A model generated the notes under the pieces. The model did no database searches. It worked only from the letters and a program-made list of their open reading frames with translations, and had not been told where the DNA came from. A program made the position numbers and the translations under genes. Positions 1 to 45,894 of a stretch of 45,894 bases of DNA are shown here, piece by piece (the first letter of the stretch is position 1; every line of letters starts with the position of its first letter). Location of the stretch: positions 1-45,894 of IMG/VR virus record IMGVR_UViG_3300020459_000017. One strand, 5' to 3'. This stretch comes from a virus.

Positions 1-185
1 CATTTGAAGCAAAGAAAATTGTTTACTATTCAGTAACAGTTGGTGCAGAAAATAAAACTGAAGCAAAGAGAATTGCAAAAGATTTTGAACATTGCAAACA
101 TTATGAGGAGGTTGAGTATTGTGAAGGATATGAATATAAGGTAGGTAAACTATTAGAAACAACTGATGAAAAGTGGTTAACATGA
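1..185 (+). CDS. Partial hypothetical protein (C-terminal end)
   Basis: An open frame enters from the left edge and ends at TGA 183-185, giving about 60 residues. The visible part is charged and lysine/glutamate rich, with no family I recognise. It ends in an ATGA overlap with the next gene, so the two are probably co-translated. The start lies outside the window. Confidence 0.7.
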   Translation, partial: FEAKKIVYYSVTVGAENKTEAKRIAKDFEHCKHYEEVEYCEGYEYKVGKLLETTDEKWLT

Positions 186-484
186 ACATTAAAGCAAACC
201 CTAATCCAACTAATTCTGAAATGGACTCTAAAACAATCATCAAACCCAGTTTAACTCCATCACAAAAGTATGATCTTATCTCACAATATTGTCAGATAGT
301 TGTTGATGGTATGGATTACAAATCTTTGGAACAATATGCACATGAAAGTATGACAGATTACTTTGATAATTTAATACTTGATGAGGTAAAAGAGGAGATT
401 GATAACTTTGATGAGGATTTGTATGATGAGTTGTTTGAGAATGTAACATATGATGCTACAAAAGATGCTGCATCTTACACATAA
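182..484 (+). CDS. Small acidic hypothetical protein
   Basis: This is a 100-residue protein starting at ATG 182, which overlaps the upstream stop as ATGA. A longer reading from GTG 173 is possible, but the coupled ATG fits the habit of the neighbouring genes. The C-terminal half is strongly acidic (repeated Asp/Glu with Tyr and Phe) and the N-terminus is polar. I recognise no domain. Small acidic proteins of this kind are common in T4-like cyanophage early regions; the function is unknown. Confidence 0.75.
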   Translation: MNIKANPNPTNSEMDSKTIIKPSLTPSQKYDLISQYCQIVVDGMDYKSLEQYAHESMTDYFDNLILDEVKEEIDNFDEDLYDELFENVTYDATKDAASYT

Positions 485-493
485 GGTAGGAAA

Positions 494-640
494 ATGAAGT
501 ATAATATGACCAGTAAAGAAAAACTACTATTCATTCTATCATTCTTATGGACACTTCATTGGGGAACAAGAGTCGTATCTATTATAGTGGATACGGTTAT
601 TCTAAACGCAGGTGTGAGAGTGTTACCACTTGGTTTATAA
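494..640 (+). CDS. Small putative membrane protein, overlapping the next gene out of frame
   Basis: This is a 48-residue frame with a purine-rich ribosome binding site (AAGGTAGG at 483-490) just upstream of ATG 494. Residues 10-40 are mostly hydrophobic (LLFILSFLW, then VVSIIVDTVIL), consistent with one or two membrane passes. It overlaps the metallopeptidase gene by 94 bases in another frame. The good ribosome binding site argues that it is translated, and the metallopeptidase start may be reached by coupling from it. No family is recognised. Confidence 0.5.
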   Translation: MKYNMTSKEKLLFILSFLWTLHWGTRVVSIIVDTVILNAGVRVLPLGL

Positions 641-1041
641 ACAAATTCTTACCACGTCATCATCTTGATGTTACTGTTCATCATAGGGGCATGATAAGAG
701 AGGATGCACTTGGTTATTGTGATTGGATAGGCACTTCACATAACCCTAGAGACTTTGAGATAGAGTTACAATCCAATATGGATGAGAAAATTTACATTCA
801 AACTCTATTGCATGAATTGGTTCATTTACGTCAATGGGTAAAGGGAACCTTGAAGATGAAGAGTGGTAAGTTTCATTGGAAGGGTGATAACATATCTGAA
901 ATAGAATATTTGAAACAACCGCATGAAATAGAGGCATTTTCAGAGGAAAAAACACTATATAATCAGTATGCGTTTGATAAATGGGGCGTTTGGTTAGATA
1001 ATACTTACTTTAACAATACACTACCACGTCATCTTCTTTAA
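547..1041 (+). CDS. SprT-like zinc metallopeptidase
   Basis: The 164-residue product has the zinc motif HELVH at residues 89-93 (two histidine ligands and the catalytic glutamate) inside a predicted helix. A downstream HEIEA at 126-130 could supply the third ligand. This layout, with the region around WFINKFLPRH at 30-38, matches small SprT/WLM-type peptidases I associate with T4-like cyanophages. The family cleaves or processes proteins, sometimes those crosslinked to DNA; the substrate here is unknown. ATG 547 has no ribosome binding site and lies inside the upstream membrane-protein frame, so translation may depend on that gene. No other in-frame ATG lies between 547 and the conserved part. 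Confidence 0.75.
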   Translation: MDTSLGNKSRIYYSGYGYSKRRCESVTTWFINKFLPRHHLDVTVHHRGMIREDALGYCDWIGTSHNPRDFEIELQSNMDEKIYIQTLLHELVHLRQWVKGTLKMKSGKFHWKGDNISEIEYLKQPHEIEAFSEEKTLYNQYAFDKWGVWLDNTYFNNTLPRHLL

Positions 1042-1042
1042 A

Positions 1043-1963
1043 ATGCAATTACTTCACATCGAACATCCTGAAGATTCTATCCTAACAGGCGACCTATCCG
1101 TATTAGATTGGTTTATTGAATCTGATAGTAAAATATCACTTAAAATTGATGGATCACCTTCAATAGTATGGGGAACTAACCCTGAAACTGGTAATTTCTT
1201 TGTAGGTACTAAAAGTGTATTCAATAAGGTAAGGAAAAAGATAAATGAGTCGATTGATGATATTATATTAAATCATCCTAATGAGGAATTACAAGAGATA
1301 TTAATAAGTTGTTTTGAGAATCTACCTAGAACTCATACCATTTATCAAGGTGATTTTATAGGATTTGGTGGTGATGATTACTATCAACCTAATACTATTG
1401 GTTACTTGTTTCCACATAAGATAGATCATAATATTATCATTGCACCCCATACAACCTATGATGTAGTTGGGAATACATTGCTTGATACTGTTGCAAGACC
1501 ATTAACCTATGAGTTAGATGGTACTTATGATGGTGTTTTATTTGTTCAATGTGATGCACAGGGTGACTTTGCAAATGAAATTAGAGATAATTGTAAGTTT
1601 GCTAAACAAATGGGTAAACTACCAGTATATGTGGATAGAAATAAAGCAAATAAGATAAAACAGTCTATCAATCAATGTATAAGATTGAGTAGTAGACCAA
1701 TAATTATGGATGATGAGTTAGAAATTATTGCTGATGTTCATAATGTTGATATTAATCTATTAAGGTTATGGCAGTTGGTTAAATCAATTAAAGAGGATGC
1801 ACTTTATATGTGTAAGCATAACGCATGGTTCATATCATACCTTGACGAAGAGATAGATGGTGAGGGATATGTGATGACCAATAAGCATGGAACATATAAG
1901 TTAGTAGATAGGGAGCAATTTAGCAGAGCGAATTTCTTACGCTATAGTGGACGTGTCAGTTAG
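1043..1963 (+). CDS. KxDG-motif protein, probable nucleotidyltransferase/ligase-fold (DUF6267-like)
   Basis: This 306-residue protein begins one base after the metallopeptidase stop. It contains KIDG at residues 34-37, the signature of motif I in DNA/RNA ligases and capping enzymes, where lysine carries the nucleotide. Further along are GTKSVF near 55-60, YQGD at 101-104 (like motif III) and DGVLF at 163-167 (like motif IV). The order and spacing are compatible with an adenylyltransferase core. A final KxK motif is not clear, so activity is uncertain. Phage proteins of this kind are usually listed as uncharacterised; a nucleic-acid ligase or a non-catalytic relative are both possible. Its stop codon lies within a degenerate copy of the 24-bp palindrome. 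Confidence 0.65.
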   Translation: MQLLHIEHPEDSILTGDLSVLDWFIESDSKISLKIDGSPSIVWGTNPETGNFFVGTKSVFNKVRKKINESIDDIILNHPNEELQEILISCFENLPRTHTIYQGDFIGFGGDDYYQPNTIGYLFPHKIDHNIIIAPHTTYDVVGNTLLDTVARPLTYELDGTYDGVLFVQCDAQGDFANEIRDNCKFAKQMGKLPVYVDRNKANKIKQSINQCIRLSSRPIIMDDELEIIADVHNVDINLLRLWQLVKSIKEDALYMCKHNAWFISYLDEEIDGEGYVMTNKHGTYKLVDREQFSRANFLRYSGRVS

Positions 1964-2010
1964 ACAACTGTCCACTCACTATGGCATGGTGGTTATTCTA
2001 CCATTATAAT
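1952..2010 (+). promoter_or_regulatory. Palindrome-type promoter for the 2036 operon
   Basis: A TATAAT -10 lies at 2005-2010, inside TTATAATAAGTACATCA, a leader that recurs at 3906 and 8303. No good -35 is visible. A degenerate palindrome upstream has inner arms CAGTT (1957-1961) and AACTG (1966-1970), centred 41.5 bp before the -10. Outer arms AGTGGAC (1946-1952) and GTCCACT (1970-1976) also pair. A hairpin (ATGGT/ACCAT, 1986-2004) directly precedes the -10. Confidence 0.6.
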
Positions 2011-2035
2011 AAGTACATCACCTAAAGAGGTTTCC

Positions 2036-2272
2036 ATGAAAGAGACAATGTACTTGGTTAAGGACATTGAATTTGATATTACCGATGGTGGTAATAGCGA
2101 AGATGAATGGACTTATGAAGAGTATGAGAGTCTCAAGCACGATGCCATTGGTTTATGGTATGCTAAAAATGAAAATCATTTATGTGATAAAATCACAAAT
2201 AAGTTAGGTTTTGGTATTCTTTCAATAGATTGCACTACCAACACTTTACATCCACTTACTTCCTACATGTAG
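2036..2272 (+). CDS. Small acidic hypothetical protein
   Basis: This 78-residue protein is the first gene after the promoter at 2005. ATG 2036 lies 31 bases after the -10 start, with a purine-rich AAAGAGG at 2024-2030 as ribosome binding site. It is acidic in its first half (DGGNSEDEWTYEEYE) and has no motif I recognise. It likely heads a co-transcribed run to about 3444. Confidence 0.75.
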   Translation: MKETMYLVKDIEFDITDGGNSEDEWTYEEYESLKHDAIGLWYAKNENHLCDKITNKLGFGILSIDCTTNTLHPLTSYM

Positions 2273-2281
2273 GACATTGTT

Positions 2282-2461
2282 ATGCAACTTGAATTATTAA
2301 AAACAAATCCAATACTCACAGTTGATGAGTATGAGTTAATTAGTGAGGGATTAAGTGTCTATGCAGATACACTTAATGATGGTAAAGGCATTACTCTCAT
2401 TAATAGGCAAGTAGGTAGATTACTTGCTAAATTAGAAACTCTATTACCTGATGAGGACTAA
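2282..2461 (+). CDS. Small hypothetical protein
   Basis: This is a 59-residue frame from ATG 2282 to TAA 2459-2461, nine bases after the previous stop. It is leucine and glutamate rich, mostly helical by eye, and not recognised. Its stop overlaps the next start as TAATG, as expected for coupled genes in this operon. Confidence 0.65.
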   Translation: MQLELLKTNPILTVDEYELISEGLSVYADTLNDGKGITLINRQVGRLLAKLETLLPDED

Positions 2462-2790
2462 TGAACATCCGTACCAGACAGGAACTAATTGGTAACAACC
2501 TAATGGATATTATTGATGATTACCCTGACCAATTAAGGGTAGTCATTGATGAATTAGTTTCAAATTTGAATCATAGTCAATTAGATAACATTGAGGATCT
2601 AATTGTAAACAATTATGGTGAAGAAGAGATGGACTGGGAGGGAATTAAAACTGCATCTGATGTTGAGAAGTGTATTGTAGACACTAATGGAGCGTATGCA
2701 GAGTGTGTTGATAGATTAGTAGACTCAATGGAAATTACAGAATTTCAGGAGGAATTAGAAGTAAAGAAATTCGTTAGGGACAATCCATGA
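2461..2790 (+). CDS. Acidic hypothetical protein
   Basis: This 109-residue protein starts at ATG 2461 in a TAATG overlap and ends in an ATGA overlap with the zinc-ribbon gene. It is acidic throughout, with predicted helices separated by short turns. No catalytic or binding motif is visible and no family is recognised. It is a member of the 2036-3444 transcription unit. Confidence 0.7.
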   Translation: MNIRTRQELIGNNLMDIIDDYPDQLRVVIDELVSNLNHSQLDNIEDLIVNNYGEEEMDWEGIKTASDVEKCIVDTNGAYAECVDRLVDSMEITEFQEELEVKKFVRDNP

Positions 2791-2975
2791 TTACTAAAAC
2801 AGTATCATTCAAACCTATCACTCCTAGAGCAAGGGCAGGGAAGTGGGGTAAACACATTATGTGTCCTTGTTGTGAATCAATTACTAAAGTTTATCACTTT
2901 AGTTGGTGTGGTCTACAATGCCAACACTGTAAGCATGATATAGATAAATCACTATGGTCAGTGGAGGTCAAATGA
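2787..2975 (+). CDS. Small zinc-ribbon protein
   Basis: This 62-residue basic protein has two cysteine clusters: CPCC at residues 26-29 and CGLQCQHC at 41-48. Their spacing suggests a zinc ribbon of about 25 residues. Such small ribbons in phages commonly bind nucleic acid or RNA polymerase, but the target cannot be read from the sequence. ATG 2787 overlaps the upstream stop, and the TGA at 2973-2975 overlaps the next ATG. Confidence 0.75.
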   Translation: MITKTVSFKPITPRARAGKWGKHIMCPCCESITKVYHFSWCGLQCQHCKHDIDKSLWSVEVK

Positions 2976-3166
2976 TTGAACCAATAACACTTACAGTTAA
3001 TTTAAGTGAGGCAATAGAAGATTTACAACTTGGTCTGTCTAAAGATCAAGTTGAGTTTATTGCTAATGATATTAAACGTGGATGGGATTTTAGTCACATC
3101 TATGAAGAGATTGAAGCGAAGGTGGAGGAATCTGCCCGATATGCAAACATTACACTTGAAAACTGA
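2972..3166 (+). CDS. Small hypothetical protein
   Basis: This is a 64-residue protein from ATG 2972, chosen over an upstream in-frame ATG at 2954 because GGAGG at 2963-2967 is well placed and the ATG overlaps the previous stop. It reads as amphipathic helices with many acidic residues (EAIEDLQLGL, then EEIEAKVEES). The family is not recognised. It ends in TGATG coupled to the next gene. Confidence 0.7.
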   Translation: MIEPITLTVNLSEAIEDLQLGLSKDQVEFIANDIKRGWDFSHIYEEIEAKVEESARYANITLEN

Positions 3167-3444
3167 TGTCACTATCAAATACCAGCATTGTTCAAATTGC
3201 TGATGCACTTGTCCCTGAAGTGATTGATTATTTAAGAAAAGACGAAGAATCCAAGATACAAATATTATTAGGTGAGATGGTAGGTGATGCTGTCTGTAGG
3301 AAATTAGGCAAAATAAATTCTGATGGTTCATGTTCGATTGATGGTCAAATTAATCGTGAACTTATTCTTACCATATTATCAAGAGTTAAGTTACATGCTA
3401 TGACACTTGATGAAGTGTCCCCAGATGACACCGTAGGTGGTTAA
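3166..3444 (+). CDS. Hypothetical protein
   Basis: This 92-residue protein starts at ATG 3166, coupled to the upstream stop. The N-terminal half is helical and the C-terminal part carries several hydrophobic residues (ELILTILSRV). No motif is recognised. The 24-bp palindrome copy at 3399-3422 lies within its last codons and the hairpin GTGGTTA/TAACCAC spans its stop, so the end of this gene doubles as the control region of the next operon. Confidence 0.7.
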   Translation: MSLSNTSIVQIADALVPEVIDYLRKDEESKIQILLGEMVGDAVCRKLGKINSDGSCSIDGQINRELILTILSRVKLHAMTLDEVSPDDTVGG

Positions 3445-3457
3445 TAACCACTATAAT
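3399..3457 (+). promoter_or_regulatory. Palindrome-type promoter for the 3481 operon
   Basis: Perfect arms GACACTT (3402-3408) and AAGTGTC (3413-3419) form a palindrome centred 41.5 bp before the TATAAT at 3452-3457. Between them lies a perfect hairpin, GTGGTTA-A-TAACCAC at 3437-3451, touching the -10. No -35 is visible. ATG 3481 follows 29 bases after the -10 start. Confidence 0.65.
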
Positions 3458-3480
3458 AAGAGAGTACAAGGGAACAACCC

Positions 3481-3720
3481 ATGAACAGTATTTCTGAACA
3501 AATCATGACCGACATTGATTGGTTAATGGATGAATGTGGTATGGATGATGAACAATGTGATGAGATCATTCAGGCATGTGAAGAATTGGGTGGCATCAGT
3601 GCAGAGTATTTCTGCGAAGAGTTTATCTTTGAAACTGATGATCCTGATGACATACCCAGACTTCATAGTGATGATTATCTAAACATTGCACACTTCAACG
3701 CATTATGGTGGGAACAATAA
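3481..3720 (+). CDS. Acidic hypothetical protein
   Basis: This 79-residue, very acidic protein (frequent DE and DD pairs with cysteines at CGMDDEQCDE) is the first gene after the -10 at 3452. The leader is A-rich and a Shine-Dalgarno sequence is weak. It ends in TAATG with the next gene. No family is recognised. Its charge resembles DNA mimics, but that is only a resemblance. Confidence 0.7.
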   Translation: MNSISEQIMTDIDWLMDECGMDDEQCDEIIQACEELGGISAEYFCEEFIFETDDPDDIPRLHSDDYLNIAHFNALWWEQ

Positions 3721-3911
3721 TGAATAAAGTTTTTACTGAAGATCAAAGAAACCTAATCATTTGGTGTTTAGAACAAATGTGGTTAGACTTTAATCCACAA
3801 GAGGAACAGGATGCCCATGATGTCATGGAGTTGGTATCCAAAATGACTGAGATTGTGCCAGTTGAAGAACCGTCACATCGACACGTGCGTAAGGATATGG
3901 ATCTATTATAA
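3720..3911 (+). CDS. Small hypothetical protein
   Basis: This is a 63-residue protein. ATG 3720 is preferred over the in-frame ATG at 3705 because it overlaps the previous stop as TAATG. Tryptophan and acidic residues dominate, with a histidine/arginine patch near the C-terminus (PSHRHVRK). Its last third contains palindrome copy 3854-3877, and its TAA is embedded in the -10 of the next promoter. Confidence 0.7.
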   Translation: MNKVFTEDQRNLIIWCLEQMWLDFNPQEEQDAHDVMELVSKMTEIVPVEEPSHRHVRKDMDLL

Positions 3912-3912
3912 T
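3854..3912 (+). promoter_or_regulatory. Palindrome-type promoter for the 3938 operon
   Basis: A full 24-bp palindrome copy (left arm TGTGCCAGTT at 3854-3863, right arm AACCGTCACA at 3868-3877) is centred 41.5 bp before TATAAT at 3907-3912. The -10 sits in the same TTATAATAAGTACATCA leader as at 2004. No -35 hexamer is visible. ATG 3938 follows 31 bases after the -10 start. Confidence 0.7.
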
Positions 3913-3937
3913 AAGTACATCACCAAAGGAGTTCATC

Positions 3938-4183
3938 ATGTGCAGTTCAATCGAAGATTTCATTGATTACATCTACTCATTCTATAATGTAGTTGATGGT
4001 CTGTATCCTGTATATGGATGCACCAAAACTAAAATTGAGTGTGCTATCCATGAGTATTGGAAACAAATTGAAAAGTATCCAACTGTATTGACATGGGGTT
4101 ATGGTGATTCACTTGATCGTGAGAGAGTCAGAGACATCATGTTTGAAATGTTTCCAGCAATTTCTTACAAAGAGGAGGGTTAA
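3938..4183 (+). CDS. Hypothetical protein
   Basis: This 81-residue protein is rich in aromatic residues (Tyr, Trp, Phe) and probably a compact helical fold. AAAGGAG at 3925-3931 is a good ribosome binding site for ATG 3938. It is first in a two-gene unit with 4189. I do not recognise the family. Confidence 0.72.
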   Translation: MCSSIEDFIDYIYSFYNVVDGLYPVYGCTKTKIECAIHEYWKQIEKYPTVLTWGYGDSLDRERVRDIMFEMFPAISYKEEG

Positions 4184-4188
4184 GCGAA

Positions 4189-4563
4189 ATGGACAACATG
4201 AATTTCCTATCTGAAGTATTAGAAGACTTCTGCAACAAGAATGATCTACCATTTATCAGTGCGGATGATATATTATATTCATCCACATCCGATGGTGAAG
4301 TCGAATTAACTGAATACCAAAAGGATTGGTTACGCAATTACATTGAGGTATGGGACAGGACTGAACAGAATAGTATTCATGTAGAGATCCCATCATACCA
4401 GCATAAGGATGTAATTCGTCAATTAGATGATGCCATTGATGTATGTGGTAGAGCAACATCTTATGACGATCATCCTGACCATACTAAAACATATCCTTTT
4501 GCATCAGGGTATGCAAAGTCAGCAATGAGAGAGGTTAAAGAAAGGTTGCAAAGATACGGATAA
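4189..4563 (+). CDS. Hypothetical protein
   Basis: This 124-residue protein has an acidic N-terminal half and a basic C-terminal tail (MREVKERLQRYG). The middle contains a histidine-containing loop (YDDHPDHTKTYPF, around residues 92-104). No known motif is recognised. It starts five bases after the upstream stop and ends just before a TATAAT at 4569, so it closes its transcription unit. Confidence 0.7.
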   Translation: MDNMNFLSEVLEDFCNKNDLPFISADDILYSSTSDGEVELTEYQKDWLRNYIEVWDRTEQNSIHVEIPSYQHKDVIRQLDDAIDVCGRATSYDDHPDHTKTYPFASGYAKSAMREVKERLQRYG

Positions 4564-4568
4564 TCTGC

Positions 4569-4585
4569 TATAATTTACATAAATA
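4569..4585 (+). promoter_or_regulatory. Tandem -10 and T4-type late promoter before 4624
   Basis: TATAAT at 4569-4574 is followed at once by CATAAATA at 4578-4585, which fits the NATAAATA late-promoter form known for T4-like cyanophages. No 24-bp palindrome is found at the usual 42-bp distance, so this promoter belongs to a different class from those at 2005, 3452 and 3907. Confidence 0.45.
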
Positions 4586-4623
4586 TATTGATTCATTGTT
4601 TATTCTATTCGGGGGAATTTCTG

Positions 4624-4920
4624 ATGAAAAATGTCGCATTTAAAGAAGAAGAATTTAAGATGGTTCAAATTCTATTACAGAATCATTTGGACGATCTTAC
4701 AGAGAATGAGTTTTTTAAACATTCTCAAGATACTCATCATAAGGAAAATGTATGTATGAGTGCTATTACTGCAATGAGACATCCTATTGCTGAAGAAGTA
4801 TGGGGTATTCATCAGGAACTTCCAGAGGATCAACAATTAGATCGTGAGACGTTTATGAAGAAATTCTATTCTGCTTATAGTTCTGAATATTATGATATGG
4901 TGGAGTTGGTAAGTGACTGA
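4624..4920 (+). CDS. Hypothetical protein
   Basis: This 98-residue protein is read from ATG 4624, preferred over an upstream TTG because GGGGGA lies about ten bases before it. It is helical, rich in Glu, Gln and His (KHSQDTHHKENV), and not recognised. Its end overlaps a GTG-started gene by eight bases. Confidence 0.7.
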   Translation: MKNVAFKEEEFKMVQILLQNHLDDLTENEFFKHSQDTHHKENVCMSAITAMRHPIAEEVWGIHQELPEDQQLDRETFMKKFYSAYSSEYYDMVELVSD

Positions 4921-5095
4921 TGATGAAATTGCCAACTTTATAAGTTTGTTCCAAGACTTCATGCAACGTGCAGAGGTTGAGGAATTAAATTATATCAGAC
5001 GTGAGGCACATCGTCAATACCAAAAGTCTTATTACTTACATAAGGCAACAGAGTTAGGAATAACTCTTGATTATTACATTGCTGAATTTACTTGA
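4913..5095 (+). CDS. Small hypothetical protein with GTG start
   Basis: This is a 60-residue helical protein with a positively charged middle (YIRREAHRQYQKSYY). The only start before the conserved-looking part is GTG 4913, inside the end of the previous gene, so translation is probably coupled. No family is recognised. Confidence 0.62.
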   Translation: MTDDEIANFISLFQDFMQRAEVEELNYIRREAHRQYQKSYYLHKATELGITLDYYIAEFT

Positions 5096-5101
5096 ATTAA
5101 A

Positions 5102-5185
5102 ATGGTTTATTTTATTGGTCTAACAATGGTTCTTACTGTTATTGCATTTGTTTATTATTTGGGACTATATAATCCACATAACTAA
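5102..5185 (+). CDS. Micro membrane peptide
   Basis: This is a 27-residue frame, almost entirely one hydrophobic stretch (FIGLTMVLTVIAFVYYLGL), with stop TAA at 5183-5185. It sits between two coupled genes with one-base spacing to the next, so it is probably translated. It would be a single-pass inner-membrane peptide. The function is unknown. Confidence 0.5.
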   Translation: MVYFIGLTMVLTVIAFVYYLGLYNPHN

Positions 5186-5186
5186 T

Positions 5187-5351
5187 ATGAGAATGAATCG
5201 ACATACTGAACTCATTTTCGCATTAGAACATGTATCACATTTAGAGGATTATATTCAAAAGGAATCACCTCTAATACATCCATTAACTACAATTAAGATT
5301 GAGTTAGAAAAGGAACTAAAACAACATCGGAGACGTCGCAATGGCAACTAA
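5187..5351 (+). CDS. Small hypothetical protein with basic tail
   Basis: This 54-residue protein starts at ATG 5187 (ATG 5193 is an alternative). It has a helical body and a C-terminal arginine cluster (KQHRRRRNGN), which could bind nucleic acid. It overlaps the start of the 5341 gene by 11 bases. No family is recognised. Confidence 0.65.
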   Translation: MRMNRHTELIFALEHVSHLEDYIQKESPLIHPLTTIKIELEKELKQHRRRRNGN

Positions 5352-5508
5352 ACTTTGGAGAGTAGAACAACAAGGAACAATGGGGTGGGAAGTTGTTCAT
5401 CCTACAGCAATTAGACTGAATAAAGAAGATGCAAGGAAGTGGTTAGAAAATCAAATCAATGAGGGTGTAAATCCTAGAGACTTGAGAGCAATCCCTGATA
5501 TTAAATGA
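5341..5508 (+). CDS. Small conserved-looking hypothetical protein
   Basis: This 55-residue protein begins MATKLWRVEQQG and carries LNKEDARKWLENQINEG, a helix followed by NPRDLRAI. Its look resembles small proteins shared by many T4-like cyanophages, though I cannot name a family. ATG 5341 overlaps the previous gene, and the next start follows after four bases. Confidence 0.7.
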   Translation: MATKLWRVEQQGTMGWEVVHPTAIRLNKEDARKWLENQINEGVNPRDLRAIPDIK

Positions 5509-5512
5509 ATCA

Positions 5513-5872
5513 ATGTATGAACCTGAAGTCGATGATTATGTACGTTGGACTAATCAGTTAGGACAAGTACATGAAGGATGGGTTTACTTTAAAGGTGACC
5601 CAGTCAATAATTCTAAAAGGGTAAAGGATGGATGGAACCCTACTAGTCAGTATATTACAATAGAGATAGGTATTAGACCAAAAGATACTTGCATTTACAC
5701 GTCTGGGAGACCTATGCGACATAGGATGGTTCATTCATTATTATTATGTAATAGAGAGAACTGGCATGAATTAGAATATATCAAGAATAGGAGAGACACT
5801 ACGAGGGACGCAACGCCCGAAAATATAAGCATGTATAAGAGTCAAGAAGGGAGATATAGTGACCCACAATGA
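5513..5872 (+). CDS. Conserved cyanophage hypothetical protein
   Basis: This 119-residue protein begins MYEPEVDDYVRW, continues with VHEGWVYFKG and YITIEIGI, and has HRMVHSLLLC near residue 70-79. The alternating hydrophobic pattern suggests a small beta-barrel. I associate this pattern with an uncharacterised family frequent in T4-like cyanophages, from memory only. Its stop overlaps the next micropeptide start (ATGA). Confidence 0.75.
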   Translation: MYEPEVDDYVRWTNQLGQVHEGWVYFKGDPVNNSKRVKDGWNPTSQYITIEIGIRPKDTCIYTSGRPMRHRMVHSLLLCNRENWHELEYIKNRRDTTRDATPENISMYKSQEGRYSDPQ

Positions 5873-5946
5873 GTATCAATTACTTGAGAGTAGAGTTAAT
5901 AATTATAGTAGTTCTGATGTTTTCTGCTGTATATTTCTATAAGTAA
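5869..5946 (+). CDS. Micro membrane peptide
   Basis: This is a 25-residue frame with one hydrophobic helix (LIIIVVLMFSAVYF) and a terminal lysine, starting in an ATGA overlap with the preceding gene. The overlap supports translation. It is too short for a family assignment. Confidence 0.5.
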   Translation: MSINYLRVELIIIVVLMFSAVYFYK

Positions 5947-5990
5947 ATATGCAATGATTTAATGAGACAATTAGGGGTGAATATTGTATT

Positions 5991-6224
5991 ATGAGACTGC
6001 AAGAAATCTGGAAGATATGGACATATACACTGGGTAGTTTTAATGATGAAAAGACGAAGAAATATGATGGTATAATATGTGCTTTGAGGAGTATAATATT
6101 CCTACAATTAGTCGTGACGAACTGCTTTATTATTGCAGGGAACATAAGGCATTGGGAGAAGAGTCCTTCATATACTATTGTAGTGCCTAATTGTATAAAC
6201 GACTACAGTTTATCTGAAAAATAA
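5991..6224 (+). CDS. Conserved cyanophage membrane protein, one TM
   Basis: This 77-residue protein starts MRLQEIWKIWTYTLGSF. A hydrophobic segment (LRSIIFLQLVVTNCFIIAG, about residues 32-50) is followed by NIRHWEKSP. The combination of the IWKIWTYTLGSF head and the VTNCFIIAGNIRHW segment is familiar from T4-like cyanophages, where it is uncharacterised. It likely spans the host inner membrane once. It is the last gene of region A before the non-coding stretch. Confidence 0.75.
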   Translation: MRLQEIWKIWTYTLGSFNDEKTKKYDGIICALRSIIFLQLVVTNCFIIAGNIRHWEKSPSYTIVVPNCINDYSLSEK

Positions 6225-6239
6225 GGTTTTAAATATGTT

Positions 6240-6247
6240 TATAAATA
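6240..6247 (+). promoter_or_regulatory. T4-type late promoter match without a gene downstream
   Basis: TATAAATA is an exact match to the T4 late promoter. The next plausible start codon on this strand is about 700 bases away, so it would yield an untranslated or long-leader transcript. Confidence 0.4.
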
Positions 6248-6251
6248 TATC

Positions 6252-6536
6252 TTCGTGTTTTATAAGGGTAGTATCCTTGAGTATCTTTTGAGGGGTTAAA
6301 GGGGGAAATATTCGTGTTTTTAGTGTTCTTATTCGTGTTTAAATGGTGCTACCTTATGCAACCTTTGCGAGCGTACCATGAGGCGTTCGTGTTGTCAAGT
6401 CACAGGGGCGATTTTTTCGTGAATCCACACATAAAATCTCTTCGAGATCTTCGTGTTTTCTAAACTAGATCTTCGTGTTATAATCTCTACTAGATCTTCG
6501 TGTTTATTCGTGTTGACACAACTAGATTTTCGTGCT
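6252..6536 (+). repeat. TTCGTGTT octamer array
   Basis: Exact TTCGTGTT occurs at 6252, 6311, 6332, 6386, 6450, 6472, 6497 and 6507, all in the same orientation. Near variants are at 6416 and 6529. From 6445 on the unit extends to CTAGATCTTCGTGTT (full at 6465-6479 and 6490-6504, variant at 6522-6536). CTAGAT stubs continue at 6559 and 6571. Confidence 0.85.
6474..6484 (+). promoter_or_regulatory. Extended -10 promoter candidate in the octamer array
   Basis: TATAAT at 6479-6484 is preceded by TG one base upstream (TGT-TATAAT), the extended -10 form. The TG comes from the TTCGTGTT repeat itself. No good -35 is seen. Confidence 0.4.
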
Positions 6537-6541
6537 ATAAT
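6513..6541 (+). promoter_or_regulatory. Consensus sigma-70 promoter
   Basis: TTGACA (6513-6518) and TATAAT (6536-6541) are separated by exactly 17 bases, and TGC before the -10 gives an extended -10. All consensus positions match. The spacer is a CTAGATTTTCGTGC repeat variant. No gene lies close downstream. Confidence 0.75.
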
Positions 6542-6639
6542 ATCAGTATGAGTTTCAACTAGATCTTCAACTAGATTTGCGTTCGAGATTCATGTTCGAG
6601 ATAGGCATCATATACTCATACACATAATGCAACTAGATG

Positions 6640-6800
6640 TGTGACACATATACAAGTGGCACAGGTGGGCACCTAGATGCACAGACGCATGATGCACATA
6701 TACACTACATTATAGCATGTGACGCACATACATGTGTCACATCATGTGCAGGTTCATAAGGTGTCACATAGGTGGGCATGACACTTTATGAACTGGCACA
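6640..6800. repeat. Cluster of four 24-bp palindromes
   Basis: Copies lie at 6640-6663, 6718-6741, 6745-6768 and 6777-6800 (the last with a weak left arm). All fit TGTG-N16-CACA or a close variant with the same 24-bp length. None has a -10 at the 42-bp distance seen elsewhere. Short repeats AGGTGGGCA (6663, 6770) and GCACATA also occur here. Confidence 0.6.
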
Positions 6801-6861
6801 GCAATACCAATTCCGATTCTGTCCCTATTATAGCAGATCGGCATCAGAAATCAACGGGCAT

Positions 6862-6921
6862 TGTGACAGTTTGACGACTGGCACATAGGCATTAATAATT
6901 GTTTCATTATATTACTATTAT
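6862..6921 (+). promoter_or_regulatory. Palindrome-type promoter, target unclear
   Basis: The palindrome copy at 6862-6885 is centred 42.5 bp before a TATTAT at 6916-6921. A GTG at 6940 preceded by GGGGGA could be its start codon, giving an amino-terminal extension of the 7114 gene. A small hairpin (GCAGT/ACTGC, about 6958-6973) follows. Confidence 0.4.
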
Positions 6922-7028
6922 TATTTCATCGCAGGGGGAGTGTCGAATATTGATCTAGCAGTTACATCACTGCTCCTTTCCTCTTATACCCATATTATAG
7001 TCCAACCAGCACGGAAATCTACCGACCT

Positions 7029-7088
7029 TGTGCCACTTTATGAACTGGCACACTGGGTATGGCATAGTCTGGAAATATGGGCAATAAT
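7029..7088 (+). promoter_or_regulatory. Palindrome-type promoter for the 7114 gene
   Basis: The palindrome at 7029-7052 (arms TGTGCCACTT and AACTGGCACA) is centred 42.5 bp before AATAAT at 7083-7088. The leader ATACCAAACAAA at 7094-7105 is repeated at 9849-9860 before the 9869 gene. ATG 7114 lies 31 bases after the -10 start. Confidence 0.55.
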
Positions 7089-7113
7089 AGGGCATACCAA
7101 ACAAATCATTCAA

Positions 7114-7356
7114 ATGATTCAATCAGAGCAATTAGGAAGGCATTTCTGGATCTCACCTGATGGAGATTTTTGCAGTTGCCCTACTTTCATAGATGGAACA
7201 CCTGATGCAGCAAATATTGATTACCTCGAAGAGTGGCAAGGGGATGATTTAGGCATCCTAGAGTTTAATGAAATTATCAAAATATATCAACGCCTCATGT
7301 ATAGAAAGGAGGCAGGAGTAGGGGGTTGGGGATTACCCGATTATGTGACAGTTTAG
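7114..7356 (+). CDS. Hypothetical protein
   Basis: This 80-residue protein is read from ATG 7114. The frame is open back to GTG 6940, which would add 58 residues. That extension encodes a palindrome copy and a repeated intergenic module, and ATG 7114 has the same leader and -10 distance as its neighbours, so I prefer it. The product starts MIQSEQLGRHFWISPDGDF and has an acidic middle. Its function is unknown. Its TAG stop lies inside the palindrome at 7344-7367. Confidence 0.6.
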   Translation: MIQSEQLGRHFWISPDGDFCSCPTFIDGTPDAANIDYLEEWQGDDLGILEFNEIIKIYQRLMYRKEAGVGGWGLPDYVTV

Positions 7357-7403
7357 ATACTGGCACACTAGGGGTTGAAAAATACCCCTTCCCATTTTAA
7401 TAT
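7344..7403 (+). promoter_or_regulatory. Palindrome-type promoter with hairpin, for the 7431 gene
   Basis: The palindrome at 7344-7367 is followed by a hairpin AGGGG/CCCCT (7370-7374, 7385-7389). Its loop carries TTGAAA (7375-7380) as a -35, with TAATAT (7398-7403) 17 bases later as a -10. The palindrome centre is 42.5 bp before the -10. Confidence 0.55.
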
Positions 7404-7430
7404 TAAATCATTCACCCAAAGGTTTCAAAC

Positions 7431-7682
7431 ATGGAATTAATTCCACTCGGTTCTAATCAAACTCAAATCAACCTTAAGAATGGAGACTCAGTCTTCTTCA
7501 GTTATCGGACACCCGTGGCGTGTCTGACCATGAACGGGTATTACAAGACCTCTAAAAAGTGGAGCGTAACCACTTCAAGGCATATTAACAAGTGGTTAGG
7601 GGGAGTCCTTGCCAAAGAGCAACCCCAGGAATATTTTGATTCACTTGTTGTTGCCGAGTCAATGGCAAATGTGCCACTTTAG
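7431..7682 (+). CDS. Conserved phage hypothetical protein
   Basis: This 83-residue protein has a compact conserved-looking core: VFFSYRTPVACL, then YYKTSKKWSVTTSRHINKWL. I recall a family of small uncharacterised phage proteins with this SYxTPVA...TSxHINKWL pattern. ATG 7431 is preceded by AAAGG at 7418-7422. The TAG stop lies in the palindrome of the next promoter. The function is unknown; the basic conserved part could bind nucleic acid. Confidence 0.75.
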   Translation: MELIPLGSNQTQINLKNGDSVFFSYRTPVACLTMNGYYKTSKKWSVTTSRHINKWLGGVLAKEQPQEYFDSLVVAESMANVPL

Positions 7683-7729
7683 AAACTGGCACACAAGGGG
7701 GTAGACAACTCTATCCCCTACCCTATAAT
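7670..7729 (+). promoter_or_regulatory. Palindrome-type promoter with hairpin, upstream of the structured leader
   Basis: The palindrome at 7670-7693 is centred 42.5 bp before TATAAT (7724-7729). A nine-pair hairpin with one G-T pair (7696-7704 with 7711-7719) overlaps the -35 hexamer TAGACA (7702-7707); the spacer is 16 bases. This is the clearest member of the promoter class. Confidence 0.7.
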
Positions 7730-7735
7730 AAACAC

Positions 7736-7797
7736 ATAAGGGGCAAGGCGATCCGATAGGATTTAATCCCAAACTGCCAAATTGGGTTGCCCCTTTT
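7736..7797 (+). ncRNA. Structured leader or small RNA ending in a terminator
   Basis: Starting near the predicted transcription start, GGGGCAA (7740-7746) pairs with TTGCCCC (7787-7793), which is followed by TTTT. Inside are ATCC-GATA-GGAT and CCCAA/TTGGG (7768-7772, 7782-7786), giving a three-way junction. It could be an attenuator, a riboswitch-like leader for the gene at 7829, or an independent small RNA. I do not recognise a known class. Confidence 0.45.
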
Positions 7798-7828
7798 ATA
7801 ATTCTTTACAAGTTCAACATTCACAGAC

Positions 7829-7951
7829 ATGGACGACTTTCTATTTGACGCTGACTCTGCTCTTGATGCTCTTATCAATGAGGGAATCCAAGAGGACGAA
7901 GATCAGGACAAACCCTTTGACAGTTGGTTAAAATCATCTCAGGACTTTTAA
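7829..7951 (+). CDS. Small acidic protein
   Basis: This 40-residue, highly acidic peptide (MDDFLFDADSALDAL, then EDEDQDKPFD) lies downstream of the structured leader. TATAAT at 7798-7803 may provide a second promoter. It ends in TAATG with the next gene, supporting translation. No family is recognised. Confidence 0.6.
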   Translation: MDDFLFDADSALDALINEGIQEDEDQDKPFDSWLKSSQDF

Positions 7952-8106
7952 TGCAAGAGCATCACTCTTCACTCTACAATGAGGTCTGCCATTATTTTGA
8001 TGGTCATGTGACAGTTTCTAAAGTGTCACAACATAGGTTTACAAAGGAAGACAAACCTACTAAGATAAAAGTAATCAGGCGAAGAAACGCCCTCACCGAT
8101 TTTTAA
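7951..8106 (+). CDS. Small basic protein
   Basis: This is a 51-residue protein from ATG 7951, coupled to the previous stop. An upstream in-frame GTG at 7924 is less likely. The second half is strongly basic (KEDKPTKIKVIRRRNAL). The palindrome at 8007-8030 lies inside this gene and encodes HVTVSKVSQH, so the regulatory site and coding sequence share bases. The function is unknown. Confidence 0.6.
   Translation: MQEHHSSLYNEVCHYFDGHVTVSKVSQHRFTKEDKPTKIKVIRRRNALTDF
8007..8066 (+). promoter_or_regulatory. Intragenic palindrome-type promoter for the 8109 gene
   Basis: The palindrome at 8007-8030 has outer arms TGTGACA and TGTCACA fully paired and is centred 42.5 bp before TAAGAT at 8061-8066. The leader to ATG 8109 is longer than usual and holds a small GGCG/CGCC hairpin (8079-8091). 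Confidence 0.5.
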
Positions 8107-8108
8107 CC

Positions 8109-8261
8109 ATGTCCCACCCAGTTAACACCGAAATTCTTGAGAACCTTTACGAGGAGGCACTTGAGGAAATAGGCATAAAAGGCGACTCACCTTTTTTCAT
8201 GGATGCTGTTAAAATAGCAAAGCAGCAAGCAATGGATAAATTTCTATCCATGTGCCAATAA
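8109..8261 (+). CDS. Small hypothetical protein
   Basis: This 50-residue, mostly helical protein (TEILENLYEEALEEIG, then VKIAKQQAMDKFLSM) starts two bases after the upstream stop. Its TAA is embedded in the palindrome at 8251-8274. No family is recognised. Confidence 0.65.
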   Translation: MSHPVNTEILENLYEEALEEIGIKGDSPFFMDAVKIAKQQAMDKFLSMCQ

Positions 8262-8309
8262 TCAAAGTGGCACAAGGGAGGTTTAATTCCTCCCTTTCTT
8301 TCTTATAAT
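8251..8309 (+). promoter_or_regulatory. Palindrome-type promoter with hairpin, for the 8338 gene
   Basis: The palindrome at 8251-8274 is followed by an eight-pair hairpin AAGGGAGG/CCTCCCTT (8274-8296). Its loop carries TTTAAT (8282-8287) as a weak -35, and TATAAT lies at 8304-8309 after a 16-base spacer. The palindrome centre is 41.5 bp before the -10. The leader repeats TTATAATAAGTACATCA. Confidence 0.65.
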
Positions 8310-8337
8310 AAGTACATCAACAAAACATCATTTCAAA

Positions 8338-8529
8338 ATGGGTTACACAATCGAAGTTCCAGCAGCACCAGAGAATCAGGAATTCACAACTGATTTGGAT
8401 AGAGCAACCGATCTATGCTATGACCTATCGGTTGAATTTGGTTACGCCTGTGTGCGTAATGACATCACTGGAGACATTGAATTGGACTACGGTGACATCA
8501 TGGAATTAGTAGAAAATCATATCGTTTGA
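8338..8529 (+). CDS. Small acidic hypothetical protein
   Basis: This 63-residue protein starts 34 bases after its -10. The leader ends CATTTCAAAATG, a form repeated before 9304, and has no Shine-Dalgarno sequence. It is acidic and aromatic (DLSVEFGYACVRNDITGDIELDYGD, residues 29 on, described as a predicted sheet). No family is recognised. Its TGA begins the element TGATTTTCTTAA shared with the end of the 9066 gene. Confidence 0.7.
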   Translation: MGYTIEVPAAPENQEFTTDLDRATDLCYDLSVEFGYACVRNDITGDIELDYGDIMELVENHIV

Positions 8530-8577
8530 TTTTCTTAAGATTTGGGAGGTTGAAAAATGCCTCCCTTCCATTATAAT
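8527..8577 (+). promoter_or_regulatory. Second-type promoter with hairpin, for the 8600 gene
   Basis: TGATTTTCTTAAGATTT (8527-8543) stands where the palindrome would be. Then a GGGAGG/CCTCCC hairpin (8544-8565) carries TTGAAA (8550-8555) in its loop as a -35. TATAAT follows at 8572-8577 after a 16-base spacer. Confidence 0.65.
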
Positions 8578-8599
8578 AAACGTAGCAACAAAAACAATC

Positions 8600-8845
8600 A
8601 TGCTTTTTGAAATCATCTCCGACAATGTTGACTTTATGTTCACTGATGTTGAAGAAATCGGAACCAGCGACGTCAGCATATGCGTCAATCGGATCATTAA
8701 AGAGTATGCACCATTCACTGAGGACTATGCCTCAACGCCTACCAGGCAGGTCATCCGACGCATGGTTAACAACTGTATCTCAACATTAAATGACCTACAT
8801 GAGACGCAATGTTGGGAAAATGCATTTTACATAAGAGAGTCATAA
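8600..8845 (+). CDS. Hypothetical protein
   Basis: This 81-residue protein has an acidic N-terminal half and a more basic C-terminal helix (TRQVIRRMVNNCISTLNDL). ATG 8600 is 28 bases after the -10 start, with an A-rich leader and no Shine-Dalgarno sequence. The TAA stop is in the loop of the terminator hairpin. No family is recognised. Confidence 0.7.
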   Translation: MLFEIISDNVDFMFTDVEEIGTSDVSICVNRIIKEYAPFTEDYASTPTRQVIRRMVNNCISTLNDLHETQCWENAFYIRES

Positions 8846-8860
8846 GACTCTCTTTTTTTT
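8833..8860 (+). terminator. Intrinsic terminator containing the stop codon
   Basis: AAGAGAGTC (8833-8841) pairs with GACTCTCTT (8846-8854), followed by a run of T to 8860. The four-base loop holds most of the TAA stop codon at 8843-8845. A second inverted repeat (GTCTTTT/AAAAGAC, 8861-8880) follows directly. Confidence 0.85.
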
Positions 8861-8982
8861 GTCTTTTATAAAAAAAAGACGACACCCTGGGTGGCGAACA
8901 TTTTTGTCATCAGAGCGACCCTGCTCCTCTCTTTGTTTGTTACTCTTATTATAATGCAGCAGCGACAGAAATCATCCGACCC

Positions 8983-9041
8983 TGTGACACTTATTAAACT
9001 GGCACAACTGGCACCCCATTATGCAGACCACTTGCTAAGAT
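8983..9041 (+). promoter_or_regulatory. Palindrome-type promoter for the 9066 gene
   Basis: The palindrome at 8983-9006 is centred 41.5 bp before TAAGAT at 9036-9041. About 30 bp upstream is a TATAAT (8950-8955) that is part of a three-copy composite module. No -35 is visible. Confidence 0.5.
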
Positions 9042-9065
9042 AAAGGTATGGAAAACAAAAACACC

Positions 9066-9230
9066 ATGTTCAACAAAGACTTAACTCCTGCCTTTGGCGG
9101 TGCTGTTCTTATGAATGAAGCAGCAAAAAAGGATAAAGCAGTCATGGCAGCATTGACAAAACTTGCAGAGGACGACTTCACTTTCAGAAGTCACCCTACA
9201 GGACATTGGAACATCAGCGACAAAGACTGA
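9066..9230 (+). CDS. Small hypothetical protein
   Basis: This is a 54-residue protein from ATG 9066. An in-frame ATG at 9048 would lie only about seven bases after the -10 hexamer, essentially at the transcript start. ATG 9066 gives the usual 30-base spacing and an AACAAAAACACC leader like that of the 8600 gene. The product has an alanine/lysine helix (NEAAKKDKAVMAALTKLAED). The function is unknown. Confidence 0.6.
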   Translation: MFNKDLTPAFGGAVLMNEAAKKDKAVMAALTKLAEDDFTFRSHPTGHWNISDKD

Positions 9231-9278
9231 TTTTCTTAACATTTCAGGGGTAGGCAACTGCCCCTTTTCCATTATACT
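9228..9278 (+). promoter_or_regulatory. Second-type promoter with hairpin, for the 9304 gene
   Basis: TGATTTTCTTAACATTT (9228-9244) is followed by an AGGGG/CCCCT hairpin (9246-9265) with TAGGCA (9251-9256) as the -35. TATACT lies at 9273-9278 after a 16-base spacer. The layout and distances equal those at 8527-8577. Confidence 0.6.
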
Positions 9279-9303
9279 AAAGACAACAAACAGGCATTTC
9301 AAA

Positions 9304-9786
9304 ATGACTTCACTCTCAACCAACTGGCAGACTCCTTGGATCAATAACGTAAATTGGTTAATCGACTTGGTCAATGACCTTGGCGACCATGCGACTGACT
9401 ACATTACAGACATTCGCACTATTGCCGACCAACTGTTAGAAGGCGACACTATTAGAGATGAGGTCGAAGAGTTTGCAGACACCCACGGGGTTCACAATCT
9501 AATGTTTTTGCAGGATTACAAAACCGCAGTCGAAGAACTCTCTGAGAGCATTGTAGAGGAATTTCTGGAGGACTTCGGCATGGACATGATTGAACACGCC
9601 CCTGAGATGTATCAAGGCGAATACTACAGCGGAGCAGATTTTGCCGAGAGCATCGTCTCCGACTGCTATGATACAAGAGACTATCCAACATGGGTCCAAG
9701 TGGACTGGGAGGCGACCTGGGACTATGCTCTATCATACGACTACACTATCACTGAGTCGGGTTACGTGTTTAATAGCAACTATTAG
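9304..9786 (+). CDS. ArdA-like antirestriction protein candidate
   Basis: This 160-residue, strongly acidic protein is read from ATG 9304, 31 bases after its -10; the longer open frame back to 9163 covers the previous gene and promoter. The C-terminal half resembles ArdA: GEYYSGADFAE at residues 105-115, VDWEATWDYAL at 133-143 (compare the YIDYEAMARDL form) and a closing GYVF at 153-156. Length and acidity also fit ArdA, a DNA-mimicking dimer that inhibits type I restriction enzymes. The N-terminal half is less similar. The call rests on motif memory, so a family member of other function is possible. Confidence 0.55.
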   Translation: MTSLSTNWQTPWINNVNWLIDLVNDLGDHATDYITDIRTIADQLLEGDTIRDEVEEFADTHGVHNLMFLQDYKTAVEELSESIVEEFLEDFGMDMIEHAPEMYQGEYYSGADFAESIVSDCYDTRDYPTWVQVDWEATWDYALSYDYTITESGYVFNSNY

Positions 9787-9842
9787 ACCAGTTGGGGAAG
9801 TGGCACACGCTTCCCCTATTCGTTCCTTTATCCCCTTATAAT
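9784..9842 (+). promoter_or_regulatory. Palindrome-type promoter with hairpin, for the 9869 gene
   Basis: A degenerate palindrome (left arm CCAGTT, right arm AAGTGGCACA ending at 9807) is centred 41.5 bp before TATAAT at 9837-9842. Its right arm forms the loop of a GGGGAAG/CTTCCCC hairpin (9794-9816). It also contains the TAG stop of the upstream gene. Confidence 0.55.
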
Positions 9843-9868
9843 AAGTGTATACCAAACAAAGCAACTCT

Positions 9869-10078
9869 ATGGCAAAGGCAATCGGAACAGTAAGAGCAAC
9901 CGACACCAATGTTAAGGGGCACGTTCTGAGAGCATCATCAGGCGGTGGCATGACCTTCACAAAGGCACGGGGTTTGGGTAAGTGCATGGTCAAAGACCTT
10001 GACGGTGTGATCGCAAGGGCAAAAGCACAGTATAGGTCAGACCGCAGAGCAATGGTCAGACAGGGGTCAGCGACCTAA
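9869..10078 (+). CDS. Small basic hypothetical protein
   Basis: This is a 69-residue basic protein from ATG 9869, 32 bases after its -10; an upstream ATG at 9845 is too close to the promoter. It contains SSGGGMTFTKARGLGKC and an arginine-rich tail (RAKAQYRSDRRAMVRQ). It may bind nucleic acid. No family is recognised. Confidence 0.65.
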   Translation: MAKAIGTVRATDTNVKGHVLRASSGGGMTFTKARGLGKCMVKDLDGVIARAKAQYRSDRRAMVRQGSAT

Positions 10079-10100
10079 CTGGCACAGTGGGTGCGTGTAT

Positions 10101-10152
10101 CGGCAGTTGCCCCCGTTGGGGGTTGCCGCCCCCCCGTGGCGTTAAAAACGCC
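10101..10152 (+). terminator. Two GC-rich hairpins after region B2
   Basis: CGGCA-GCCCCC pairs with GGGGG-TGCCG across 10101-10127, and GGCGTT/AACGCC forms a second hairpin at 10138-10152. No long T run follows, so termination is likely but not certain. A palindrome half-site (AACTGGCACA) precedes them at 10077-10086, with no -10 at the usual distance. Confidence 0.5.
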
Positions 10153-10250
10153 TAACTACCCTAACCTACAAAGTGTTACGGAAGCGAGAACAATATCACA
10201 TCCAATATCAAATTTTTTTTCGCTGTATAAAAATCCTCACAGGGTCGCAG

Positions 10251-10279
10251 TTGCAAAAGATTCGCAATTACTATATAAT
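10251..10279 (+). promoter_or_regulatory. Sigma-70 promoter for the 10300 operon
   Basis: TTGCAA (10251-10256) and TATAAT (10274-10279) are 17 bases apart. No 24-bp palindrome is present upstream, unlike the region B promoters. Confidence 0.65.
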
Positions 10280-10299
10280 GCGAGAAGAGAAGACTTGTA

Positions 10300-10470
10300 A
10301 TGCGAAAAAATTCCGAGCAAAATATTCGCCCCATAGAGATTGATCCAGTAACAAATGAATATACATTAACAATACCAGAGTGGTTGTTAAATGATATGGG
10401 ATGGTATGAAGGAACAGAATTAGAGTGGTTACAAGATTCAGACGATATTTTTATTAGAGAAGCAGAATGA
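10300..10470 (+). CDS. AbrB/SpoVT-like small DNA-binding protein
   Basis: This 56-residue protein runs from ATG 10300 to TGA 10468-10470. Residues from about 20 on read YTLTIPEWLLNDMGWYEG and then TELEWLQDSDDIFIRE. This fits the swapped-hairpin AbrB/MazE pattern (tIP..ll..lGw..Gt.le......i.i). Such proteins are dimeric DNA binders acting as transition regulators or antitoxins. No toxin gene is adjacent, so a stand-alone regulator is more likely. It is coupled to the next gene by ATGA. Confidence 0.6.
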   Translation: MRKNSEQNIRPIEIDPVTNEYTLTIPEWLLNDMGWYEGTELEWLQDSDDIFIREAE

Positions 10471-10637
10471 GTACCTTTCACATATACTTAAATGATCGTT
10501 GTTTGTTTAAGGATTTGGATGAAGAAGAGTTTGAAGTTATATGGGGAAGGTTATACAGATCATACTATAAGGAAGAGATAACATATACAGAGATTACGGA
10601 TATCCCTAATGAACAATATATCGAAGCATCTTATTGA
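10467..10637 (+). CDS. Small conserved-looking hypothetical protein
   Basis: This 56-residue protein begins MSTFHIYLNDRCLFKDL and has EEEFEVIWGRLYRSYY in the middle. It looks like a small protein frequent next to glycosyltransferase or structural genes in T4-like cyanophages; I cannot name it. ATG overlaps the upstream stop. Its TGA overlaps the -35 of the next promoter. Confidence 0.7.
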   Translation: MSTFHIYLNDRCLFKDLDEEEFEVIWGRLYRSYYKEEITYTEITDIPNEQYIEASY

Positions 10638-10662
10638 CGTTATAAGTAGATTGATGTATAAT
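10634..10662 (+). promoter_or_regulatory. Sigma-70 promoter for the sugar cassette
   Basis: TTGACG (10634-10639) and TATAAT (10657-10662) are 17 bases apart, 23 bases before ATG 10685. The following genes overlap or abut to 15599, so this may drive the cassette. Confidence 0.7.
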
Positions 10663-10684
10663 ATTGATGTAATTACATAACGTT

Positions 10685-11440
10685 ATGGCAAAAGGATTTA
10701 CAGTAAAAGCAAAATCTCCTGTCGTTAAGAAAGAACCTGAATGGGATTTCGATAAAGCAAGGGAGATGATGAAAGGTAAGACAGTTGTATTCTGTTTACC
10801 TGGTCGTGGTGTTTCATATCAGTTCTTGAAAAGTTTTGTACAGTTATGCTTTGATCTTGTCCAAACGGGTGCATCCATCCAAATCAGTCAAGATTATTCC
10901 TCAATGGTTAACTTCGCACGCTGCAAGTGTCTGGGTGCAAATGTTTTAAGAGGACCTAATCAGAAACCTTGGGATGGTAAGTTAAAGTATGATTATCAAT
11001 TATGGATTGATTCTGATATAGTATTCAATAGTGAAAAGTTCTGGCAATTAGTTCTTATGGATAAAGATCTTGCTGCTGGTTGGTATATGACAGAGGATGG
11101 AAGTACTACTTCTGTTGCACATTGGTTAGATGAAGATGATTTCAGAACGAATGGTGGAGTCATGAATCATGAAACTGGTGAGAGTATTGGTAAGCGTAAG
11201 AAACCATTTACAGTTGATTATACTGGGTTTGGTTGGTTATTAATCAAGCATGGTGTATTTGAACATGAAGGTTTACCTTATCCTTGGTTTGCTCCAAAGA
11301 TGCAGGTCTTTGAATCAGGTGAGGTTCAGGATATGTGTGGAGAAGATGTATCATTCTGCTTGGATGCTAAAGAAGCAGGCTTTGAAATATGGTGCGATCC
11401 ACGTGTCAGAGTTGGTCACGAGAAAACAAGGGTTATATAG
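10685..11440 (+). CDS. Glycosyltransferase, GT-A type with DxD motif
   Basis: This 251-residue protein has an N-terminal strand KTVVFCLPGRGVSYQFLKS (31-50), and WIDSDIVF with the metal-binding DSD at 109-111. It closes with GFGWLLIKHGVFE and GEDVSFCLDAKEAGFEIW, typical of the acceptor-side part of GT-A enzymes near the Anp1/GT2 groups. The family transfers a sugar from a nucleotide donor. Donor and acceptor are unknown; phage virion proteins, phage DNA or host lipopolysaccharide are candidates. It opens the sugar cassette behind its own promoter. The catalytic part appears intact. Confidence 0.8.
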   Translation: MAKGFTVKAKSPVVKKEPEWDFDKAREMMKGKTVVFCLPGRGVSYQFLKSFVQLCFDLVQTGASIQISQDYSSMVNFARCKCLGANVLRGPNQKPWDGKLKYDYQLWIDSDIVFNSEKFWQLVLMDKDLAAGWYMTEDGSTTSVAHWLDEDDFRTNGGVMNHETGESIGKRKKPFTVDYTGFGWLLIKHGVFEHEGLPYPWFAPKMQVFESGEVQDMCGEDVSFCLDAKEAGFEIWCDPRVRVGHEKTRVI

Positions 11441-11460
11441 AATAGCTAGCATACTATACA

Positions 11461-11616
11461 ATGAACAGTAGGTATAACATCCTCCGTAATAACAAAGTCA
11501 TCTTTGAAGATCTTTCAGAGATGGAGTACTTTAATATGATGGAGGATTTAGCAGTGGAGTTTTATCAGACAGGAACTCCGCATCCTGATGAGATCACTTA
11601 TGAGATGGTGGAATGA
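11461..11616 (+). CDS. Small conserved-looking hypothetical protein
   Basis: This 51-residue protein (MNSRYNILRNNKVIFEDLSE, then YFNMMEDLAVEFYQTG) sits between two glycosyltransferase-type genes and overlaps the next by ATGA. It resembles in style the 10467 protein, with a short strand-turn-helix layout. No family is named. Its function is unknown. Confidence 0.65.
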   Translation: MNSRYNILRNNKVIFEDLSEMEYFNMMEDLAVEFYQTGTPHPDEITYEMVE

Positions 11617-12245
11617 AAGTAGCAATTGCTTATAAGGGAACCTTTAATTCACCGCTGGAGCTCGTAAAGGAAACGATTGAGAATCACTCTAATATGTTTT
11701 GGAAGTGTTTCGATGAGATTGATTTCTTTATGAGTACCTATGAAGGTTCTCCTGAAATTGATTGGTTGTATAATAACGTCGTGAATATGACGTATTATGG
11801 TTATCTTGGTGAAGAATACCGCAATGCCTCGACATGGAACGCCCAACTCGCTCACCACGAAAACCTCGCTCGAATCGTAAAGGATCAGCAAAAGAACTAT
11901 GATCTCGTAATTATCACTCGTCCTGATCTACGGTGGTTAAAAAGGTTTGATGAGATTAATATTGATCCGAAGAGTTTTAATATACCAATAAAGCATGATT
12001 CGGGGAATTGCGATGATAACCTTTTCGTCTATCCTATTGGATTAACGGACGGTTTCGTAAAGAGTGTTAACGACCTTCAGGGTAGTGGTGGTATTACTCA
12101 TGCCATTAATCATAAGTTAAATGACAATGGTGTGCCAGTTTCCTATATGCAGGACTATGATCATGATACCTTTACTACCAATTCAAACTTGGGTCAAACT
12201 ATATTCACAATGTGCAAGTACTTAAAAGATGGAAACAGTAACTAA
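11613..12245 (+). CDS. Glycosyltransferase-like protein
   Basis: This 210-residue protein starts MKVAIAYKGTF, a Rossmann-like strand, and contains DFFMSTYEG near residues 37-45 and YDLVIITRPDLRWLK at about 95-109. The pattern 'opening strand, acidic-patch strand, VxxxRPDLxW' occurs in uncharacterised glycosyltransferase-like proteins of polysaccharide loci. The substrate is unknown. It lies between the first glycosyltransferase and the cupin, overlapping the latter by 17 bases, which supports a shared pathway. A GT-A type DxD is not clear, so activity is less certain than for the 10685 gene. Confidence 0.5.
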   Translation: MKVAIAYKGTFNSPLELVKETIENHSNMFWKCFDEIDFFMSTYEGSPEIDWLYNNVVNMTYYGYLGEEYRNASTWNAQLAHHENLARIVKDQQKNYDLVIITRPDLRWLKRFDEINIDPKSFNIPIKHDSGNCDDNLFVYPIGLTDGFVKSVNDLQGSGGITHAINHKLNDNGVPVSYMQDYDHDTFTTNSNLGQTIFTMCKYLKDGNSN

Positions 12246-12570
12246 ACCTTGGGGTTCCTATACGAATCTCATTGATGATGAGCATACAAAGGTAAAGAAG
12301 ATTGTAATCAAACCTGGTGAATCACCAAGTTATCAGTATCATCATAAACGTAGAGAGGTATGGATCATCACACAGGGTACATTAAAAGTACGTTTAAATG
12401 ATGTTTATAAAATGTATGGGGCAGGTGATACTGTACAAATACCAAGATTATCAAAGCATCAACCGATTAATGTAGGTGAAGATGATGTAGAGTTTATTGA
12501 AGTACAATTAGGTACTTACTTTGGTGAGGATGATATTGTGAGGTTAGAAGACAAGTATGGCAGAGTATAA
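12229..12570 (+). CDS. Cupin of the mannose-1-P guanylyltransferase / phosphomannose isomerase type
   Basis: This 113-residue single cupin domain begins TKPWGSYTNL (5-14). It has the metal site YHHKRREVW (His38, His39, Glu43) with His77 in PRLSKHQPI, and ends EVQLGTYFGEDDIVR (91-105). It matches the C-terminal isomerase domain of bifunctional GDP-mannose enzymes (ManC/AlgA), here as a free domain without the pyrophosphorylase part. Possible roles are interconverting mannose-6-P and fructose-6-P, or binding a sugar phosphate. The nucleotidyltransferase needed for activation is encoded next door and overlaps by 14 bases. Confidence 0.8.
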   Translation: METVTKPWGSYTNLIDDEHTKVKKIVIKPGESPSYQYHHKRREVWIITQGTLKVRLNDVYKMYGAGDTVQIPRLSKHQPINVGEDDVEFIEVQLGTYFGEDDIVRLEDKYGRV

Positions 12571-14110
12571 GGTATTATTAACCACCAGTGGATTGGGTTC
12601 TAGATTAGGTAATCTAACCAAGTTCACAAATAAGAGTCTGGTTCGTATTGGTGACAAACCAGCAATTTCTCATATTATTGAATCATATCCCCCAGATGTA
12701 GAGTTTGTTGTAACTCTGGGGCACTATGGTTCACATGTAAAGCAATATCTAACGATTGCACATCCTGAACGTGCAATTAAATTTGTAGAAGTAGACAATT
12801 ATATGGGAGAAGGGAGTAGTTTACTCTATTCTATCTCTCATTGTGAAGAGGAACTACAGTGTCCCTTCATCTTTCATGCCTGTGATACCATTCTAGGTAG
12901 TGATTATACTGATAAGGTAGATTTTACTACGAACTGGTCTATCGGTGGTGTAGGCGATAATAGTCAGGCATATAGAACAATCAACTGTGTCAATGGTTGG
13001 ATCGTTTCAATCAATGAAAAGGGTGAACAGAACTTTGATTATGTGTATGTTGGTGTATCTGGTATCAAGGATTACCAAGTATTCTGGCGAAATTGTAGGA
13101 ATATACTCAATACAGTTAAAACTAGTGATTTAAGTGATTGTCATATCATCCGTAAGATGGATAACTTTAGAGTTTTTACTACTGATGAGTGGTATGATAT
13201 GGGCAATGTGGATTCTTTAAAGAAAACACGTGCAGTCTTGAAGGGAACGATCAATGTATTGGATAAGGATAATGAAAATATCTTTATTGTAAACAATCAT
13301 GTGATCAAATTCTTTGAAAATAAGAAGATTTGCTCCGACAGAATCTCAAGAACCCAAAATTTAAAGCATTTAGTACCTCCAATAGTAGAAAGTTCAGAAA
13401 ATTTCTACAAATACAAGTATGTTGAGGGTCATTTACTTGCTGATGGTATCAATTTAGAAGATTTTAGGCATTTATTGAACTGGGCAACCGATCATCTATG
13501 GAAAAACAAGCAAGATTCATCATTTAAAAATAACGCAATGTCCTTTTATAGGGACAAGACAATTTTAAGAGTGGATAAATTCCTCGATAAGTACAATCTC
13601 ATCGATAAGACTGATGATATTAATGGAATTAAGGTTCCTCCTATCAATTCTATGCTTGAATTGGTAAATTTTAATGAAATTATGGGTGAAGAACCTACTG
13701 GATTTCATGGAGATTTCATTCTAGACAACATTTTACTTAAAGATGATGAATTTACACTCATTGATTGGCGACAAGACTTCAATGGAAGTATTGATGCAGG
13801 TGATATGAGATATGACCTTGCAAAATTAAACCATAATTTGATATTAAATCATCAAGTCTTGGCAGAAGAACTATATTCAATCAATACTTCCGACACCATT
13901 AGTTGTGATGTGTTCGTTAAGAAGTCATTTTTAGATTGTAAGGAGGTTTTGCATGATTTCTGTCAAGTATACTGGGGAATAGACTTCAAGAACATTGAAA
14001 TATTAACTGCTATTATATGGATTAACATGTCTCCATTGCATGAATACCCACTTGATATGTTCTTATACTACTTTGGGAAGTATAATCTATTCTTAAGTCT
14101 TAATAAATGA
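12557..14110 (+). CDS. Sugar-phosphate nucleotidyltransferase fused to an APH/choline-kinase-like kinase
   Basis: This 517-residue protein has two parts. Residues 1 to about 235 form a nucleotidyltransferase: TSGLGSRLGNLTKFTNKSL (10-28) is the GxGxR...TK..(P)K loop and HACDTILGSD near 107-116 holds the metal-binding Asp. The C-terminal part has HGDFILDN near 383-390 (Brenner-type catalytic motif) and LIDW near 402, as in aminoglycoside/choline kinases. This is the arrangement of LicC-like plus LicA-like functions in one chain: phosphorylate, then nucleotidyl-activate. The substrate could be a sugar, polyol or amino alcohol. The loop has NKS in place of the usual PKP. Confidence 0.75.
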   Translation: MAEYKVLLTTSGLGSRLGNLTKFTNKSLVRIGDKPAISHIIESYPPDVEFVVTLGHYGSHVKQYLTIAHPERAIKFVEVDNYMGEGSSLLYSISHCEEELQCPFIFHACDTILGSDYTDKVDFTTNWSIGGVGDNSQAYRTINCVNGWIVSINEKGEQNFDYVYVGVSGIKDYQVFWRNCRNILNTVKTSDLSDCHIIRKMDNFRVFTTDEWYDMGNVDSLKKTRAVLKGTINVLDKDNENIFIVNNHVIKFFENKKICSDRISRTQNLKHLVPPIVESSENFYKYKYVEGHLLADGINLEDFRHLLNWATDHLWKNKQDSSFKNNAMSFYRDKTILRVDKFLDKYNLIDKTDDINGIKVPPINSMLELVNFNEIMGEEPTGFHGDFILDNILLKDDEFTLIDWRQDFNGSIDAGDMRYDLAKLNHNLILNHQVLAEELYSINTSDTISCDVFVKKSFLDCKEVLHDFCQVYWGIDFKNIEILTAIIWINMSPLHEYPLDMFLYYFGKYNLFLSLNK

Positions 14111-15099
14111 GATTTCCGAAGTATTATATTGGTCCAATGAGTAAAAATGTGGTTGATTGTATTATCGATCATAAGCATTCTATTGGTTTTATACCTTCTA
14201 GAAGGCAAATTGACTTCTCTAGTGGGTATGTGAATGATTGGAACACTTCATCATTCACCAAATACGTTAAAGATAAGAATCCATCAGTACTTATTTGTAG
14301 AGATCATGGTGGTGAGAAGCAAGGACAGGTTGAAGACGACGGAATGGAGTCTTTTTACAATGATGCTCAACACTTTGATTTAATTCATATTGATCCATTT
14401 AGAGTTGCAACTGATATTTTATCTGCTGCAGCAATTACTGATAATATGATTAAGAAGATATGGAATAAGAATCAGGATATAATGTATGAAGTTGGTACTG
14501 AAGAGGCAATATTTAAGTATCAACCAGAAGATTTGGATAAATTTCTTAATCACCTCTACAATTCTTTACCTAAAGAACAATTTGATAAGATAAAATATGC
14601 AGTTGTACAGTCTGGTACTGGTTTAGATTTATCAACTAGAACTAATACTGGTAACTTTAATAAAAGAAGATTAAAGAAATTTATTAAAGTTGTTAAAAAG
14701 TATGGTTTAATGAGTAAAGAACATAATGGTGATTATCTAATAGACTCATTTGATGTTGAAGTAAGGTTTGAAAGTGGATTGGATGCTATCAATATTGCAC
14801 CAGAGTTTGGTCAAATAGAATCAGAATACTATTTGGAGCAATGTAGAAATGATAATCATCTATTTGATAGGTTATATGAAATATGTTATAATTCAGGTAA
14901 GTGGAAAAAGTGGATTTCAAACATTAGTAGAATATCAAAAGATCAATTAATAATGACTTCTTGTCATTATGTGTTATCTAACCAAGACTTTATTAATGAA
15001 ATTAAGTCACAATTCCCAGACTCTGATAGAATAATCAAGAAAAGAATTAAATCCCAGTTAAAGTTGTTACATGAGCAAACAAAAAATTATTGCATTTGA
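14107..15099 (+). CDS. GatZ/KbaZ-like aldolase-family TIM-barrel protein
   Basis: This 330-residue protein matches, motif by motif, my memory of E. coli GatZ: RDHGG (65-69) for GGDHLGP, LIHIDP (92-97) for KIHLDAS, YEVGTEE (127-133) for YVIGTEV, VVQSGTG (166-172) for VVQPGVE, EHNGDYL (205-211) for EAHSTDY, and a C-terminal PDSDRI..... like PHSRIKNSV. GatZ/KbaZ are TIM-barrel partners of class II tagatose-1,6-bisphosphate aldolases. No GatY/KbaY partner is present here, so it may act alone on another sugar phosphate or polyol. It overlaps its neighbours on both sides. The identification is by eye; moderate confidence. Confidence 0.6.
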   Translation: MRFPKYYIGPMSKNVVDCIIDHKHSIGFIPSRRQIDFSSGYVNDWNTSSFTKYVKDKNPSVLICRDHGGEKQGQVEDDGMESFYNDAQHFDLIHIDPFRVATDILSAAAITDNMIKKIWNKNQDIMYEVGTEEAIFKYQPEDLDKFLNHLYNSLPKEQFDKIKYAVVQSGTGLDLSTRTNTGNFNKRRLKKFIKVVKKYGLMSKEHNGDYLIDSFDVEVRFESGLDAINIAPEFGQIESEYYLEQCRNDNHLFDRLYEICYNSGKWKKWISNISRISKDQLIMTSCHYVLSNQDFINEIKSQFPDSDRIIKKRIKSQLKLLHEQTKNYCI

Positions 15100-15463
15100 T
15101 TTGGATGATGTGATTTGTTATCGTCCAGAAGGATATGAGCATCTTGGTGTTGACAAATATAATTACTGTATGCCATATCAAGAAGCAGTTGATTTGGTAA
15201 ACTCTCTATATGAAGAGAATTATATTAAAATCTATACTGCAAGAGGAATGTCTCAATTTAAAGGGGATGTTGATTTAATTCACGAATTCCTGTATAATGC
15301 TACTATAGATCAATTAAATTTCTGGGGTGTTAAATTTAATGAGTTGATTATGGGTAAAACTCATTATGATGTTTTAATAGATGATAAAGCATTAAACTCA
15401 CATAAAATTAACAAATCAACTATCAATCAATTTCTAAAGGAGGGAATTAATGGCCAAAGTTAA
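15071..15463 (+). CDS. HAD-superfamily phosphatase, capsule-biosynthesis type
   Basis: This 130-residue protein has HAD motif I FDLDDVICY (Asp10 nucleophile, Asp12), motif II YTARG (Thr56), a Lys96 in MGKTHYDVL and motif IV LIDDKAL (Asp104, Asp105). It lacks a cap domain, as in small phosphatases found in nucleotide-sugar and capsule loci (KdsC/GmhB-like size class). A role in dephosphorylating an intermediate between the aldolase-like protein and the kinase/nucleotidyltransferase fits the gene order. It overlaps the upstream gene by 29 bases. Confidence 0.75.
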   Translation: MSKQKIIAFDLDDVICYRPEGYEHLGVDKYNYCMPYQEAVDLVNSLYEENYIKIYTARGMSQFKGDVDLIHEFLYNATIDQLNFWGVKFNELIMGKTHYDVLIDDKALNSHKINKSTINQFLKEGINGQS

Positions 15464-15599
15464 AGCAGGTGCATTAGGTACTGCTGATTACATAGAAGCA
15501 ATACCAAAGAAAACAAAACAGGGTAGAGGAAAGCATACAAAGTATTCTGCTAGTTCACGTAATAAGGCAAAAAAGAGATACCGAGGACAAGGTAGATAA
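15450..15599 (+). CDS. Small very basic conserved protein
   Basis: This 49-residue protein is rich in Lys and Arg (PKKTKQGRGKHTKYSASSRN, then KAKKRYRGQGR). It overlaps the phosphatase by 14 bases, with AAAGGAGGG just before ATG 15450. I recall nearly identical short basic proteins in many T4-like cyanophages. Nucleic-acid binding is likely from the charge. The terminator at 15604 follows directly. Confidence 0.75.
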   Translation: MAKVKAGALGTADYIEAIPKKTKQGRGKHTKYSASSRNKAKKRYRGQGR

Positions 15600-15603
15600 C
15601 AAT

Positions 15604-15627
15604 AAAACCCCCGACAGGGGGTTTTTT
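15604..15627 (+). terminator. Strong intrinsic terminator closing the sugar cassette
   Basis: AAAACCCCC pairs with GGGGGTTTT around a GACA loop, followed by a T run. It separates the cassette from the late virion block. Confidence 0.9.
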
Positions 15628-15648
15628 AATGCAATTGTTAAGAAGGTT

Positions 15649-15656
15649 GATAAATA
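15649..15656 (+). promoter_or_regulatory. T4-type late promoter for gp25
   Basis: GATAAATA fits NATAAATA, the late promoter form of T4-like cyanophages. It lies 40 bases before the gp25 start and just after a terminator. Confidence 0.7.
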
Positions 15657-15688
15657 AACAAAGGAAATAATATAACAAATACCTATTC

Positions 15689-16090
15689 GTGTCAACAAAA
15701 CGCTTATCTAGAGGATTTAAAGACATTAGTTTATCATTTGTGCCTCATCCAGTCACAAATGATCTTGCTGTCTTGAGTAATGAAAGAGCAATTGTCAGAT
15801 CTGTTCGCAATTTAGTTGAAACTATACCAACAGAAAGATTTTTTAATCCTTATTTGGGAACGGATATTCGTAAAAGTTTATTTGAAAATTTTGAACCTGA
15901 TCTTGATATGGTTATCGAAGATCAAATTAGAGAAACGGTAGAAACTTTTGAACCAAGAGTAGATAATTTACAAATTCAAGTTAATGCTCAACCAGATGTA
16001 AATAGTTTTGAAGTTACAGTATTTTTTGATATTGTTGGATTAGATGTTCCTACACAATCGTTTAACTTCTTATTAGAACCAACCAGGTAG
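15689..16090 (+). CDS. 25: Baseplate wedge protein gp25
   Basis: This 133-residue protein has the gp25/GpW features: RAIVRSVRNLVETIPTERFF in the middle, NPYLGTDIRKSLFENF, and a C-terminal VTVFFDI strand. T4 gp25 is 132 residues and joins gp6 in the baseplate inner ring. The start is GTG 15689: an in-frame TAA at 15668-15670 limits the frame and no ATG is available. The late promoter and adjacent gp6 support the call. Confidence 0.88.
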   Translation: MSTKRLSRGFKDISLSFVPHPVTNDLAVLSNERAIVRSVRNLVETIPTERFFNPYLGTDIRKSLFENFEPDLDMVIEDQIRETVETFEPRVDNLQIQVNAQPDVNSFEVTVFFDIVGLDVPTQSFNFLLEPTR

Positions 16091-16094
16091 TAAT

Positions 16095-18044
16095 ATGCCT
16101 TTCACACAGTTTACAAGTCTAGATTTTGATCAGATCAAGGCTCAAATTAAAGATTATCTTCGAGCAAACTCAAATTTCACTGATTTTGATTTTGAAGGTT
16201 CTAACTTTTCTGTTTTAATTGATACTTTAGCGTATAACACATATATTAATGCATTTAATGCTAACTTGGTTGCCAACGAATCTTTCTTGGATTCTGCAAC
16301 TATAAGAGAGAATGTTGTATCATTGGCAAGAAATATTGGATATGTACCTCGTTCAAAGACTGCTGCAGTTGCAATAATTAAATTGGGTGATATTGAAATA
16401 AGTGATAATTTAGCAGATCCACAAATTCCTTTTATTACTTTAAGAGCAGGTCTTGTATGTGTAGGTAATGCAAATAATTCAACATATAGATTTTCTATTC
16501 CTGAAGATATAACCTCTACTAGGATGGTTACTATTAATGGAAAAAGATATGCTCAATTTGATGATAATATTTCACTTCATGAAGGAACATTATTATCAAG
16601 AATATTCCTTGTAGATACTTCTATAGATCAAAGATTTATTTTAGATACTCCAAATATTGATAGCTCTACCATTAGAGCATATGTTAAGGGTATTAATGAT
16701 AGTGGAATTGGTAGAAAATATTCTGCAGTTGATAATATTTTGAATATTGATAAGAAATCGGAAATATATTTAATGCAAGAAGTTCAAGATGAAAAATATG
16801 AACTTATGTTTGGTGATGGTTTATTTGGTAGGAAGTTAGAGAATAATCAAACTATTACTGCTAGGTATATTGTTACTGATGGTGAAACTGGTAACGGTGC
16901 TTCAGAGTTTAGTTTCCAAGGAACGTTCTCAAATCAAGTGGGTGCACTTATACAACCAAATGATAATGTTACTGTTACTACAGTTCAGTCCTCCTCTAAT
17001 GGTGCTGAAGTAGAAGATTTATCATCTATTAAGTATTTTGCTCCTAGAATCTATTCAGCACAGTATAGGGCGGTTACACCAAGGGATTATGAGGCAATAA
17101 TACAAACGATCTACCCAAAAACTGAATCTGTTGCTGTTGTTGGTGGTGAAGAATTGGATCCACCACAATTTGGTAGAGTGCAGATTAGTATTAAACCAAA
17201 AAATGGAACATATGTTTCTGATTTTGACAAACAACAAATTAAGAATAAGCTAAAGAGTTATGCAATTGCTGGTATAAATTCCCAGATTGTAGATCTTAAA
17301 ATTCTTTATGTTGAGATTGATTCAACTGTTTATTATAATACATCTCAAATTGCCGATCCATCTACACTAAGAACAACTATTATTGATGCATTAAATCAAT
17401 ATGCTAATAATGTTGAGATTAATAAGTTTGGTGGTAGATTCAAATATAGTAAAATGAATCAATTAATTGACAGAGTTGATAATGCAATTACATCTAACAT
17501 CACTAAAGTTAGGATTAGAAGAGATTTAAAAGCATTAACAAATCAATTTGCTCAATATGAATTATGTTTTGGTAATAGATTCCATGTTAATTCTGCAGGA
17601 ATGAACATTAAGAGTACAGGTTTTACTGTTGCTGGATCATCTAAAACCGTTTACTTTACGGATATTCCAAATAAAGATATGAATGGTGATTTAGATGGAA
17701 GTAATATGGGAACATTAACTGTTATTAGTGTTAATGAAAAGAATGAAAAGAAAGTTATTGTTAAAGACATTGGAACAGTAGATTATAAGAAAGGTGAAAT
17801 ATTGATCAATACTGTTAATATCACTTCTACTGTTGCTGATAATAACTTAATTGAGATACAAGCATTTCCAGATTCAAATGATGTTGTTGGATTAAAGGAT
17901 TTGTATCTCAGTTTTAACGTTTCAAATAGTACGATAAATATGGTTAAGGACGTAATTGCTTCAGGTGAAGATGTATCAGGAGTTGTATTTACAAGAGATT
18001 ACTACACATCAAGTTACTCAAATGGGATATTAGAGAGGAAATAA
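16095..18044 (+). CDS. 6: Baseplate wedge protein gp6
   Basis: This 649-residue protein is close to T4 gp6 (660). The N-terminus (TSLDFDQIKAQIKDYLR, then FTDFDFEGSNFSVLIDTLAY) and central YSAQYRAVTPRDYEAIIQ are hallmarks of the gp6/GpJ-type wedge protein. gp6 dimers form the iris of the baseplate wedge together with gp25 and gp53. It starts four bases after gp25 and is followed by the gp7-like gene, as in T4-like cyanophages. Confidence 0.9.
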   Translation: MPFTQFTSLDFDQIKAQIKDYLRANSNFTDFDFEGSNFSVLIDTLAYNTYINAFNANLVANESFLDSATIRENVVSLARNIGYVPRSKTAAVAIIKLGDIEISDNLADPQIPFITLRAGLVCVGNANNSTYRFSIPEDITSTRMVTINGKRYAQFDDNISLHEGTLLSRIFLVDTSIDQRFILDTPNIDSSTIRAYVKGINDSGIGRKYSAVDNILNIDKKSEIYLMQEVQDEKYELMFGDGLFGRKLENNQTITARYIVTDGETGNGASEFSFQGTFSNQVGALIQPNDNVTVTTVQSSSNGAEVEDLSSIKYFAPRIYSAQYRAVTPRDYEAIIQTIYPKTESVAVVGGEELDPPQFGRVQISIKPKNGTYVSDFDKQQIKNKLKSYAIAGINSQIVDLKILYVEIDSTVYYNTSQIADPSTLRTTIIDALNQYANNVEINKFGGRFKYSKMNQLIDRVDNAITSNITKVRIRRDLKALTNQFAQYELCFGNRFHVNSAGMNIKSTGFTVAGSSKTVYFTDIPNKDMNGDLDGSNMGTLTVISVNEKNEKKVIVKDIGTVDYKKGEILINTVNITSTVADNNLIEIQAFPDSNDVVGLKDLYLSFNVSNSTINMVKDVIASGEDVSGVVFTRDYYTSSYSNGILERK

Positions 18045-18047
18045 AAT

Positions 18048-21000
18048 ATGTCGCAAATTGATAAAAGAATACAAGTCAATAAAATTATTGAGAATCAGTT
18101 ACCCGATTATCTGGTAGCTGATTTTCCTAATGCAGTAGAGTTATTCAAACAATATTATATTTCTCAAGAATATCAAGGAGGTCCAAACGATCTAATTAGC
18201 AACCTTGATCAATACATTAAAGTTGATAATTTAGTTCCCGAAGTTGTTGTTGGTGTTACAACTATAACATCTGCAGTTTCATCATCAGATACTACTATCA
18301 GTGTTCCTTCAACAAAAGGTTTTCCTTCTGAATATGGTTTATTAAAAATTGGTGATGAGATTATTACATATACTGGAATAACAACTAATACATTTACTGG
18401 TTGTGTTCGTGGATTTAGTGGTGTAACTGGATATAATGTTGGTATTACATCATCATTAAATGATGTTAATAAAGAAAATTTAGTATTTGAGGATACTGTT
18501 GCTGCTGCTCATGTTAATGGAACATCAGTCACTAACCTTAGTGTACTATTTTTACAAGAGTTTTATAAGAAATTAAAAAGAACATTCTTACCTGGATTAG
18601 AAAATAATAAGTTTACTGATAAACTTGATGTTGGTAATTTTGTTAAATTTGCTAGATCATTCTATCAATCAAAGGGTATAGAAGAATCTATTAGAATTTT
18701 GATGAAAGTTCTATATGGTGTTGAAGCTAAAGTTTTAGATCTTGAAGATAATTTAATAAAACCATCTGATGCCGAATTTATTCGTAGAGAAATTGTTATT
18801 GCTGATCGTATAGGTACTGGTGATCCAACTAAATTGGTTGGTCAAACAATCTTTAAGTCTACTGATCTTAGAACTAATGCTTCAGTATCTGAAGTAGAAC
18901 CAATAACAAGAGAAGGTAAAACTTACTTTAAGTTATCATTATTTGTAGGATATAGTGATAGAGATTTAATCGAAGGTACTTTTACTGTTCCAGGTAATAC
19001 AAAGGTTATTGAACCAGTTTCAGTTGGATCATCAATTATTGATGTAGATTCTACTATTGGTTTTGGTAAGACTGGAACAGTAGTAAGTGGTGAAAATGTT
19101 ATTTCATATACTTCAAAGAGTGTAAATCAATTCTTTGGATGTAGTGGTGTTGCATCTGGTATTGGTACTGCAGATAATCTTAGATCAAATGAAGTAGTAT
19201 TTGGTTATGCTGATGGTGATTTAAATAAAAAAGTTGAATTAAGAATTACTGGAGTTCTTTCAAAATTCTTGCCAGTATCAGATATTTCACTTGTAAAAGA
19301 GGGTGAGAGGGTATATGTTAGAAATATTGGAGAAAAAATAGAAAATCCTGGTGTAAATCAAACATATAAAGAGATATTTGCAAATTCTTGGATTTATAAT
19401 ACTAGTTCAAAATATGAAGTTAGTGAAATAAATGGTTCAACATTTAGTATAGAGAGTTCTATTGATAGGTCTAGTTTAAGACTTGATGATAGATTTGCTG
19501 TTGTAAAAAGAGGATCTCATGATGTAGAGATAGTAGGTACTGTAAGTAATATTGACAAAAATCTTGGTCAAATAACTCTTGCAAATTTAGGTGGTTGGAC
19601 TCCAGTTGTTGGTCAATATTATGATATTAGAAGAGTTCTTAAGAAGGCATCAAGTTCTGGTGTATCAATTTCTTTAGGTAATGATAATATTATTTCTGAT
19701 GTTTTGAATGTATATACTGACGGTGAGACAGATGGTTATGTTGCTTCAAACTCTCTACCTAGTTACAATATTTCAGCAGCAACATTAAAGGAATCTATTC
19801 CTGTTGCAGATTCAACTAATTTATATAATCAAGGTACAAATAATCTTTATAGTGAAATTGGTTTTCCTGGAAGTGGAGATATTAAGTTTATTCAAGGTGA
19901 TCCAGTTGTTTATACTTGTGGTATAGCAACTCAACCTATGCCTGGATTGGTTTCAGGACAAACATATTATGTTGATACCATTGATAAAGCAACACCATCA
20001 TCTAGAAAGTTTAAAATTAAATTATATCAATCAATTGGACAAATTGGTACTATTAATTCAGTATCTGGAATAACAAATCACGTTCAATTTGGAACAGCAC
20101 CAGGTAGTCATACATTTACTTTATTAAATCATTATAATAGAACTTTAAGAGATAATAGAATATTAAGGAAGATCCCATTATCACAAAATCATTTTGTTAC
20201 TGGAAAGGGGCAGACTCCAGTTAATGATCTAGGTATTTTGATTGATGGTGTAGAAATAAGATCTCAAATACCTGATGATAATATTTTCTTTGGACCAATA
20301 ACATCCATTGACATGTTTAATGGTGGAAAAGGATATGATGTTGTTAATCCACCTCAAGTAGTAGTTGATGATAGTATTATTAGAAGTTCTTCAACAGGTG
20401 CAATAACTGGATATGGCACTACTGCTCTTATTCAACCTGTTTTAGAGGGAACTGTTAAGGAAGTATTAGTAGATCCTCAAGATTTTGATATTGATAAAGT
20501 TAAAACATTAACATTAACTGGTGGTAATGGTACTGGTTGTATTCTTGAACCAGTTATGGGTCCAAGATTTAGGGAATTAGAATTTGATAGTAGGGATATT
20601 TTCTTTGCTGGTGGTGTTTCCATTGCAGACGAAACTATTACATTTACTACAAGTCATAATTTGGCAGAAGGTGAGAAAGTTTTCTATAGTAGTAATGGTA
20701 ATGATAGAATGGGTATTGGGGTATATAAAGATCCTGGAAATACTATTACAGGAACATTAGCAAATGGTGCACCATATCATGTTGGTATAGTTAATGATCA
20801 AACAATTCAATTATATCCATCTGAAAATGACGCTTTATCTGGAATTAATACTATTGGTTTATCTACAGATACAAATGCAAGTGGTATTCATAAATTTAGA
20901 ACAACTTCTAAAAACACTTTAAAAACTATAAGAGTATTAAATTCTGGTTCTGGTTATCAGAATAGAAAATTAAATGTAAGACCATCTGGAATATCAACAG

Positions 21001-24000
21001 CATATAATACAATTAATTTTGTTAATCATGGATTTAATAGTGGAGATTTGATTGAATATGCTCCAACTATTGGTGTTGGAACTAGTGAACCAAAGGCAAT
21101 AGAAGGATTGAGTACTTCAAAGTCTTATTATATTATGAAGGTTGATAATAATTCATTCAGATTAGCAGATGCTGGAATTGGTGGTACATCAAGAATAGAT
21201 TATAATAGAAAGAAAGTTGTTGGTTTAACAACTACAGGTACTGGATATCAAACCTTTAAGTATCCAGATATTCAAGTTAAAGCAGAAGTATCTTATGGAT
21301 CTACTGTTACTGGTACATTTAATTTTACACCTATTGTTACAGGTGAAGTAATTGATGCTTACTTATATGAAGAAGGAAGTGAATATGGGTCAACTATATT
21401 AAATCATCATAAGAATCCAGCAATAATAGTTAAAAATGGTAAAGAAGCAGAATTAAAACCAATTGTAGTTGATGGAAAGATAGTTGATGTTGTTGTAATG
21501 AATAAGGGTAAAGAATATTATTCTATACCTGAAATTAATGTGGTTGGATCGGGTAATGGTGCATTATTCAGACCAGTAATAAGTAATGGTCAACTTACTG
21601 ATATTATTGTTATAAATTCTGGAATTGGATATACTGATGCAAATTCAACTAATGTTTATGCAGATGCCAGAGGACATGGTGCATTGTTTGAACCAAGAGT
21701 TAGAAAATTAACTGTTAATAATACTGAAAGATTGGGAAGATATCATTTAGCACCAGAAGGTACTGATTCATTAGGTCTTAGTATTCTTGGATATAATCAA
21801 GAATTGGCTTCAATATTCAAAGAACCTTTTACTGTTGATGCAAATGGTGATTTTAATGAAATAAATGGACATTCTCCAATCATTGGATGGTCATATGATG
21901 GTAATCCAATATATGGTCCTTTTGGATATACAGATCCAGATGATATTAACTCTCCATTAAAGATACTTCAACCTGGTTATGTTAAGGATTCAAGCAAGAT
22001 TACAAATAGACCTGTTGGTTTTAGTGATGGATTCTTTATTGAGGATTATATTTTTGATGGTAGTGGTGATTTAGATACTCATAATGGTAGATTCTGTAAG
22101 ACTCCAGAGTTTCCAAATGGAGTATATGCATATTTTGCTGCTGTTGAAATTGGATCTGGTGGTGAATTAGAACCAAAATATCCATATTTTGTAGGAAATA
22201 CTTATAAATCTCCTGTTTTAGAAGAAAATATAACTCTAACTCAAGAGTTTGATTTTAATAATTCAAATCTTTTAAGAAATACTTTACCATATAAAGTTGG
22301 TGATGAACATGCAGATAATGATTTTATAATTGAATCTAGTGAAAGAATAAGACAATTTTCAACTATTGAATCTGTCACTATGGGTAATATTGATAATGTT
22401 ACTGTTTTAGATGGTGGAGATAATTATCAAATTGGTGATTTCACAGTATTTGATGATAGTGGAACTAATGGTTCTGGTTTAAGAGCACAAGTTGATGAAA
22501 TTGTTGGTATTGCTGTTTCTACTATTCAAACAACACAAACAAGATATCAAAATGCTGTTCTTACATGGAAGAATAGTAAGGAAGTTATTGCCAATTATAC
22601 ACTTTTAGAGATGAATGATAAGGATACTGTTAAAGTATCTGGATTAAGTACTTCTATAGTTCGTTTAGCAGATTCATTTGCTGTTGGTGTTAAGACAGAG
22701 CAAACAGGACTAGCAAAAACTATGTCAGTAGCAACAGGTTCTGCTGTTATTAACGACATTTACGTAGATCATATTCCAAATACAGTTTCTATTGGTGGAA
22801 CATTAAAGGTAGGTGATGAATTACTTAAGATTCTTAATGTTGATTCTATTGGTAAAATTGTAAGAGTACAGAGATATGGTGGATCAACTGCTATTGGTCA
22901 TACATATGGATCCAATATTGATGTATTAAATCAGAGAATTACTATACCTGTTAATACACCAAAATTTGAATCTAAAGTTAATGATTTAGTTTACTTTAAT
23001 GCTCCTCAATCTGTTGGTGTTGGAACTACTTCTGGTGGTGGAATTGATGTAAAATATCATAATGGAGAAATTGTAAAAGATGTTTATATTCCAACTAGAA
23101 CAATTTACTTACCAAAACATCCATTTAAAGCAGGACAAAGGGTAAGTTTCTCTATGAATCCTGGAGCAAATCCTTTAAATGTTTCAAATAGTCCAGTAGG
23201 AAATCAGTTCCAAATACCAAACACAACTACTTCGGTTGATGATGTTTATATTGTTGATAAAGGGGAAGATTATATTGGTATTGTAACTACTGCAGTAGGT
23301 ATTGGTAGTACTAGTGAAGGGTTATATCTTCGTGGTACTGGATCTCAAAGTGGTATTTCATCTAACTTATATCTACTCACATCCAACTACACACAAATAA
23401 CAGGTGATATTGATAGACTTACATCAACTATTACTACAAAAGTTGCTGCTGCACTTACAACTACTCATGGATTACAAAATGGTGATGTAGTTAAAATGAA
23501 TGTTATACCTTCAGTTTCTGTAGGTATTGGAAGTACTGCAGCAGTTTCTGTTAGTTACAATAAGCAATATGAGAAATTATTATTTAATCCAATTGATTTT
23601 ACTTCTAGTGCAGTTAAGACTAATAAAATTGATTTAGATGAGCATGGATTAAAAACTGGTGATAAAGTATTCTATGATGGTAGTGCTACTGGATTATCAA
23701 CTGGATCATACTATGTTTATAGGATAAACGATGATAATATTCAATTAGGTGAGACTTATGTTGATGTTACTGCTAATCCAGCAAATACAATAAACATTAC
23801 AAATGGTACTGGTGGGGCAAATCAAAGTATTTCCCTTATTAATCCTCAGATAACAATTGTTAAAAATAATCAATTAACGTTCAGTTTATCAACTTCCACA
23901 TTACAAGGATTTGATTTTAAACTTTTCTATGATAAAGAATTTAAAAATGAATTCCTTAGTGCTCAAGACAGTAGTATATTTAATGTATCTGGTATTGGAA

Positions 24001-27000
24001 CAATTGGTATAGGAACAGGAACTAGTGGAGTTGGTGCAGCATTAACTGTTAAGTATTCTGATTCAATGCCAATGAAGATTTATTATGCATTGGAGAAATC
24101 TGGTTATATTAGCACTACTGATACTGATGTTGTTAATTACAATGAAATATCATTTGTTGATAGTGCTTATAGTGGTGAATTTAAGATCTTTAATAAAACT
24201 GTAGATACTTTTGACATTTCACCAAGAAAAGTTCCAGAATTTTTATCTTATAAGGATACTGACTGTGATAAGATTGAGTATTCAACTAGATCAACATCAG
24301 TAAAAGGACCAATTAAAGATCTTAAGATTATATCAAAAGGATTTAATTATAAGAGTCTTCCCAAATTCTCTTCAGTAACAAGTATTGATGGTAAAAATGC
24401 TAACGTTGTTGCTGTTTCAACTTCTGTTGGTAGGATTAATAATGTTCGTATTATGGATATTGGATATGAGTATCCTGCAGATAAAACTTTAAGTCCTGAA
24501 GCATATGTTTCTCCAGTTGCTAATTTAGATAATTTAGATATTGTACAGTCTGTTACTGTTGTTGATGGTGGACAAGAATACTTAAGTGCTCCTGATTTAA
24601 TTGTACAGAACCCAGAAACAAATGTAATTGTTGATGAAGTATCATTAAAGGCAAATGTTCCAAACCAATCTATTTCAACTGTTGATATATTCTCCCCTCT
24701 TAATGGATTAGATTCTGTACAGCATAGAATTATTGCAATTAATAATTCTAATGGTGTTGGTATTCAGTCAATGACTGGAGGTATTACTGGAATTGTTACT
24801 TGTGTATTAGAAACACCAATCAATGGATTTATTACTCCACCATTTAAAGTTGGTGATGAAATTTTTGTTGAAAATATTCAACTTGTTGGTCAAGGTGGAA
24901 TAGGAACTCAAGGTGGTGTAGGAATAGCAAGTACTAATCCTGGAACTGGATATAATTCTAAAGATTATAATTATCAATTCTTTGAGATTACTGATTATGC
25001 AAATAGTAATCCAGCAGTTTTAAAATATAATTTATCAGGTTTAACAATTAATCCTGGTATTGCAAAAACATATCAATCTGGTTATGCAACCATAGTTAAT
25101 AAGAATAAGTATCCAATTCTTGAACCAGTACAGGTTAGAGGTACATTCGATCTTGGTGAAAAACTAAATGTTGATCAAGGAACAGGTGTATTTGTAGAAA
25201 CAGATTTAAGTATTGTTGAAAGTAGAGATGATTATATTAAAGTAGATGGTTTCTTTGAATTATTGAAAGGACATAGAATTCAAGGAACAGTTAGCAACAT
25301 TCTTGCATCAATAACAAGCTTTGTTCAACATAAAGCAAAATATACTGTTGATTATTCAAGTAGACAAGATTATGGTTGGATTGATGATATAGGTAAATTA
25401 AATGAAGATAATCAGGTTGTACCCAATAATGATTATTATCAGAATCTTTCATATTCTATTAAGAGTTCAATCGAATGGGAGAAATTAGTTGATCCTATTA
25501 ATAGACTTGTTCATCCTTCAGGATTAAAGAATTTTGCTGATCTTGGTGTTCAATCTACTGTTAACGTAGGTGTTTCTTATGGTGGAACTACAAATAACGT
25601 AGTTATTTTAGATGTTATTAATCCTGCCAACAGAGTTGATGCTATTGAGAATTTTGATGTGGGATTGGATTATGATACTAGAGCAAATAAATCCAAATTC
25701 TTCCAAGTTTCAAATACTAAATTAACTGATTATACTTTATGTAAAACTAATAGAGTCCTTATTCATGATGAAATTAGTAATCAGTTCTCTAGTAAAGGTT
25801 TAGCAGATACATTTACTGAAATTGAAGAATTGGGTGATGATTTTGCAAATTATCTTGTTCAAATCGTTGATCCTGATACATTTGATACTCAACTTACTGA
25901 ATTGGTTGTTTTATCTGATACTGATAATGCTTATTTACTTGAAAAAACAACTGATTATACAACTTTAGAATTAGGTGAATTTGACACTGATGTTGATTCA
26001 TTTAAGAGAAAGACATTAAGGTTTACACCAAAAGATAAGTTTACAAAAGATCATGATATTAAGATTCTTAAGACTGATTTTAATACCGATAATCCTACTA
26101 CAGGAGCAACTGCAATTGGAGCAGTTGATTTAACATCTTCTAATATTGGAGTTGGTACTGCTGTTTCTGGATTTACAACAGAAACTATAGCACAATTTGC
26201 TAATACTGATTTCAATGCATGTTATGCACAGATTCATGTTAAAGATAAGAATAATGGTGAAGTCAATTATAATGAAGTTATAATTGATTTTGATGGAACA
26301 GATACTTACATTGCAGAAACATATACTGATGCATCAGCAAATGGATATAGTGCATCTAGGGTTGGTATAATTACCGCAAAATATGAAGGTGGTAATATAA
26401 AAATTCAATGTATTAATGATAGAGCAGGAATCGGAACAGAATTAAATGTTAGAGCAAATATTGTTGGTTTAGGAACAACAACTGCTGGAATTGGCACATA
26501 CACATATACTCTTCCTGGACAACCAATTGGTGCTGAAAGAAGTGCTAGATTGGAATCTACTTATGTAACTGGTCCTTCTGGAATTGGGTTAACATTCTCA
26601 ACTATTGATAAAACAATTGATAGTAGTGTTAAATCACTTGTTAGAGTTTCATGTGGTGAAACATCTGCAATACATCAGGTAATCGCAGTAAGAGATATTG
26701 ATGATATTGTAACAGTTCAATATCCATTCGTTTCTGCTGGTTCTACAACTGGTATTGGAACATTTAGTGGTGTTATTACTGGTGATAATATTAATCTTAA
26801 ATTCCATCCTGATACTGAATGGACTTCTACAGTTGAAGTACAAGCATACAGTCAGATATTCTACACTGCAAATGATTTCATTAATGAACCAGATGATTTA
26901 AAATATGGTGGAGTTACAAAAGAACTTGTATTATCAGCATATGATGGATTAAATGGAAATCGTGCAAATAGAACTAGTTTTGAGTTAACACATGAAGGTG

Positions 27001-30000
27001 TTCCAATCTATAGTAAGACAGTTAATCCTGCAGGTATAACTTTAAATTCTGATACTCTTACTATTCCTGATCATTTCTATAATACCTATGAAGAATTAGA
27101 ATATAATCCAAAATCTACCTTTATTGGTGTTGCTGCAACTGCTATCTCTATCGGTTCTACTGCAAATGTTTCAGGAATCGTCACAACAATATTACCTGAA
27201 AGAGTATTTGTAAGAGTTGTAGATGAAGATAGAATTCAATTATTCAGTCAAGTAGGATTTGTTAGTACTGGAAATCCAATTACTTATACAGGTCTTGGTA
27301 GTGGTAATGCACATACATTTGAAATGAATAAGAAATTGACCAAAACAATTATTGGTTTAGATGGTATTGTGCAACAACCAATTACTTTTACTGGAATTGG
27401 ACATTCTCTTGATGGTGCAATTGGTGTTGGTGTTTCACAATTTGCTTTAACTGGTATTAGTTCAGTTCAACCAAGAGATGTACTTAAGGTTGATGAAGAG
27501 TATATGAAGGTTACTCAAGTTGGATTTGCAAGTCTTCCAGCAGGTACTATTAATGATTCAACTGATGTTGCTCTTGGAATCTCTACTATTCCTGTGGTTA
27601 AGGTTATAAGAGGGTCATTAGGTATAGGTGCTACTCCACATACTGATGACAGTGTTGTACAACTACATAGAGGATCATTTAATATTGTAGATAGTAAAGT
27701 ACATTTCCTAGATCCACCTAAAGGTAATACAAGAGAAAGAAGAAGTTTAAATAATCTACCATATGTAAAAGCAGAGTTTAGTGGAAGGACTTTCTTAAGA
27801 AGTAATTACACATCAAATATGTTATTTGATGATATTTCAGATAAGTTTACTGGAATTGGAAGAACTTATACTTTAAGTGTTGGTGGTGCACATACATCTA
27901 CAGGTGTTCAAATTGGTAATGGAATATTATTCATCAATGGTGTATTCCAGACCCCACGTACAATAAACAATGCTGGAAATAACTATGAGTTTGAAAATGA
28001 TGTAACAGCAGGTGTATCCAGTGTTAGATTCACTGGTATTACATCAGTAAATGGACAATTTATTAAATCAGATTATGATATTAACCAGAATCAACTACCA
28101 AGAGGTGGTATGATTGTATCTCTTGGATCTACTCCAGGACTTGGTTATGCTCCTCTTGTTGGTGCAAATGTTAAAGCATTTAAAGATACTAATGAAAATA
28201 GAAATAGTATTAATTCACTAGTTGGTATTGGAACATCTTCAGGTGTAAGTTTGGGTATTCAAACTGCTGCATATGATAGCGTTACTGGTATTATCACAGT
28301 TACAACTAATACTGTTCATGGATTCTCTCTTGGTGATCCAAAGCTGGTTAAATTGAAGGATCTAGAGTTCTCTTGTGCAACACAACATGCTGGTGTAACA
28401 ACTACAATCTTTAGTGATCATGACCGCCCATTATTCTTGGTTGGAATAGTATCTGAAAGATCAATTGAAGTGGATGCTGGAATATGTACTATTCCTCATA
28501 ATTATATGACTGGTGGTAATGTCTATGAATTCTATAATGATTTAGTTACTGGTTCTGGATATCGTGAACCTGTTGCTATTGGTGTTAGTGATACCGAGTA
28601 TATTCATAAGTTTGTAAGTTCTAATACGAATTCAATTACTTCACAACCAGGTGGTGCTCAATTTACACCAACTGCAGCAAATTATACATCATCAACAGGT
28701 GAATTAGATTTAACTATTGGTAATCATAATCTACAGGGATCAGTAAATCATAATGTAACTGCTGCAGAATATGATGCTCGTGTTGGTGTTTTGACTGCTA
28801 CAATTAATAATAGCAGTATTACTAACGGTACTCCAGTTAAGTTTGCACCAAATTCATTGAAATTTAAGTGCACAATGGATGGAAATACTTCAGAGAAATC
28901 ATATCCAAGATCTTCAGATCCAACAAGTAATGATTGGTTAAATGTTTCTAACGTATCTACAAGTGGCAGTAACGCAACATTTGAAGTTAATGTTGGATCA
29001 TCTTCTAGAGTTACTTTCACTCCTACAGACGCTGATTATGATCCAGTTACAGGGTTGATGGAATTAACTATTGGTGCACATTCATTAAAACCAGGCACAA
29101 GTATTAGATTAGTTGCTAATTCCCTATCATTTACTTGTGATGTGGATAATAATACTAGTACTAAAACTTATCCAAGAAGTAGTGATCCATTCTACAATAC
29201 AGCAATTAATATTGAGTCTGTAACCGATACTACTATTACTCTACAAGTATTATCATCTGCACCTTCAACAAATATTACCAAGCATACTTTTGTAACTGCT
29301 TCTAATAATTGTGTGATTTCTGGTGGTGCATTATTTGCACATACATTCCAAAGTGCTGAAGCAAATGCAGTATCTAAAGCACTTAATTGGGTAACAATTA
29401 CTAATAATTCACTATCATTTACATGTTCTAGAGACAACTATAGAGGAGCACACACATACCCACGCTCTACTGATCCTGCATCAGGTGTAAACATCGGTAT
29501 TGCTGTAACTAGCGATAAGGCAATTACGGTTAACGTAGGAGCAGGTGGAGGCGGTGGAAAGGATGCAGTTGTTACTGCTAAAGTTGCTACTAATAAGCAT
29601 AAGTTTGTAAGTGCAACTGCAGGTGCAGCATTTACTGGTGGTAATTATGCACATATATTTGTTCCTGGATCTGAAAATACTAATGCAGTTGCTATAAATG
29701 CTTGGTCTGGAACTAAATTAACACCAACAGCAGCAGTATATACTCCTGCTACAGGTAGTCTTGTTCTAACTGTTGGTGCAGGACATGGTATAACAGCAGG
29801 TAGTCAAACTGTTGGTATTGCAACTAACTCCTTGACATTCACTTGTGAAAGAGATAAGCATCTTACAGAGCACACATATCCTCGTGTAACAGATCGTATT
29901 CATAATCTTACAAACGTTGCTGTTTCTGCAACTACAACTAATTCAATTACAGTTAATGTTGGTGCATCACCAATCGTAACTCGTAATATTACTGATGCAG

Positions 30001-32900
30001 ATTATAATCCTGCAACAGGTTGGTTACAGGTAACAAGTAATGCACATGGATTTGTTGGTGTTACTACTCTTGCTGGAACAGGTGTTAGTGGTGGTATAAC
30101 AAATGCTGCATACAATAAGAACACTGGTGTTCTAACAATTACAAAAGCTTCTCATGGATTTAATGTTGGAGATAAGATTTTAATTGAAGATTATGGTATT
30201 ACATTCAGTTGTACAAAAGATGGTAATGCTACTAATCATTCTTACCCAAGACCTACAGATTATGCTAGTGGTAAGTGGTTGGCAATTACAGCTAAAACTG
30301 TAAATACGTTCAAGGTTAATGTTAATCCTACACCATCTGCAAGTAGATTTGATCACACATACGTATCTTCTACAAATGGTTGTATATTAAAAGCAAATCA
30401 AACTGTTGGTATTGCAACTAACTCATTAACATTCACATGTGCTCAAGACGATCATCGCACGGATCATGCATATCCTCGCCTTGGGAATAATCATAAGTTT
30501 GTATCTGCTGCATCTAATTCAGTTACTGTTGGAACTTGGGCAGGTGCGAAGAAAACACCTACAAATGCAACTTATGATGGAACAACTGGTGATTTAGTTC
30601 TAACAATTGCTGGTCATGGTTTGAATACCAGTAACACCATTGGAATTGCTACTGATGGAATAACATTCACTTGTGATAAAGATAATTACTCTACTCTTCA
30701 TCCATATCCTCGTAATACCGATCCTATTCATAATCTTACAAATATTGCAATTAGATCAACAACGACTAATACAATTACAGTTAGAGTTGGTACATCTGGT
30801 GAAGCAGATCTTGCACATAGAGTTGAGTTACCTGTTGGTAGAGTGGGTACTAATTGGTTTAGAATTAATGTTGGTAAATCACCTGCAGGAACTGGTGGTG
30901 CATTAGATTTAAGTATCAATAAGGTTGGTGGACATTATGTTAATCCAGTTATTGAGATTCCAGATCCAGTTTATCAAAATATTCCTGTTGAAGGTATTTC
31001 AAGATTAGGTATTGGTTTAACAGTTGCTACTGGTGAAAACTTACTAATGAATTTAGAAGTTGGTGCTGCTACAACAGCAGTTGGAATTGGATCAACATTC
31101 TTCCAAATATCTGACTTCCAAACTGTTAGACATGGTCACTCATTCAAGATTGGTGATAAATTTAGACCTGTTGGTTTGGTTCATGATAAGAGATTGCAAA
31201 AACCATTAGATCAGTTTGAATTGGAAGTTATTGAAATCTTTAGAGACTACTTCTCTGCTTGGCAGTTTGGTGAAATTGATTTCATTGATAGTATATCCTT
31301 ATTACAGGATGGTAATAGAAGAAGATTCCCATTATTCTTTAATGGACAACTATTAAGTTTTGAAAAAGATAATACTAATGCAGTTTCTCAACAAATTGAT
31401 TTAGATTCTGTTCTAATCATATTTGTAAATGGAGTTCTACAAACTCCTAAGTATGCATACCAATTTAATGGTGGTACAACATTCACATTTACAGAAGCAC
31501 CAGATACTGGTGATAAGGTTGATGTATTTTTCTATAAAGGAGAACAGGGAGTTGATGTTGAGATTGTTGATATAGAAGAAACCCTTAAGATTGGTGATGA
31601 TATAGAAGTATTCAAACATCCAGATTACACTGATACAGTTACTCAAGAAAGAAAAAGAGTTATTAAAGATTTACTTGGTGTTGATTTAGTTGAAACTGAC
31701 ATATACTCTGGATTGGGTATTGATGAAAACAATGAGAAACCAATTAGATGGACTAAACAAAAATCTGATAAGATTATAAAAGGTGAAGTAATTGCTAAAT
31801 CTAGGTCATCTATCGAACCACAAATTCATCCAACTGCAAAAATTATTGGTAATCTAACTGGAACATCTGGTATTGGACAGAACATTGGTGATGGTATATT
31901 TGTTGATGATGCTCATTCATTTAGATATGAGGATAATAATAACCCAGATTTAGATGCAACTGATCGTTATGGTCTTACTATTAATTACGTTGATAGTAGA
32001 ATTACTTCTGGTGAAATTACTACTCCAGCATCACTTACTGCTAATGTTTCTGCTGCTGGAACTGTAACAGTAAATGTAGTTGATGGTGGTAGTGGATATG
32101 TTGGAACATCTGCAAGTATTTCAATTGCTGCTCCAGTTGGTGTAGGTGTTGGAACAGATGTTAGAACAAAATATGCTACTGTTGGTGTTACTACATTTGC
32201 AGAAGGACTTGCTAATGTTGCTAATGGAGTAATTACTTCAGTTAATATCACTAATCCTGGTTTAGGATATACATTAACAAATCCTCCAAGTGTTATTGCA
32301 GAGAATCCACCTTATGAACATGAAAGAGTTACTGGTATTAAATTAACAGAAGGATTTAGTGGAATAATTACATCAATTGATGTAGTATCTGGAACTGCTG
32401 GAATGCCTAAAGCACTTAAGTTCTGCTTCAGAGCAGATAAGAATGCAAGTATTCTACAAGTTGGATATCCAATTTTGATTACTGATACCAAAGTTGGTAC
32501 TGGTATAACTTCAATTGACACTGCAGATGCATCTACTATCGGTCTTGGAACTCAATTCTTGGATAATGTATATAAAGTACATGCAAGACTTGTTAGTGGT
32601 AATGAAAATGGTGAGGTAACTTGTAATATTTTAAGTACAACTAATACTGTTGGACTTGCTACAACTGGATTCTATGATGGTAATGCTGGATTAACTACAT
32701 CTCTAGGAAGAATATCTTGGGGTAGGTTATATGGTAATGAAGTAAAACGTGCTGCATCACCAATTGCTATTGGAGTAACTGGTTATACTGTTAACGCAGG
32801 ATTAACAACATTCCCAACAATTCAGAGAAAGAATTACACTGAGACAGCATTAAAAGGATTGAGATCCACTGGTGCAATTAGGGTGTTTGGACTTTCATAA
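18048..32900 (+). CDS. 7: Giant gp7-like baseplate/virion protein with repeats and YHYH-type domain
   Basis: One uninterrupted frame of 4950 residues, far longer than T4 gp7 (1032). The first about 250 residues (IDKRIQVNKIIENQLPDYL, FARSFYQSKGIEESIRIL) look like the gp7-position protein of T4-like cyanophages. The body is a chain of beta-rich modules: about eight GG-x-GY elements (near VVDGGQEY, VVDGGSGY), a YHYH-type domain near residues 1280-1370 (GWSYDGNPIYGPFG, then HNGRFC and PNGVYAYF), and seven tandem modules at about 3540-4260. The C-terminus has VNGVLQTP and an FFYKGEQG segment typical of the family. It probably forms the wedge core plus outward-facing fibre-like decorations. gp7 is assigned by position more than by sequence. 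Confidence 0.75.
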   Translation: MSQIDKRIQVNKIIENQLPDYLVADFPNAVELFKQYYISQEYQGGPNDLISNLDQYIKVDNLVPEVVVGVTTITSAVSSSDTTISVPSTKGFPSEYGLLKIGDEIITYTGITTNTFTGCVRGFSGVTGYNVGITSSLNDVNKENLVFEDTVAAAHVNGTSVTNLSVLFLQEFYKKLKRTFLPGLENNKFTDKLDVGNFVKFARSFYQSKGIEESIRILMKVLYGVEAKVLDLEDNLIKPSDAEFIRREIVIADRIGTGDPTKLVGQTIFKSTDLRTNASVSEVEPITREGKTYFKLSLFVGYSDRDLIEGTFTVPGNTKVIEPVSVGSSIIDVDSTIGFGKTGTVVSGENVISYTSKSVNQFFGCSGVASGIGTADNLRSNEVVFGYADGDLNKKVELRITGVLSKFLPVSDISLVKEGERVYVRNIGEKIENPGVNQTYKEIFANSWIYNTSSKYEVSEINGSTFSIESSIDRSSLRLDDRFAVVKRGSHDVEIVGTVSNIDKNLGQITLANLGGWTPVVGQYYDIRRVLKKASSSGVSISLGNDNIISDVLNVYTDGETDGYVASNSLPSYNISAATLKESIPVADSTNLYNQGTNNLYSEIGFPGSGDIKFIQGDPVVYTCGIATQPMPGLVSGQTYYVDTIDKATPSSRKFKIKLYQSIGQIGTINSVSGITNHVQFGTAPGSHTFTLLNHYNRTLRDNRILRKIPLSQNHFVTGKGQTPVNDLGILIDGVEIRSQIPDDNIFFGPITSIDMFNGGKGYDVVNPPQVVVDDSIIRSSSTGAITGYGTTALIQPVLEGTVKEVLVDPQDFDIDKVKTLTLTGGNGTGCILEPVMGPRFRELEFDSRDIFFAGGVSIADETITFTTSHNLAEGEKVFYSSNGNDRMGIGVYKDPGNTITGTLANGAPYHVGIVNDQTIQLYPSENDALSGINTIGLSTDTNASGIHKFRTTSKNTLKTIRVLNSGSGYQNRKLNVRPSGISTAYNTINFVNHGFNSGDLIEYAPTIGVGTSEPKAIEGLSTSKSYYIMKVDNNSFRLADAGIGGTSRIDYNRKKVVGLTTTGTGYQTFKYPDIQVKAEVSYGSTVTGTFNFTPIVTGEVIDAYLYEEGSEYGSTILNHHKNPAIIVKNGKEAELKPIVVDGKIVDVVVMNKGKEYYSIPEINVVGSGNGALFRPVISNGQLTDIIVINSGIGYTDANSTNVYADARGHGALFEPRVRKLTVNNTERLGRYHLAPEGTDSLGLSILGYNQELASIFKEPFTVDANGDFNEINGHSPIIGWSYDGNPIYGPFGYTDPDDINSPLKILQPGYVKDSSKITNRPVGFSDGFFIEDYIFDGSGDLDTHNGRFCKTPEFPNGVYAYFAAVEIGSGGELEPKYPYFVGNTYKSPVLEENITLTQEFDFNNSNLLRNTLPYKVGDEHADNDFIIESSERIRQFSTIESVTMGNIDNVTVLDGGDNYQIGDFTVFDDSGTNGSGLRAQVDEIVGIAVSTIQTTQTRYQNAVLTWKNSKEVIANYTLLEMNDKDTVKVSGLSTSIVRLADSFAVGVKTEQTGLAKTMSVATGSAVINDIYVDHIPNTVSIGGTLKVGDELLKILNVDSIGKIVRVQRYGGSTAIGHTYGSNIDVLNQRITIPVNTPKFESKVNDLVYFNAPQSVGVGTTSGGGIDVKYHNGEIVKDVYIPTRTIYLPKHPFKAGQRVSFSMNPGANPLNVSNSPVGNQFQIPNTTTSVDDVYIVDKGEDYIGIVTTAVGIGSTSEGLYLRGTGSQSGISSNLYLLTSNYTQITGDIDRLTSTITTKVAAALTTTHGLQNGDVVKMNVIPSVSVGIGSTAAVSVSYNKQYEKLLFNPIDFTSSAVKTNKIDLDEHGLKTGDKVFYDGSATGLSTGSYYVYRINDDNIQLGETYVDVTANPANTINITNGTGGANQSISLINPQITIVKNNQLTFSLSTSTLQGFDFKLFYDKEFKNEFLSAQDSSIFNVSGIGTIGIGTGTSGVGAALTVKYSDSMPMKIYYALEKSGYISTTDTDVVNYNEISFVDSAYSGEFKIFNKTVDTFDISPRKVPEFLSYKDTDCDKIEYSTRSTSVKGPIKDLKIISKGFNYKSLPKFSSVTSIDGKNANVVAVSTSVGRINNVRIMDIGYEYPADKTLSPEAYVSPVANLDNLDIVQSVTVVDGGQEYLSAPDLIVQNPETNVIVDEVSLKANVPNQSISTVDIFSPLNGLDSVQHRIIAINNSNGVGIQSMTGGITGIVTCVLETPINGFITPPFKVGDEIFVENIQLVGQGGIGTQGGVGIASTNPGTGYNSKDYNYQFFEITDYANSNPAVLKYNLSGLTINPGIAKTYQSGYATIVNKNKYPILEPVQVRGTFDLGEKLNVDQGTGVFVETDLSIVESRDDYIKVDGFFELLKGHRIQGTVSNILASITSFVQHKAKYTVDYSSRQDYGWIDDIGKLNEDNQVVPNNDYYQNLSYSIKSSIEWEKLVDPINRLVHPSGLKNFADLGVQSTVNVGVSYGGTTNNVVILDVINPANRVDAIENFDVGLDYDTRANKSKFFQVSNTKLTDYTLCKTNRVLIHDEISNQFSSKGLADTFTEIEELGDDFANYLVQIVDPDTFDTQLTELVVLSDTDNAYLLEKTTDYTTLELGEFDTDVDSFKRKTLRFTPKDKFTKDHDIKILKTDFNTDNPTTGATAIGAVDLTSSNIGVGTAVSGFTTETIAQFANTDFNACYAQIHVKDKNNGEVNYNEVIIDFDGTDTYIAETYTDASANGYSASRVGIITAKYEGGNIKIQCINDRAGIGTELNVRANIVGLGTTTAGIGTYTYTLPGQPIGAERSARLESTYVTGPSGIGLTFSTIDKTIDSSVKSLVRVSCGETSAIHQVIAVRDIDDIVTVQYPFVSAGSTTGIGTFSGVITGDNINLKFHPDTEWTSTVEVQAYSQIFYTANDFINEPDDLKYGGVTKELVLSAYDGLNGNRANRTSFELTHEGVPIYSKTVNPAGITLNSDTLTIPDHFYNTYEELEYNPKSTFIGVAATAISIGSTANVSGIVTTILPERVFVRVVDEDRIQLFSQVGFVSTGNPITYTGLGSGNAHTFEMNKKLTKTIIGLDGIVQQPITFTGIGHSLDGAIGVGVSQFALTGISSVQPRDVLKVDEEYMKVTQVGFASLPAGTINDSTDVALGISTIPVVKVIRGSLGIGATPHTDDSVVQLHRGSFNIVDSKVHFLDPPKGNTRERRSLNNLPYVKAEFSGRTFLRSNYTSNMLFDDISDKFTGIGRTYTLSVGGAHTSTGVQIGNGILFINGVFQTPRTINNAGNNYEFENDVTAGVSSVRFTGITSVNGQFIKSDYDINQNQLPRGGMIVSLGSTPGLGYAPLVGANVKAFKDTNENRNSINSLVGIGTSSGVSLGIQTAAYDSVTGIITVTTNTVHGFSLGDPKLVKLKDLEFSCATQHAGVTTTIFSDHDRPLFLVGIVSERSIEVDAGICTIPHNYMTGGNVYEFYNDLVTGSGYREPVAIGVSDTEYIHKFVSSNTNSITSQPGGAQFTPTAANYTSSTGELDLTIGNHNLQGSVNHNVTAAEYDARVGVLTATINNSSITNGTPVKFAPNSLKFKCTMDGNTSEKSYPRSSDPTSNDWLNVSNVSTSGSNATFEVNVGSSSRVTFTPTDADYDPVTGLMELTIGAHSLKPGTSIRLVANSLSFTCDVDNNTSTKTYPRSSDPFYNTAINIESVTDTTITLQVLSSAPSTNITKHTFVTASNNCVISGGALFAHTFQSAEANAVSKALNWVTITNNSLSFTCSRDNYRGAHTYPRSTDPASGVNIGIAVTSDKAITVNVGAGGGGGKDAVVTAKVATNKHKFVSATAGAAFTGGNYAHIFVPGSENTNAVAINAWSGTKLTPTAAVYTPATGSLVLTVGAGHGITAGSQTVGIATNSLTFTCERDKHLTEHTYPRVTDRIHNLTNVAVSATTTNSITVNVGASPIVTRNITDADYNPATGWLQVTSNAHGFVGVTTLAGTGVSGGITNAAYNKNTGVLTITKASHGFNVGDKILIEDYGITFSCTKDGNATNHSYPRPTDYASGKWLAITAKTVNTFKVNVNPTPSASRFDHTYVSSTNGCILKANQTVGIATNSLTFTCAQDDHRTDHAYPRLGNNHKFVSAASNSVTVGTWAGAKKTPTNATYDGTTGDLVLTIAGHGLNTSNTIGIATDGITFTCDKDNYSTLHPYPRNTDPIHNLTNIAIRSTTTNTITVRVGTSGEADLAHRVELPVGRVGTNWFRINVGKSPAGTGGALDLSINKVGGHYVNPVIEIPDPVYQNIPVEGISRLGIGLTVATGENLLMNLEVGAATTAVGIGSTFFQISDFQTVRHGHSFKIGDKFRPVGLVHDKRLQKPLDQFELEVIEIFRDYFSAWQFGEIDFIDSISLLQDGNRRRFPLFFNGQLLSFEKDNTNAVSQQIDLDSVLIIFVNGVLQTPKYAYQFNGGTTFTFTEAPDTGDKVDVFFYKGEQGVDVEIVDIEETLKIGDDIEVFKHPDYTDTVTQERKRVIKDLLGVDLVETDIYSGLGIDENNEKPIRWTKQKSDKIIKGEVIAKSRSSIEPQIHPTAKIIGNLTGTSGIGQNIGDGIFVDDAHSFRYEDNNNPDLDATDRYGLTINYVDSRITSGEITTPASLTANVSAAGTVTVNVVDGGSGYVGTSASISIAAPVGVGVGTDVRTKYATVGVTTFAEGLANVANGVITSVNITNPGLGYTLTNPPSVIAENPPYEHERVTGIKLTEGFSGIITSIDVVSGTAGMPKALKFCFRADKNASILQVGYPILITDTKVGTGITSIDTADASTIGLGTQFLDNVYKVHARLVSGNENGEVTCNILSTTNTVGLATTGFYDGNAGLTTSLGRISWGRLYGNEVKRAASPIAIGVTGYTVNAGLTTFPTIQRKNYTETALKGLRSTGAIRVFGLS
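28660..30830 (+). repeat. Seven tandem modules inside the giant protein
   Basis: A module of roughly 75-140 residues recurs: TP-x-AxYxxxTG, LxLTIGxHxL, then a SLxFTC block, a YPR-x-x-D block and a TVNVG ending. YPR codons lie near 28902, 29168, 29457, 29877, 30242, 30471 and 30703. Some copies are near-identical in DNA: a 26-base stretch beginning CAAACTGTTGG at about 29805 recurs at 30399. Confidence 0.85.
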
Positions 32901-32910
32901 TGAAATCCAC

Positions 32911-32918
32911 TATAAATA
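32911..32918 (+). promoter_or_regulatory. T4-type late promoter for gp8
   Basis: TATAAATA, an exact late promoter, lies in the 47-base gap between the giant gene and gp8, 37 bases before ATG 32948. Confidence 0.8.
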
Positions 32919-32947
32919 AAGAAAAAAAGTTTAAGTAACGTATAAAC

Positions 32948-34534
32948 ATGTCGGCAATTGTTACTGATCAGTTTAGAATCCTGAACGCAAATAATTTTGT
33001 AGAATCAGTAGAAGCTGATAAGAATTCATATTATGTTTTCATTGGTCTATCCAATCCAGCAGGAACTCCTGGTGGACAGGTTGGATATGGGCGGTCAGCG
33101 AACTGGAATACAAGTGGTCTAACACCTGATCCTGTTGATAATTTCTCTGATAGAGCACATGCTGGTGATACCATGATGTTTGGTAAGAAGATAACTTCTG
33201 CCAATATTAGAAGAATTATTCGTAAAGTTGAGTGGACTGCAGGTAATAGATATGAAATCTATAGAGATGACTATAGTGTTTCAAATCCAAGTCCATTGAC
33301 TAAAGGGAATAGATTATATGACTCTAATTATTATGTAATTAACAAAGATTTTAGAGTTTATGTTTGCATTAGTAATGGTTCTACAGGAGCAGTTCCTTTA
33401 GGAAATATATCTCAAGATGAACCAACTTTTACAGATTTAGAACCATCTGCTGCTGGTACTAGTGGTGATGGATATATTTGGAAGTATTTGTTTAGTGTTG
33501 CTCCTAGTGACATTATCAAATTTGATTCAACAGAATATATTACAGTTCCTAATGCTTGGGGTTCTACTGCTGATTCTGGTATCAGAGCAGTAAGAGAAAA
33601 TGGTGATTCATCTGTTAATGAAAATCAAATTAAGCATGTTTATATTGATAAAGCAGGTGATCAATATGCTAATGGATTGGGACAAGAAGTTGATATAATT
33701 GGTGATGGATCTAAAGGTAAAGCAAGAGTTGATGTTGTTAACAACAAGATAACTGATGTTACCGTAAGTTCTGGTGGTAAAGATTATAGTTATGCTCTTG
33801 TTGATTTGGGAACCTTGAATAGTGGAGTAAGTGCAGTTAATAGGGCAAAACTTGTTCCTGTTATACCACCATCTCTTGGACATGGGTATGACATTTATAC
33901 TGAATTGGGAACTGATAAAGTTCTAATCTATGCAAGATTTGATGATTCAACTAAAGATTTTCCAACTGATACAAAATTTGCACAAGTTGGAATTGTGAAA
34001 AATCCTACAAAAGTAGGAACTTCTGTTACATATACAGAAGATACATATTCTTCATTAGGTGCACTTAAATTTGATTCAATTACAGGTACACCACAGATTG
34101 GAGAAGAAATTAATCAACTTTTAGTATCTACACAATTAGCAACTGGATATGTTGCTTCTTATGATAAAGAAACTAAAGTTTTGAAGTATTTTAGAGATAG
34201 ATCTCTAAATTATACGACTGCTACAAATGATCAAACTGATTATTCAGGTATTTCAACTACTGGAAGAATATATCAATTTGAATCTGGTTCTTCAGCAAAT
34301 CAGGTAAAAGGTGTTTCATCTAATTTCTCTGGTTCTATTGATTTTGGGTTTACTGGTATAACTACCAATCCATCTGGAACTAAATTAATCAATTTAGGTG
34401 CTAACTTCAATGCAGGGTTATCTGATAGTGAGATAAATAAAGGATCGGGGGAAATAGTTTATCTCGATAACAGACCTTTGATTGCCCGAAATGAGCGTCA
34501 AAAAGAAGACATTAAAATCATCCTGGAATTCTAA
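32948..34534 (+). CDS. 8: Baseplate wedge protein gp8
   Basis: This 528-residue protein is longer than T4 gp8 (334), which is usual in cyanophages. The N-terminus (VTDQFRILNANNFVESV, YYVFIGLSNPA) and SGDGYIWKYLFSVAPSD with NRLYDSNYYVI are characteristic of the family. gp8 dimers bind gp7 and gp6 in the wedge. The extra length includes a GGKDYSYALVDLG element like those in the giant upstream protein. Confidence 0.85.
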   Translation: MSAIVTDQFRILNANNFVESVEADKNSYYVFIGLSNPAGTPGGQVGYGRSANWNTSGLTPDPVDNFSDRAHAGDTMMFGKKITSANIRRIIRKVEWTAGNRYEIYRDDYSVSNPSPLTKGNRLYDSNYYVINKDFRVYVCISNGSTGAVPLGNISQDEPTFTDLEPSAAGTSGDGYIWKYLFSVAPSDIIKFDSTEYITVPNAWGSTADSGIRAVRENGDSSVNENQIKHVYIDKAGDQYANGLGQEVDIIGDGSKGKARVDVVNNKITDVTVSSGGKDYSYALVDLGTLNSGVSAVNRAKLVPVIPPSLGHGYDIYTELGTDKVLIYARFDDSTKDFPTDTKFAQVGIVKNPTKVGTSVTYTEDTYSSLGALKFDSITGTPQIGEEINQLLVSTQLATGYVASYDKETKVLKYFRDRSLNYTTATNDQTDYSGISTTGRIYQFESGSSANQVKGVSSNFSGSIDFGFTGITTNPSGTKLINLGANFNAGLSDSEINKGSGEIVYLDNRPLIARNERQKEDIKIILEF

Positions 34535-34540
34535 AGAAAA

Positions 34541-37500
34541 ATGCCACAAAAGACTAACTTAAATATAAGTCCTTACTATGATGATTTTAATAAGGCAGAT
34601 AATTTTTATAAGGTACTTTTTAAACCTGGTCATCCAGTTCAAGCAAGAGAACTTACTGGATTACAATCTATTTTACAAAATCAAGTAGAATCATTCGGAA
34701 GCCATATCTTCAAAGAAGGATCTATGGTTATTCCTGGTAATGTTGACTATGATCCCACTTATTTCTCATCTAAAATAAACTCAGAACATTTAGGCATTGA
34801 TGTTTCAGTTTATTTAAATGCGATAATATCAAATAATGGTGGAAAAGGAACTAGGGTAAGAGGACAGAGTTCTCAAATAGTTGCAACAATTAAGAATTAT
34901 ATTTTACCTCCAGAAGAGGGTGTAGATGATCCAACAATATTTGTAAAATATAATCAGTCTGGAACTGATGGAGAAAGTGTTGAATTTCCTAATGGAGAAA
35001 TTCTTGTTCTAGAAGAGAATGTTACTTATGGTAATACTACATTACTTTCTGGGGAAACAGTTTTAACATTAGTACCTGAAAATGCATCAAATCTTGGATC
35101 ATCATTTGGTGTTAATGACGGTGTATATTTTGTTAGAGGTACCTTTGTAGATGTTACTAAATCTGTTTTAGTTCTTGATCCATATTCAAATAAACCTTCA
35201 TATAGAGTTGGATTTGAAATATCAGAGCAAATTGTAAATGCAAATGATGATCCATCATTGTATGACAATGCAAAAGGATTTACAAACTATGCAGCACCTG
35301 GTGCTGATAGATTTAAGTTATCAGTAAAATTATCTAAAAAAGCACTTGATGATTTTAATGATACTAATTTTATAGAATTATTCAGAGTTAAAAATGGAGA
35401 AACCAAAAAACTTCAAGATAGTTCTGTATATAATCATATAAAAAAATGGATTGCAGATAGAACATTTGATGAATCAGGAAGTTATGCAGTAAGACCATTT
35501 ACTGTAAATGTTCAAAATTCATTGAATGATGAAATTAGAACTAATGGATTATTCACAGAAAGTCAGAAAACTGATGAGAATAATGATCCAAGTGAAGATT
35601 TAATGTGCATCAAATTATCTCCAGGTAGGGCATATGTTAGGGGATATGATGTTGATCTTCCAGGTGGTAAAGTTTTAGATGTAGAGAAACCAAGAGATAC
35701 TAAAACCGAACGTGCAAGTTCTGTTTCCTTTAAGATGGGTAGTTTACTAAAAGTAAACAATGTACAAGGATCCCCTCTTATTAGTATTGGTGGAGCTAAT
35801 ACTAATGTTATAGGTCTCTATAATCAAAGAAAAGGAAGTAGTAATGCTGCAAGTGGAATAAAGATTGGTGAGGCACGTGTATATCAGTTTGGTATGTCAG
35901 ATGCTCCATATGAAAATGCAGGATCATCATGGGATTTATATCTTTGGGACATTCAAACATACACTACATTAAAAATTAGTTCATATGTAGATGCTGATGT
36001 TCCAGTTGGTGCAAGAGTTCGTGGTGTAGGTAGTGGTGCAATTGGTTATATTGCTGCTAGACCAAATACTGGAGAAATATCTCTTTCACAAACTTCTGGA
36101 TCATTCATTGAGGGTGAAGGTTTAATTATTAATGAAACGAATACAAAATCAAATGTTATCAAGGTTAATGCATATACTAGTGATGATATTAAATCGGTTT
36201 TCCAAGCTTCTAGTGGTGGTTTAGTATCTGCATTTAGTGCTGATAGTGTTCTTTATGATCGTATTTTACCAAATTTCCAAACAAGTGATCAGTTAAATGT
36301 AACTGCAACCACTGCAAAATCTCCAAAGAGAAGATTTTCTGGTCAAGTTGGTATTAAAACTGATTCATTAATAGCATATCAAAGAGGTGATAAGGATGAT
36401 GAAGTAATTAATAGAGTTTCTGTAATATCTTCAGATGGTACAACTTTAACTTTAGCAGCAACACAAACTGTTGGTGGTGTTAATGATGGATCTGTTTTAT
36501 CTGCTGGTATAAGTACAACTTCAACATTTAGAATTAAATCTCCTAGAATTATTGGATTACGTGATTCTGGTCTTTTCAGTAGAATGCCAAGACCGAATGT
36601 TTCTACAGTAGATACTTCAAATTCTAATCTTATTATTAGTCGTCAAATAAAAGGTAAAGCATCAACAGCTTCACCTGCACAATTAGAATTAACTAGTGGT
36701 GATGGATTAGATATTAGTGCTGGAATCTCTAGTGCATATTTTGAACCATTTGATGCAGAAAGATATTCTATAACATATGCAAATGGTGCAGCTGAAACAT
36801 TAACTTCAGATCAAGTTTCTATTACTAATGGTGGTAATAATATAAAATTTAGTGGATTATCACAAGCTAGTGCTAATTTGACTGTTAATGTAACTATGAA
36901 GAAACTTGGTCTTACAAGTAAGTCTAAAGATTATATTAGAAGTCAACAAGTAGAGATAACAAGAACTGCTGGACCAGATGTAAAAAATGGATTAACAGTT
37001 AGTACTTCTTATGGTGTAAGAGTTGAAGATAATGAAATTTCTTTAAATGTACCAGATGTTGCAAATATTCGTGCTATTTACGAATCAAAAGATGGTACTA
37101 AAGCAGTTCTTGATAAATTAACATTTGTTTCTGGTCTTGCATTAAATACTACTGCTATTGTTGGTGAAAAAATTCTTGGAAAAAATAGTAGAGCAATAGG
37201 TCAGATTGTTAGTAGAACTGCAACTGATATAGAATTTGTATATCTTAATGCTAATAGATTTGAAGTTGGTGAGACTACAAAATTCAAAGAGTCTAATGTA
37301 GAAGCAAATATTCAAGTAATAACTCCAGGTAACTATACAGATAAAACTAGGAATTATAAACTTGATAAAGGACATCGTGAACAGTATTGTGACTATTCAA
37401 GAATAGTTAGAAAGACTAATTCAACTCCACCAAGTAAAAGATTATTGGTAATTTATGATCAATATAAGATTGCTGCTGGTGATACTGGAGATGTATTTAC

Positions 37501-40500
37501 TGCAAATTCATATACTAAAGATAGATATACTTATGATGTACCAGCAGTTGGTAGATATAGAGCAACAGATATTCTTGACTTTAGACCAAGAGTAAATGTA
37601 TTTGATCCTTCTGCAGGTTCAAATGCAAATCTTTCACCATTTGCATTCACTTCAAGATCTTTTGAGGAAACAAATCCATATGTTCCTACACCTGATGAAA
37701 GTTCTGTTTTAGGTTTTTCATACTATCTACCTAGAATTGATAAGTTGGTTCTTGATAAATTTGAGCAAGTTAAGTTAATTAAGGGTGTTTCAGCAGAAAA
37801 TCCTGCACCACCAATGGAAGTTGGTGATTCTATGGTAGTTGCCGAAATTGAGTTCCCACCATATTTGTATGATACTGTTAGGCAACCAAATATAAGATTA
37901 TATGATAATAGAAGATTTACTATGAGAGATATTGGTAATCTTGAAAAAAGGATTATCAATTTAGAAACATTTACTACTCTTAGTGCTCTTGAACTAGAGA
38001 CTAAATCTTTACAAGTAAAAGATGCAGATGGTTTAGATAGATTTAAGAGTGGTTTTGTTGTTAATAACTTCAAAAATAGAGATTTTGTAGACTTTAAGAG
38101 AGAAGACGGATCAAGATGTGATGTTGATGTTGCAAATAGTCAACTTATTAGTGCTGTTGATTTCTGGTCATTAAGGGCAGAAGTAGCATTAGATCCTGGT
38201 ATTGATCCAGATTCTGCAGATTTAAATTCTAATCTTAAATTATTAGATGCAAATTGCCAAAAGACTGGTGATTTAATAACATTAAAATATACACAAGTTG
38301 CTAGTGAAATTAAGAATCTACAGGCAACACAAGTAGAGAATGTTAACCCATTTAATGTTATTGTGTTTGTTGGTGCAGCTGTACTTGATCCACCATCAGA
38401 TAACTGGGTTAGAACAATTTATGTAGATGATTATAGAACAGAATCAAGTGGTGCAGAATGGGCACAAATAGCAAATGTAATTAATCAAAATTCTAGTTCT
38501 GAAACAGATGTTGATTCAACTACAACAGATATAATAGCAGATCGTAGATTTAGTGGTAATCATAAGTTAGTTACTAATGTAACCACAACGACTACAACTA
38601 CTCAAACTGAAACTGAATTTGTTAATACATTAACAGGTCCTTCTCATGAGTTTGATTATGTAGAAAGTGTTAAGGTAAGTGGTGAGACTGATACCTATAT
38701 GAGATCAAGGAACGTTGCATTTGCTGCAAATGGATTAAAACCATTCACAAAACACTATCAATATCTTGATAGTGGACAACCAGATGTTTTCCCTAAATTA
38801 ACTGAAATTGAAATGTCATCTGGTACATTTAAAGTATTTGAAGATGCTCGTATTGAATTAGCTGGTACTCAAGTAGGTTTAGTTAGAGTTCAAAAACCAA
38901 ATCATAAATTTGGTGATACAAGTAGACCAGATGTTGGTGCAGGATTAGGAGCACCTAATGTTCTTGTTGAAGAATTTGATGTTGATCCATTTGATAGAGA
39001 TAGACCAGCACCATCTTCAACATATTCAGCAACTTCTAAAATATTTAATTGTGATACTAATGCACTAGCAAACCTTGAAAAGTATTATGGATATGTAATG
39101 AAAGGTGCAAAAATTGTTGGACAAGAAAGTGGTGCAGTAGCAACTGTTACTAGTATAGATCTTTGGTCTGATAGCTGGGGGGATTGTATGGGGGCATTCT
39201 ACTTTAGAAATCCAAATGCAACTCCACAACCACCAGTTTTATTCTTTACTGGTACAAAGACCTTTAGAATTACTGCTGCAGGTGAAGGTGCTCTTCCATT
39301 ACCTGGAAGTACAGTTCTTGCTAGTGATGCTTCAGGTACTTATAGTGGAACAGGAACTATCTTAACTCAAGAAACATCTACAGTTGGAGTTAGAAATCCA
39401 CCCCCACCAGCAGCAAGACCTAATGAAACTACTACTACAGTAGCAGTAACATCTGTTGATGTAGATCAACAATTTATTAGAGCACCATATAGAGATCCTC
39501 TTGCACAATCATTTACTGTTGATGAATCTGGAATGTTCCTAACATCAGTAGATGTATGGTTTGGTTCAAAGGATCCAAATGCCAAGTGCTTTGTAGAACT
39601 TAGAACAGTTGAGTTGGGTACACCAACAAATAGACTTGTTCAGGATTATGGGCAAGTTACATTACATCCAAAAGATATTAATATCTACAATCCAATTGAA
39701 AATCCTGGTCAGGACTTTAATGCTGCTGCAACTAAAATTACATTCCCATCACCAATTTATCTGGAACCACAAAAGGAATATGCTTTAGTATTCTTATCTC
39801 CTGGATCTGATTTATTTGAGATGTGGTGTGCAACAATGGGACAGAAGACTGTACAATCTTCAGATCTTCCTGATGTTCAGAATGTTGTTGCTTCTCAACC
39901 ATATATTAGTGGTAGTTTGTTTAAATCACAAAATGGTACTATTTGGACACCTAGTCAGTATCAAGATTTAACATTCCAGCTTTATAAGGCAGAGTTTGTT
40001 TCTTCTGGAACTGCTACATTCTATAATTCTTCAATTGAACCTGGTATTGGTAATGAGACAGGAAACGTTCAAAACTTATCACACAATCCTATTAGAACAC
40101 TTCCAAGAAAACTTAAAGTACCTGTAAGTGGTCTTTCTGCTGCTGTTGCACCAGTAGGAAGGAAAATAAGTACAGGAGCAGTTGGTGCAACTGACGATTC
40201 AAGTATAATCGGTGTTGTTGAAGCACAAGGTGCTAATTGGTTAAACAATGCTACTAATACTACTGCTTCTTATGAAGTTATTAGTGCTGGTGAAGGATAT
40301 GATTTCACTAACAATAACAATCTACCATTAAAATCATTAACTGGTAGTGGTAGTGGTGTAACAGTTACTGTTTCTCTTTCTGGAGGAGCAATTAGTGTAT
40401 CCTCTATCGTTATTACTAGTGGATCTGGATACCAAGTTGGTGAGATCTTAACTATTGATGATGATACAACAACTAATGCAAAATATAAGAGAGGAAGTGG

Positions 40501-42022
40501 ATTTAAGATTGCAGTAAAATCATTAGCAACCACTTTAACTCACTTATATCTAACAGACGTTCAAGGAGAACAGTTTGCATCAGGTGAAGCATTAGTTCAT
40601 TATAATACAAATAATGATACTAGAACTGATGCTGGTGCAACTGTAGCGAGTAATTCTATTGTTAATGGTGATTTATATACTGGTAATGTAATTGAGGTTA
40701 TTCAACCTAATCATGCACACCATGCAGTTAATAATAAGGTTAGCATTATTGGTGCTGAACCAGATACTTTAATTGTTAAGACTACTTCAGATTTAACCGT
40801 AGATGGAACTGTGGTATCTGTAGGTAATACACAACCATTCACTTCCTTTGCTGGTATTAGTACTGATAGAGGTGATGCACTTCTAGAAGAAGAAATTGTT
40901 AATTATGTTGTTAACGTTGGTGAATTAACATTGACAAGAGGTCGTGTTGGTTCTTCTGCTGTTCCTCACGCTTCTGGTGTGAATATTCAACCATATGAAG
41001 CAAATGGTATTCCTCTAGTTGGAATTAATACAACATTCAATGTTCCTACTAATACAACTTTAAGAAGTAATTCTAATATTGATAATTACTATTTGGAAGT
41101 TGATAGAGCATCTATCGACCATAATGGAACTAGAACGACTGGTAAGGCACAAATGTCATTTATCAGTGAGAAAGGTATAGGTGGTAGTGAAGTTAGTATT
41201 TCACAAAACCATCAGTTTAGTACTTTATCACCTAAATTTAATGTGACAACACCTGGATCTAAAACCCGTGCAAGTGCACAAGTTAGAACAGTTAGTGGAA
41301 CTAGTGCTGGTGGTAATGAAGTATCATTTATTGATCAGGGATTTGAACCAACTATCTTAAATCAGACTACATTCTTCCCAACACCTAGAATGGCTTCTTC
41401 AAAAATTAATGAAGTTGAAAGATTAACAACCTTACCTAGAAATAAATCAATAGCACTTAAAGTTGATATGACTTCAGGTGATAAGAATTTATCTCCAACT
41501 TTGGATGTTAAGAATATGATTTTTGAATTGGGTAGAAATAAGATTAATAATCCTATTGGTGTTAATAATTATGCAACTGATACTAAAACAACTGGATTAA
41601 GTAATGATCCTCATGGTTCTATCTTTATTTCCAAAAGAGTTGATCTTAAGCAACCAGCAACTTCATTGAAAGTATTACTTGGAGCATCAATTGAAGCACA
41701 AGCAGACATTAGAGTTTATTATAGACTATTCACTGCAGATTCTACTGGAGTTGACCAAGTTTACAGAGCATTCCCTGGATATAAGAATTTAAGGGATACT
41801 GATGGTGATGGATTCGGTGATGAAATCATTAATCTTGCCAATAATGATGGTAGACCAGATGCCTTTGTTGATAAGAACATTAGAGGAGAGTTCTCAGAAT
41901 ACCAGTTTAGTGTTGATGATTTAGAACAGTTTAGTGGATTTGTAATTAAAGTGGTTATGACATCTACTAACGAATGTGCTCCAGTTAAGATTAAGGACTT
42001 CAGAGCAATTGCATTAGCGTAA
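34541..42022 (+). CDS. Large virion structural protein, DUF4815-type N-terminus
   Basis: This 2493-residue protein begins LNISPYYDDFNKADNFYKVL and VQARELTGLQSILQNQVE, the start of DUF4815 proteins of T4-like cyanophages. The middle has QSFTVDESGMFLTSVDVWF and YALVFLSPGSDLFEMW, a carbohydrate-binding-like beta-sandwich pattern also known from phage baseplate/fibre proteins. Towards the end are FSTLSPKFNVTTPG and a DTDGDGFGDE calcium-loop-like motif. It sits where T4 encodes gp9 and gp10, so it may replace these connector proteins, carrying the tail fibres. It ends TAATG with the next gene. No frameshift or gap is seen. Confidence 0.75.
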   Translation: MPQKTNLNISPYYDDFNKADNFYKVLFKPGHPVQARELTGLQSILQNQVESFGSHIFKEGSMVIPGNVDYDPTYFSSKINSEHLGIDVSVYLNAIISNNGGKGTRVRGQSSQIVATIKNYILPPEEGVDDPTIFVKYNQSGTDGESVEFPNGEILVLEENVTYGNTTLLSGETVLTLVPENASNLGSSFGVNDGVYFVRGTFVDVTKSVLVLDPYSNKPSYRVGFEISEQIVNANDDPSLYDNAKGFTNYAAPGADRFKLSVKLSKKALDDFNDTNFIELFRVKNGETKKLQDSSVYNHIKKWIADRTFDESGSYAVRPFTVNVQNSLNDEIRTNGLFTESQKTDENNDPSEDLMCIKLSPGRAYVRGYDVDLPGGKVLDVEKPRDTKTERASSVSFKMGSLLKVNNVQGSPLISIGGANTNVIGLYNQRKGSSNAASGIKIGEARVYQFGMSDAPYENAGSSWDLYLWDIQTYTTLKISSYVDADVPVGARVRGVGSGAIGYIAARPNTGEISLSQTSGSFIEGEGLIINETNTKSNVIKVNAYTSDDIKSVFQASSGGLVSAFSADSVLYDRILPNFQTSDQLNVTATTAKSPKRRFSGQVGIKTDSLIAYQRGDKDDEVINRVSVISSDGTTLTLAATQTVGGVNDGSVLSAGISTTSTFRIKSPRIIGLRDSGLFSRMPRPNVSTVDTSNSNLIISRQIKGKASTASPAQLELTSGDGLDISAGISSAYFEPFDAERYSITYANGAAETLTSDQVSITNGGNNIKFSGLSQASANLTVNVTMKKLGLTSKSKDYIRSQQVEITRTAGPDVKNGLTVSTSYGVRVEDNEISLNVPDVANIRAIYESKDGTKAVLDKLTFVSGLALNTTAIVGEKILGKNSRAIGQIVSRTATDIEFVYLNANRFEVGETTKFKESNVEANIQVITPGNYTDKTRNYKLDKGHREQYCDYSRIVRKTNSTPPSKRLLVIYDQYKIAAGDTGDVFTANSYTKDRYTYDVPAVGRYRATDILDFRPRVNVFDPSAGSNANLSPFAFTSRSFEETNPYVPTPDESSVLGFSYYLPRIDKLVLDKFEQVKLIKGVSAENPAPPMEVGDSMVVAEIEFPPYLYDTVRQPNIRLYDNRRFTMRDIGNLEKRIINLETFTTLSALELETKSLQVKDADGLDRFKSGFVVNNFKNRDFVDFKREDGSRCDVDVANSQLISAVDFWSLRAEVALDPGIDPDSADLNSNLKLLDANCQKTGDLITLKYTQVASEIKNLQATQVENVNPFNVIVFVGAAVLDPPSDNWVRTIYVDDYRTESSGAEWAQIANVINQNSSSETDVDSTTTDIIADRRFSGNHKLVTNVTTTTTTTQTETEFVNTLTGPSHEFDYVESVKVSGETDTYMRSRNVAFAANGLKPFTKHYQYLDSGQPDVFPKLTEIEMSSGTFKVFEDARIELAGTQVGLVRVQKPNHKFGDTSRPDVGAGLGAPNVLVEEFDVDPFDRDRPAPSSTYSATSKIFNCDTNALANLEKYYGYVMKGAKIVGQESGAVATVTSIDLWSDSWGDCMGAFYFRNPNATPQPPVLFFTGTKTFRITAAGEGALPLPGSTVLASDASGTYSGTGTILTQETSTVGVRNPPPPAARPNETTTTVAVTSVDVDQQFIRAPYRDPLAQSFTVDESGMFLTSVDVWFGSKDPNAKCFVELRTVELGTPTNRLVQDYGQVTLHPKDINIYNPIENPGQDFNAAATKITFPSPIYLEPQKEYALVFLSPGSDLFEMWCATMGQKTVQSSDLPDVQNVVASQPYISGSLFKSQNGTIWTPSQYQDLTFQLYKAEFVSSGTATFYNSSIEPGIGNETGNVQNLSHNPIRTLPRKLKVPVSGLSAAVAPVGRKISTGAVGATDDSSIIGVVEAQGANWLNNATNTTASYEVISAGEGYDFTNNNNLPLKSLTGSGSGVTVTVSLSGGAISVSSIVITSGSGYQVGEILTIDDDTTTNAKYKRGSGFKIAVKSLATTLTHLYLTDVQGEQFASGEALVHYNTNNDTRTDAGATVASNSIVNGDLYTGNVIEVIQPNHAHHAVNNKVSIIGAEPDTLIVKTTSDLTVDGTVVSVGNTQPFTSFAGISTDRGDALLEEEIVNYVVNVGELTLTRGRVGSSAVPHASGVNIQPYEANGIPLVGINTTFNVPTNTTLRSNSNIDNYYLEVDRASIDHNGTRTTGKAQMSFISEKGIGGSEVSISQNHQFSTLSPKFNVTTPGSKTRASAQVRTVSGTSAGGNEVSFIDQGFEPTILNQTTFFPTPRMASSKINEVERLTTLPRNKSIALKVDMTSGDKNLSPTLDVKNMIFELGRNKINNPIGVNNYATDTKTTGLSNDPHGSIFISKRVDLKQPATSLKVLLGASIEAQADIRVYYRLFTADSTGVDQVYRAFPGYKNLRDTDGDGFGDEIINLANNDGRPDAFVDKNIRGEFSEYQFSVDDLEQFSGFVIKVVMTSTNECAPVKIKDFRAIALA

Positions 42023-42276
42023 TGAAATCATTCAAACAATTTTTAGAAGAAGCATATAATAAAATCACTAAATTTAAAGATAGTGGTTTTAAGTTGAAGA
42101 AAGGTGGATATTCAGATCCATCTTTACCTGATGGTATGATGAGATGGGGATGGACAATTAAGAAAGCAAAACTTTCTAAAGATGATAAGATTAATTCACA
42201 ATATAAGGATATTAATAATCCTAAAAAACCATCTGAAAAGGATTTAATTAACGGTTTACCTATTAAAAAAGCATGA
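42022..42276 (+). CDS. Small basic protein with capsid targeting sequence, putative internal protein
   Basis: This 84-residue protein begins MKSFKQFLEEA. T4 internal proteins (IPI-IPIII) and Alt start with a capsid targeting sequence of the form MKTYQEFIAEA, cleaved by protease gp21 after (I/L)xE. LEE|A here fits that site. The remaining about 74 residues are lysine-rich, as in T4 internal proteins that are packaged and injected with DNA. Its place among late genes fits. The function after injection is unknown. It overlaps the next gene by ATGATAC (start 42273). Confidence 0.6.
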   Translation: MKSFKQFLEEAYNKITKFKDSGFKLKKGGYSDPSLPDGMMRWGWTIKKAKLSKDDKINSQYKDINNPKKPSEKDLINGLPIKKA

Positions 42277-42473
42277 TACCAGTTGAAGGACATAAAAACC
42301 TGTTTCGTGATGAAAATTCAGGAGCAATAGTTAGCACTGATACTTTTGGGTACTCTGAATATAGAAGAGAAAGAGTACGTAAGATGGATGAAAAGACTGA
42401 ACTTGATGATATGAAGAGAGATATTGATGAGATAAAATCTCTCTTGAAAGAATTAACAGGTAGGATAACATAA
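42273..42473 (+). CDS. Small conserved protein with coiled coil
   Basis: This 66-residue protein begins MIPVEGHKNLFRDENSGAIV and ends with a heptad-like helix (ELDDMKRDIDEIKSLLKELT). I recall this head (IPVEGHKNLxRDxxTGAI) from many T4-like cyanophages, without a function. The C-terminal coiled coil suggests an oligomer, perhaps a virion or assembly component. It overlaps the targeting-sequence protein by four bases. Confidence 0.75.
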   Translation: MIPVEGHKNLFRDENSGAIVSTDTFGYSEYRRERVRKMDEKTELDDMKRDIDEIKSLLKELTGRIT

Positions 42474-42478
42474 TAAAG

Positions 42479-42486
42479 TATAAATA
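42479..42486 (+). promoter_or_regulatory. T4-type late promoter for the fibre genes
   Basis: TATAAATA, an exact late promoter, lies 35 bases before ATG 42514 in a 40-base gap. Confidence 0.8.
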
Positions 42487-42513
42487 TATAATAGATCTGA
42501 ATTGCATACATAA

Positions 42514-42741
42514 ATGGCAGATATAAAAGTCAGAGTTGGGCAACATAATGCCACCAAAGTAGTTTCATCTCTTGCTGGTTCTCAGACTTTATCTTTATCT
42601 GAGTTGAGTGATATTAATGCTTCTACAGTAGCAAATGGTATGGTTCTTGTTTATAACTCAACCACACAAAAATGGGATGCAACTTTGGAATTGACTCCAG
42701 GAACAGCACAGAATTTAGACATTAACGGAGGGAACTTTTAA
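42514..42741 (+). CDS. Small tail-fibre-like protein
   Basis: This 75-residue protein carries LSLSELSDINASTVANGMVL and YNSTTQKWDATLELTP, the 'LsDv...ng..L.yn..t..W' repeat seen in phage fibre and fibre-tip proteins. It ends LDINGGNF, echoing the GGTF end of its neighbour. It is coupled to that gene by TAATG, so the two probably form one fibre complex. Confidence 0.65.
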   Translation: MADIKVRVGQHNATKVVSSLAGSQTLSLSELSDINASTVANGMVLVYNSTTQKWDATLELTPGTAQNLDINGGNF

Positions 42742-44315
42742 TGGCCAGTATTATTAGAATCAAACGATCTTCTGGCACTAATAAACCTGCCAGTCTACAA
42801 TGGGGTGAGATGGCCTATGTAACTGGTATAGGCAGTTACGGTGGTACTAATCAATATAAAGATAGAGTATATGTTGGAGATGACGGTGCTAATGTAAATC
42901 CAGTTGGTGGATTTTATTACACTTCTATGATGGAACATACACCAGGTACAGTTGCTGGTGTTACGAATACAAGAAATAGTGATGGTGGTATAGTTGCTGT
43001 TCTTGATAGTGATAGAAAAGTAGATCAATGGAATGTAGATAATCTTCGTTTAGATACAAATATATTATCTTCAACAAATACAGATGGAGATATTACACTT
43101 GATGCCAATGGAACTGGTGAAGTAATAATCCCAGATGATAGTTTCTTTACTTTTGGTACTGATAAGAATGCTAAAATTGAATATGATGAAAATGGTACAG
43201 ATAGAGTACAGGTAACTGGTGCTCCTTGGACATTTAATAGTGAAGTTCAGTTTAGTGGAGCATTTACTGTAGATCAAGTTGAAATAAGAGATAATATAAT
43301 TTCAACTAAAAGTGGATCAGGAAATCTTTTATATCTTGACCCATATCCAGACGGTTTAAGTAATGAAGGTACTGTTATTGTTAAAGGTAGTTTACAAGTA
43401 GATGGAACAACAACTTCTGTAAACTCTACAGTTTCTACACTTAATGATCCCATAATGCATCTTGGTGATCTTACAAGTGAAAAGACACTGATGACAACTG
43501 CTGCTGTTGGTGTTACTACACTTCGGTTAGATTCTGTTGTTGGTATTAATACTAATGATGTTATTTCTGGAAGTCCTTACATTGGTTTATCTGGTGTTGG
43601 TACAGTTACTTCATATGACACAGCAAATAAAATTATTACTATTGATGCTGCAGTTCGTAACCCAGGTATTTCTACTACAACTCAATTAACAGTTACTCAT
43701 GCATACGATACTCAAACTGATCGTGGTATTTCTTTTGGATATAACACAAGTAGTGGAGTTGGTAACAATAAACTAGGATTCTTTGGTTATATTGACCAAA
43801 CAAATAGTAATAGTAACGCTCCTGCAAGATCTTGGACTTATGTTCCTGATGCTAACCTTGCTAATAGTTTAATAACTGGTACTAGAGGTTATCTTGATGT
43901 TAAGGGTATCTATTATCAAACTGGTGATTACAATACACATGGTATTGCATACTATACATCATCTGGTTTAACATCAACAACCAATGCACCAACCGCCCCA
44001 GTCATAACTTCTAAACAGGTTATGGTTGCTATCACTAAAAATACTTTAACAACATCAGGTAATGTAACATTAGCAGTTGGTGATATTGTTAAACAAGATA
44101 CTAGTGGTGCTTATGGTGTAGTTGAAACAGCAGTTAATGCTGGTAATTCAGTTGCTTTAGTTGGTGTTGAAGGTACATTTAATACTACTAATAACTTAAG
44201 AAAGGAAGGTAACAGTGGTGCCATCGCCAGTTTAGCGGTGAATCCAAGTAACGTTACTGTTAATTATTCTAATAAACCATCTTGGTCTTCAACACTTGAC
44301 GGAGGTACATTCTAA
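42741..44315 (+). CDS. Tail-fibre / virion structural protein
   Basis: This 524-residue protein begins MASIIRIKRSSGTNKPASLQ and GEMAYVTG, the common head of phage fibre proteins that attach to the baseplate ('i.lkrs.g..P..L..GElay'). The middle alternates Gly-Asn-Thr-rich strands (NTDGDITLDANGTGEVIIPD), a fibre shaft pattern. The C-terminus ends WSSTLDGGTF. The role is probably host attachment or a short fibre. It ends one base before the next ATG. Confidence 0.75.
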   Translation: MASIIRIKRSSGTNKPASLQWGEMAYVTGIGSYGGTNQYKDRVYVGDDGANVNPVGGFYYTSMMEHTPGTVAGVTNTRNSDGGIVAVLDSDRKVDQWNVDNLRLDTNILSSTNTDGDITLDANGTGEVIIPDDSFFTFGTDKNAKIEYDENGTDRVQVTGAPWTFNSEVQFSGAFTVDQVEIRDNIISTKSGSGNLLYLDPYPDGLSNEGTVIVKGSLQVDGTTTSVNSTVSTLNDPIMHLGDLTSEKTLMTTAAVGVTTLRLDSVVGINTNDVISGSPYIGLSGVGTVTSYDTANKIITIDAAVRNPGISTTTQLTVTHAYDTQTDRGISFGYNTSSGVGNNKLGFFGYIDQTNSNSNAPARSWTYVPDANLANSLITGTRGYLDVKGIYYQTGDYNTHGIAYYTSSGLTSTTNAPTAPVITSKQVMVAITKNTLTTSGNVTLAVGDIVKQDTSGAYGVVETAVNAGNSVALVGVEGTFNTTNNLRKEGNSGAIASLAVNPSNVTVNYSNKPSWSSTLDGGTF

Positions 44316-44495
44316 ATGCAGCAAAATAGTGAAGTCGACGTAAATGTTCTTGTGAAGATATATCATCAAAAACTTGCAAATGCATTAAATCAAAACGTTC
44401 TTTTAGAAGCTAAACTTGAAACTTTAAAACAAGATTATGAGGAAAAAATAAATAATCTTCTACAAGAAACATCCAACATCGAGGATAAAGAATAA
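44316..44495 (+). CDS. Small coiled-coil protein
   Basis: This is a 59-residue frame from ATG 44316 to TAA 44493-44495, overlapping the gp13 start as TAATG. It is almost wholly a heptad helix (VLVKIYHQKLANALNQNVLL, then EAKLETLKQDYEEKINNLLQ). It may be a small chaperone or assembly factor. Its place between the fibre gene and gp13, and the tight packing, make it very likely translated. Confidence 0.75.
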   Translation: MQQNSEVDVNVLVKIYHQKLANALNQNVLLEAKLETLKQDYEEKINNLLQETSNIEDKE

Positions 44496-45343
44496 TGGCA
44501 GGACATGCTATAGCTAACAGAAATGATTTCAAGGATTACTGTCTTAGACGATTAGGTGCTCCTGTTCTAGAGATCAATGTTTCCCATGAGCAGATAGAAG
44601 ATCTAATTGATGATGGTATTCAATTGTATCAAGAACGCCATTTTGATGGTGTTGAAAGAATGTATCTTAAGTATAAAATTACTCAAGATGATATTGATAG
44701 AGGGACTGCAAAAAATACTGATGGAGTTGGTATAGTAACCACAACTGCAACATCTGCGAATAGTGGTGCTGGAACATTTACTTCAAGTTGGTATGAAACA
44801 TCAAATTTCCTACAAATTCCAGAGTCTGTTGTTGGTATAGAGAAAATATTTAAATTTGATACTAGTTCTATTTCTGGTGGAATGTTTAGTATAAAGTATC
44901 AGTTATTCTTAAACGATCTTTATTATTTTAATTCTGTAGAATTACTTCAGTATGCAATGACAAAATCATATCTTGAGGATATTGATCATTTACTTACTAC
45001 TGATAAACAAATAAGATTTAATAAGAGACAAAGTAGATTATATTTGGATATTGATTGGGGTGCTGAATCAGTTGATAACTGGTTGATTTTAGATTGTTAT
45101 AGAGCATTAGATCCAGCAATATTTGGAACTATGTTTAATGATTTGTTCTTGAAACAGTGGGTGACTGCATCGATTAAAAAGCAATGGGGTCAAAATATGA
45201 GTAAATTTAAGGGAGTAAAACTTCCTGGTGGAATTGAGATGAATGGTAGTGAAATTTATAGTGAGGCTGTTAGAGAATTGGATGGTCTTAGAGGAAGAAT
45301 GTCTTCTGAATTTGAAATACCACCATATGATTTTATTGGGTGA
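44495..45343 (+). CDS. 13: Neck protein gp13
   Basis: This 282-residue protein is near T4 gp13 (309). The N-terminus (NRNDFKDYCLRRLGAPVLEI, then EQIEDLIDDGIQLYQERHFDG) is characteristic. The C-terminal half has IDWGAESVDNWLILDCYRAL and KQWGQNMSKFKGVKLPGG, also typical. gp13 forms the head-completion neck ring with gp14. It is followed seven bases later by gp14, the T4 order. Confidence 0.9.
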   Translation: MAGHAIANRNDFKDYCLRRLGAPVLEINVSHEQIEDLIDDGIQLYQERHFDGVERMYLKYKITQDDIDRGTAKNTDGVGIVTTTATSANSGAGTFTSSWYETSNFLQIPESVVGIEKIFKFDTSSISGGMFSIKYQLFLNDLYYFNSVELLQYAMTKSYLEDIDHLLTTDKQIRFNKRQSRLYLDIDWGAESVDNWLILDCYRALDPAIFGTMFNDLFLKQWVTASIKKQWGQNMSKFKGVKLPGGIEMNGSEIYSEAVRELDGLRGRMSSEFEIPPYDFIG

Positions 45344-45349
45344 TAAGAT

Positions 45350-45894
45350 ATGGCACTCAATCCGTTTTTTCTACAAGGAACATCTTCTGAACAAAGATTA
45401 GTACAAGATCTCGTAAATGAACAGTTACAGATGTTTGGTACAGAAGTCACCTACATCCCAAGAAAGTTTGTCAATACAACATCAATAATACAGGAAGTAC
45501 AGTCATCAAAATTTGATGACAATTTTGCTATTGAGGCGTATGTTAATACATATGATGGTTATTCTGGTGCAGGAGATGTCTTAACTAAATTTGGAATGAG
45601 TTTAAGAGATGAAGTTACTCTTACTATTTCAAAAGAAAGATTTGAAGATTTCATAGCACCATTTATGAATTCTACTGATGATATTTTATTAGCATCAAGA
45701 CCTAGAGAAGGAGACTTGGTATTTTTCCCACTCGGATCAAGATTATTTGAAGTTAAGTTTGTAGAACATGAAGATCCATTCTATCAGTTAGGTAAGAACT
45801 ACGTTTATCAACTTAAATGTGAACTCTTTGAATATGAGGATGAGGTTATTGATACTTCTATTGATGCTATCGATACTCAAGTTGAAGAAGAAGG
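45350..45894 (+). CDS. 14: Neck protein gp14 (partial, runs off the window)
   Basis: This open frame from ATG 45350 reaches the window end with 181 codons. The start MALNPFFLQGTSSEQRLVQD and EQLQMFGTEVTYIPRKFV match gp14 of T4-like phages (T4: 256 residues). gp14 partners gp13 in the neck ring that closes the filled head. The C-terminal quarter or so is outside the window. Confidence 0.88.
   Translation, partial: MALNPFFLQGTSSEQRLVQDLVNEQLQMFGTEVTYIPRKFVNTTSIIQEVQSSKFDDNFAIEAYVNTYDGYSGAGDVLTKFGMSLRDEVTLTISKERFEDFIAPFMNSTDDILLASRPREGDLVFFPLGSRLFEVKFVEHEDPFYQLGKNYVYQLKCELFEYEDEVIDTSIDAIDTQVEEE

Follow-up and report, generated by a model that had tools for sequence, protein, structure and literature searches.

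The viral DNA analysed here (IMG/VR record IMGVR_UViG_3300020459_000017; the whole stretch of 45,894 nucleotides is called the window) belongs to a P-SSM2-like T4-type cyanophage that probably drives many of its promoters with a regulator borrowed from its host. A 24-bp palindrome stands at a fixed distance from the -10 element of these promoters, and the same half-sites recur in the same register at the Yfr2/Cyano-1 promoters of cyanobacteria. From this likeness, we estimate the probability that the phage recruits a host GntR-family activator of the PMM1637 type at its palindrome promoters at roughly three in four.

The palindrome and its -10 elements in the window

The palindromes in the window consist of two half-sites with the consensus TGTGMCASTT-N4-AASTGKCACA, and 13 copies were found at three or fewer mismatches, against 0.58 expected. 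All eleven palindromes listed in the original prediction were located correctly, each with its centre 41.5 or 42.5 bp from the -10, as were the eight ATG codons said to follow 29-34 bp after the start of the -10. The -10 elements at the eleven sites comprise six perfect TATAAT, one TATTAT and one AATAAT (5/6 matches each), and one TAATAT and two TAAGAT (4/6). A -10 with at least 5/6 matches was thus present at eight listed palindromes, compared with a mean of 0.27 sites when the palindromes were shifted randomly by 1-40 bp; eight or more sites were reached in none of 20,000 such trials. The initial observation is confirmed and is stronger than was claimed.

Eight of the palindromes face rightward. 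The degenerate palindrome CGTGTCAGTTAGACAACTGTCCAC (1952-1975), a weak copy with a PWM score of 7.2, precedes TATAAT at 2005-2010 and an ORF at 2036-2272. Those at 3399-3422 and 3854-3877 are followed by TATAAT at 3452-3457 and 3907-3912 and by ORFs at 3481-3720 and 3938-4183, respectively. The palindrome at 7344-7367 lies over the stop of the ORF before it and leads through a weak -10 (TAATAT at 7398 or TTTAAT at 7396) to an ORF at 7431-7682, and the perfect palindrome at 8007-8030 likewise has a weak -10 (TAAGAT at 8061) before an ORF at 8109-8261. The palindrome at 9784-9807 precedes TATAAT at 9837-9842 and an ORF starting from the ATG at 9869. At the two remaining sites the spacer itself shows further features, read directly in the sequence: the hairpin GGGGGTAG..CTATCCCC between the perfect palindrome at 7670-7693 and TATAAT at 7724-7729, and the terminator-like GGGAGG..CCTCCCTTTCTTTC between the palindrome at 8251-8274 and TATAAT at 8304-8309, upstream of an ORF at 8338-8529.

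The -35 elements of the palindrome promoters were claimed to be weak, and this was borne out, although they are not absent: the best match to TTGACA averages 3.3/6 in the unbiased promoter set, against ~2.4 for shuffled spacers of the whole promoter set.

Fixed spacing and occurrence among phages

Further copies of the palindrome are not randomly spaced. Among 216 palindromes in public viral contigs, picked by the palindrome alone with the -10 ignored, an exact TATAAT was found 35 times at 41.5 bp and 12 times at 42.5 bp (47 in total), and at most four times at any other distance. For the spacing we rely on these 216 palindromes, because the set behind the pair statistics and the 534-site column counts given below includes loci chosen for their spacing. 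Throughout the genome of P-SSM2, nearly all strong palindromes have TATAAT at 41.5 or 42.5 bp.

The element recurs in related cyanophages. We found it in P-SSM2, S-PM2, P-SSM4, S-SSM7, P-HM2, S-CRM01, S-SM1 and Syn9, only weakly in the last; most of the Kyanoviridae tested have it. Searches of the genomes of T4, KVP40, the cyanopodoviruses P-SSP7 and Syn5, the cyanosiphovirus PSS2 and Ma-LMM01 did not recover the element, and among the cyanomyoviruses searched, good sites were missing from S-SM2, while S-RSM4 yielded just two, both degenerate.

A probable DNA site rather than an RNA hairpin

Several palindromes run across the stop of the ORF that precedes them, and the spacer behind them often contains a terminator-like hairpin (MFE of -5 or lower in 48% of spacers), as would suit a palindrome that acts as an RNA hairpin, for example as part of a terminator or antiterminator belonging to the preceding gene. 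The pair statistics led us to reject this reading, which we regard as highly improbable. Palindrome positions 8 and 17 were Watson-Crick complementary in 140 cases of the set described above, against 241 expected, and positions 5 and 20 were complementary no more than expected; moreover, the quantity that is fixed is the distance to the downstream -10. Since positions 8 and 17 avoid complementarity, the palindrome appears to be a site in DNA. These results support the idea of a dimeric transcription factor site, held in fixed helical phase with a promoter of weak -35 and defining a phage regulon.

Some known sites of this general kind did not fit. On inspecting the column counts of the 534 sites, we found neither the NtcA consensus GTA-N8-TAC (PMC3037559) nor the CRP type of site, TGTGA-N6-TCACA.

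Promoter direction and a predicted leftward structured RNA

The orientation of each promoter is set by its -10. All sites had been taken as rightward, which holds for most of them, but those at 6745, 6862, 7029 and 8983 are leftward or bidirectional, with perfect minus-strand TATAAT at 41.5-42.5 bp; the plus-strand -10 elements listed for the last three are weaker alternatives. The palindrome at 6745-6768, missing from the original list, has its leftward TATAAT at 6714-6709 (42.5 bp). The one at 6862-6885 has a perfect leftward TATAAT at 6832-6827 (41.5 bp) and a weaker rightward TATTAT at 6916. The perfect palindrome at 7029-7052 has a leftward TATAAT at 6999-6994 (41.5 bp) as well as a rightward AATAAT at 7083 with an ATG at 7114, and its promoter is probably bidirectional. 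That at 8983-9006, also perfect, combines a leftward TATAAT at 8953-8948 (41.5 bp) with a weak rightward TAAGAT at 9036. The leftward set is kept in P-SSM2, where 66336, 66430 and 66591 match the sites at 6745, 6862 and 7029, respectively.

A structured non-coding RNA is predicted downstream of two of the leftward promoters. The first copy would start from ~6987, driven by the promoter at 6999, and carries a hairpin with compensatory changes at 6957-6974 on the minus strand; the second, of ~75 nt, lies at 8866-8942 on the same strand (ends estimated), with the same type of hairpin at 8928-8911 and a run of eight T at its end. Compensatory changes were seen at four of the six stem pairs among seven sequences, a moderately strong result only, as the stems were placed by hand without gaps (MAFFT misaligned the hairpins).

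The same half-sites at host Yfr2 promoters

Exact palindromes occur in 10 of 386 cyanobacterial genomes (none in the reversed control), and at nine of eleven examined host loci the palindrome lies directly upstream of a gene for the small RNA Cyano-1 (RF01701), which, in view of its matching leader, we take to be Yfr2. Several of these loci have a -10-like hexamer at ~42 bp. Host and phage promoters thus share the half-site GTGMCASTT / AASTGKCAC with its centre ~42 bp from the -10, and the Cyano-1 promoters of cyanobacteria other than picocyanobacteria carry the full phage-type palindrome. The picocyanobacterial copies, unlike those of the phage, are mostly everted or have a degenerate right half (TAGCGCC). 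For picocyanobacteria we used the family of genome G109, since the small genomes of the phylum-wide sample mostly lack Cyano-1 and are probably not picocyanobacterial. In that family, 28 exact half-sites were found in 19 of 67 RF01701 promoters, against 0.28 expected, and they sit at one position, with the centre 42 bp from the -10 (e.g. locus L363). The everted pair AASTGKCACNGTGMCASTT was found at nine places across the 28 picocyanobacterial genomes, against none for the control, and each of the nine lies upstream of an RF01701 gene. As for membership in the class of GntR operators, the half-site, the distance to the -10 and the restriction of the pair to Yfr2 in the genome were all found.

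In Prochlorococcus MED4, the GntR-family protein PMM1637 binds the yfr2 promoters through the element CGRE1; this regulator, common to all cyanobacteria, is reported to mediate Yfr2 induction (PMC6778093). From the uniqueness of the motif upstream of Yfr2, we infer that CGRE1 is this motif. Exactly one GntR-domain gene was present in each of 11 picocyanobacterial genomes, and tblastn found no homologue of the regulator in cyanophages. Thus, given the half-sites and distance shared with host Yfr2 promoters, the virus most likely borrows the host regulator. The wholly unknown, implicitly phage regulator of the original prediction is not supported, as the same half-sites stand in the 42-bp register at a host promoter that PMM1637 is reported to bind (PMC6778093).

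Regulons of phages usually have phage regulators, and the exact combination of palindrome and TATAAT is nearly absent from bacterial chromosomes (84,980 genomes gave seven contigs, of which three are multi-copy and cyanophage-like). A phage-encoded, perhaps virion-carried, activator could therefore bind the palindrome, much as Ogr of P2 and Delta of P4 act at late promoters, where a dyad site is likewise paired with a zinc-finger activator (PMC3931495). We consider this unlikely, since the half-sites keep their register at Cyano-1 promoters in cyanobacteria whose DNA at these loci has nothing in common with that of the phage. The candidates for such a protein were also rejected: the zinc-ribbon ORF at 2787-2975 gave only weak matches or matches to a phage family of unknown function, and the P-SSM2 'transcriptional regulators' T4-GC 319/321 fell into no confident family.

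Slightly less likely still, the sites would be decoys that titrate the host GntR protein, or repressor operators that keep genes off until release. Many copies per genome, including palindromes at 6640, 6718 and 6777 that lack a good -10, would agree with this; however, a position of about -54 in fixed phase with the -10 suits activation, a decoy needs no fixed distance, and induction of Yfr2 in the host is reported to run through this regulator (PMC6778093). The latter report also narrows the earlier statement that activation and repression could not be told apart: the host regulator would bind the phage sites and activate there.

Comparison with known systems

In 2016, Doron and colleagues reportedly described an element conserved among the early promoters of T4-like cyanophages (Syn9, P-TIM40). 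An element of early promoters has probably been described already, then; the link to a host regulator may be new. The comparison with the middle promoters of T4, in which an activator site also stands in for a good -35, held in its logic, with a motif and position unlike those of MotA, whose box lies at about -30. The late promoters of P2 and P4 resemble those of the phage in having a dyad activator site upstream, which for Ogr/Delta is centred near -55. They differ in that the motif is shorter, the activator is a zinc-finger protein of the phage, the genes served are late ones and the hosts are enterobacteria. The P2 dyad TGT-N12-ACA (PMC3931495) is, on inspection, not matched by the phage palindrome, in which 18 bp separate the outer TGT from the outer ACA. 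The PeSL promoter-terminator cassettes of T4-like phages, as outlined in PMC4503421 (from Arbiol 2010 and Comeau 2014), resemble the window in packing a terminator stem-loop with the next early promoter, and relative to that outline the palindrome may be an extra element. PhoB-dependent cyanophage promoters also use a host regulator, as proposed here, but with another regulator and site and at nutrient genes instead of a cluster of small ORFs (PMC10976474).

Proposed model and its implications

In the model that we favour, recruitment of the host GntR-family activator, the palindrome would be an operator of two half-sites with its centre ~54 bp ahead of the transcription start, a start that we placed 12 bp past the 5' end of the -10. 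The host regulator, normally found at Yfr2 promoters, would occupy it and, in phase with RNA polymerase, would make up for the poor -35, whose place is often occupied by the terminator hairpin that ends the preceding gene. The T4-like cyanophage would have put this operator before many small early-type genes and two small structured RNAs; in MED4 the motif stands at yfr2 only, whereas at least a dozen copies are spread over the phage. A bolder version, to which we give about even chances, is that T4-like cyanophages copied the host Yfr2 promoter onto at least a dozen units, that their early program depends on a single host GntR protein and hence on the nitrogen and light state of the host, and that the same promoters drive the previously undescribed structured RNA, of which the window has two copies.

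Neither motA nor asiA is present in cyanomyoviruses, and a 2010 review considered it unclear how T4-like cyanophages begin transcription without MotA, AsiA, Alt and Mod (PMC2984593). Use of a host GntR regulator, if true, would account for the restriction of the element to cyanophages, and a single purified protein would suffice for a direct test. If such a regulator, responsive to nitrogen and light, governs the early promoters, the speed at which infection proceeds in abundant photosynthesisers of the ocean would be dictated by host physiology.

A palindrome at a fixed distance from the -10 hexamer

Eleven 24-bp palindromes had been paired with -10 hexamers starting 41.5-42.5 bp from the palindrome centre, all read rightward, and each of the 11 centres and -10 positions proved correct on recheck. 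The window holds 13 palindromes at up to 3 mismatches, against 0.58 expected, and displacing them at random never reproduced their association with the -10. The strongest test of the spacing leaves the window itself unused: in IMG/VR contigs fetched for their palindrome content alone, an exact TATAAT occurred 35 times at 41.5 bp and 12 times at 42.5 bp, and at most 4 times at any other distance. Throughout the P-SSM2 genome, nearly all strong palindromes have TATAAT at 41.5 or 42.5 bp, including copies far from the small-gene cluster described below (before 44721, 129430 and 132801).

Column counts over 534 promoter-linked palindromes from viral loci gave the consensus TGTGMCASTT-N4-AASTGKCACA, the promoter-proximal half being the better conserved one. 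The same letter (CC or GG) is favoured at positions 8 and 17 (338 of 478 vs 239.5 expected); a CAGTT half therefore tends to be paired with a CACTT half in each palindrome, the reverse of what an RNA stem would show. The spacer of 29-30 bp often carries a terminator-like hairpin (MFE <= -5 in 48%), and the cassette thus runs from the palindrome through the upstream gene's terminator to the next gene's -10. The -35 elements of these promoters are poor, yet better than chance.

Because the palindrome reads alike both ways, promoter direction is set by the -10. A perfect minus-strand TATAAT lies at 41.5-42.5 bp from the palindromes starting at 6745, 6862, 7029 and 8983; the plus-strand -10s of the original prediction are correctly placed, but at three of these four leftward palindromes the minus-strand hexamer is the better one. 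The P-SSM2 equivalents at 66336, 66430 and 66591 show the same minus-strand arrangement, and palindromes 7029 and 8983 may serve both directions.

Two promoters without the palindrome (8528-8577 and 9229-9278) have TGATTTTCTTAASATTT in common, lying ~43 bp before the -10; in both, a hairpin and a T-run come after it. This sequence, which was not found in P-SSM2, may be another upstream element. A non-coding stretch to the left of the leftward promoters (6252-6530) contains eight copies of TTCGTGTT interleaved with CTAGAT repeats.

Distribution among phages

The closest match of the region in a distant blastn search was P-SSM2 (74% identity), and the matching part is a cluster of small unknown genes directly upstream of gp25-gp6-gp7. 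The gene order is kept in the window, where a very long ORF (18048-32900) is gp7-like by position and size. Judged by sequence similarity, the region belongs to the P-SSM2 group of T4-like cyanophages (Kyanoviridae, Salacisavirus). An ORF in the same cluster (9304-9783) matched an anti-restriction protein PHROG (E 2.4e-19).

The palindrome-promoter was found in P-SSM2, P-SSM5, S-PM2, P-SSM4, S-SSM7, P-HM2, S-CRM01 and S-SM1, and in weaker form in Syn9. Searches turned up few or no copies in S-SM2 and S-RSM4, and none in T4, KVP40, P-SSP7, Syn5, PSS2 and Ma-LMM01. Doron et al. 2016 reportedly described a novel regulatory element that controls the early genes of Syn9 and of P-TIM40 and is said to be conserved among T4-like cyanophages; the palindrome is very probably that element.

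When 84,980 bacterial and archaeal genomes were scanned for the palindrome with TATAAT, seven contigs were returned; three of them have multiple copies and resemble cyanophage DNA inside the assemblies of other organisms. Contigs filed as Flavobacteria that have several cyanophage-type palindrome promoters, and that resemble cyanophage DNA within those assemblies, are L249 (NZ_RMVE01000006.1, Nonlabens xiamenensis), L250 and L254 (TMED113 MAG); L249 also has a 2OG-Fe(II)-oxygenase-like ORF.

A candidate phage sRNA family

The leftward promoters 6999 and 8953 each run into a short structured RNA of ~75-110 nt with a 5' hairpin (minus strand, 6999-6880 and 8953-8866). Further members lie in P-SSM2 (66561, minus strand) and at loci L042 and L374-L381, and most members share a conserved single-stranded CACTCCCCCTGCGATGAA. 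Among seven distinct sequences (six from CACTCCCCCTGCGATGAA loci and the 8953 copy) with stems placed by hand, four of six stem positions vary on both sides and mostly still pair. The RNA had no Rfam match at gathering scores. It is a candidate for a new family of phage sRNAs, of which the window holds two copies.

The same motif at host promoters

The exact palindrome occurs in 10 of 386 genomes of the cyanobacterial phylum, and the reversed control in none. At 9 of 11 loci examined (those ten and a Xenococcus locus, L251), it immediately precedes the gene of the Cyano-1 small RNA (RF01701), and several cyanobacterial loci show a -10-like hexamer ~42 bp downstream of it. We take Cyano-1 to be the Yfr2 family, as the shared leader GUGAGGAG supports. 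Exact half-sites, clustering at one position, number 28 over 19 of 67 picocyanobacterial RF01701 promoters (family of genome G109), where 0.28 were expected. At locus L363, the -10 GATAAT is 42 bp from the centre, exactly the phage register. In picocyanobacteria the half-sites are usually everted (AACTGTCAC-W-GTGACAGTT), or the right one is degenerate; all nine everted pairs found genome-wide in 28 picocyanobacterial genomes lie upstream of an RF01701 gene.

In MED4, the motif CGRE1 is found at yfr2 promoters and nowhere else; the yfr2 promoters containing it are bound by the GntR-family regulator PMM1637, which all cyanobacteria share and which mediates Yfr2 induction under nitrogen starvation and high light (PMC6778093). 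Exactly one GntR-domain gene was present in each of the 11 picocyanobacterial genomes tested. A tblastn search with one picocyanobacterial GntR protein, the DNA-binding part of which resembles solved GntR-family regulators, found no cyanophage homologue. Just upstream of the GntR gene of one picocyanobacterium is a degenerate palindrome with 3 mismatches (G163:C2:733053-733076), and autoregulation of that gene is possible.

Since PMM1637 acts at yfr2 promoters, the picocyanobacterial genomes tested have a single GntR gene and no cyanophage homologue was found, we propose that the phage uses the host GntR-family protein as the putative regulator of its palindrome promoters. Phage sites go unmentioned in a study that names CGRE1 (PMC6778093), and the link from the phage to a host regulator may be the part that is new.
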